The notes under the pieces: model-generated | Told to the model about the DNA's origin: nothing | The model's input: only the letters and a program-made list of their open reading frames with translations | Databases searched by the model: none | Assembly: GCA_012396115.1 (NCBI GenBank) | Contig: JAAXOU010000015.1 | Span: forward strand, 1 to 37,378 | DNA: 37,378 bases | Reading direction: 5' to 3' | Origin: Streptomyces somaliensis DSM 40738 | GTDB lineage: Bacteria; Actinomycetota; Actinomycetes; Streptomycetales; Streptomycetaceae | Program-made: the position numbers and the translations under genes | Shown: one piece after another, positions 1-37,378 of the stretch | Layout of the letters: each line of letters starts with the position of its first letter | Position numbering within the stretch: the stretch's first letter is position 1

Positions 1-54
1 GGACGGGCCGCCGGACGCCGGCCCGTCCGGCTTCCGGACCTCTTCGGTGGTCAT
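1..54 (-). CDS. ngcG: Carbohydrate ABC permease, NgcG-like (5' end only)
   Basis: The first 18 codons of a minus-strand gene that runs off the left edge of the window, beginning MTTEEVRKPDG. The ATG lies 12 bases after the stop of the upstream permease and is preceded by a GGGGGG ribosome-binding stretch, so it is translated from the same message. In NgcEFG-type importers the second membrane subunit follows ngcF directly, and that position is the only reason for the name, because the visible hydrophilic N-terminus is not diagnostic. The product would be the second transmembrane subunit of an N-acetylglucosamine/chitobiose importer. Confidence 0.6.
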   Translation of the reverse strand, partial: MTTEEVRKPDGPASGGPS

Positions 55-66
55 GGACGGTCCCCC

Positions 67-990
67 CTAGTACTCGATCCGCTCACGGCGCCCGAGGCGC
101 AGAGCGAGGACGGCGAAGGTCATCGTGACCACGAGCATCGCGACGCCCATCGCGGCGGCGTACCCGAACCGGCTGTTGGTGAAGGCCGTCTCGTACAGCC
201 TGAGCGGCATCACGTCCGCGGCGCCGGAGGGCCCTCCCCCGTTGCCGGACATGATCTGGACCAGGGCGAAGCCGTCCAGGGCGATGATGCCCATGTACAC
301 CCATCCGGTCTGGACGGTGTCCCACAGCAGGGGCAGCGTGATCCGGAAGAAGGTGTGGAACCGGTTGGCGCCGTCGAGCAGGGCCGCCTCGTAGACCTCG
401 CGCGGTACGGAGGCCATGGCCGCGGAGAACAGCACCACGTAGAAGCCGACGTGGCCCCACACCATGACCGCGCCGACGCACCACAGCGCGAGGCGCCGCT
501 CCCCGAGCCAGGCGTTCTGCAGGTCCTCCAGGCCCACGGCGCCGAGGAGGGCGTTGAGCATCCCGTCGTGCGGGTCGGGGTTGTAGACGTTGTGCCAGAT
601 GACGGCGATGATCGTGACGGAGACGACCTGCGGGAGGAAGAAGACGAACGTGTAGAACCGCGAGCCGGCGACGCCCGTGATCACCGCGTTCCTCCGCCGT
701 CCGCCGCCCACGTTGAGCATGAAGGCGAAGAACAGCCCGAGGGCGAGGGTGACCAGCGGCACGAGCGCCAGCATGTAGACGTTGTGGCGCAGGGCGTTCC
801 AGAAGTCCTCGTCGTCCAGGAGGCGGACGAAGTTGTCCGGGCCGACGAACTCCGCGGTGCCGACCAGGCCGGACCAGTCGGTCAGGGATATCTGGAACGC
901 CTGGACGAAGGGCGAGACCACGAAGACGGCGTAGACCAGCAGCGGCGGGGCCAGGAAGCCCACGATGAATCGGCGTTTTCCGTGTTGCAC
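67..990 (-). CDS. ngcF: Carbohydrate ABC transporter permease, NgcF-like
   Basis: A 307-residue inner-membrane subunit of a CUT1-type sugar importer (MalF/UgpA family, BPD_transp_1). A short basic N-terminus leads into a hydrophobic helix (GFLAPPLLVYAVFVVSPFVQ), and several more membrane helices follow. The EAA loop that contacts the ATPase is visible as EVYEAALLDGANRFHTFFRI, near residues 200-220. The start is a GTG with GGGGA just upstream. It lies between the binding-protein gene, 94 bases upstream, and a second permease start 12 bases downstream, so the three form an operon. The protein and its order match NgcEFG, the N-acetylglucosamine/N,N'-diacetylchitobiose system of Streptomyces. No ATPase gene is seen, as expected where MsiK is shared. 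The sugar assignment rests on resemblance. Confidence 0.85.
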   Translation of the reverse strand: MQHGKRRFIVGFLAPPLLVYAVFVVSPFVQAFQISLTDWSGLVGTAEFVGPDNFVRLLDDEDFWNALRHNVYMLALVPLVTLALGLFFAFMLNVGGGRRRNAVITGVAGSRFYTFVFFLPQVVSVTIIAVIWHNVYNPDPHDGMLNALLGAVGLEDLQNAWLGERRLALWCVGAVMVWGHVGFYVVLFSAAMASVPREVYEAALLDGANRFHTFFRITLPLLWDTVQTGWVYMGIIALDGFALVQIMSGNGGGPSGAADVMPLRLYETAFTNSRFGYAAAMGVAMLVVTMTFAVLALRLGRRERIEY

Positions 991-1084
991 GGGTTCCCCG
1001 GCCCTCCCCCTCTTCCGGTCTTCCGGCCCTGTCGTGTCGGCGGAACCGTCGGCCCCCGGCGGGAGCGCCGGCCGCCGGCGGTGG

Positions 1085-2563
1085 TCAGGCGGTGCGCTCG
1101 AACTTGGTGACCGAGGGGTCCCGGGCCACCTTGTCGGCCGCCGCCTGGGTGCCCCTGATCCAGTCGGCCGCCCTGATCTCGCCGGTGAGGAGCTGCCCGG
1201 TGAGGCCGCCGATCTTCTGGTCGGTGAGGGTCGGGTACCACTCCTGCAGCTGGAGGTTGACCAGGTTCCCGCCCGCCGCCCTGAAGGCCCTGTCGGCGGA
1301 GGCGAGTCCCGGGGAGAGGGCCATGCCCTCCGTGGCGTCCACGACGCAGGTCAGCGACTTCACCTTCGTCGCGAAGTTCCGCGCGTGCTTCCTCGACAGC
1401 ATGATGCGTAACAGCTCCATGCCGCCGACCGGGTTCCCGCCCTTCGCGGCGACGACGTAGGGCTCGCTCGGCTCGGCGCGCAGGGTGCCGTGCGGCAGTT
1501 CGTCGCCGTCGCCGTCGAAGAGGGGGCCCACCGACATGCCGAAGTCCCGCGGGGTGGTGGGCGCGGACTCGTTCTCGACCCAGGAGCCGTTGGGGAGGAA
1601 GACCGCCTTCCCCTTGTTCCAGGCGGTCTGCGACTGGATGTGGGTGAGGCCCTGGCTGCCCTCCAGGAAGTACTTCTTCGCGGCCAGTTCCTCGTAGTGC
1701 TCGGCGACCTGGCGGACGGCGTCGTTCGACGTCCAGGCGTTCGGCTCCAGGTTGTCGATGGCGGTCCACCTCTCCATGCCGCCGATCTTGGCTATCTGGC
1801 CGAACAGGTTGAAGTGGACGTAGTACGGGTACTTCCCGGCGTACGTCCAGGGCGCGAGTCCGGCCTTCCTGATCTCGCCGCAGAGCGCGACCATCTCGTC
1901 GAGGGTCTTCGGGTACGCCCAGCCCCTGGAGTCGAGGAGCTTTCGCGAGTACCAGGTGCCGTAGACGGTGAAGGCGTAGTACAGCACGTCGAACCTGCCG
2001 CCGTGCAGGCCCTTCTCCAGGGTGCTCGGGTGGATGGTGTCGCGCACCTTCCTCGCCGGGTCGTCCAGGGACGGGGCGTCGAGCAGCGCGGCGAGGTCCT
2101 GGAGCTGGCCCTGGGTGGACAGCTTGTTCATGTCCAGGTGGTCGGCGCCGGAGTTGTCGATGACGTCGGGCGGGTTGCCGCCGGCGAAGCGCGGGGTGAG
2201 CTTGGGGCCGACCTGCTGGGTGCCGGTGTGCTTCACCTCGGCCCCGTACGCGGCCCGGTAGTCGGCTTCGGCGTCCTTCGCGTACTGGTCGCCGAGCCCG
2301 CCCTTGAAGACGAACACCTCCAGCGGGGCGCCCTCCTTCACGCCGAGGGGGTTCTTCGCCGTCTTCTCGCCGGTGGCGGCCGTGCCACCGCCGCCGGTGC
2401 CGCCCCCGCCGCCGGTGGCGCAGGCGGACAGGAGGCCCGTCACGGGGACGGCGGCCAGGCCGAGGGCGGCGGACCGCCTGATCAGGTCGCGGCGGCCGGG
2501 GCGCGCGCGTCCCGCGGCGCCCGCCGGGGTGGGGTCGCCGTCGGGGGCGGAGGTGGATCCCAT
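1085..2563 (-). CDS. ngcE: Sugar-binding lipoprotein of ABC importer, NgcE-like
   Basis: A 492-residue extracytoplasmic solute-binding protein of the SBP_bac_8 type. The N-terminus carries a twin-arginine-like stretch (GRRDLIRRSAALGLA), a hydrophobic core and a lipobox (LLSAC), then a Gly/Thr-rich linker, so it should be a Tat-exported lipoprotein anchored outside the membrane. The ATG at 2563 has GAGG eight bases upstream. A TTG two codons earlier is possible but less well placed. It is the first gene of the operon with the NgcF- and NgcG-like permeases, so it should deliver N-acetylglucosamine or chitobiose to them. A DasR-like operator overlaps its predicted promoter, which fits control by aminosugar supply. 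A related CUT1 substrate is the main alternative. Confidence 0.82.
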   Translation of the reverse strand: MGSTSAPDGDPTPAGAAGRARPGRRDLIRRSAALGLAAVPVTGLLSACATGGGGGTGGGGTAATGEKTAKNPLGVKEGAPLEVFVFKGGLGDQYAKDAEADYRAAYGAEVKHTGTQQVGPKLTPRFAGGNPPDVIDNSGADHLDMNKLSTQGQLQDLAALLDAPSLDDPARKVRDTIHPSTLEKGLHGGRFDVLYYAFTVYGTWYSRKLLDSRGWAYPKTLDEMVALCGEIRKAGLAPWTYAGKYPYYVHFNLFGQIAKIGGMERWTAIDNLEPNAWTSNDAVRQVAEHYEELAAKKYFLEGSQGLTHIQSQTAWNKGKAVFLPNGSWVENESAPTTPRDFGMSVGPLFDGDGDELPHGTLRAEPSEPYVVAAKGGNPVGGMELLRIMLSRKHARNFATKVKSLTCVVDATEGMALSPGLASADRAFRAAGGNLVNLQLQEWYPTLTDQKIGGLTGQLLTGEIRAADWIRGTQAAADKVARDPSVTKFERTA

Positions 2564-2731
2564 GCTCAAGTCCTCGCCTTCTCCAGGACTCGGGCGGTGC
2601 GCCGGTCACCCGTACCGCTCGCCCCGGGTGAGGGCCCCGCACCGCGGTCGTGTCGCAGCTGGGTCTTGCCGGTTGGTGCAGGGGGTCGCGCGTCCGCGCG
2701 GCGGCTCGGACGAGCGGTCGTGCGGACGCCG

Positions 2732-2763
2732 ACAGGTATAGTCCGCTCCGGGCCGGCGGGCAA
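2732..2763 (-). promoter_or_regulatory. ngcE promoter with DasR-like (dre) operator
   Basis: On the minus strand TTGCCC (2763-2758) and TATACC (2740-2735) are separated by 17 bases, a good sigma-HrdB-type promoter. The 16-mer ACAGGTATAGTCCGCT at 2732-2747 covers the -10. It matches 10 of the 14 fixed positions of the DasR consensus ANTGGTCTAGACCANT. The leader to the ATG would be about 165 bases. The rest of the gene-free stretch 2564-2967 is GC-rich and shows nothing else I can defend. Confidence 0.5.
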
Positions 2764-2967
2764 GATCGGGAACGGTATTCGGCGGGAGTCTTTCCCCCTG
2801 CGGGGTCCCGGGGGGCGATTCCCGGCCGGACGCGGGCGGACCGGCCGTGCCGGAGGCACGCTTCCGCCCCGGTCGCCGGGACGCCCGGCAGGACGGCGCC
2901 GGAACCAGCGGGCGCCGGGCGCCGCCGTGTTCGGCCTCGGGGGGCCTCCCCGGTCGGTGCCGCCCGG

Positions 2968-3543
2968 TCAGGGGCGGCGTGCCGCGAGGACCGCCGAAGT
3001 GGCCGGTGCCGTCAGCACCTCGGTGGCGTCGAGCGCCGGGCGGGTGAGGTAGAACAGGCGGAGTTCGTCCACCCCGCCCTCGAAACGGGGCTGCCGGTGG
3101 GGTGACGGAGTGAAGTCGTCCAGGATGAGGAGGCCGCCGGGGGCGAGCAGTTCGACGACCCGTCCGGGGTCCTCGTGCTTGCCTCCGCCGTCGCAGAAGA
3201 AGACGTCGAAGGGCGCGTACCGCTCGAGCAGCCGCCAGTCCCCGGTGAGGACGCTCACGCGGTCGTCGTCCGCGAAGACGGCGGCCGCCGCACGGGCCAG
3301 GGCCTCGTCGCGTTCCACGGTGACCAGGCGTGCACCGGCGCCGAGTCCGCCGTGCAGCCAGGCGGTCCCCACGCCCGCGCCGGTGCCGCTCTCCGCGACG
3401 ACCCCGCGGGGTTTCGCGGCGGCGGCCAGCCTGAGGAGCCTGCCCACCTCGGGGATGCAGCTCTTGCCGAAGCCCGCCCCGGAGGCGGCGCGCTCCGCGG
3501 CCGCCACCCGGGGCGGAACCGCACGCCCTGCCACGTCCACCAC
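2968..3543 (-). CDS. Class I SAM-dependent methyltransferase
   Basis: A 191-residue protein with a Rossmann methyltransferase fold of the O-methyltransferase/CmcI-like type. Motif I appears as VVAESGTGAGVGTAWL (around residues 48-63), the acidic residue after strand 2 as VTVERDEA, then VSVLTGDWRLL, a catalytic/metal-like FFCDGGGKHED and LILDDFTPSP. All the motifs expected of a minimal domain are present, and the length is normal for a small single-domain enzyme. The GTG at 3543 has a GGGGGAG stretch just upstream. It is transcribed alone: the aconitase terminator separates it from the gene upstream and a long gap separates it from ngcE. Substrate unknown. Confidence 0.75.
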   Translation of the reverse strand: MVDVAGRAVPPRVAAAERAASGAGFGKSCIPEVGRLLRLAAAAKPRGVVAESGTGAGVGTAWLHGGLGAGARLVTVERDEALARAAAAVFADDDRVSVLTGDWRLLERYAPFDVFFCDGGGKHEDPGRVVELLAPGGLLILDDFTPSPHRQPRFEGGVDELRLFYLTRPALDATEVLTAPATSAVLAARRP

Positions 3544-3719
3544 TCCCCCTTCGCCGGTGGGTGACGCTACCGCCCGCCGGGGGCGCCCGCACGGGGTCCC
3601 GCCGGTCCGCCCTCCGCGGCCCGCCTGCGGTCGCGCACCCGGATACGGCGGGGAGGCCGGGAACGGCCGGTCGGCCGCCGGGGAACGGCCGGTCGGCGGC
3701 GACCGGCCGTCCGGGAACG

Positions 3720-3763
3720 GCCCGGGGCCGCACCCCGTACGGAGACGGGGTGCGGCCCCGGGC
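3720..3763 (-). terminator. Strong hairpin downstream of aconitase
   Basis: A perfect 19-bp stem with a 6-base loop (ACGGAG) begins 17 bases past the aconitase stop. The left arm is 3720-3738 and the right arm 3745-3763. There is no U-tract, which is normal for Streptomyces. Just beyond it (3661-3720) the sequence GGGAACGGCCGGTCGGC recurs with an inverted partner and could form further hairpins. Confidence 0.85.
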
Positions 3764-3780
3764 GCTCGCCCGCCGGGGAC

Positions 3781-6615
<2,835 letters not shown>

Positions 6616-6683
6616 GACAGTCTCCTTCATCAATGAGCGCGTCCAACCGCATCCTGCCGCTCCGGCATCCCGCCGGTCCGTTG

Positions 6684-6698
6684 AGGTAAGCCTTACTT
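6684..6698 (-). promoter_or_regulatory. Iron-box-like (DmdR/DtxR) site upstream of acnA
   Basis: AGGTAAGCCTTACTT is an imperfect inverted repeat (one mismatch) that resembles the core of the actinobacterial iron box, AGGTTAGGCTAACCT. It lies 69-83 bases upstream of the acnA start, downstream of the predicted transcription start. A further half-site, CTTACCT, is at 6707-6713. Aconitase is an iron-sulfur enzyme, and iron regulators control it in related actinobacteria, so an operator is plausible. Confidence 0.45.
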
Positions 6699-6744
6699 GG
6701 GGTCGCCTTACCTGTCCGGGCGGTCGCGGTGCGTCGTCAGCAGA

Positions 6745-6791
6745 TATCTCGATGTCGAGATAACTCTAGTACATCCGCGCGCCCCGGTCAT
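6745..6791 (-). promoter_or_regulatory. acnA promoter with 18-bp palindromic operator
   Basis: TATCTCGATGTCGAGATA (6745-6762) has perfect 8-bp arms around a 2-base centre. Immediately upstream on the minus strand is a -10-like TAGAGT (6768-6763), with a weak -35-like ATGACC 17 bases further back (6791-6786). The palindrome would cover the transcription start, a classical repressor position. I do not know the regulator. The site lies only about 45 bases from the left end of the transposon remnant, so the promoter survived that insertion. Confidence 0.55.
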
Positions 6792-6808
6792 GTGCCGACG
6801 CCCCTGAC

Positions 6809-6839
6809 CGCTGTCATCCAATCGAGACGCTTGACAGCG
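6809..6839. repeat. Inverted repeat at left edge of the transposon remnant
   Basis: CGCTGTCA (6809-6816) and TGACAGCG (6832-6839) are perfect 8-bp inverted arms around a 15-base centre that includes ATCGAGACG. It lies 47 bases before the TnsA start. It may be part of the transposon end or an operator for the tns genes. Confidence 0.5.
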
Positions 6840-6885
6840 AACCCGGTCCTTCCGCCTTCCTTGCCGGCGAACCCAGGCGTACGAG

Positions 6886-7692
6886 GTGACGTGCTGGGGG
6901 TGCTGGACGGCCGTACCGGTCGGGGCGGATCTTGCGGAGCCGTACGTCGAGCTGTCGTACGTGGATGCGGTACGGGAGTGTCAGCGGCGTCCGCTGCCGG
7001 ACTGCGTGACGGCCCGGTTCGAGGACGTGCCCGCAGTGCGGCCGTTTCGCTGGTCGCGTGGTGAGCGTCACTTCTCGGGCTGGTACTGGGCGGCGACGAC
7101 CGGGCGGCACGTCGGTTTCGAGTCGTGGCTGGAGCGGGACCGGCTCGTGCTGATGGACTTCGATCCCGGGGTGGTGGGGATCGCCTCGCAGCCGTTCTGG
7201 CTGCACTGGCACGACGCCGAGCTGACCCCGTTGCGCCGCCAGCACTCCGGAGTGGCGGAGAAGAAGGGGCTGTGGGAGGTCCACTACGACCCCTACGACG
7301 TCTCCCGGATCTGGGTGCGCGACCGTCTCAGCGACCCGGCCCGGTGGATCACGGTGTTCTGGAAAAATCTGCACCGCGTCGGCGTCCCGTTCGGTGAGAT
7401 GGCGTGGGATCACGCCCGCGAACAGGTCCCGGGCGGGACTGGGGAAGCGATCGCCGATGCCGCCGCTGCCCTGCTGCGGCGGGCACACGACGGACCAGCC
7501 CCACGCAAGGGCCGTTCGGGAAAACGGTCCCGGCGCATCGCCGCCCGGACCCGGGCCACTGCCTCCGACCGGCCGGCCCCCGATCCGACCACCGCCGATG
7601 CGGTTCAGGACGACCAGGCAGACACCGAGTCGGCAAAGGTCATCCCGCTGGGCTCGTTCGACCCGCTCGCCAACCCCTGGAGGCGTCCGTGA
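6886..7692 (+). pseudogene. TnsA-TnsB in-frame deletion fusion
   Basis: The 268-residue frame joins two genes. Residues ~15-110 match the N-terminus of TnsA-type endonuclease subunits (FSGWYWAATTGRHVGFESWLERD, here given in two parts: FSGWYWAATTGR and HVGFESWLERD; then FDPGVVGIASQPFWL). The first acidic active-site residue is kept (E of FESWLE), but the Asp and Lys/Gln half of the nuclease site is missing. From about residue 111 (LTPLRRQHSGV, EVHYDPYDVSRIWVRD) to the end (PLGSFDPLANPWRR) it is the C-terminal barrel and tail of a Mu/TnsB transposase. The whole DDE core is gone. The junction near 7216 keeps frame. The start is a GTG without a clear ribosome site. It overlaps the next gene by GTGA, as in intact operons. 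Confidence 0.75.
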
Positions 7693-8138
7693 CCATCTCC
7701 GAACCCGCAGCCCGGCCGACTTCTCCGCGGGAGGCCGATGCCGAGACCAACCGGCAACTGACGGCCCTGGAGGGATGGCGGAAGTTCACTGCGGGCCCGC
7801 CCCAGCCCCCGGTTCTGCTGACCCTCGCTGAGCTGGGCAAGCTGTCTCCGGTCGAGCGGGCGCTCTATGACGAGGACCGGCTCGATTACGGTGACGAGTG
7901 GAAGGGCCTGGTCGCGACCATGGAGCAGACTCTTCTCCTGCACGACCATCCACCGGGCAGCCTGATCAAGCTGAACCGCTACCTCCACAAACGAACTGAC
8001 GGCATGATCGGCGCGCTGTCCTGCGCGATCCGAGGCGCCGCGATCCTCAACGGCACAGAACGCGTGACGAAGAACGGCCTTGACGCAGTCCCCCTGGACC
8101 ACGCTGCGGAAACCCCGAAGAAGAACCAGCTGAAGTGA
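7689..8138 (+). pseudogene. TniB ATPase with AAA+ core deleted
   Basis: A 149-residue frame. Residues 1-67 (EGWRKFTAGPPQPPVLLTL, SPVERALYDEDRLDY) are the N-terminus of a TniB/TnsC-type NTP-binding protein. From residue 68 (DEWKGLVATMEQTLLLHDHPP, seen as DEWKGLVATMEQ then LLLHDHPPGSL; later GMIGALS and GTERVTKNGLDAV) it is the C-terminal lid. The centre is missing, and with it the Walker A, Walker B and sensor motifs, leaving about half of the usual length. The junction near 7890 keeps frame. It cannot bind ATP in the normal way. GTGA overlaps link it to the frames on both sides. Confidence 0.72.
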
Positions 8139-8506
8139 CTCGCCCAGCGCCTGAGCTGCCCCACCGGCTGGCTCCACTGCCGGTTCGACCACGCCCCTGC
8201 GCCGGCGAGATCACCGACTCCTACGTCCGCCGCCTCGCCCGCGCGAACCATCTCAAGCCGAGCTACCTGCACTGTTTCCTCAACGGACCGCCCTTCTGGT
8301 TCGGCAAGCCCCATCTCGCCCGTCTGGCCGCTGTCTCCGGACGCTCCGAGGAGTCCCTGGACCGGGCACTCGCTGACACCAGCTCCCCACGCGGCCGCAT
8401 GAAACCCAACCCACGCACATCTCGAACAGAGCTATTCCCCGGCCAGCCCCATCTCCCCTACTCATCTACATCGACGCCCGCAGAGGTCACACCATTCAGG
8501 ACCTGA
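8135..8506 (+). pseudogene. TniQ N-terminal remnant
   Basis: Residues ~14-90 resemble the N-terminal zone of TniQ, the target-site adaptor of Tn5053/Tn7-like elements: ITDSYVRRLARANHLKPSYL, GPPFWFGKPHLARLAAVSGR, LDRALADTSSPRG. After about position 8404 the frame turns to unrelated sequence and stops at 8506. The zinc-binding and later domains are absent. It starts at a GTG that overlaps the TniB stop. A tail of related sequence continues in another frame from about 8464. Confidence 0.68.
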
Positions 8507-8799
8507 CCCTACGGCACCAAGTCCCTCGACGTCTTGTCCGCCTCGCCCTGGACACCATGCAACCTCCTCCCCGAGGAGTCGACCGGAGCTATGGAGGCTT
8601 CGACAACGACCTCATCAAGGACATCCGGGCCATGGCAGATGAAGGCCTCGGGCCGAAAGAGATATGGCTGAGGCTCATGGACGACCACGAAGCCTCCGTG
8701 TCCTACAGGATGCTCCGCCACTACGTTCGCCAGTACTGCCCTCCACGGCACAATGCCGCAAAGGAAGCCCCCCGCTCTCCACAGGGTCACTTTCAGTAA
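8464..8799 (+). pseudogene. Helix-turn-helix tail of TniQ or transposon accessory protein
   Basis: An open frame without a good start codon (the first ATG is at 8557). It reads IYIDARRGHTIQDLTLRHQV, then PRRLVRLALDTMQPPPR, an HTH of the type seen in IS21/Tn7-associated proteins, and continues DEGLGPKEIWLRLMDDH, VSYRMLRHYVRQ. It lies directly after the TniQ N-terminal piece, shifted by one frame, so it is probably the C-terminus of the same protein or of a small DNA-binding partner. Confidence 0.5.
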
Positions 8800-8912
8800 T
8801 TTCCTGAATCGAGCTGAGATATCCCGCCCCAGCCGAGATCTGTTCGCGTTTGTGCTGTGTCGGTGGGGGCGACAAGCGATCATCACTGCCGCGGCCTACG
8901 ACCGGGGCGACA

Positions 8913-9803
8913 TCACTTCGTCGACTCCAGAATGCGGTCGAGTGTCCGGCGCCCCATTCTGCTCATCGTCGGATTGCTCTCGACGTAGTACCAGACAAGC
9001 CCCATCGCCTGTTCGAAGGCCCATGCCTTGCCGCGCTCCCACTCCAGATCGTCGCAGGCCAGTGTCCGCCGGAGCACTTCCCGTGGACCCGGCTGCAACA
9101 GGTGCCAGGCGCTGACCAGATCCAGCGCGGGGTCGGCCGGGCCGAATCCGCCGGTGTCGAGGACGCCGCCGAGCCGGTCTCCCGCGACGAGTACATTGCC
9201 GGGAATCAGGTCGCCGTGACTCATCACGTCGGCACTCGTGCGCGGCAACTCCCGGTAGTGGCGCCACAGTCGGCGCAGCCGGGGCACGTCGAGCAGCCCC
9301 TGGCTCGCCTCGAAGCATTTCTCCATCCAGGCGTCGTGGTGAGCGAGAACGCCGCCGCGGTTGTCGCCGCTGAAAAGCCGACCCCGCGTCTCGGCTCCCC
9401 GCAGAGCCGCGATGAAGGCCGCAAGGTCCTCGGCGAAAGCGTCCGACCCACTCGGGTCAGCGTCGAAGGCGACCGTTCCCGGCAGCCACGTCTGGACCGA
9501 CCACGGCATGGGATAACCCGCTCCAGGCTTTCCCAAGGCGACGGGTTCCGGAACGGGAAACCGAGACACCTGTGCCAGCTCCGCGCTCGCCTGGGCTTCC
9601 CGTTCCAGAACCGCCAGCGCCTCCGCGGCATCGGTCAGACGCAGCGGGAAACGCGCGGAAAGGTCGTCCCCGATGCGGAAGATGGCGTGGACCGTCCCGG
9701 TCGACGACAGGAGTCGGATCGCCTTGCCGCTCCACTCCGGGAACTGTTCTTGGATCAAGGTTGCAACGATGTCGGTGGTCACGTCCACTTGGTCATCGTG
9801 CAT
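8913..9803 (-). CDS. Aminoglycoside phosphotransferase-family kinase
   Basis: A 296-residue protein of the APH/choline-kinase fold that would transfer phosphate from ATP to a small hydroxyl substrate. The Brenner motif is MSHGDLIPGNVLV (catalytic Asp in HGD), followed by the metal-binding stretch GVLDTGGFGPADPALDL. The usual DFG/DFD is here DTG, still with the Asp. I chose ATG 9803 (MHDDQVDVTTDIV), where relatives begin. A GTG at 9827 would add eight residues. It lies between the transposon remnant and a cluster of direct repeats and faces the tns genes, so it may be cargo. Whether it gives drug resistance cannot be told: most chromosomal members of this family have unknown substrates. Confidence 0.75.
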   Translation of the reverse strand: MHDDQVDVTTDIVATLIQEQFPEWSGKAIRLLSSTGTVHAIFRIGDDLSARFPLRLTDAAEALAVLEREAQASAELAQVSRFPVPEPVALGKPGAGYPMPWSVQTWLPGTVAFDADPSGSDAFAEDLAAFIAALRGAETRGRLFSGDNRGGVLAHHDAWMEKCFEASQGLLDVPRLRRLWRHYRELPRTSADVMSHGDLIPGNVLVAGDRLGGVLDTGGFGPADPALDLVSAWHLLQPGPREVLRRTLACDDLEWERGKAWAFEQAMGLVWYYVESNPTMSRMGRRTLDRILESTK

Positions 9804-9854
9804 GGTCAATCTCGCAGGCCCTTCCACTAGTCCAGTTCGAAACGACGGAAGCAG

Positions 9855-9991
9855 TCCAGATCAACTGAGACGACAGCCAGTATTCAGACGCCAGGTTCCA
9901 GATCAACTGAGATTTTTTCGGCCACCCAGGTGTCTCAACCGTTCCGGTCGCCCCAGGTCGCAGCTGCGGCTTCGGACAGATCACCTGAGAC
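9855..9991. repeat. Three 16-bp direct repeats (CAGATCAACTGAGA type)
   Basis: TCCAGATCAACTGAGA occurs at 9855-9870 and 9897-9912, and ACAGATCACCTGAGAC at 9976-9991. All point the same way, and their shared cores are 42 and 78 bases apart. An inverted GTCTCAACC is at 9932-9940. Spaced copies of a short site are what transposase-binding ends of Tn7-like elements look like. The gap 9804-10184 holds these repeats and no gene. It also has lower GC than its surroundings, including a run of six T. Confidence 0.7.
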
Positions 9992-10184
9992 GGGACACGA
10001 GAGGCACCGGCGGAGAGCGATCGTTTGCCATCGAACCTAGTCGCTCAAGGTCAGGGCATCGCAACCGACTAACTTCGCTGCCAAAGGACAGCCCCGTCCG
10101 TGACCGTCCGCCGGGGCACCCGGCCCGCTCGTCCCGCGCTCCGGCACCCCGGGCGGCCCGGCGGAGCGGCCCGCGGCGTCGGAC

Positions 10185-11195
10185 TCAGGCGTACGGTTCG
10201 CCCGGTACGACGACCTCGCCCGTGCTGCGGCCGCTCGCGTCGAGCAGCCAGCCCATCCGCTTGGCCGAGCGCAGCGACACGGCGCTGTCCACGAGGTTCA
10301 GCCAGGGCAGCCTGTCGCCGAGGAGGCGTTCGAGGCGCAGCAGGTCCGCGAGGGAACGGGTCCACACGATGAACATCATGTTGGTGTCCCCGGTGGTCGA
10401 CACGCACAGCCGGAGCTCCGGCAGGGTCTTCAGCGCCGCCACCGTGCGCTCGTGCTCGGATGCCGGGACGCGGGCCAGCCAGGTGCAGGAGATGGGCCAG
10501 TGCGACTGCACCTGCGCGACCTCGCAGCGGAAGGAGAGGAACCCCGAGTCGAGGAGCCGCGCCAGCTGCCGGCGCACCGTCGCCGGGTTGCGGCCCGCGA
10601 TCCTCGCCAGGTCCGCGGCCGTGCGCCGGCCGTCCTCGGCGAGCGCGTTGATGAGCGGCCAGGCGCCGGGCGGCGGTTCCGCCCGGGCGCCGGGCCCGGG
10701 CCGCCGGGCGGCGAGCCGCAGCAGGGCGGCCTGCTGCCGGTCGAGCGCGTCCAGCCGCCAGTCGCCGCCGTGCCGGTGCACCTCCTTCGCCAGGTGCGTC
10801 CGCTGCCGCCGCACGCCTTCCACCCGGGGCAGGTCGTCCAGTACGAAGGTGGTCAGCCCCGGGAGGTCCGGCGTGATGACGGTCAGCAGGAGGTCCCGCC
10901 CGCGCGCCGACTCCTCGATCGTGACGGCCCGGGGGTCCCGGCACAGCGCGCGCAGGACGGCGGGGCGCGCGCCGGCGGCGCAGTCCACCTCGACGAAGGC
11001 GACGACCACGTCCCGCGAGACGCCGGGGTGCGCGGTGACCCAGGCGAGGCCCTCCTCCCTCAGCCGCCGCCAGCGCGCGGCCAGGGTGGCGGGCGTCGAG
11101 CCGAGCACCCGGGCGGCCTCCGCCCAGCCGATCCGCGGGGCGATCTGGAGGGCGTTGATGAGCGCGAGGTCCTGCTCGTCGAGTCCTTCCGTCAC
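10185..11195 (-). CDS. Lrp/AsnC-family regulator, tandem two-unit form
   Basis: A 336-residue DNA-binding regulator about twice the length of a classic Lrp. The first unit begins at LDEQDLALINALQIAPRIGW, with HTH residues WAEAARVLGSTPATLAARW, and runs into an alpha/beta domain (VVVAFVEVDCAAGARPAV). The second HTH is near residue 175 (INALAEDGRRTAADLARIAG, NPATVRRQLARLL) and is followed by its own ligand domain (LCVSTTGDTNMMFIVWT). It is divergent from the amidohydrolase-MFS pair across a 129-base gap, so it most likely controls those genes in response to an amino acid or amide. The ATG at 11195 begins MTEGLDEQDL. Confidence 0.88.
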   Translation of the reverse strand: MTEGLDEQDLALINALQIAPRIGWAEAARVLGSTPATLAARWRRLREEGLAWVTAHPGVSRDVVVAFVEVDCAAGARPAVLRALCRDPRAVTIEESARGRDLLLTVITPDLPGLTTFVLDDLPRVEGVRRQRTHLAKEVHRHGGDWRLDALDRQQAALLRLAARRPGPGARAEPPPGAWPLINALAEDGRRTAADLARIAGRNPATVRRQLARLLDSGFLSFRCEVAQVQSHWPISCTWLARVPASEHERTVAALKTLPELRLCVSTTGDTNMMFIVWTRSLADLLRLERLLGDRLPWLNLVDSAVSLRSAKRMGWLLDASGRSTGEVVVPGEPYA

Positions 11196-11324
11196 GGATT
11201 CCCTGCTTCCGGTCGTCCCCCCGCACGAATCGAACGATATGTGCCGTGCATGTAATCACGCCCCCACACTGAACAACCACCCGACGACGACATGACCTGG
11301 ATCACAACCGGAGGTGTCTCCGAG

Positions 11325-12590
11325 ATGACCTTGCTGGAAGACGCGCACGCGATGGCCGGCGATCTCGCCGTACTGCGCCACGCGCTGCACGCCGAGCCGG
11401 AGATCGGGCTGGACCTGCCCCGTACTCAGGAGAAGGTGCTGGCCGCCCTGGAGGGCCTGCCCCTGGAGGTCAGCACCGGCACGGGGACGACCTCGGTGAC
11501 CGCGGTGCTCCGCGGCACCGCGCGGGCCGCCGGCGGGTCCGACGGCCCGGTCGTCCTGCTGCGCGGGGACATGGACGCCCTGCCGGTGCAGGAGGCCGTC
11601 GCGCTGCCCTACACCTCGCGGGTCGAGGGGGCCATGCACGCGTGCGGCCACGACCTGCACACCTCCATGCTCGTCGGCGCCGCCCGCCTGCTCGCGCAGC
11701 ACCGGGACCGGTTGCACGGCGACGTCGTGCTGATGTTCCAGCCCGGGGAGGAGGGGTGGGACGGCGCCGGCGTCATGCTCCGCGAGGGGGTCCTGCGGGC
11801 CGCGGGGAGGCCGGTGGACGCGGCGTTCGCCCTGCACGTCTTCTCCGCGCAGGTCCCGCAGGGGCACTTCGTCTCCCGGGCGGGCACCGTCATGTCCGCC
11901 TCGGACGACCTGTACGTCACGGTGCGCGGGGCGGGCGGCCACGGCTCGATGCCGTACCTGGCCAAGGACCCGGTGACCGCGATCAGCGCCATGGTGACCG
12001 CCCTGCAGACGATGGTGACCCGCGAGTTCGACGTCTTCGACCCCGTCGTGGTGACCGTCGGCTCGCTGCACGCCGGAACCCGCAACAACGTCATCCCGGA
12101 GACGGCGGCCTTCGAGGCCACGATCCGCACGTTCTCCCCGACGGCCCGCGAGCGCCTCGCCGAGTCCGTCCACCGGGTGCTGCGCGGGACCGCCGCGGCC
12201 CACGGCGTGGAGGTCGAGGTCGACTACCGGGCCGGCTATCCGCTGACCGTGGCCGACGCCGAGGAGACCGCGCGCGTCGCACGGACCGTCGGCGAGGTCT
12301 TCGGCCCCGAGCGCTACCACACCCTGGAGCACCCGCTCTGCGGCTCGGAGGACTTCTCCCGCGTGCTCGACGCGGTACCGGGGGGCTTCGTCGGCCTCGG
12401 CGCGGTTCCGGCCGACCTCGACCCGGCCCGCGCCCCCTCCAACCACTCCCCGCACGCCCGGTACGACGACGCCGTGCTCGCCGACGGCGCCGCCCTTTAC
12501 GCGGAACTCGCCCTGCGGCGGGCGGCGGACGGACCCCGCCCCTCCCTCCCCGGCACCGCAGCGACCCAGACAGGAGAGACCCATGGCTGA
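11325..12590 (+). CDS. M20-family amidohydrolase
   Basis: A 421-residue dinuclear metal amidohydrolase of the N-acyl-amino-acid/hippurate/IAA-amide hydrolase group, probably cytoplasmic. Visible motifs are LLRGDMDALPVQE, MHACGHDLHTSMLVGAARLL (Cys and His ligands), FQPGEEGWDGAGVML (catalytic/ligand Glu pair), the dimerisation domain with GAGGHGSMP and NNVIPETAAFEATIRTF, and the last ligand region PLCGSEDFSRVLD. The ATG at 11325 follows GGAGG by 10 bases. An upstream ATG at 11292 lacks such a site. The end overlaps the transporter start by 8 bases, so the pair is co-translated: the transporter probably imports the amide that this enzyme cleaves. Divergent from an Lrp-type regulator. Confidence 0.9.
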   Translation: MTLLEDAHAMAGDLAVLRHALHAEPEIGLDLPRTQEKVLAALEGLPLEVSTGTGTTSVTAVLRGTARAAGGSDGPVVLLRGDMDALPVQEAVALPYTSRVEGAMHACGHDLHTSMLVGAARLLAQHRDRLHGDVVLMFQPGEEGWDGAGVMLREGVLRAAGRPVDAAFALHVFSAQVPQGHFVSRAGTVMSASDDLYVTVRGAGGHGSMPYLAKDPVTAISAMVTALQTMVTREFDVFDPVVVTVGSLHAGTRNNVIPETAAFEATIRTFSPTARERLAESVHRVLRGTAAAHGVEVEVDYRAGYPLTVADAEETARVARTVGEVFGPERYHTLEHPLCGSEDFSRVLDAVPGGFVGLGAVPADLDPARAPSNHSPHARYDDAVLADGAALYAELALRRAADGPRPSLPGTAATQTGETHG

Positions 12591-13899
12591 GATCACCCAG
12601 ACCGTGGCCGAGACCGCGGCCGAACCGCGGCCCGCGGCCCGGGAGAACCGTTTCAGAACCGTCGTCGCCACCGGCGTCGGCAACGCGCTGGAGTGGTTCG
12701 ACTGGAACGCCTACGCGATCTTCGCGCCGTTCCTCGCCGCCCAGTTCTTCAGCAAGACCGACGGGCTGTCGGCGATCCTGGCCACCCTCGCGGTCTTCGC
12801 GGTCGGCTTCGCCGCGCGCCCCCTCGGCGGCTTCCTCTTCGGCTGGGTCGCCGACCGCAAGGGCCGCCGCTTCGCCATGGCCCTGTCGGTGGGCGGCGCC
12901 GCGGCCGGCAGCCTCCTCATCGGCGTCGCGCCCACCTACGGCACGGTGGGCGCGGCGGCCTCGCTCGTCCTGGTGGCCGCCCGGCTCATCCAGGGGCTCG
13001 CGCACGGCGGCGAGCTCCCCTCGGCGCAGACGTACGTCGCCGAGACGGCCCCCTCCGAGCGGCGCGGGCTGTGGTCCAGCCTCATCTACGTCTCCGGCAC
13101 CCTGGGCGTCATGGCCGCCACGGCGCTCGCCGCCGTGCTGACCTCGCTGCTGGCGCCGGAGCAGATGAACGCCTGGGGCTGGCGCGTGCCCTTCCTCCTC
13201 GGCGGCCTCTTCGGCCTCTACGCCCTGGTGATGCGGCGGCGGATGCCCGAGACGGAGGTCTTCGAGAAGTCCACCGACCCGGCCGCGCGCTCCGACCGGC
13301 CGAGGATGTGGCCGGCCATCGTGGCCCACCGCAAGCAGGCCCTCCAGATCGTCGGCGTGACCGCCGGCCTCACCGTCGCCTACTACGCCTGGGCGGTCTA
13401 CGCCCCGCAGTACGCCATCAGCAGCCGCGGCCTCGACCCGGCCGGCGCCCTGTGGGCCGGACTCGCCGCCAACGTGGTCTTCCTGGTGGCCCTGCCCGCG
13501 TGGGGCGCCCTGTCGGACCGCATCGGCCGCAAGCCCGTGCTGCTCATCAGCAGCCTGGGCATGACGGCGGTGATCTACCCCCTGAACACCTTCATCGGCC
13601 CGCACGCCTGGCAGCTCGCCGTGGCCATGGCCGTCGCCATGATCTTCATCGCGGCCTCGGCGTCGATCGCCCCCGCGGTCTACGCGGAGATCTTCCCCAC
13701 CCACATCCGCACCGTCGGCGTCGCGGTGCCCTACGCCCTGTGCGTCGCCACCTTCGGTGGGACCGCGCCCTACATGCAGACCTGGATGGGCGCCGAGTTC
13801 GGTGAGGCGTACTTCACGGGGTACGTCGCCGTCCTCCTGCTGATCTCGTCCGCGGTGGTCGCCTCGGTCCCCGAGACCCGTGGCCGCGCCCTGCAGTGA
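12583..13899 (+). CDS. MFS transporter, metabolite:H+ symporter (MHS) type
   Basis: A 438-residue, 12-helix major-facilitator protein of the ProP/ShiA/KgtP-like MHS subfamily. It opens with the subfamily signature GVGNALEWFDWNAYAIFAPF. The MFS loop 2-3 motif is GWVADRKGRRFAM and the loop 8-9 copy is GALSDRIGRKPVL. The end (SSAVVASVPETRGRAL) is complete. Such carriers take up small organic acids, amino acids or betaines with protons. The ATG overlaps the end of the amidohydrolase, so its substrate is probably the amide or conjugate hydrolysed by that enzyme. Substrate not readable from sequence. Confidence 0.88.
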   Translation: MAEITQTVAETAAEPRPAARENRFRTVVATGVGNALEWFDWNAYAIFAPFLAAQFFSKTDGLSAILATLAVFAVGFAARPLGGFLFGWVADRKGRRFAMALSVGGAAAGSLLIGVAPTYGTVGAAASLVLVAARLIQGLAHGGELPSAQTYVAETAPSERRGLWSSLIYVSGTLGVMAATALAAVLTSLLAPEQMNAWGWRVPFLLGGLFGLYALVMRRRMPETEVFEKSTDPAARSDRPRMWPAIVAHRKQALQIVGVTAGLTVAYYAWAVYAPQYAISSRGLDPAGALWAGLAANVVFLVALPAWGALSDRIGRKPVLLISSLGMTAVIYPLNTFIGPHAWQLAVAMAVAMIFIAASASIAPAVYAEIFPTHIRTVGVAVPYALCVATFGGTAPYMQTWMGAEFGEAYFTGYVAVLLLISSAVVASVPETRGRALQ

Positions 13900-14144
13900 C
13901 CCCGCCGCCGCGACCGGGCGGGCCCGCCCACCGGGGGCGGGGCGCGGCCGGGGGCGCCGTCCCGTCGCCTCGGTCACCGGGAGGAAAGGCAGGGCGCAGG
14001 AGGCGACAGGACTGGGCCCATCGGGGCAATCCGGGCGGCGGGCGGGACGCGGACGCGATCCGGGGTATCCGTGGAGGGGCGGCACCGGCTCGGCGGGCTC
14101 CTTGAGGGAGCGTCACCCGCACGGGTCAACCCGGCAAGAAATTC

Positions 14145-14160
14145 ATCTCATATGTGAGAT
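14145..14160 (+). promoter_or_regulatory. Palindromic operator before the XRE-MurA gene
   Basis: ATCTCATATGTGAGAT has perfect 6-bp arms around TATG and ends 11 bases before the ATG. The gene behind it encodes its own Cro/C1-type HTH, so self-regulation is likely. No Shine-Dalgarno sequence lies between palindrome and ATG, which would fit a leaderless or very short-leader transcript starting inside or next to the operator. Confidence 0.6.
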
Positions 14161-14171
14161 AGCCTCCCGCC

Positions 14172-15701
14172 ATGGCAGACGACTACCTCGTACGCATCGG
14201 CAGGCTCATCCGCGACGCCCGGCAGCATCGGGGCTGGACGCAGACGCAACTCGCCACAGCACTGGCCACCAGTCAGAGCGCCGTGAACCGCATCGAACGC
14301 GGCAATCAGAACATCAGCCTTGAGATGATCGCCCGCATCGGTGAGGCACTCGACAGCGAGATCGTGTCACTGGGCTACGCGGGGCCCATGCACCTGCGGG
14401 TGGTCGGAGGCCGCCGCCTGTCCGGCGCGATCGACGTCAAGACGAGCAAGAACGCGTGCGTGGCGCTGCTGTGCGCCTCGCTGCTGAACAAGGGCCGCAC
14501 CGTCCTGCGCCGGGTCGCGCGCATCGAGGAGGTCTACCGGCTCCTGGAGGTCCTCAGCTCCATCGGCGTCCGCGCCCGCTGGATCAACGACGGCAGGGAC
14601 CTGGAGATCGTGCCGCCGGCCGAACTGGACATGGAGGCCATCGACGCGGACGCGGCCCGCCGCACCCGCTCCATCATCATGTTCCTCGGGCCGCTGCTGC
14701 ACCGGCTGCGCTCCTTCAAACTGCCCTACGCCGGCGGCTGCGACCTCGGGACGCGCACCGTCGAGCCGCACATGATCGCCCTGCGCCGCTTCGGCCTCGA
14801 CATCACCGCCACCGAGGGGCTGTACCACGCCGAGATCGACCCGTCGGTCGCGCCGGACCGCCCGATCGTCCTGACCGAACGCGGCGACACCGTCACCGAG
14901 AACGCGCTCCTGGCGGCCGCCCGCCACGACGGCACCACCGTCATCCGCAACGCCTCCTCCAACTACATGGTCCAGGACCTGTGCTTCTTCCTGGAGGCCC
15001 TCGGCGTGCGCGTGGAGGGCGTCGGCACGACGACGCTCACCGTGCACGGCGTCCCCCACATCGACGTGGACGTCGACTACTCGCCGTCCGAGGACCCGGT
15101 CGAGGCGATGAGCCTGCTGGCCGCCGCGGTCGTCACCGAGTCGGAGCTGACGATCCGCCGGGTGCCCATCGAGTTCCTGGAGATCGAGCTGGCGGTCCTG
15201 GAGGAGATGGGCCTCGATCACGACCGCTCCACCGAGTACACCGCGGACAACGGCCGTACGCGCCTGACGGACCTGACCGTGCGCCCCTCCAAGCTGGAGG
15301 CGCCCATCGACAAGATCCACCCCATGCCGTTCCCCGGCCTGAACATCGACAACGTGCCCTTCTTCGCGGCCATCGCCGCGTCCGCCCAGGGCAAGACCCT
15401 CATCCACGACTGGGTCTACGACAACCGCGCCATCTACCTGACCGACCTCAACCGGCTCGGCGGGCGCCTCCAGCTCCTCGACCCGCACCGCGTCCTCGTC
15501 GAGGGCCCGACCCGCTGGCGCGCCGCCGAGATGATGTGCCCGCCGGCCCTGCGCCCCGCGGTGGTCGTCCTCCTGGCCATGATGGCCGCCGAGGGCACCT
15601 CCGTCCTGCGCAACGTGTACGTCATCAACCGCGGTTACGAGGAACTCGCCGAACGCCTCAACTCGGTGGGCGCCCAGATCGAGACCTTCCGCGACATCTG
15701 A
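14172..15701 (+). CDS. XRE DNA-binding domain fused to MurA-like enolpyruvyl transferase
   Basis: A 509-residue two-part protein. Residues 6-61 are a Cro/C1-type HTH (IGRLIRDARQHRGWTQTQLA, TSQSAVNRIERGNQNIS). From about residue 74 it is an EPSP-synthase/MurA fold, which in MurA adds enolpyruvate from PEP to UDP-GlcNAc for peptidoglycan synthesis. The key residues are kept: Lys-Asn 93-94 (SKNACVALL), the PEP-attacked cysteine Cys190 in GGCDLGTRTVEPH with Arg195, and Arg487 in NRGYEE. The region of the catalytic Asp is altered (PFPGLNIDN, Asp393, instead of PAFPTDMQ). A diverged MurA2 that senses or modifies UDP-GlcNAc and regulates DNA is possible. From memory, S. coelicolor has a similar gene beside its aconitase gene. 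Confidence 0.88.
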   Translation: MADDYLVRIGRLIRDARQHRGWTQTQLATALATSQSAVNRIERGNQNISLEMIARIGEALDSEIVSLGYAGPMHLRVVGGRRLSGAIDVKTSKNACVALLCASLLNKGRTVLRRVARIEEVYRLLEVLSSIGVRARWINDGRDLEIVPPAELDMEAIDADAARRTRSIIMFLGPLLHRLRSFKLPYAGGCDLGTRTVEPHMIALRRFGLDITATEGLYHAEIDPSVAPDRPIVLTERGDTVTENALLAAARHDGTTVIRNASSNYMVQDLCFFLEALGVRVEGVGTTTLTVHGVPHIDVDVDYSPSEDPVEAMSLLAAAVVTESELTIRRVPIEFLEIELAVLEEMGLDHDRSTEYTADNGRTRLTDLTVRPSKLEAPIDKIHPMPFPGLNIDNVPFFAAIAASAQGKTLIHDWVYDNRAIYLTDLNRLGGRLQLLDPHRVLVEGPTRWRAAEMMCPPALRPAVVVLLAMMAAEGTSVLRNVYVINRGYEELAERLNSVGAQIETFRDI

Positions 15702-15718
15702 GGATCCCCCGAAAAGAC

Positions 15719-15774
15719 GCCGCCCCTCCCCTGCCGGCCCGGGTGGACACCGGTCCGGCAGGGGGCGCGGCGGC
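15719..15774. terminator. Hairpin between convergent genes
   Basis: CCCCTGCCGG (15728-15737) pairs perfectly with CCGGCAGGGG (15755-15764). The flanks GCCGCC and GGCGGC (15719-15774) extend the stem imperfectly. It begins 18 bases past the XRE-MurA stop. The aminotransferase that ends the minus-strand operon stops at 15931, so the hairpin may serve both directions. Confidence 0.75.
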
Positions 15775-15930
15775 GCTTTCGGGACCTTCCCGGGGCGGCC
15801 GGCCCGCCTTGAGGACGCCTACGGACCGGCCGGAGAACCCGGCCCGCGAAGGTGGACCGTCCCGCAAGACCGGGGCCGGCTCCGGCCGTTGAGGGCCACG
15901 CCCTCCGCCCCTGTGCACGGCTCCGTGCAG

Positions 15931-17124
15931 TCAGCGGGCCGCGACCAGGCGGGCAACCGCCTCGCGCAGCACTTCCTCACGTTTGCAGAAGGCGAACCGC
16001 ACGAGATGCCGTGGGGCTCCGTTCCCCTGGTGGAAAGCCGATGAGGGGACGGCCACCACACCGGCCCGGCCGGGGAGCTCCCGGCAGAACCGCACGGCGT
16101 CCGGCGCCCCCCAGGACCGAACGTCCGCCTGGACGAAGTAGCCGCCCTCGGCTCGCCAGGTCCGCAGGCCGGCCTGCTCCAGTCCCTCGCGGAGGAGGTC
16201 CCTCCGACGCTGGAGGGAGCGGTTCAGGTCCTGGATCCAGGCGTCGCACTCCCCCGAGGACAGGACCCAGGCGACAGCGCTCTGGAAGGGGGTGCCCGAA
16301 CCGAAGGTCAGGTACTGCTTGGCGGCGAGCAGCGGAGTGGTCAGGTGCCGCGGTCCGCAGGCCCAGCCGACCTTCCAGCCCGTGACGCTGAACGTCTTGC
16401 CGACCGAGGAGATCACCAGGGTGCGCTCGCCCATCCCCGGCAGTGCGGCGATCGTCGTGTGGGCGAGACCGTCGTAGGCGAGGTGCTCGTAGACCTCGTC
16501 GGTGACGACGGTCAGGTCGAAGTCACGGCAGACCTCGGCGACCTCGGCGAGCTCCGCGGGGGTGAAGACCTTGCCCGTCGGATTGTGCGGGGAGTTGAGC
16601 AGGAGGACCCGTGCCCTGGGCGATGCCGCCGCGACACGCAGTGCGTCGACGTCGAGAACGAACCCGTCGTCGTGCGGGGTCAGCGGTACGGGGACGAGGT
16701 CGGCCCCGGCCAGGTCGGCGACCGCCGAGTAGGAGTCGTAGCACGGGTTGAAGGTGATGAGTTCGTCTCCGGGGTCGCAGAAGGCGAGTACGGCGGCGGC
16801 GATCGCCTCGGTGGCTCCCGTCGTGATCACCACCTCCCCGTCGTCCGGCCGGTAGCGGGGGCCGTGTCCGTGGCGCGTCCGGTGTTCGGCGACGGCTGCG
16901 CGCAGTTCCGCCAGTCCGGCGGCGGGCGGGTACTGGTTGCGTCCGTCGGCGATGGCTTCCGCGGCGGACTGCAGGAGTGCGCCGGGACCGTCGGTGTCCG
17001 GAAAGCCCTGGCCGAGGTTGATGGCACCGGTGCGCTGGGCGAGCTCCGTCATCTCGCTGAAGACGGACGGGCGGAAGTCGCGCACCCGGGACGCGGGGGC
17101 CCAGTCGCGCGGCTGTTCCCTCAT
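15931..17124 (-). CDS. PLP aminotransferase, fold type I (class I/II)
   Basis: A 397-residue aminotransferase of the kynurenine/methionine/glutamine-transaminase-like branch of class I/II. The PLP lysine is in SSVGKTFSVTGWKVGW. The Asp that touches the pyridine nitrogen and its partner Tyr are in VVTDEVYEHL, the Asn in LNSPHNPTGKVFTP, and the C-terminal Arg in HLVRFAFCK. Length is normal. The ATG at 17124 shares ATGA with the stop of the nitroreductase gene, so it is the last gene of the operon and is translationally coupled. It would swap an amino group between a 2-oxo acid and an amino acid, either making the pathway's unusual amino acid or supplying a 2-oxo acid. Longer upstream starts would run inside the nitroreductase gene and are rejected. 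Confidence 0.9.
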   Translation of the reverse strand: MREQPRDWAPASRVRDFRPSVFSEMTELAQRTGAINLGQGFPDTDGPGALLQSAAEAIADGRNQYPPAAGLAELRAAVAEHRTRHGHGPRYRPDDGEVVITTGATEAIAAAVLAFCDPGDELITFNPCYDSYSAVADLAGADLVPVPLTPHDDGFVLDVDALRVAAASPRARVLLLNSPHNPTGKVFTPAELAEVAEVCRDFDLTVVTDEVYEHLAYDGLAHTTIAALPGMGERTLVISSVGKTFSVTGWKVGWACGPRHLTTPLLAAKQYLTFGSGTPFQSAVAWVLSSGECDAWIQDLNRSLQRRRDLLREGLEQAGLRTWRAEGGYFVQADVRSWGAPDAVRFCRELPGRAGVVAVPSSAFHQGNGAPRHLVRFAFCKREEVLREAVARLVAAR

Positions 17125-17747
17125 CGGGCGGCCCCCGAGGAGTCGGCCGTCGTGCTCGACGCCCGGCTCAGGGAGGTCACCCTGGTGCGCACGTCGAACA
17201 ACTGGCGGGGAGGGATTCTCGCGTCGGGGCTCGGGGTGCCCACGTACAGCCAGCCGAGCAGGCGTTCCAGGGCGGTCACCCCGACGCAGTCCCGCACCCA
17301 CGGGGAGTCGACGTTCCCGGTGCGCCAGATGGATCCCCAGCCTCGGCTGTGCAGGAGCAGATGCAGGGTGTGCACCATGGAGGCGGTGGCGGCGAGCTGC
17401 TCCCACTCCGGCACTTTGGAGTGGTCCAGTCGGGGGCGGAACACGATGGACACCAGCAAGGGCGCCCTCAACGGCTTGAGCCGCGCGCGTTCGGCCTTGC
17501 CGGGGTCGCCGGCCGACCGGCCGAGGGCCTCTCCCAGGCACCGGCGCTCCTCACCGCGGATCGTCACCAGCCGCCAGGGTCTGAGCGACCCGTGGTCCGG
17601 GGCGGTGGACGCGGCCTGGACCAGTTCCACCATCTCGTCGTCACTCGGCGCGGGATCGTTCAGCCGGGTCACACTGCGTCGGGTCAGCACCGCTTCCGTC
17701 ACTTCCACCTGTCGCCCCCTCGTATCGGCTACTGGTCGCTCGCTCAT
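17121..17747 (-). CDS. Nitroreductase-family flavoprotein, YdjA-like
   Basis: A 208-residue FMN-dependent oxidoreductase of the nitroreductase fold, close in motif to the YdjA subgroup. The FMN-binding start RRSVTRLNDPAPSDDEMVEL and the subgroup signature APDHGSLRPWRLVTI are clear, and the C-terminal glycine-rich part is WGSIWRTGN ... GWLYVGTPS. It normally works as a homodimer using NAD(P)H. In this operon it could reduce a C=C or N-O bond made by the enzymes upstream, for example after a dehydration, but that is inference. Both ends overlap neighbours by 4 bases (ATGA), so it is firmly part of the operon. The Ser/Thr-rich tail is unusual. Confidence 0.85.
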   Translation of the reverse strand: MSERPVADTRGRQVEVTEAVLTRRSVTRLNDPAPSDDEMVELVQAASTAPDHGSLRPWRLVTIRGEERRCLGEALGRSAGDPGKAERARLKPLRAPLLVSIVFRPRLDHSKVPEWEQLAATASMVHTLHLLLHSRGWGSIWRTGNVDSPWVRDCVGVTALERLLGWLYVGTPSPDARIPPRQLFDVRTRVTSLSRASSTTADSSGAAR

Positions 17748-19255
17748 TCAGGACGCGGCTCGTCGCCGCCGGCCGCCGAACGCGCCGACATCGGCCACAG
17801 GTCCCGTGTGGGCCCCTGGCGCGGTATGTCCTCGATCGCACGGGCCGTCGGTCCGGGCGCGTCCGCCACCAGCAGCAGGTCGGCGAGGTCCGCGAAGCCG
17901 GCGCGGAAGTGGTTGACGGACTTGACGCCGATGATCCGGCAGCGTTCGGGCACGACCCCGTGAAGGCGGATGATCTCGGGGTCGAGTACCTGTCGGCGCT
18001 CGGAGGCGACGATCACCTCGGTGTTCCCCACGGTGATCCGGGCACAGCGACCGAACTCCGTGGTCTTGCCCCGCCGCATCGCGGTCTGGACGGTCCTCCC
18101 GTCCGTGAGGGCGCGCACCGTCCCCACCGCCTCGACCGGCGGGCCACTGGCCCAGCCGTGCCGTCCGCCCAACCGGAAGCGAGCCGTCGCGCCGACACCC
18201 GCCGCCACCGCCGCGGCAACGGACTCGGGGTCCCACAGCGTGGCGAGGCACGTGGGCTCGGGCACGTCCAGCAGGGCCCGCAACAGGTGGGTGCTGTCAC
18301 CCGTGGCACCGCACCCCGGGTTGTCGCTGCCGTCGCCGATGACGACGGTGGTCGCGTCCGCCGCCAGAGCCCGGCGCACGGCTTCCCGCGGGTCGGTCAG
18401 CACGCTGCGGAACCGTTCACGGTGCGCTTCCAGCCAACGCGCCACCTCGTCACCGCAGCTCTCGGCCAGGGCCGGGTCCCCGTCGGCGACGGTGACCACG
18501 CTGGTGGCGGCCTGGTCGGTGTCGGCGTAGGGAAAGCCGTGGAAGACGGTGCAGGCCAGGATGCCGGGCCGACTCTCGACCTCCTTGACCGTTTCCATCA
18601 ACTCGCGTGCCGGAGCGCCCCGCGTCGTCGGGGACGGCGGCAGCAGCATGGCCAGTCTCCGCCGGTGCGCCGTGGGGCGTACCGTCCCACGGGCCGTTGA
18701 GAAGGCGAGATCCGCCGCGAGTCGTGCCCTCTCGGCGCAGTCGGTGTGCGGGTAGAGGTGGTACCCGCACACCACGTCGGCCAGGCCGAGGAGTTCGGAG
18801 GGGACGTTGGCGTGGAGATCCATGGTGACGGCTACGACCGCCTCGGGCAGAAGTCTCCGCACCGCACGCAGCACCGCCACGTCCAGCGAGCGGTCCGGCG
18901 CTATCACGCCTGCCCCGTGCAGGTCGAGCAGGACGACGTCGCACTGCCCGGCACCCCGTAGTTCCGATGCGAACCGCCCTTCCAGGACGCGGTAGGCGTC
19001 CTCGCCCATCGCCGCCCCGGGCTCGGCCCGGGCGTGGAAGGCCGGGCGAACCGCGACTCCCGCGGTGGAGCACGCCCGCAGGTAGCCGCCGACGACCGTG
19101 GCGGTGCCGGTGAACTCCCTGAGCAGGTCGTTCCCGGCGTGGCAGGAGAAGGCGGACGCCGTGGCCGTACCCAGGTACTCGACCATGAAGGTGCTCGACT
19201 CGTGCACCAGGCCGGCCACCGCCACCCGCAGGGCCCCCGTGTCACCGGCGTTCAC
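17744..19255 (-). CDS. M81 family metallopeptidase (MlrC-like)
   Basis: A 503-residue protein of the M81/MlrC family (N-terminal DUF1485 plus C-terminal MlrC domain). Family motifs are VAGLVHESSTFM, VVLLDLHGAGV, VTMDLHANVP, CGYHLYPHTD and, in the second half, VIGDGSDNPGCGATGDSTHL and GVKSVNHFRAGF. The Asp/His pairs are likely zinc ligands. MlrC of microcystin degraders cleaves linear peptides, but most members are in small-molecule clusters or catabolic operons and their true reactions are unknown. Here it follows RraA with a GTGA overlap and precedes the nitroreductase with an ATGA overlap. It could remove an amino-acid protecting group or hydrolyse an amide in the pathway. Complete length. 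Confidence 0.88.
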   Translation of the reverse strand: MNAGDTGALRVAVAGLVHESSTFMVEYLGTATASAFSCHAGNDLLREFTGTATVVGGYLRACSTAGVAVRPAFHARAEPGAAMGEDAYRVLEGRFASELRGAGQCDVVLLDLHGAGVIAPDRSLDVAVLRAVRRLLPEAVVAVTMDLHANVPSELLGLADVVCGYHLYPHTDCAERARLAADLAFSTARGTVRPTAHRRRLAMLLPPSPTTRGAPARELMETVKEVESRPGILACTVFHGFPYADTDQAATSVVTVADGDPALAESCGDEVARWLEAHRERFRSVLTDPREAVRRALAADATTVVIGDGSDNPGCGATGDSTHLLRALLDVPEPTCLATLWDPESVAAAVAAGVGATARFRLGGRHGWASGPPVEAVGTVRALTDGRTVQTAMRRGKTTEFGRCARITVGNTEVIVASERRQVLDPEIIRLHGVVPERCRIIGVKSVNHFRAGFADLADLLLVADAPGPTARAIEDIPRQGPTRDLWPMSARSAAGGDEPRPE

Positions 19256-19908
19256 GGGCGTGCCAGTCCCAGCGTGTTGTACCCGCTACGACGACGGGCT
19301 TCGCGCAGGGGGACCCCCGCGGCGAGGTCGGCGCGTATGGACTCCTCGGCCCGGGCGACCTGGAGCACTTTCCGCGCCGTGGGCTCCGCCATGCCGGCGG
19401 GGACCACCAGGCACCCCGCGTCGTCGCCGACCACGAGGTCGCCGGGCTCCACGCGGACGCCGAAGACGGTCACCGGTTGTTGCACCGAGACGAGCCGTAC
19501 CCGGTTCTTGCCGGACTTCATGTAGGTGGACAGGCTCCACAGCGGGTAGCCCAGTTCGCGGATGGCACCGATGTCCCGGCACGCTCCGTCGATGACCGTG
19601 CCCGCCACCCCGCGTCGCAGCGCCGTCTCGGCAAGCAGATCGCCCCATACGGTGCAGTGGCCGCGACCGCCGTTCGCGACCAGGACCACGGCCCCTTCGG
19701 GGACGTCGTCGATGAACTCGCCCGCCGGGGCCGGCTGCCCGCTCTCCACCGGTTCGTAGTGGAGGGTGTAGGCGGGACCCGCCACGGCCTTCGTGCCCGA
19801 CATCCGTACCACGCCGGGCAGCCCCGTGTCGCCGCGGCCCAGCATGTCCAGGGCGTCGCTCACCGCACTGGTTCCGTGAGCGCGGAAGATCTCGTTCACA
19901 GTGGACAT
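19252..19908 (-). CDS. RraA-family aldolase/decarboxylase-like protein
   Basis: A 218-residue protein of the RraA/HMG-aldolase fold. These proteins bind Mg2+ and split 4-hydroxy-4-methyl-2-oxoglutarate or decarboxylate oxaloacetate, while E. coli RraA instead inhibits RNase E. The catalytic stretch is present: GGRGHCTVWGDLLAETALRRG then VIDGACRD (Arg and Asp of the active site), preceded by DVPEGAVVLVANGG. Keeping these residues favours an enzyme. The C-terminal tail ARRRSGYNTLGLARP is family-like. The ATG overlaps the preceding stop by one base (TGATG). In a pathway with a DRE-TIM aldolase it may act on a 2-oxo acid intermediate. Confidence 0.87.
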   Translation of the reverse strand: MSTVNEIFRAHGTSAVSDALDMLGRGDTGLPGVVRMSGTKAVAGPAYTLHYEPVESGQPAPAGEFIDDVPEGAVVLVANGGRGHCTVWGDLLAETALRRGVAGTVIDGACRDIGAIRELGYPLWSLSTYMKSGKNRVRLVSVQQPVTVFGVRVEPGDLVVGDDAGCLVVPAGMAEPTARKVLQVARAEESIRADLAAGVPLREARRRSGYNTLGLARP

Positions 19909-21020
19909 CAGCGGACCCCGCCTCCCCGTAGTTCCTTCTCCTTCTCCACCTTGAGCGTGCCGGTGGGTTCCACTCCGGTGCCGGGCCGGGCGAGCGGGCG
20001 CACCCAGCCGGGTTCGTGGAAGACCAGGCGCGGCAGGGCGCCGTCGTCCCGGTAGTAGCCGTCACTGGGCCCGACGTCACTGGGGAGGGTCATGTTGGGG
20101 AGTGTGGCCAGGGCCAGGTTCGTCCACCGGCCGATGCCCTGGTCCCACTTGCCGCCCATGAACGTGGGGATCCCCTCGGCGGCGCAGAAGTCGTGTATCC
20201 GTACCGACTCGCCCAACCCGCCCACCCGGCCGGTCTTGATGTTGATCATGCGGCAGGCGCCCAGGCGCACGGCTTCCTGCGCCTCGCGCACTGAGTGGAT
20301 CTGCTCGTCCAGGCAGATCGGGGTGTCGAGACGGTGCTGCAGCCGGGTGGTGGCGGGGAGCGAGTGCCGGGGGAAGGGCTGCTCCAGGGCGAGCAGCCCG
20401 AGTTCGTCCATGGCCGCCAGGTGTTCCAGGTGGGATTCGTCGTAGGCGGCGTTGGCATCGGCGATGAGCGGTAACTGCGGGAAGGCGGCTCGCACTTCCC
20501 GTACGGGGTCGAGGTCCCAGCCCGGGCGGATCTTCAGCCGCAACCGCTGGTACCCCGTGCGCACGACGTCCGCCGCGCTTTCCACGAGTCGGTCGACGGT
20601 CGGTTCGATGCCGACCGTGGCGCCGACGGGTACGGGACGCACGGACCCGCCGAGTTCCTCGCACAGCGGCCGGCCGTGCAGTCTGGCCTGGAGGTCCCAC
20701 AGCGCGGCCTCGACCGCGCCCTTGGCCTCCTCGTGCCCGTTGACCTCGCGCCACAGCTCCATGCAGTGGTGGGGGTCGCTCCGCCCCGCGGCCAACAGCA
20801 TGGGGCCGAGGTACTCCTCGATGACGTACCACGCCGTCACGATGGTCTCGTAGTTGTAGAAGGGGGTCTCCATGGCGGTGCACTCGGCTCGCCCGGTCGC
20901 CCCCTCCCCTTCCGTTTCGACGATGAGTTTGGTCCAGGTGTGGTACCGCTGCCAGCGGTTCTCGAACGGTTGGGTCAGCTCGGCGGTCACCAGTCGCAGG
21001 GTGATCCTGTCTATGTTCAC
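19908..21020 (-). CDS. Enolase-superfamily enzyme, OSBS/NSAR-like
   Basis: A 370-residue member of the enolase superfamily, closest in pattern to o-succinylbenzoate synthase/N-succinylamino-acid racemase. Such enzymes abstract a proton alpha to a carboxylate and then dehydrate, racemise or cycloisomerise. Metal ligands are Asp188 (IADAN), Glu213 (LEQP) and Asp238 (CLDEQ). Catalytic lysines are Lys163 (RLKIRPGWD) and Lys262 (NIKTGRVGG). Two changes stand out: the first Lys of the KxK motif is Arg161, and the usual C-terminal GGMIETGIGR is GGKWDQGIGR (289-298), which lines the substrate pocket. A charged tail (KVEKEKEL) ends the protein. A substrate other than SHCHC or N-acyl amino acids is likely. 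Both ends overlap neighbours. Confidence 0.87.
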   Translation of the reverse strand: MNIDRITLRLVTAELTQPFENRWQRYHTWTKLIVETEGEGATGRAECTAMETPFYNYETIVTAWYVIEEYLGPMLLAAGRSDPHHCMELWREVNGHEEAKGAVEAALWDLQARLHGRPLCEELGGSVRPVPVGATVGIEPTVDRLVESAADVVRTGYQRLRLKIRPGWDLDPVREVRAAFPQLPLIADANAAYDESHLEHLAAMDELGLLALEQPFPRHSLPATTRLQHRLDTPICLDEQIHSVREAQEAVRLGACRMINIKTGRVGGLGESVRIHDFCAAEGIPTFMGGKWDQGIGRWTNLALATLPNMTLPSDVGPSDGYYRDDGALPRLVFHEPGWVRPLARPGTGVEPTGTLKVEKEKELRGGGVR

Positions 21021-22447
21021 GGGGTGGCGTCCCCCTTTCCCGTCTCGGGTACGTGCACGGCGAGCTTCTGGCCGCCCTGGAACAGGTTGACCCGCGCCGC
21101 CAGGCTCGCCTTCGAACCGAAGAACGCGGCCTTGCCGCCCAGGACATAGGTGTCGAGGCTGATGGGCATGGTGATGATCTGCGGACGGGCACCGGTGCGC
21201 ACGACCGGATAGGCGCTGGGCGCCACGTACCCCTGGACGATCGCGGGTCGTGCGACGCCCTCCGCGATCGCCTTCGACCAGGCGTCCCGGGTGACGGCAC
21301 GTCCCACGGTCACTCCGTCGCCGCGGATGTCGTACGGCTCCTTGACGACGTAGCGGTGCTGTTCGTCGAGTACGCGGTGCAGGGTGTCGTCGTCCGCCCG
21401 CAGGCGCCGGGTCCGGGGCAGCAACCCGGCCACCAGGCGTCTCTCCGCTTCGTCGAAGTGGTGGGCGAACTCCTCCTCCTGGAGGAGCGCGAGGGTCAGC
21501 TTGCTCTCAGCCACGTACCGGGCCGCGAAGGGGTTGACGTGCCACAGGTCCGTGTCGCGCAGCACACGCAGCCAGAGCTTGAGGAGCTCCGGATCCCGGT
21601 CGAGCATCTTCTCCCAGAGCACTGTGTTGACCTTGTTCCAGCAGACGTCGATCCTCCGGCGCCCCACCCGGGCGTGGCCGCCGGAAACCGCGATCCGGCG
21701 GGGATCGACGACGAGTGCCTCGACGCCCTCGGCCCGGAAGAAGGTGATCATCTCCAGGCTTTCCCGGTTCTCCTCGCCGTGCGGCTGGAGCACCGCCACG
21801 CACGGTGTGCGCTGTTGCCTTCGGGCATCCGTCAGCCCTGCGGTGAGCAGGTCGAGAAGGGCGGTTTCGGCCGGTCGGAAGCGTTCCGCGTGCGGGGGGA
21901 GCCGGATGCCCAGGTTCTGGAGAACCGCTGCCACCGCGGCGTGGACGCGAGGGGTGAACAGGGTGCCGGCCGGTGCGTCGGCGTTGTTCTCCAGCACCCG
22001 GAGCCGCTCACCGCCCTGTTCGAGGTAGCCGTCGAGGCGGCACACGTGGATCCGGGCGGGGTCGCCCGACTCGGCTTCCGCGTCGATGAGCGCTTCGGCC
22101 GCGTCGCTCAGCCCGTACCATCGGCGCACCGGTTCATCGTGTCGATGGATCCGTACGACCTTCTCCAGCAGTTCGACGTACGCCTCGAGCCGCTCCGCCG
22201 TGCGGGCGGCCGCCGTGTGCTCCACGAGGAGCGGCAGGGGGGAGAGGGGGTAGTCCTTGTTCCGGAAGGCCGGGACTTCGGTTTCCGCCCGGGCCACCGC
22301 CGCCGCGAGCGACCGGTCCGTGTCCGCGCGGTGTGTGCGGCTCAGCCGGGCGGCCGTCTCCAGGGCCGTCTCCCAGTCGATCAGGCCCGGTGCCGAAGCG
22401 GTCTCGTCCGTGTCGTTCACTTCCCCGACCGCGTCTGGGGTTTCCAC
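21017..22447 (-). CDS. ATP-grasp-like ligase (circularly permuted/glutathionylspermidine-synthase type)
   Basis: A 476-residue cytoplasmic protein. The stretches RVLENNADAPAGTLFTPRVH, VCWNKVNTVLWEKM and RYVVKEPYDIRGDGVTVGR look like the ATP- and metal-binding parts of permuted ATP-grasp proteins, in which acidic/Asn-rich loops come before the lysine strand and the glycine-rich loop. The N-terminal ~140 residues are helical. Such enzymes join a carboxylate to an amine through an acyl phosphate. The family call is from pattern only, so it is moderate. The GTG at 22447 is served by a GGAGG that lies at the end of the aminotransferase gene, and the stop overlaps the enolase-family start by ATGA. 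It would do the amide-forming step of the operon. Confidence 0.6.
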   Translation of the reverse strand: METPDAVGEVNDTDETASAPGLIDWETALETAARLSRTHRADTDRSLAAAVARAETEVPAFRNKDYPLSPLPLLVEHTAAARTAERLEAYVELLEKVVRIHRHDEPVRRWYGLSDAAEALIDAEAESGDPARIHVCRLDGYLEQGGERLRVLENNADAPAGTLFTPRVHAAVAAVLQNLGIRLPPHAERFRPAETALLDLLTAGLTDARRQQRTPCVAVLQPHGEENRESLEMITFFRAEGVEALVVDPRRIAVSGGHARVGRRRIDVCWNKVNTVLWEKMLDRDPELLKLWLRVLRDTDLWHVNPFAARYVAESKLTLALLQEEEFAHHFDEAERRLVAGLLPRTRRLRADDDTLHRVLDEQHRYVVKEPYDIRGDGVTVGRAVTRDAWSKAIAEGVARPAIVQGYVAPSAYPVVRTGARPQIITMPISLDTYVLGGKAAFFGSKASLAARVNLFQGGQKLAVHVPETGKGDATP

Positions 22448-22450
22448 GGG

Positions 22451-23392
22451 TCACCCTCCTGCTCGTCGTGGCGCGCGGGCGGGACACGGCTGCTTCGCGG
22501 GCGGGGGGCCGCCCCTCGCCTCCTGGAAGTACGCGGCGATCAGCCGGCGGGTCAGCGGGCGCTGTTCGCGGCACCGGCACGGTCGCCCGTCGAAGGACGC
22601 CACTGGCGCGAACTCCAGCCCCGTACCGCACAGGAACGCCTCGTCCGCCCGGTAGGCGTCTTCCTGTGTGATCCCGGTCTCCTCGACGGGGACCTCCAGG
22701 GAGTGCGCGGCCCCGATCACCCATGATCGGGTGATGCTGGGCAGTACGTCCTCCGTGAGTGCGGGGGTGAGCAGTACCCCGTCGCGCACGAGGAACAGGG
22801 CGGCGGTCGGGGCCTCCGAGAGCCGTCCGTGCCGGTTGGTGAGGACGCAGCCGTCGTAGCCGGCCTCCTTGGCTTCCAGCCAGGCCAGCCGGGGACCGGC
22901 GTAGTTGGCGATGTTCTTGGCCGCGGGCGGGTGCACGGCGGCGGATCCGCGTTGCCAGTTGCTGATGCACAGTGCCATGGCGCGTTCCTCCGCCAGCCAC
23001 TGCTTGCGCCCCATGGGGGTGGCGGTCACGCTCAGCTGGGGGTCGGCGGCCTCCGCCAGCGTTCCGGGGTTGAGCGGAGTGGCCGCCACCCTCACATAGG
23101 CGTCGCTCGTTATGGCGTTGCGCGTGATCAGTTCGTCGATGATCCCGGGCAGGTCCGCCAGCCCGGGGTCCGGGAACCGCATGGCGCGCAGCGAGGCGGC
23201 CATCCGGTTGATGTGGTCCGCCAGGAGGAAGGGCTCGGCGAGGCCGCCTGTCGCCGGCGTATAGAGTCTGATGCCTTCGAATACGGACAGCCCGTAGCGC
23301 ATCGCCAAGCTGCCGATGGGGACCCGGGCCTCGGCCCGGGTCACCCATCGACCGCCGAAGTGGACATGCGGATAGGGCGGTTGGTCGTTCAC
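22451..23392 (-). CDS. Class IV aminotransferase (BCAT/D-AAT fold)
   Basis: A 313-residue PLP aminotransferase of fold type IV, the group of branched-chain and D-amino acid aminotransferases and ADC lyase. Visible motifs are RYGLSVFEGIRLY near the N-terminus, the PLP lysine in PAAKNIANYAGPRLAW, EAGYDGCVLTNRHGRLSEAP (Glu contacting the cofactor nitrogen) and LLTPALTEDVLPSITRSWVI. The C-terminal DEAFLCGTGLEFAPV is the usual active-site edge. The GTG at 23392 begins NDQPPYPHVHFGGRWV. A much longer frame upstream only reads through the neighbouring gene. Three bases separate it from the ATP-grasp start. It gives the operon two unrelated aminotransferases, so two different amino-transfer steps are likely. 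Confidence 0.9.
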   Translation of the reverse strand: MNDQPPYPHVHFGGRWVTRAEARVPIGSLAMRYGLSVFEGIRLYTPATGGLAEPFLLADHINRMAASLRAMRFPDPGLADLPGIIDELITRNAITSDAYVRVAATPLNPGTLAEAADPQLSVTATPMGRKQWLAEERAMALCISNWQRGSAAVHPPAAKNIANYAGPRLAWLEAKEAGYDGCVLTNRHGRLSEAPTAALFLVRDGVLLTPALTEDVLPSITRSWVIGAAHSLEVPVEETGITQEDAYRADEAFLCGTGLEFAPVASFDGRPCRCREQRPLTRRLIAAYFQEARGGPPPAKQPCPARAPRRAGG

Positions 23393-23439
23393 CGCGTCAT
23401 CCTGTCGTCTGCGTGTTCCTCGTCGACGTCCTGCCGGGC

Positions 23440-24201
23440 TCAGCCCTCGTAGACGAAGACCGGCTCCGAGGAGTCGTACCCGGCGCGCAGTATGGCGTCG
23501 AAGTGCCGGTGGCGCAGATCGATGGCCTGCCGCAGGCTGTCCTTGGCGTCCTGCTGGCGCTGCGGCGTGTCGCAGTAGCGGAGCAGGAGCTGCCGCAGCG
23601 GCTCGGTGTGCTCGTCCTCCAGTTCGCTGACACCCTCCTGGTCCGAGTCGCTGGAGGCGTGATGGACGAAGAACTCGTACCCCCAGTCGGGAAGCTTGTA
23701 CACGTCCCGCATCACCGCGAGCATGCTGTGACCCGACGAGTTGGTGATGGGCGGCTGGCCCTCCATCAGCATCAGCACGGAGGTGGCGCCGACCGTGAAG
23801 TGCACGTTGGTGTTGTTGCAGGCGTTCTTGTTGTGCTCGATCAGGGCCGTGGTTTCGGGGAACAGCTCGACGTTCGGCAGAGTGGCCGGATCGACGCCGA
23901 CGGCCCGGCCGAAGTCCTCGAAGGTCTCGACGTGCCGCTTGGAGTCGGTCAGCCCCCCGGTCTCCTCCTCGTAGGCGTTCTCGATGAAGGAACGGCGCAG
24001 GTCGAGGTCGTCCACGCGCTGGCCGATGCCCATGAGGTTGCGGGTCCACCAGCTCTTGATGGGCCAGCGCTGGATCACGAACGTCTGAAGCAGGCGCTGT
24101 GTCGCCTTGCCCTCGAGGATGGTCTGGTAGAGCGGGCTGGTCATCTTCGAACGCTCGGCGATGATGCTTTCGACTTCTTCGAGGAACGAGGTGCTGGACA
24201 C
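23440..24201 (-). CDS. Heme-oxygenase-like diiron oxidase (HDO/TenA-PqqC fold)
   Basis: A 253-residue all-helical protein of the iron-containing redox enzyme family (relatives: CADD, UndA, BesC, SznF). These use a labile diiron centre and O2 to N-oxygenate, desaturate or cleave amino acids. Likely ligands are Glu78-80 and His90 in NAYEEETGGLTDSKRH, Glu147 in LMEGQPP, and His180/181, Asp185 and Gln188 in FFVHHASSDSDQEG. Most relatives have H-x3-D-x2-H here, so the last His appears as Gln. GTG 24201 is preceded by GGAGGAG, whereas an upstream alternative would place that site inside the gene. It is the only oxygenase-like gene of the operon and probably makes its most distinctive bond. Confidence 0.82.
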   Translation of the reverse strand: MSSTSFLEEVESIIAERSKMTSPLYQTILEGKATQRLLQTFVIQRWPIKSWWTRNLMGIGQRVDDLDLRRSFIENAYEEETGGLTDSKRHVETFEDFGRAVGVDPATLPNVELFPETTALIEHNKNACNNTNVHFTVGATSVLMLMEGQPPITNSSGHSMLAVMRDVYKLPDWGYEFFVHHASSDSDQEGVSELEDEHTEPLRQLLLRYCDTPQRQQDAKDSLRQAIDLRHRHFDAILRAGYDSSEPVFVYEG

Positions 24202-24248
24202 TTTTCTCCTCCGGGTGTTTTTACGGCTGGCGCTCTGGTGCAAGGAGC

Positions 24249-25184
24249 TCAGCGGACGGCAGACGTACCGTCCAGGATCGAGAACACCTTTTTCGGGTTC
24301 ATCGCACGGATTTCAGCCAGGTCCTCCATGTTGAGATCGAGCAGGCCGCTGGCTATGGATTCGCACTGAGCGAGGATCTGGTCACCTTTCCAGGGGACCA
24401 GGAGATCGGCTGCCGCATCGACGAGGGGGGTGACGCAAAACGCCTGGCAAGCCCGCGACCGCAGGTAGCCCGTGATGAGTTGCAGCGAGAGGTTGCCTCC
24501 GCCCTTCCCCATCCCGGACAGGGACGCGTCGACATAGCGGGCACCGAGGCGCATCGCGGTGAGGGTGTTGGCGAAACTCATGCTGATGCCGTCGTGGGGA
24601 TGGAATCCGAGCGTCGCGCCTGTGCTCTCGCGCACCATCCCGCACAAACGGCCGACGTCCTCCGGGAAGAGGCTTCCGTTGGAGTCGGCCAGGTAGAAGA
24701 TGTCGGCGGTGATCTCTTCCGCCGTCCGCGCGGCGGCCACGACGTCGTGATCCGGCACTTCGCTGACGCGGATGAGGTTGACGGCGAAGGAGAGGCCGGC
24801 GCCGTGCGCGGCGTCCGCATAGGGGGCGAGTCGTTCCAGCCGGTCCGGCCGGGTCGGCATCCGCACCATGCTGACCCCGAAGTCCGCCAGCCGGGCCAGG
24901 TCTTCGGGAACGGTGTCCTTCGCGTGCGCCATCACGACCGTATCGATGCCGGCTGCCGCCTCGGCAACCCGTTCCAGGTACGCGGGAGGACAGGAGGCGG
25001 AGGGCGCCTCGTCCCCGTCGACCGCGTGACGACCGGGACGCAGGTACCCGATTTCGATGTAGGGGACACCGGCCGCCCGGCAGGCGGTGACCAGCCGGGT
25101 TGCCTGCGCGATGGTCCAGGAGTGCCCGTTGACGTATCCACCATCACGGATGGTGACATCCAGTAACTCTGCTCGCTCTGCCAA
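24249..25184 (-). CDS. DRE-TIM metallolyase/aldolase (DmpG/HMGL-like)
   Basis: A 311-residue TIM-barrel aldolase of the HMGL-like superfamily, nearest in motif to 4-hydroxy-2-oxovalerate aldolase. The DRE motif is LLDVTIRDGGYVNG (Arg, metal-binding Asp). The metal histidines are in LGFHPHDGISMSFANT, and the family stretch VDASLSGMGKGGGN follows. DmpG's catalytic His after the RDG is absent. Such enzymes join pyruvate (or an acyl-CoA) to an aldehyde, or split the product. It is the first gene after the predicted promoter, so probably the first step of the pathway. No ATG fits: I chose TTG 25184 (then AERAELLDV), with a G-rich stretch upstream. The start is uncertain; the body of the gene is not. 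Confidence 0.83.
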   Translation of the reverse strand: MAERAELLDVTIRDGGYVNGHSWTIAQATRLVTACRAAGVPYIEIGYLRPGRHAVDGDEAPSASCPPAYLERVAEAAAGIDTVVMAHAKDTVPEDLARLADFGVSMVRMPTRPDRLERLAPYADAAHGAGLSFAVNLIRVSEVPDHDVVAAARTAEEITADIFYLADSNGSLFPEDVGRLCGMVRESTGATLGFHPHDGISMSFANTLTAMRLGARYVDASLSGMGKGGGNLSLQLITGYLRSRACQAFCVTPLVDAAADLLVPWKGDQILAQCESIASGLLDLNMEDLAEIRAMNPKKVFSILDGTSAVR

Positions 25185-25333
25185 TTGAATTGCGCCCCCG
25201 AACCGATAGGCAATTATCCGAGAAATGCATTCTTGAAGCAGGGAGAACGGGAGGTGGTTCAAACGGAGAGCAACCCGTGAGAACTTTCGTGGAGCGTCGG
25301 CAGGTGAGTTCGCTCTCCGCTCGGACACGTTGA

Positions 25334-25362
25334 ACCCTAGGTCAGCGGAAAAAGAGCGGCAA
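25334..25362 (-). promoter_or_regulatory. Promoter of the nine-gene operon
   Basis: On the minus strand TTGCCG (25362-25357) and TAGGGT (25339-25334) are 17 bases apart. Both are good Streptomyces vegetative hexamers. Transcription would start near 25327, giving a leader of about 140 bases before the TTG start of the aldolase. No other promoter this good is seen within the operon. Confidence 0.6.
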
Positions 25363-25902
25363 GGGAGCCCCGCTCGATGGGCTGAAACCGTTCCATAGCC
25401 AGTGGCGTGGCGCGGCAACGGGTAAGAGGCCCACACCAATGGCGATTGATCTTGCGCATACGTTCCCAGCACCCCGACCGCCACTGCATCGCACCGCACG
25501 CCGCTTTCTTCAACACAGGTCGACTCGCGTCGTCCACCTGCACCGACACCGCATGTGAGGCACTCGGTTCCGCCTCGTGGACCTCCGGGGCCGGGGGAGG
25601 AAACCCGGCACTCCCCTTCCGGGAACGGCGTCGGGAGTGCCATGACGCGTGCGGGCCGACACTCGAACCACCGAAGGCGTTCCAGGCCAAGGCCGCCCGG
25701 TACCCGCTCACGGACACCGGCCGGCGAAGGCAGCGTCCACGCGCCACCGGTTGGCGGATCGCGGGGAGCGGGGAGCCGGCCGCCTCGTCCCGGTGAACAC
25801 TCCTCGTCCTGCGGTCCGCGGGTGACGGCGGCCGGTGGCCGGGGCCGCGACGCGGCAGGGCCCCGGTCGTCGCGGTGGGGTGATCTCACCCGCCGACGTC
25901 TC
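25363..25902. other. Gene-free stretch upstream of the operon
   Basis: No convincing gene in either direction: the open frames lack family motifs and start sites. It contains a 9-bp stem, GGCACTCCC (25607-25615) with GGGAGTGCC (25633-25641), around a 17-base loop. GC and codon pattern suggest decayed DNA joined to the transposase relic that follows. Confidence 0.5.
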
Positions 25903-26378
25903 GGCACGGGATCCCCGTTGGTTCCGTACCGGGCCATGCTCGATCTCCCGCACGAGGCCGTTGCCGCGTTTTCCGGCCCGGGTCGCCGCGGGTTCGGTGC
26001 CTCCACCGCCAGCCGGTACGTGAGCGGGACGGCCGGCCTGCTCGCCGAGCGCGCCCCGACCCTGTACGAGGCCCTGCGCGAGCCGCCGGCCGCGGCCCGC
26101 GCACACGGTGTGATCCAAGCCCGTCCGTCCCGCCGGCCCCTCGTCCTGGCCGACCCCGCCCGTCAAGGGGGCTGGCGTCACCGTCCGCCCTCCCCACCAC
26201 CCTCACCACGGGCTTCCCGGGCCCTACCGACAGTGCAGCCGCTGCCACACCCGGCTGCGAGTACCGGGCGAACGCGCCTTCCCCCACCCGGGCAAGGGCG
26301 GATCCTCCGCAAAGCCCGGTGCGGCACCAACCGCATCGGTCGCGCGGCCGCTGCCGCTCACGCCCCGGGACCGCCCGA
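25903..26378 (+). pseudogene. IS5-type transposase relic
   Basis: The frame at about 25918-26170 reads VPYRAMLDLPHEAV, then TASRYVSGTAGLLAERAPTL, YEALREPPAAARAHGVI. This is the N-terminal pattern of Streptomyces IS5/DDE_4 transposases, with the middle of the HTH region lost. At 26243-26278 another frame gives CHTRLRVPGERAF, and the first frame then resumes with ILRKARCGTNRIGRAAAAAHA, the C-terminal signature of the same family. The catalytic DDE core is missing and at least one frameshift is present, so it is inactive. It shows that the upstream side of the biosynthetic operon was hit by an insertion sequence. Confidence 0.68.
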
Positions 26379-26439
26379 CGCTCAGGACGACAGGACGAGA
26401 AGCGCTCAGCGGGTGCGAACGCCCTTCCCGGCCCCGCGT

Positions 26440-27306
26440 TCAGCTACGGGAAAGCCCCGTCTCGCTGCGCAGGAACTGGCCGGGGGTCACCCCTGTGTGG
26501 CGTTTGAAGACGCGGGTGAAGTGCGCCTGGTCGTAGAAGCCCGTGCGGTGTGCCACATCGGCGGGCCGCACCCCCTCGAAGAGGAGCGTTCGTGCCCGCC
26601 AGACCCTTAACTGCGTCTGGTAGGCGTGCGGCGGCATTCCCATGGAGGCGGAGAAGGTGCGGATGAGGTGGTGAACGCCGACTCCGCAGATACGGGCGAG
26701 TTCTTTGAGCGTGACGTCCTCGTCCGAGTGCGTATGGAGGTAGTCGAGTGCGGTGCGCGTGACCCGCGTCATCCGCCCTGCCGGATCGGCGTGGTCGGAG
26801 CCGGTGGAGACCTGTTCGGCCAGGGCGCGGCCGACGTCCAGCAGTGCGGTCTCACGGGCAAGGGCCGACGCGTAGGAGGTGAGCGCGTCATGGGCTCGTG
26901 CCAGGGAGTGGACGAGCCGGGCACTGGACAGCCTCTCGCTGTCCGGCAGGCGGGACGTCACCGTCGTCGAGCCGAGCATTTCACCCACGAAGTCGGGCTC
27001 GACGTACAAGACGCGGTACCGGTAACCCTCCGGAGTGGCCGCTCGGCCGGTGTGTGGTTCTCCCGGTCTGATGACGAAGGCGGCGCCGGCCGGTACCACG
27101 TGCTCTCGGCCCGCGCACTCGAATGCGGCGGCCCCGGAATCGACCAGGGCGAGCGTCATGCCCTCGTGGGCATGGCGGGCGTACCTGTGACGCCGGAAGA
27201 ATGCGTGCAGCACCTCGATACCTGCCACCGGCGGACGCCAGAGGACCGCTCGGTCCGCGCGGTGCGATCCGCCTTCAGACTCGGTCGGCAACGGGCTGGA
27301 GGACAT
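26440..27306 (-). CDS. AraC-family transcriptional regulator
   Basis: A 288-residue regulator with an N-terminal cupin sensor (HEGMTLALVDSGAAAFECAG, VIRPGEPHTG) and a C-terminal double HTH: first helix pair VTLKELARICGVGVHHLIRTF, here cited as VTLKELARICGVG and HHLIRTFSASMG; second ADVAHRTGFYDQAHFTRVFK followed by RHTGVTPGQFLRS. This arrangement (AraC_binding plus HTH_18) is common for regulators beside EamA/LysE exporters. It is on the same strand as DUF2000 and EamA, 237 bases after the DUF2000 stop and beyond a terminator hairpin, so it has its own transcript. It probably senses the exported compound. The ATG at 27306 lacks a strong ribosome site. Confidence 0.9.
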   Translation of the reverse strand: MSSSPLPTESEGGSHRADRAVLWRPPVAGIEVLHAFFRRHRYARHAHEGMTLALVDSGAAAFECAGREHVVPAGAAFVIRPGEPHTGRAATPEGYRYRVLYVEPDFVGEMLGSTTVTSRLPDSERLSSARLVHSLARAHDALTSYASALARETALLDVGRALAEQVSTGSDHADPAGRMTRVTRTALDYLHTHSDEDVTLKELARICGVGVHHLIRTFSASMGMPPHAYQTQLRVWRARTLLFEGVRPADVAHRTGFYDQAHFTRVFKRHTGVTPGQFLRSETGLSRS

Positions 27307-27401
27307 GTGCCCAGGTTAACCGCCGTCCTCAACGCGTTCGCCGCGGCGACGGAGCCGGAGGCGGATCGCCCTTGAGCCGTGGCCCTGCCGCCCAGGACGT
27401 G

Positions 27402-27439
27402 CCCGGGCCGGACCCGGGGACGGCCGGGTCCGGTCCGGG
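27402..27439 (-). terminator. Hairpin after the EamA-DUF2000 pair
   Basis: A 16-bp stem with one G-T pair and a 6-base loop (GGACGG): left arm 27402-27417, right arm 27424-27439. It lies between the DUF2000 stop and the AraC start. Confidence 0.8.
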
Positions 27440-27543
27440 GCACCCGGATAGCTTCCCTCACGGCGGCGAACCGGGTGCGGTCGTCCGGCCGCTTCCGCCC
27501 CCCCCACGACGGCTCGGGCGGCGACGGCCGGGCGAGATCCCGC

Positions 27544-27972
27544 TCAGGAGTGCATGACAGCGCCCCGGACGACCTTGTCGACCTCGCGCCGGTCACCACG
27601 CACCGCGATCCCCGCCAGGATCAGCTGGTCGGCGGGCACGTCCGCGATGGTGGCGCGGTTGTCCTCGTCGTTGTTGGTGGCGAAGATCGCCTGCGGGTAG
27701 ACAGCCATGATCACGTCTCGGCGCAGTGCCCGCTGGTGGATGGTCTTCATCCGCTCGGCGTCCACGCTGAACACCAGAACCGGCTGGCGGAACATGGGCA
27801 AGTACGTGTTTCCGTCCTTGTCGGTGTACGGCTCCCCGACGACGTCGGGGACCGTCCCCGCAATGCCACTGGTGGTGAAGGCGGTGACGTTCAGCTTCTG
27901 CCAGTCCTGCAGGTCGTCCCGGAGGACAACTGCGATCTTCGTGTCCCAGTCGAACCTGGTGGGGGTGCTCAT
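27544..27972 (-). CDS. DUF2000 family protein
   Basis: A 142-residue protein of the DUF2000 family, which has a peptidyl-tRNA-hydrolase-2-like fold but no assigned reaction. The family opening KIAVVLRDDLQDWQKLNVTA is clear, as is the later VLVFSVDAERMKTIHQRAL. Length is usual. It follows the EamA gene by 63 bases and belongs to the same transcript. In other bacteria DUF2000 genes also sit beside AraC regulators and amino-acid-type exporters, so a role in handling or sensing an aminoacyl compound is reasonable but unproven. Confidence 0.85.
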   Translation of the reverse strand: MSTPTRFDWDTKIAVVLRDDLQDWQKLNVTAFTTSGIAGTVPDVVGEPYTDKDGNTYLPMFRQPVLVFSVDAERMKTIHQRALRRDVIMAVYPQAIFATNNDEDNRATIADVPADQLILAGIAVRGDRREVDKVVRGAVMHS

Positions 27973-28035
27973 AAAGCGATGGTGCCCTTCGGTGTTTCCG
28001 TGTCGTGATTCTGTTCCGCGGCCGCCCGGCGGTGC

Positions 28036-29007
28036 CTACACCGCCGTGTGCCGTTCAAGGGTGGAGCCGCCGGTCTCGGGAGATATCGCCCCCGAACGGG
28101 TTTCGCTCCCGTCTTCGACGACGGCGTTTCGGGGCTGCCGGGTCAGGATGAGCAGCCCCGCGAATATCGCCATGACTCCCACCACCTGCATCGCCGACGG
28201 CCGCTCGCCCAGTACTGCGAACGCCAGGACCACGGCAGCCAGCGGCTCCGCGAGATTGAGCGTGGCCACGGCGGTGGCCGGGACCTTCCTCAGCCCGCGG
28301 GCGTTGAGCCAGAAAGCAAGGGCGCTGGTGAACAATCCCAGGTAAAGCGCCATCAGTGCCCCCGAGGGCGTGACCAGCCAGGCGGGGCCGGAAACGAGGA
28401 GAACGGGAAGCAGCAGCGCCCCGGACAGGGCGACGGCGATCGTCGTCACCTCGGTGACCGGCGCTCCCGCGTCAAGCAGTTCGCGGCTGAGCACGGTGTA
28501 CAGAGACACGCTACTCCCTGCGGTCAGGCACAGTACGAATCCCAGGATGTCAGCTTTGGCCTCTCCCGCCACACCACTCGACGCGATCAGGCCGGCGATG
28601 GCCAATACGGTCGCCACGTACCAGCGGCCCGTCGGCTTCTCCTTGCGCAGCAGGTACGCGACCACACCGGTGGCTATGGGTACCGTGGCCACCGTGACGA
28701 TCGACCCTATCGCGACACCGACGCGGCTGATCCCGCTGAAGTAACACGCTTGGTAGACCGCGACCGAGGCCCCCAGCAACACGGTGGTACCCGGAAACCT
28801 CCGCGCCACGGTGAAACGATTCCGCTGGTAGACCGCCAGGCACACCAGGAAGAGTCCGCCCACCAGCACCCGGGCGGCTCCCACCGCCGACGGTGACGCC
28901 CCCGGCCCCAGGGCCTGGGCCACACCGCTCGTTCCGAACAGCGTGGACCCGGCCAGAACGGCCAGGACGGCTGTTGAATGCGGCGATACCCGCTGTTTCA
29001 TCGACAT
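28036..29007 (-). CDS. EamA/DMT-family exporter
   Basis: A 323-residue, 10-helix drug/metabolite transporter with two EamA repeats. The first runs from AVLAGSTLFGTSGVAQALGP, and the second begins around ADILGFVLCLTAGSSVSLYT and ends with LAAVVLAFAVLGERPSAMQV. It probably exports an amino acid, nucleoside-like or other small metabolite. GGAGG stands just before ATG 29007; a second ATG two codons later has better spacing and could be the real start. It is the first gene of a two-gene unit with DUF2000, with an AraC regulator further on. An AT-rich inverted repeat lies about 80 bases upstream. Confidence 0.9.
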   Translation of the reverse strand: MSMKQRVSPHSTAVLAVLAGSTLFGTSGVAQALGPGASPSAVGAARVLVGGLFLVCLAVYQRNRFTVARRFPGTTVLLGASVAVYQACYFSGISRVGVAIGSIVTVATVPIATGVVAYLLRKEKPTGRWYVATVLAIAGLIASSGVAGEAKADILGFVLCLTAGSSVSLYTVLSRELLDAGAPVTEVTTIAVALSGALLLPVLLVSGPAWLVTPSGALMALYLGLFTSALAFWLNARGLRKVPATAVATLNLAEPLAAVVLAFAVLGERPSAMQVVGVMAIFAGLLILTRQPRNAVVEDGSETRSGAISPETGGSTLERHTAV

Positions 29008-29084
29008 CGTGCCTCCACTCCGGCCACTGCGGCCGGCTCCCCGTGATTAGCCAGCACATGATGCTTCGATGCCAGCCAAATGGT

Positions 29085-29105
29085 CTTGTATGAAATTGAT
29101 ACAAG
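29085..29105 (-). promoter_or_regulatory. Inverted repeat upstream of the EamA gene
   Basis: CTTGTAT (29085-29091) and ATACAAG (29099-29105) are perfect arms around a 7-base centre (GAAATTG). The site is much richer in A and T than its surroundings and lies 78-98 bases before the EamA start. It has the look of a repressor operator (GntR- or TetR-like spacing). Confidence 0.6.
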
Positions 29106-29400
29106 TGGACGAATGAGATGGGAGTCGCACGCGGCCCCTGAAGGTGCCGCCACCTGCCGCAGCGAGGGCCGAGGCCGAGCCGGACCGGCTCGCTTTCGGA
29201 GGCCGTCCGCGAGGCGGCGGTCCCGGGCGATTCCGAGCCGGGCGGTCCGCCCCGAGTCGGCCACCGTCCGCTCGGCCCGGACCGTCCAGGGCGGTCCCGA
29301 ACCGCTGGCACCGGGCCGGCCGGTCCGCGGGCGGGCGCCCGCGGACGAGGCCGCGTCAGGGTGACCCGGTCTTCGGGCCCGTACCCATGGGGGCGCAGCA

Positions 29401-29520
29401 GTGACGACCGACGTGACGCCCGAGCTGGCCGAGGCGGTCCAGCGCGGCCACGACCGGCGCGACCGGGCGGACATGGCGCCGACGATCGCCTACTTCCGGG
29501 CACTGCCCGCCCGCCCGGCG
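29401..29520 (+). pseudogene. Possible N-terminal remnant of a TPR protein
   Basis: A GTG at 29401 opens a frame reading TTDVTPELAEAVQRGHDRRD, RADMAPTIAYFRALPARP. It resembles the start of small Streptomyces TPR proteins of the D-x-A-x-A-x-x-x-Y-F-x-x-L type. After about 40 codons the sequence loses coding character. The rest of the gap 29106-29605 is GC-rich and I see no other gene in it. Confidence 0.3.
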
Positions 29521-29605
29521 GCAAGACCGTCCGCGCGGTACTCACGTCCCGGACCGGCGGGCCTGACCGCCCACCGCCCCGGGGAGCACCGGGGCGGTGG
29601 GCGGC

Positions 29606-30181
29606 TCATCCCCGGCCGCCGGCCGGGCCCGGCGCCTCGCCGTCGTCCTCGCCGTCGTCCTCGCCGTCCTCGCCGTCCTCGTCGTCCTCGTCGAAGGGAT
29701 CGGCGAAGATCGACGGCAGTGTCTCCTCGACCGGGTCGCCGAGTTCGTCCTCGGTGAGGACGATCCGGCGGAGCATGTTCAGCGGGTACAGGTAGCTCTC
29801 CGGGTCGTCGGGGGCGCCGACGCAGGGGTGGTCGAGGGCGGAGGTCTCCCCGGCCGCGCCGAAGAACGGCTCGAGTTCCCCGCTGACGATGTCGGGGATG
29901 TACTTCCACACCATCTTCCGGTGCCGGCAGAACACCTCCCCCACGTACCAGATCGCACCCTGGAAGAAGGGCGTCATGCGCCGGTCGGTGATCTCCTCCA
30001 TGGTGTTCGCGGTTTCCCGGACCAGTTCGTCCAGGATCCCCAAGGAGGCCGGGGTGAAGTCCAGCGCGTCCGCGAAGGGGGTCTGCTCGGCCCACCTTTC
30101 GTGCGCCTCCCGGCGCTCGTCCAACCACCTGAGCAGGTCGGGGTGCCGGGTCGGGTCGTACGTCTCGTCAGGCTCGGTCAT
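29606..30181 (-). CDS. Conserved hypothetical protein with acidic tail
   Basis: A 191-residue cytoplasmic protein that I do not recognise. The first ~160 residues are mixed helical (DLLRWLDERREAHERWAEQT, FTPASLGILDELVRETANTM, RHRKMVWKYIPDIVSGEL). The last ~30 are an almost pure Asp/Glu/Gly stretch (EDDEDGEDGEDDGEDD) followed by a Pro/Gly end. Third-position GC supports coding. I chose ATG 30181 (MTEPDETYDP); an upstream alternative adds 20 poorly coding residues. It is divergent from the LAxTG surface protein with 205 bases between. It has no signal peptide or membrane helix. Confidence 0.7.
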   Translation of the reverse strand: MTEPDETYDPTRHPDLLRWLDERREAHERWAEQTPFADALDFTPASLGILDELVRETANTMEEITDRRMTPFFQGAIWYVGEVFCRHRKMVWKYIPDIVSGELEPFFGAAGETSALDHPCVGAPDDPESYLYPLNMLRRIVLTEDELGDPVEETLPSIFADPFDEDDEDGEDGEDDGEDDGEAPGPAGGRG

Positions 30182-30386
30182 GCCGCCGACGGTAGTGGAC
30201 ACCGTCCACACCGCCGTTCCGGTGCCGCCGAGTTGACACACCGTCGCTGGACAATTCCTCGCGTCCGGGGTGGCGGAATCCTCTAGTGTATTGGCCGACG
30301 GGCGGCGAAAGCTGACACGGGGGCCCTACCAGCCGCTCGCCCGCACCACCCGAGTCCCGTGGCCCCCCCACGACCAGGGACACCCC

Positions 30387-32795
30387 ATGAGAACACAGAC
30401 ACCCCTCCGTACCCGGCTCCGGCGACGCCTGGTTTCCCGCCTCGCGGTCGCTTCCGCGGCCGGGATGGTGCTCGTCGGCCTCCCCGCCACCGCGAGCGCG
30501 GCGCCCGGCGACTACGCCAAGATCACGTCCGGCGGACGGTGCGACGAGATGCACCTCCGCAAGAAGTTCCCCCGCACCCCGAGCAACTCCGGAACCCCCA
30601 CCGGGCAGCACCACTGGACCAAGGGCGGCCCGGACGAGGAGTACTACTTCAACCTCGAGTTCAAGGGCTTCGAAGACGTTCCCGCGCCCACCCGCACCGA
30701 CCTGAAAGACGTCGGCAACACCGACGCCGACATCAGGAGGTGGGACGCCGCCTACCGGGCGTCGAGGGACCCCGAGGACATGAAGCGCGCCGTCTGGGCC
30801 CGCTACGCCCGCTACATCCAGGGCAAGCCGTCCCCGAAGACGTTCGGGAAGTGGGTGCCGCAGAACCTGATCGGCGCCCAGCACTCCCGGGAGAAGGGCA
30901 GCGTCTTCGAACGGAAGACCGTCCAGGACTTCAACCTCGTCGGCCCGGACTGGCTGTGCGAGGTGACGGTCGAGATCTTCGACAAGGACGGCAACAAGAT
31001 CGCGTCCCGGCGTTACGACGCCTACAACCAGCGCACCGGCGACCTGGGCGAGTTCAAGGCCGACGGCAAGCGGAAGCCCGGCCAGTTCAAGAACGACAAG
31101 ATCATCCTTCGCCACCGGGACGCGAAGCACGACTTCACCAAGTCGAACTTCACCATGTTCGCCGGGGAGAAGCCCAACGGGGCCACCACCAAGGAGTACA
31201 AGGCGGAGAACGCCAAGCTCCGCGCCGAACGGGGGGCGGGCAACAACCCGATCCGGATCGCGGAGCGGCGGGCGACGGCGAAGGGGCTGTGGCCGCAGAC
31301 GAAGTACACCAAGTCCTACCCGGTGTTCAATCCGCGGCCGAACACCGGCACCCAGGGCCCGATCAACTCCCTCGCTTACGAGTCCGGGAAGAACCCGGCG
31401 CAGGCGCGGCAGATCCAGGACCAGCACAACCGGATGAACACCCGCGGCGTCCTCGGCCGCGGCCCCGGCGGCGTCGACTTCTCCACCCTGGAGCTCCAGT
31501 ACGTCGGCAGCCCCGTGAAGGGCAGGGGGCTGGACTACAGCATGAAGGCCGACTTCGTGCCCGACGAGGACAACGATCCCGGCTGGGGCGGGCAGGCCAA
31601 GCTCGAACTGGCCTCGGACGCCCTGTTCACCTGGCTGGCCCTCACCCCCGACAGGCAGTGGGTGAACCTGAACCCCGACCAGCCGGACAAGATCATGGAC
31701 GAGGCGTTCGGGAGGACCGACGCCGGTCGCGTCCTCCTCGAAGCCGACATGGAGATGAAGCGGGACTTCTCCCGCGCCATGGACCCCAAGAAGTCCCCCG
31801 GCAAGGAGTTCATGGACGCCGCCCCCAAGGTCGACGGGGTGCCGTGCTGGGGATCCGGCCGCAACTGGATCGTTCCCGGCCGGGCGAAGGTCCGCGAGCA
31901 GGACGGCGGCATCTACATCCTCGACGCCCCGCTCAAGGTCAACCACGCGGCGATGGACTTCGACACCCCCGTGCACGGCGGTGAGGACTGCTCGAAGAGG
32001 CTCACCGAGGCGGAGAAGGAGCGCAGCCACCAGCTGATCACCCGCCACCTCGTGCCGCACGTCGAGAAGCAGATCAACACCGAGAAGAAGTACGCCGACC
32101 TGCGCCGCGTCTACAAGTCCCGGGTGGCCGCCGAGTGGATCCGGCAGCAGGACGCCGCGAAGGCCACCGACTTCCGCCCCATCATCGACAGCAACGACCT
32201 CAAGCGGTGGCCGCTGCGGGGCGAGAACGCCGACTGGGACAAGCGCACCGTGTGGAAGGAGATGGTGGAGTCCTTCACCAAGGGCGACTTCACCTACGAA
32301 TGGCCCCTCGCTGACGGACGCGTCTACACCTTCTTCGTGGGCGGCGTCGACTTCTCCAAGGCCCCCAAGCGCAACATCACCTCCGCGGAGTTCCAGCTCC
32401 GGCACCAGCACCTCCCCCGGACCACGAAGGACAGCGTGCGGGCGCAGACCTCCGCGCGGGACGCCGACGTGACCTTCCTCGGCGGGAGCGGAGCCGCGAA
32501 GACCGACGGTGGCGAGCCCGACCCCGCCCCGACCCCCACGCCGACCCCCACGGGCACGGGGAAGCCGGCACCGACCGGCGCCCCGTCGACTCCGGCGCCG
32601 GACCCCACCACCCCGGGCCCCGGCGACACCGGCCGGCCCGTCCCGCCCCCGGCGGAGGGCCCTGACGGCGACCTCGCCGACACCGGGTCGGACACCCCGG
32701 TCGGCCTGATCAGCACCATCGCCATCGCCACCGTGGCGGCGGGCGGAGCGCTGACGTGGTGGATGCGCCGTCGCAGGTCGGACACCGACGGCTAG
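30387..32795 (+). CDS. Large LAxTG-anchored surface protein of unknown function
   Basis: An 802-residue exported protein. The N-terminus (RTRLRRRLVSRLAVASAAGM ... ATASAAPGD) is a Sec signal with an ASA-A cleavage site. The C-terminus is a sortase signal: LADTG at 763-767, a hydrophobic helix and a basic end (MRRRR). LAxTG is the form used by Streptomyces class E sortases, so it should be linked to peptidoglycan. A Pro/Thr linker (PTPTPTPTGTGKPAP) spans the wall. The ~650-residue ectodomain matches no domain I know. It has few cysteines, many Lys/Asp and a motif WVNLNPDQPDKIMDEAFGRT, later GRVLLEADMEMKRDF. ATG 30387 follows AGGGA by 7 bases. Monocistronic. Confidence 0.88.
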   Translation: MRTQTPLRTRLRRRLVSRLAVASAAGMVLVGLPATASAAPGDYAKITSGGRCDEMHLRKKFPRTPSNSGTPTGQHHWTKGGPDEEYYFNLEFKGFEDVPAPTRTDLKDVGNTDADIRRWDAAYRASRDPEDMKRAVWARYARYIQGKPSPKTFGKWVPQNLIGAQHSREKGSVFERKTVQDFNLVGPDWLCEVTVEIFDKDGNKIASRRYDAYNQRTGDLGEFKADGKRKPGQFKNDKIILRHRDAKHDFTKSNFTMFAGEKPNGATTKEYKAENAKLRAERGAGNNPIRIAERRATAKGLWPQTKYTKSYPVFNPRPNTGTQGPINSLAYESGKNPAQARQIQDQHNRMNTRGVLGRGPGGVDFSTLELQYVGSPVKGRGLDYSMKADFVPDEDNDPGWGGQAKLELASDALFTWLALTPDRQWVNLNPDQPDKIMDEAFGRTDAGRVLLEADMEMKRDFSRAMDPKKSPGKEFMDAAPKVDGVPCWGSGRNWIVPGRAKVREQDGGIYILDAPLKVNHAAMDFDTPVHGGEDCSKRLTEAEKERSHQLITRHLVPHVEKQINTEKKYADLRRVYKSRVAAEWIRQQDAAKATDFRPIIDSNDLKRWPLRGENADWDKRTVWKEMVESFTKGDFTYEWPLADGRVYTFFVGGVDFSKAPKRNITSAEFQLRHQHLPRTTKDSVRAQTSARDADVTFLGGSGAAKTDGGEPDPAPTPTPTPTGTGKPAPTGAPSTPAPDPTTPGPGDTGRPVPPPAEGPDGDLADTGSDTPVGLISTIAIATVAAGGALTWWMRRRRSDTDG

Positions 32796-32820
32796 ACCCA
32801 CCTCACGGCCACAGCCGTGC

Positions 32821-32864
32821 GAGAGGCCCCTTCCCCGCTGCCCGCGCCGGGGAGGGGGCCTCTC
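32821..32864 (+). terminator. Terminator of the LAxTG protein gene
   Basis: A 17-bp stem with one T-G pair (left 32821-32837, right 32848-32864) around a 10-base loop, 25 bases after the stop. The rest of 32865-33040 shows no gene. Confidence 0.88.
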
Positions 32865-33040
32865 TCATGCTCGGGGCCGCCGGGCCGGTCCCCCGGTTCC
32901 GGCCCGGCGGCCCGGTGCGCCGCCTCCGCGCGCCCCGTGCTGTGCGGGTGCTCCGGGCGGCGTCCCGCGCCCCTGCCCCCTACGCCGTGCCGGGCGCCGT
33001 CACGGACGGGCCGGACACGGCGGGCGGGTCACGGGGCGGG

Positions 33041-34399
33041 TCAGAGGGCGCCCCGGGCCCAGGGGCCGGTGATCGCGAACGTGATGCCGGGGGTCTGGAT
33101 GTTCACGAACAGCCAGTTGCCGTTCTTGGGCTCGAAGACCGAGCCGGCCCACTCGGAGCCCCGGTGGTCGGCCGCCGCGACCGCCTTGCCCGCGGTCCCG
33201 GCCCTCAGGTCCACGTTGTTGGCGGCGAAGCGGAAGATCTCGCCGCCCGCGGTGAGGCCGTGGACGTACTCGGTGCCGCCGCCGTCCTCGCACAGCACCA
33301 GGCCGCCGCGGGGGCTGACGCACATGTTGTCCGGGGCGTTGAGGACCTCGGCTCCGGGAGAGGCGAAGAGCACCCGGAACTCGTCGGTCGCCGGGTCGAG
33401 TTCGAAGACCTGGCCCTGGCGGGCGGGGCCGCCGTCGGTGGTGATCACGTAGATGCGGTCGTTTCCGTACCAGGCGCCTTCGAGGCGGCTGAACACCGCC
33501 GCGCCGTTGGCCTGCGCCTGGAAGCGCACCGTGTCCTCCGCCGGGTCGACGTCCTCCACGGGCACCCAGGAGACGGTGCCGTACGCCTTCTCCCCGTCGC
33601 CGCGGGTGTCGTACCGGCCGGTGCCGATGCGCAGGGCTTCGAGGCGCCCGCCCCTGGACAGGTCGCCGGGCACCGCCGGGACGAACCGGTAGAGCGAGGC
33701 GTCGCCGCGGTCCTCGGTCTCGTAGACGTAGCCGGTCACCGGATCGACGGCGACGGCCTCGTGGTTGAAGCGGCCCATGGCCCTGTAGGGCTCGGGGTTG
33801 CCCTTGCCCTCCGAGGCCACCTCGAAGACGTAGCCGTGCCGCTTGCCCGCATTGGTGGAGAAGGTCTCCTCGCAGGTGAGCCAGGTGTTCCACGGGGTGG
33901 GGCCGCCGGCGCAGTTGCGGAGGGTGCCGCCGAGGCTGCCGTAGGACTCCAGCCACCGCCCGGCGTCCGGGTCGAAGACCAGGGTGGTGGTGCCGCCGCC
34001 GGCCGCGGGGTCGTAGGCGGGGGCGGTGAAGGCGGTCCCGGCGCCGCGCTCGTGGTTGCGGACGAGGTGGACCCGGTCCCCGTACCGGAAGGCCGCCATG
34101 CCGTCGTGCGCGCCCGGGGTGGGGACCCCGTCGTCCATGGGGTCGTTGGTCCAGCCGTAGGAGATGTACTCGAACCCGCGCGGGAGCTGCAGCAGTTCCA
34201 GACCGGTCGCCTGGTCGCGGACCGGGCGCAGCGGGCCGTACCCGGCGTCGAACTCCAGTTTGGCGGGCGCGGCCGCCGCCGTCCGCGCCGCGAGCGCCTG
34301 GAAGGGGACGGAAGCGGCCGCGGCCACGGCGGCGCCGCGCAGGAGGGCGCGTCGGTCGAAACCGGAACCGGTCGGCCGCGCGGCGGACTCGTTCGTCAT
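33041..34399 (-). CDS. PhoX-family (DUF839) alkaline phosphatase-like protein
   Basis: A 452-residue exported protein of the PhoX/DUF839 family, in which a six-bladed propeller holds an iron-calcium centre and hydrolyses phosphate esters outside the cell. The Tat signal is DRRALLRGAAVAAAASVPF, with cleavage near ARTAAAAPA. Family stretches are HDGMAAFRYGDRVHLVRNHE, WNTWLTCEET, GRFNHEAVAVDPVTGYVYET then EDRGDASLYRFVP, and APDNMCVSPRGGLVLCEDGG. The metal-binding Glu, Asn and Asp residues in these stretches look intact. The ATG at 34399 has AGAGGA upstream. A PHO-box-like pair of repeats covers the promoter, in keeping with induction by phosphate shortage. It is shorter than the longest PhoX enzymes, so some members of this branch may not be phosphatases. 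Confidence 0.88.
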   Translation of the reverse strand: MTNESAARPTGSGFDRRALLRGAAVAAAASVPFQALAARTAAAAPAKLEFDAGYGPLRPVRDQATGLELLQLPRGFEYISYGWTNDPMDDGVPTPGAHDGMAAFRYGDRVHLVRNHERGAGTAFTAPAYDPAAGGGTTTLVFDPDAGRWLESYGSLGGTLRNCAGGPTPWNTWLTCEETFSTNAGKRHGYVFEVASEGKGNPEPYRAMGRFNHEAVAVDPVTGYVYETEDRGDASLYRFVPAVPGDLSRGGRLEALRIGTGRYDTRGDGEKAYGTVSWVPVEDVDPAEDTVRFQAQANGAAVFSRLEGAWYGNDRIYVITTDGGPARQGQVFELDPATDEFRVLFASPGAEVLNAPDNMCVSPRGGLVLCEDGGGTEYVHGLTAGGEIFRFAANNVDLRAGTAGKAVAAADHRGSEWAGSVFEPKNGNWLFVNIQTPGITFAITGPWARGAL

Positions 34400-34441
34400 C
34401 GGGGTCCTCTCGATACCTCTGGCCGGGGGGCGGCGCGGGCA

Positions 34442-34497
34442 ACCCTAGGAGCGGCCGTTCGATTCCTTCCCCAACGGGGCGTTAGCGGGGGGTGAAC
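34442..34497 (-). promoter_or_regulatory. PHO box and promoter of the PhoX-like gene
   Basis: On the minus strand two 11-base units lie head to tail: GTTCACCCCCC (34497-34487) and GCTAACGCCCC (34486-34476). They fit the Streptomyces PhoP direct-repeat pattern (GTTCACC plus four). Six bases further is a poor -35 (GGAAGG, 34470-34465), then 17 bases and a good -10, TAGGGT (34447-34442). A weak -35 beside the activator site is what an activated promoter would show. The leader to the ATG is about 36 bases. Confidence 0.65.
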
Positions 34498-34570
34498 TTC
34501 TTTCAACCGTGGTGTGGTGCCGTTCGGGCCGTCGGGGGGACGGTGACGCGAAGGCGCCGCGGGCGCAGGC

Positions 34571-34653
34571 CGCCGGGCGGACGGGCGGGCCGTCGCCGGT
34601 CAGCCCCCGCCGAGCAGTCCCTCGGAGCCCCCGCCGGGCGGACGGGCGGGCCG
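34571..34653. repeat. 22-bp direct repeat
   Basis: The same 22 bases, beginning CGCCGGGCGGACGGGCGG, occur at 34571-34592 and 34632-34653, 61 bases apart. They lie in the gene-poor gap 34498-35030 and may be a duplicated piece of decaying coding DNA. Confidence 0.75.
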
Positions 34654-34689
34654 CCGGGGCCCGCTCACGCCCTCGCCCCTCCGGTGACA

Positions 34690-34960
34690 GGGCGCCCGTG
34701 GTGAGGTCGTCGCGGGCGGCCTCGGCGAGCCGCCGGCTCAGCTCGTCGACCTTGCGCGCCCCCTCCTCGAACTCGGACAGCGCGCGGAAGGCGGAGCCGT
34801 ACCGGCGCTGGTCGCCGATGCCCGTGCGGGGGATGCGCGGATCCCTGCCGTCGAGGCGGAAGGTCCCGCCGGGGCTCGTGGACCGGCGGGCGTTGACGGA
34901 GCCGCACAGGAACCCCCGCAGGTGCTTCAAGCCGTCACCGGAGGCGACCGCCGGGCTCAC
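34690..34960 (-). pseudogene. Unidentified gene fragment
   Basis: On the minus strand this stretch has strong coding third-position bias and reads, in order, TFRLDGRDPRIPRTGIGDQR, RYGSAFRALSEFEEGARKVD, ELSRRLAEAARDDLTTGALS. No start codon with a ribosome site precedes it. Upstream the frame enters the TetR gene, and downstream it enters low-complexity sequence. It looks like the remains of a gene with a helical end. I do not recognise the family. Confidence 0.4.
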
Positions 34961-35030
34961 CAGCCCGCTCGCCCCCGGTGACAGCCGACGCCGAACGCAG
35001 GCGGCCTGGTTCGCCTGTCGCTTCTCGGCC

Positions 35031-35666
35031 TCATTCGGTCCGGCCTTCAGGGAAGCGAGGCGGCAGGACCGGTTGCTCCCAGAGGCCGGCCAGGTGTTCG
35101 TGGAGGACGTCGTGTGCCTCTTGCGGGGTGAGGTGGCCGATGAGGACGTGCGTGGTGAGGCCGTCCGCAAGGGCCAGGAGGGTGCGGGCCTCGCGTTGCG
35201 GATCGAGGGGTACGGCGCGGTCGGTGCCCTCGCCCGCTTGCGAGATGAGGCGGGTGAACGCCTCCTGCAGGGCTGCGTAGTTCGCCTTCAGCGTTCCGGC
35301 GAGCGCCTTGCTGACAGCCGCCTGCGCGACGAAGGCGAGCCAGACCCGTGCCTCGGCGCGGTGCTCTTCCCCGAGCAGGGAGATCTCGTTGGCCGCATGG
35401 CCCAGGGCGGTGCCGGCCGACTGGGCCGGGCTCCTGACGAGGCGGGCCTGCACGCGCTCGCCGATCCGCTCGCCGACGTGCCCGAGAGCGAACACGAGCA
35501 TCTCCTCCTTGGTGCGGAAGCACCTCTGAACGGCGCCCATGGACACCTGCGCGCGAGCGGCGACATCGCGAAGGGTCACCCCCTCGAGGCCGCGTTCGTC
35601 GGCGAGGTGGCAGACGGCCTCGGCGATGAGGCGGCGTCGGCCCACGTGATCCACCTGCCTCGGCAT
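35031..35666 (-). CDS. TetR-family transcriptional regulator
   Basis: A 211-residue regulator. The N-terminal HTH is typical (RRRLIAEAVCHLADERGLEG, VTLRDVAARAQVSMGAVQRC, FRTKEEMLVFAL). The C-terminal ligand domain starts near residue 75 and ends with LTPQEAHDVLHEHLAGLW. The ATG at 35666 begins MPRQVDHVGRRR; a longer frame upstream crosses the promoter region and is rejected. It is divergent from the amidase gene across 131 bases that hold a 16-bp palindrome, so it most likely represses the amidase and itself until an amide or similar ligand binds. Confidence 0.92.
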   Translation of the reverse strand: MPRQVDHVGRRRLIAEAVCHLADERGLEGVTLRDVAARAQVSMGAVQRCFRTKEEMLVFALGHVGERIGERVQARLVRSPAQSAGTALGHAANEISLLGEEHRAEARVWLAFVAQAAVSKALAGTLKANYAALQEAFTRLISQAGEGTDRAVPLDPQREARTLLALADGLTTHVLIGHLTPQEAHDVLHEHLAGLWEQPVLPPRFPEGRTE

Positions 35667-35756
35667 GCCCGTTCGCCTCCCTGCTCCACGGCGCTCCGCT
35701 CCGCGCCGCACTTTGTGCGATGCACTCGTATCGGTACCAGGGTACGGTTGCGGTTC

Positions 35757-35772
35757 CGATGCAGCTGCATCG
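35757..35772 (+). promoter_or_regulatory. 16-bp palindrome between TetR and amidase genes
   Basis: CGATGCAGCTGCATCG is a perfect palindrome 26 bases before the amidase ATG. A wider inverted pair, CGTATCG (35727-35733) and CGATACG (35771-35777), brackets it. Length and position suit a TetR-type operator on the divergent promoters. Confidence 0.65.
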
Positions 35773-35797
35773 ATACGTAGGGGAGGAAGGAGAGGCC

Positions 35798-37228
35798 ATG
35801 CGGGACGCCCTGTGGAAGATGTCGGCCGCCGCCCAGGCGGAGGCCGTGCGCGGCGCGCACGTCTCGGCACTCGAACTGGTCGACAGCCACCTCGATCGCA
35901 TCGCCGAGGTCAACCCACGAGTGAACGCGGTCACGCAGCTCCTGGCGGAGCGCGCACGTGAGGCCGCGACGCAAACGGACCGCCGGCGGGCCGCCGGTGA
36001 AGCGCTGGGGCCGCTCGCGGGCGTGCCGTTCACCGTGAAGGAGAGCACCGCCGTCGAAGGCGTGCCGACCACGTTCGGCACGGAGCGCTTCCGCGATCTG
36101 GTGGCGCCGGCCGACGCGCCCCCGGTGGCGCGGTTGCGCGCGGCCGGGGCCATCCCCATCGGTCACAGCAACATTCCCACCCTGATCCTGGCGGGGATGC
36201 ACACGCGCAGCGAACTGTTCGGCGACACGGTCAATCCGTGGGACAGCAGCCGGACCCCGGGCGGTTCCAGCGGGGGCGACGCGGTGGCCGTGGCCACGGG
36301 CATGGCGGCGCTCGGGCTCGGCAACGACTCCGGGGGGTCGGTGCGCATCCCGGCCCAGTTCTGCGGCGTGGCCGGGCTGAAGCCGTCCACGGGCCGGTTT
36401 CCGGCGGACCATCGCGTTCTCGGCCCGGACGACCCGGGCCCGGCGTCTCAGGTACTGGTCACCGACGGCCCGCTGGCCCGGAGTGTGGGCGACCTACGGC
36501 TGGCTTACGAGGTGCTGGTCGGGACCGATCCACGGGACCCACGGGCCGTGCCGGTGCCCGCGTACGGCGAAACGCTCCCCGGGCCGGTGAAGGTCGCGGT
36601 CGTGGCGGACCCCGGCGGGCACGGCGTCCACCCCGCGGTTCGCGGAGCCGTCGGGACCGCGGCCGACGCGCTCCGCGACGCCGGATACGACGTGCGCGAG
36701 GTACGGGACGTACCGCGGATGGACGAGGCCCTCGAAGCGTACGGCCGGATCACCGCGACCGAGTTCGCCCCGACCTGGCCGGCGGTGCGCGAGCTGCTCG
36801 GCGAAGGCGGGGACCGCTACATCGGGATGGCGATGGTGCAGACCCCGCCCGCGAGCGCGGACGAGTTCATGAAGCTGATGGGTACCTGGATGACCATTCG
36901 CCGCTCTTGGGCCGAATTCCTGGACACGTACCCGCTGTTGCTCGGCCCGTCGTTCACCGAGCCGCCAGTCGAGCCGGGGCTGGAGTCGCGGGACAGGGCA
37001 GGCCGGGAGCGGGTCGGGTCGGGGATGCGCCTGTGCAGCGTGACCAGTTTCGTGGGCGTGCCCGGTGTGGCCGTACCGACCGGCGTGGTCGACGGGCTCC
37101 CCTCGGGGGTGCAGATCGTCGGGCGCGCGTTCCGGGAGGACCTGTGCCTGGACGCGGCCCAGGCGATCGAGGACCGGCTCGGAGTCCTCACACCGATCGA
37201 CCCGCGCGCGGGAAGCCGGGCTGATTGA
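35798..37228 (+). CDS. Amidase (amidase-signature family)
   Basis: A 476-residue hydrolase with the Ser-cisSer-Lys triad of the amidase-signature family. Lys81 is in GVPFTVKESTAVEG, the cis-Ser in TPGGSSGGDAVAVA (157/158) and the nucleophile Ser181 in GNDSGGSVRIPAQFCG. The C-terminal part (VPGVAVPTGVVDGLPSGVQI) is typical. It would hydrolyse a small amide to acid and ammonia in the cytoplasm. It is not the GatA subunit of tRNA amidotransferase, because no gatC or gatB gene is adjacent. The ATG at 35798 has GGAGAGG just upstream; a start at 35720 would put the operator inside the gene. The stop is intact, 19 bases short of the IS3-type end. Confidence 0.92.
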   Translation: MRDALWKMSAAAQAEAVRGAHVSALELVDSHLDRIAEVNPRVNAVTQLLAERAREAATQTDRRRAAGEALGPLAGVPFTVKESTAVEGVPTTFGTERFRDLVAPADAPPVARLRAAGAIPIGHSNIPTLILAGMHTRSELFGDTVNPWDSSRTPGGSSGGDAVAVATGMAALGLGNDSGGSVRIPAQFCGVAGLKPSTGRFPADHRVLGPDDPGPASQVLVTDGPLARSVGDLRLAYEVLVGTDPRDPRAVPVPAYGETLPGPVKVAVVADPGGHGVHPAVRGAVGTAADALRDAGYDVREVRDVPRMDEALEAYGRITATEFAPTWPAVRELLGEGGDRYIGMAMVQTPPASADEFMKLMGTWMTIRRSWAEFLDTYPLLLGPSFTEPPVEPGLESRDRAGRERVGSGMRLCSVTSFVGVPGVAVPTGVVDGLPSGVQIVGRAFREDLCLDAAQAIEDRLGVLTPIDPRAGSRAD

Positions 37229-37247
37229 GCCGTTGCGCCGGGGAGGG

Positions 37248-37378
37248 TGAGCCGCCCCGGGTTCGGTAGAGATCTCAGGTTGTGGTGGTGACCTGGGGTT
37301 TCGTGAGTTCGGTGTAGTAGTTGGCTTCGTATTCGACGGGCGGGATGTGGCCTATCTCACCGTGGAGTCTTCGGTGGT
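37248..37378 (-). mobile_element. IS3-family insertion sequence, right end
   Basis: From 37248 the sequence TGAGCCGCCCCGGGTTCGGT looks like the terminal inverted repeat of actinomycete IS3-family elements, and the transposase tail follows inward. The other end lies beyond the window, so the target duplication cannot be checked. Confidence 0.72.
37275..37378 (-). CDS. IS3-family transposase OrfB (C-terminal end)
   Basis: The last 34 codons of a minus-strand gene that continues past the right edge. They read RRLHGEIGHIPPVEYEANYY followed by TELTKPQVTTTT and the stop. The first stretch (R-L-H-G-x-I-G-x-x-P-P-x-E-x-E) is the well-known C-terminus of the DDE integrase subunit OrfB of IS3-family elements. 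OrfB is normally made by frameshifting from OrfA, and neither that signal nor the catalytic core is visible here. Confidence 0.85.
   Translation of the reverse strand, partial: HRRLHGEIGHIPPVEYEANYYTELTKPQVTTTT

What the first reader, a model, noticed from the sequence alone, without database searches (positions are those of the whole stretch)
15931..25362. Unassigned nine-gene biosynthetic operon built on a diiron oxidase, two aldolases and an ATP-grasp ligase
Nine minus-strand genes share one good promoter. The last six are joined by overlaps of 1-4 bases, and the first four by gaps of 3-47. Together they encode C-C bond formation (DRE-TIM aldolase, RraA), proton abstraction/dehydration (enolase fold), reduction (YdjA-like), two amino transfers (PLP fold types I and IV), O2 activation (HDO), amide ligation (ATP-grasp) and an M81 hydrolase. 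No NRPS, PKS, terpene, RiPP or phosphonate gene is present, so standard cluster finders would probably miss it. A possible route: pyruvate aldol, dehydration, reduction and transamination give an unusual amino acid, the HDO oxidises it and the ligase couples it. I know of no described cluster with this set. The order of steps is inference.
Basis: partly seen in the sequence, partly recalled or inferred. Interest (0 to 1): 0.85.

Follow-up and report, generated by a model that had tools for sequence, protein, structure and literature searches.

The report
Undescribed unusual-amino-acid gene cluster
A Streptomyces-type bacterium carries a compact set of genes that very probably builds, modifies and moves out an unusual small amino acid or amide; versions of the set occur in several distant groups of bacteria, and what it makes appears to be unknown.

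Summary
The nine genes are real and laid out as described: gaps 47, 47, 3, then overlaps 4, 1, 4, 4, 4; all nine families hold. The shared promoter is only plausible. The cluster is larger than stated: an AraC regulator, a DUF2000 protein and an EamA transporter upstream (26440-29007) have relatives beside the same operon elsewhere.

It is not private to this strain. Among 24 loci from four phyla, found with the oxidase as bait, aldolase and diiron oxidase are adjacent in 24 and the first four genes are in order in 18. There are two main architectures. 22 of 24 carry an amide hydrolase, from five families.

Best reading: a biosynthetic pathway. Aldolase and oxidase build a skeleton, the transaminase makes the amino acid, the ATP-grasp ligase forms an amide, an N-acyl-amino-acid-racemase-like enolase acts on it, and M81 opens it. 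Product and step order are inferred. Seven literature searches aimed at the set found no description. Aldolase relatives sit in a phosphonate-peptide-like cluster with similar logic. New variant of a known kind.

The parts
24249..25184 (-). gene 1: DRE-TIM (HMGL-like) metal-dependent aldolase, 'GGY' subgroup
   Evidence: Pfam HMGL-like; best PDB 3dxi putative aldolase, then 4-hydroxy-2-oxovalerate aldolases; R13, D14 in at least 90% and H195, H197 in all of 24 aligned; Tyr17 where the known aldolases have a catalytic His (roles of these residues recalled)
23440..24201 (-). gene 2: haem-oxygenase-like diiron oxidase (HDO)
22451..23392 (-). gene 3: class IV (branched-chain-type) aminotransferase
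   Evidence: Pfam Aminotran_4; best PDB branched-chain aminotransferase 5ce8 with a Lys aligned to Lys in the region I recall as the PLP site; a strict AKN..Y motif is found in 15 of 22 homologs
21017..22447 (-). gene 4: glutathione-synthetase-like / circularly permuted ATP-grasp amide ligase
19908..21020 (-). gene 5: enolase superfamily, NSAR/OSBS type (N-acyl-amino-acid racemase-like)
   Evidence: NCBIfam TIGR01928 above cut-off; best PDB 1sja, 250.8 bits; K163, K262, D188, E213, D238 invariant in 14 of 14 aligned
19252..19908 (-). gene 6: RraA-type class II pyruvate aldolase / oxaloacetate decarboxylase-like
   Evidence: Pfam RraA-like; R111 and D112 invariant in 18 of 18 aligned; D-x20-R-D present, followed by Ala where the recalled motif has an acid
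17744..19255 (-). gene 7: M81 (MlrC-like) metallo-amidohydrolase
   Evidence: Pfam DUF1485 and MlrC_C; best PDB microcystinase C 7ylq, 181.8 bits
17121..17747 (-). gene 8: YdjA-like FMN nitroreductase-family oxidoreductase
   Evidence: Pfam Nitroreductase; best NCBIfam PRK10828, 122.5 bits, below its cut-off 183
15931..17124 (-). gene 9: class I aminotransferase (PRK07777-like)
   Evidence: Pfam Aminotran_1_2; NCBIfam PRK07777, 533.1 bits, just below cut-off 553
26440..27306 (-). AraC-family regulator, probably of the cluster
   Evidence: Pfam AraC_binding + HTH_18; homolog beside the operon in L008 (68%), L031 (45%), L014 (45%)
27544..27972 (-). DUF2000 protein, cluster-associated
   Evidence: Pfam DUF2000; homolog beside the operon in L008 (85%), L037/L007 (66%), L031/L010 (65%), L014 (62%); controls
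28036..29007 (-). EamA (DMT) transporter, possible exporter of the product
   Evidence: Pfam EamA, two stretches; homolog beside the operon in L008/L029 (77%) and inside it in L038 (36%); direction of transport untested
25334..25362 (-). possible promoter TTGCCG-17-TAGGGT (weak evidence)
   Evidence: 70 of 500 shuffles score as high; scan found none

Best explanation
A biosynthetic cluster (15931-29007) for a small, transported, non-proteinogenic amino-acid or short-amide metabolite. Proposed working: (a) the DRE-TIM enzyme joins a pyruvate-type enolate to an aldehyde or oxo acid, giving a hydroxy-oxo acid; (b) the adjacent HDO uses O2 to remodel that skeleton or to supply its aldehyde partner (known HDO reactions include C-C cleavage, desaturation and N-oxygenation; N-oxygenation would instead place it after step c); RraA removes pyruvate or CO2 from a beta-hydroxy/oxo acid; (c) the class IV transaminase aminates; (d) the glutathione-synthetase-like ATP-grasp enzyme makes an amide of the new amino acid; (e) the NSAR-like enolase acts on the alpha carbon of this N-acyl amino acid, most simply epimerising it; (f) the M81 hydrolase opens the amide; nitroreductase and class I transaminase tailor; EamA transports; AraC regulates. 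Shown: gene content, folds, conserved residues, conserved neighbourhood, a transaminase-ligase fusion in one relative, ligase and hydrolase recurring together. Inferred: substrates, product, order of steps, and that the amide is a temporary mask.
Against: No substrate or product was tested. L022 has none of the five hydrolase families in view and L025 no ligase; L021 shows neither, but its contig is cut. L009 lacks class IV transaminase, ligase and RraA at the site (its genome has a second cluster, L018). Of 7 Type II clusters 5 show no enolase, L027 has one and L020 a divergent one, so epimerisation is not universal. Distance correlations can arise from shared ancestry alone. The fusion is one record and could be a lost stop. 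RraA, M81, enolase-superfamily and nitroreductase families are also common in catabolism (recalled). The mask idea cannot be told apart from an amide that is part of the final product. MFS and EamA proteins may also import.
Confidence: 0.55

Rival explanations
1. Precursor supply for a nonribosomal peptide: the operon makes a building block that an NRPS loads and incorporates; in this strain the NRPS partner was lost, differs, or lies on another contig.
For: A C-A-T NRPS, a thioesterase and a B12-binding radical SAM gene sit beside the operon in L007/L037, L009 and L010/L031, and NRPS plus the same radical SAM gene in L012's genome. A different, larger NRPS lies upstream of the operon in L016.
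Against: Of 8 genomes searched with that NRPS, 4 (G035, G181, G876, G872) have it at 58-100% identity; the window's genome, G006, G337 and G874 show only hits of 38-48% identity. Of 10 searched with the radical SAM protein, the same 4 match at 1e-30 and 6 do not. Seven Type II clusters have further ATP-grasp ligases instead. The draft genome is in 535 contigs and other NRPS genes exist in it, so this is not excluded.
Confidence: 0.25
2. Catabolic or salvage operon: M81 opens an external amide, the enolase and aminotransferases process the amino acid, and the two aldolases run in the cleavage direction to give pyruvate.
For: RraA, M81, enolase-superfamily and nitroreductase enzymes are frequent in degradation (recalled); the nearest named aldolases to gene 1 (4-hydroxy-2-oxovalerate aldolases) work in catabolism (recalled); an AraC regulator would fit induction by a substrate; transport direction is unknown.
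Against: An ATP-consuming ligase (21 of 24) and a diiron oxidase (bait) are among the most constant partners; NRPS, methyltransferase and radical SAM genes lie beside relatives; rarity (HDO strong match in 3 of 150 genus genomes; 4 of 394 in the family).
Confidence: 0.12
3. The HDO is a self-sacrificing CADD-like enzyme that cuts aminobenzoate-type units from its own tyrosine, and the other genes elaborate that unit.
Against: NCBIfam CADD model 51.9 bits against cut-off 200; nothing else in the operon points to aromatic acids; a single-turnover protein is an odd core for a carbon-building pathway.
Confidence: 0.05

Closest known systems
Mangotoxin (mbo) cluster of Pseudomonas
   Same: HDO plus stand-alone ATP-grasp amino-acid ligases making a small antibacterial peptide without an NRPS (PMC13185094: abstract, first third of Results and passages seen).
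   Different: There the HDO acts on a ligase-made tripeptide of ordinary amino acids; the word aldolase does not occur in the text. That paper reports at least 25 unique BGCs with an HDO and an ATP-grasp ligase, so this one may be among its unlisted ones; its supplement was not available.
Rhizocticin/plumbemycin-type phosphonate peptide clusters
   Same: A DRE-TIM aldolase, a transaminase, ATP-grasp ligases and an MFS protein in one cluster (L066). That the aldolase builds the amino acid skeleton there (RhiG) is recalled, not read.
   Different: No PEP mutase among the 20 window proteins scanned; aldolases only 32% identical and in a different part of the tree.
E-64 (cp1) pathway ligase Cp1B
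   Different: Very distant (17% over the fold); fungal pathway with an Fe(II)/2-oxoglutarate oxygenase, a decarboxylase and an amide bond synthetase.
N-succinylamino acid racemase / o-succinylbenzoate synthase family
   Same: Gene 5 belongs by NCBIfam TIGR01928 and conserved residues.
   Different: Substrate unknown; first lysine of the KxK motif is Arg in 11 of 14 copies, the window's included.
Other HDO enzymes: UndA, BesC, HrmI, FlcD, PolF
   Same: HDO fold.

Membership tests
Haem-oxygenase-like diiron oxidases (HDO) | Haem-oxygenase-like helical fold | tested here: met
Haem-oxygenase-like diiron oxidases (HDO) | 3 His / 3 carboxylate ligand set on three core helices | tested here: inconclusive
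   Invariant E78-E80, H90, E147, H180, H181, E195, H198 in 21 of 21 could supply the set described in PMC13108848 (section read), but residues 187-194 are under pLDDT 50 and the spacing differs from CADD; geometry not measured
Haem-oxygenase-like diiron oxidases (HDO) | Metal binding and O2 activation | not testable with these tools
   needs protein
4-hydroxy-2-oxovalerate aldolase (equivalog) | NCBIfam TIGR03217 curated cut-off | tested here: not met
   109.3 bits against 286
4-hydroxy-2-oxovalerate aldolase (equivalog) | Metal and pyruvate residues of the DRE-TIM barrel (recalled) | tested here: met
   R13, D14 in at least 90% and H195, H197 in all of 24 aligned (the L040 row starts late)
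4-hydroxy-2-oxovalerate aldolase (equivalog) | Catalytic His after the RDG motif (recalled) | tested here: not met
   Tyr17 instead
N-succinylamino acid racemase / OSBS family | NCBIfam TIGR01928 cut-off | tested here: met
   244.8 bits against 200.65
N-succinylamino acid racemase / OSBS family | Two acid/base lysines and three metal carboxylates | tested here: met
   K163, K262, D188, E213, D238 invariant in 14 of 14
N-succinylamino acid racemase / OSBS family | Racemises N-succinyl amino acids or makes OSB | not testable with these tools
   needs assay
RraA-type pyruvate aldolase | D-x20-R-D-x2-E/D motif (recalled) | tested here: inconclusive
   D-x20-R-D present in the window but followed by Ala at the last position; 15 of 21 copies show D-x20-R-D in register, 6 of them with the final acid; 5 copies do not show it and one hit in L027 is out of register
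Microcystinase MlrC | NCBIfam NF041767 cut-off | tested here: not met
   185.7 bits against 999; M81 family membership itself is met
Branched-chain aminotransferase (equivalog) | NCBIfam PRK06606 cut-off | tested here: not met
   185.3 bits against 279
Mangotoxin-type HDO/ATP-grasp clusters | HDO and ATP-grasp ligase together | tested here: met
Mangotoxin-type HDO/ATP-grasp clusters | Flavin/Fe2S2 reductase partner (MboB) and arginine deiminase (MboE) | tested here: not met
   no such Pfam family among the 20 window proteins scanned (one of the 20 has no family); other parts of the window were not scanned
Phosphonate peptide clusters | PEP mutase | tested here: not met
   absent among the 20 window proteins scanned; present in L066

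The most novel reading that the evidence does not exclude
The always-adjacent DRE-TIM aldolase and HDO form a two-enzyme unit, spread over at least four bacterial phyla, that makes a warhead amino acid by an HDO reaction on an aldol-derived acid not yet known. The amino acid is then handled as an N-acyl or peptide amide (ligase), stereo-inverted in that state by an N-acyl-amino-acid racemase in the window's type, and released by interchangeable amide hydrolases (M81, M20, penicillin amidase, AAT, PIG-L): a protecting-group logic solved several times independently.
Probability: 0.33. Interest if true: 0.8.

Novelty: new variant of a known kind. Interest (0 to 1): 0.62.

Why it matters
HDO enzymes keep giving unexpected chemistry (rearrangements, azetidines, alkynes), and only about a dozen were functionally validated at the time of a 2026 mini-review (PMC13108848, section read). 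A compact operon with at least two natural architectures gives a way to a new one, with the partner enzymes identified and few enough to reconstitute in vitro. Because the window's version holds no NRPS, PKS or RiPP gene that I recognised, rule-based cluster finders would probably miss it (not tested). If the product is an antimetabolite, as in the phosphonate peptides that share the aldolase type, it would be a new small antibiotic lead.

Tried and rejected
MurA-like gene at 14172-15701 as a self-resistance gene: rejected; it carries an N-terminal HTH, lies near the aconitase gene in what I recall as ordinary Streptomyces synteny, and gave no match at 1e-8 in the 28 sequences searched (duplicates included). 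M20 peptidase and MFS at 11292-13899 as the Type II hydrolase/transporter pair: rejected, because blastp against the Type II proteins gave no match at 1e-5. NRPS A-domain specificity in L007: residues read by eye against recalled positions gave no assignment I trust. Plasmid or viral spread: no HDO relative in PLSDB or, by patterns, in IMG/VR. DUF2000 as a specific marker: weakened. It is common (65 of 101 genus genomes); the three closest copies there (100, 85 and 65% identity; next 61%) come from genomes with this operon, but in G337, which has the operon, the single copy lies far away. Paper searches: 10 of 10 used. Seven were aimed at the gene set or HDO clusters and gave no described cluster with this set; three were aimed at parts (Cp1B, racemase, rhizocticin). 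One search listed 30 of 54 papers and one search listed 20 of 39, so titles beyond those were not seen; the library holds open-licence papers only.

The first home-made gene caller misread several loci and the window (wrong strand or missed genes); the counts use homology-anchored ORFs instead, which see only the families searched, so 'adjacent' and 'in order' mean with no other searched family between.

Rows dropped: L027 was left out of the HDO alignment because its HDO frame holds a stop, and out of the RraA alignment; a second RraA copy in L011 was also left out of that. L013's second HDO is in the HDO alignment, its cluster's own HDO is not. L040's aldolase row starts late. L002/L008, L003/L010/L031, L007/L037 and L023/L039 are the same loci and counted once. 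L019 and L021 are near-copies. The L064 row in the aldolase tree has a wrong long N-terminus. The HDO-cluster aldolases come out on one side of a branch with weak support only (77/63). Only L066 and L072 of the eight aldolase neighbourhoods fetched were scanned with Pfam, plus one protein of L069.


Full report
What is there. The window is one whole contig (37378 bp, GC 70.9%) of a 4.73 Mb, 535-contig draft genome, 99.4% complete. Same-genus hits G006 and G035 have contig lengths equal to those of Streptomyces sp. CB03234 and S. mashuensis, so I take the genus to be Streptomyces. Nine minus-strand ORFs run from 25184 to 15931 with gaps of 47, 47 and 3 and overlaps of 4, 1, 4, 4 and 4 bases. 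Pfam and NCBIfam support the nine families. The promoter claim is weak.

The cluster is larger. AraC (26440-27306), DUF2000 (27544-27972) and EamA (28036-29007), all minus strand, have relatives next to the same operon in other genomes in different arrangements: AraC, DUF2000 and EamA in L008/L029 at 68, 85 and 77% identity; AraC and DUF2000 in L031 and L014; DUF2000 in L037; an EamA inside the operon of L038. Control: DUF2000 as a family is common in the genus (65 of 101 genomes). But the three closest copies there belong to the genomes with the operon (G000, G006, G035), and in 5 of 6 operon genomes searched the single copy lies within 14 kb of the HDO; in G337 it does not.

Distribution. 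With the HDO as bait, strong relatives occur in 3 of 150 genus genomes (6 pass E 0.001, 3 of them only 23-24% identical), 4 of 394 in the family, 2 of 394 in the class and 1 of 244 in a cyanobacterial phylum sample; each count includes the centre genome. A pattern scan of the species-genome collection gave 21 loci, L007-L027. With L038, L040 and the window this makes 24 loci. They include Streptomycetaceae, Pseudonocardiaceae, Streptosporangiaceae, a Thermomonosporaceae MAG, Actinocrinis, an unplaced Actinomycetota MAG, Tistrella, Pseudomonas, Advenella, three cyanobacteria and a Chloroflexi MAG. The scan needs exact short peptides of the window's protein, so more distant members are missed.

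Architecture (only the families searched are seen). Aldolase and HDO adjacent in 24 of 24; core four in order in 18 of 24. Type I, 11 loci: core, enolase, RraA, M81, nitroreductase, with a last gene that is the class I transaminase (window, L008, L012, L014), a 4HBT thioesterase (L007, L009, L010) or RidA (L015, L016); L038 shows no such gene. Exceptions: L009 lacks the class IV transaminase, ligase and RraA; L011 is cut by its contig end. Type II, 7 loci (L013, L017, L018, L020, L023, L027, L040): core plus MFS, M20 peptidase and a second glutathione-synthetase-like ligase in 7 of 7, and an ATP-grasp_4 ligase in 5 of 7. Of the cyanobacteria, L019 has penicillin amidase, a GCS2-type glutamate ligase and EamA, L021 (cut contig) GCS2 and EamA, L026 penicillin amidase and a PhzF-like gene. 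Pseudomonas PS862 has MFS, PIG-L, a RimK-type ligase and an AAT-type protein. Advenella shows aldolase, HDO, transaminase and PIG-L. One of five hydrolase families is present in 22 of 24; the exceptions are L021 and L022.

Extra partners. In L007/L037, L009, L010/L031 and L012 a C-A-T NRPS runs towards the operon, with a B12-binding radical SAM gene in all four genomes, and with a thioesterase seen in the first three. In L031 and L037 that operon also holds DUF2000 and a class I transaminase 57% and 50% identical to gene 9 (the latter cut by the locus edge). In the window's genome the NRPS query gave only hits of 40-45% identity and the radical SAM query none. So in this strain the pathway seems independent of that NRPS.

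Co-inheritance. Pairwise distances of eight families correlate at r 0.68-0.93 over 9-24 loci; common descent could give this too. Stronger: one Streptomyces genome (ODS25) holds a Type I-like and a Type II locus (L009, L018) whose aldolases fall in two different fully supported groups (100/100 each), the Type II one shared with other actinobacterial families, so architecture follows the gene lineage rather than the species.

Mechanism. I propose: aldol joining, O2-dependent remodelling, transamination, amide formation, alpha-carbon chemistry on the N-acyl form, hydrolysis, transport. Supported directly: families, residues, neighbourhood and fusion. Inferred: everything about substrates and order. 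Known HDO reactions also include N-oxygenation (PMC13108848), which would put the HDO after the transaminase. The placement of the enolase after the ligase rests on the known substrates of its family (N-acyl amino acids; recalled, and PMC5808125 passages on enolase-type epimerases). The mask idea rests on the recurrence of different amide hydrolases beside the ligase; an amide in the final product would explain the ligase but not as easily the hydrolase.

Comparison and novelty. Seven searches of an open-licence library aimed at the set found no cluster like this; two of the listings were capped. Mangotoxin shares HDO plus ATP-grasp ligase, and its authors counted at least 25 such clusters, shown only in a supplement I could not read (PMC13185094); this type may be among them. 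I file it as a new variant of a known kind: ligase-made amino-acid metabolites with an HDO, here with a new enzyme set.

Noticed in passing
L013:5330-7699 (-): Class IV transaminase and ATP-grasp ligase in one frame of 790 residues in Actinocrinis puniceicyclus; a lost stop by sequencing error is not excluded.
   Followed up: partly
L013:9986-10777 (+): A second, lone HDO copy, closer to the window's (68%) than that cluster's own copy (58%), divergent from a Type II cluster.
   Followed up: no
L031:3597-12876, L037:3-6463: NRPS operon (NRPS, thioesterase, B12-binding radical SAM, DUF2000, class I transaminase; EamA and AraC in L031) running towards the Type I operon; NRPS and radical SAM genes found so in 4 genomes; product unknown.
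   Followed up: partly
L016:1-20753: Acrocarpospora catenulata: two NRPS ORFs (one cut by the edge), PhzF-like, the Type I operon, RidA, a methyltransferase and class II DAHP synthase in one run.
   Followed up: no
L066, L067: Two clusters with a DRE-TIM aldolase of the next-closest kind; L066 has PEP mutase, split TPP decarboxylase, class V transaminase, two ATP-grasp ligases and MFS and looks like a rhizocticin/plumbemycin-type cluster (L067 not scanned with Pfam).
   Followed up: partly
L072:3998-13460; also L068, L069: Another gene set pairing this aldolase subgroup with RraA, fused in L072 to an isopropylmalate-dehydrogenase-like domain, plus FAD, DUF6282 and nitronate-monooxygenase-like genes; RraA homologs also in L068 and L069.
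   Followed up: no
window 14172-15701 (+): MurA homolog with an N-terminal HTH, near the gene I read as aconitase at 3781-6633; recalled as ordinary Streptomyces synteny.
   Followed up: partly
window 30270-32795 (+): Long secreted-looking protein ending in LADTG, a hydrophobic stretch and a basic tail, like a sortase substrate (read by eye).
   Followed up: no
window 8913-9827 (-): Protein that looks by eye like an aminoglycoside-phosphotransferase-family kinase; not searched.
   Followed up: no
L027:10001-10688: HDO frame of the Chloroflexi MAG holds a stop codon; broken gene or assembly error.
   Followed up: no
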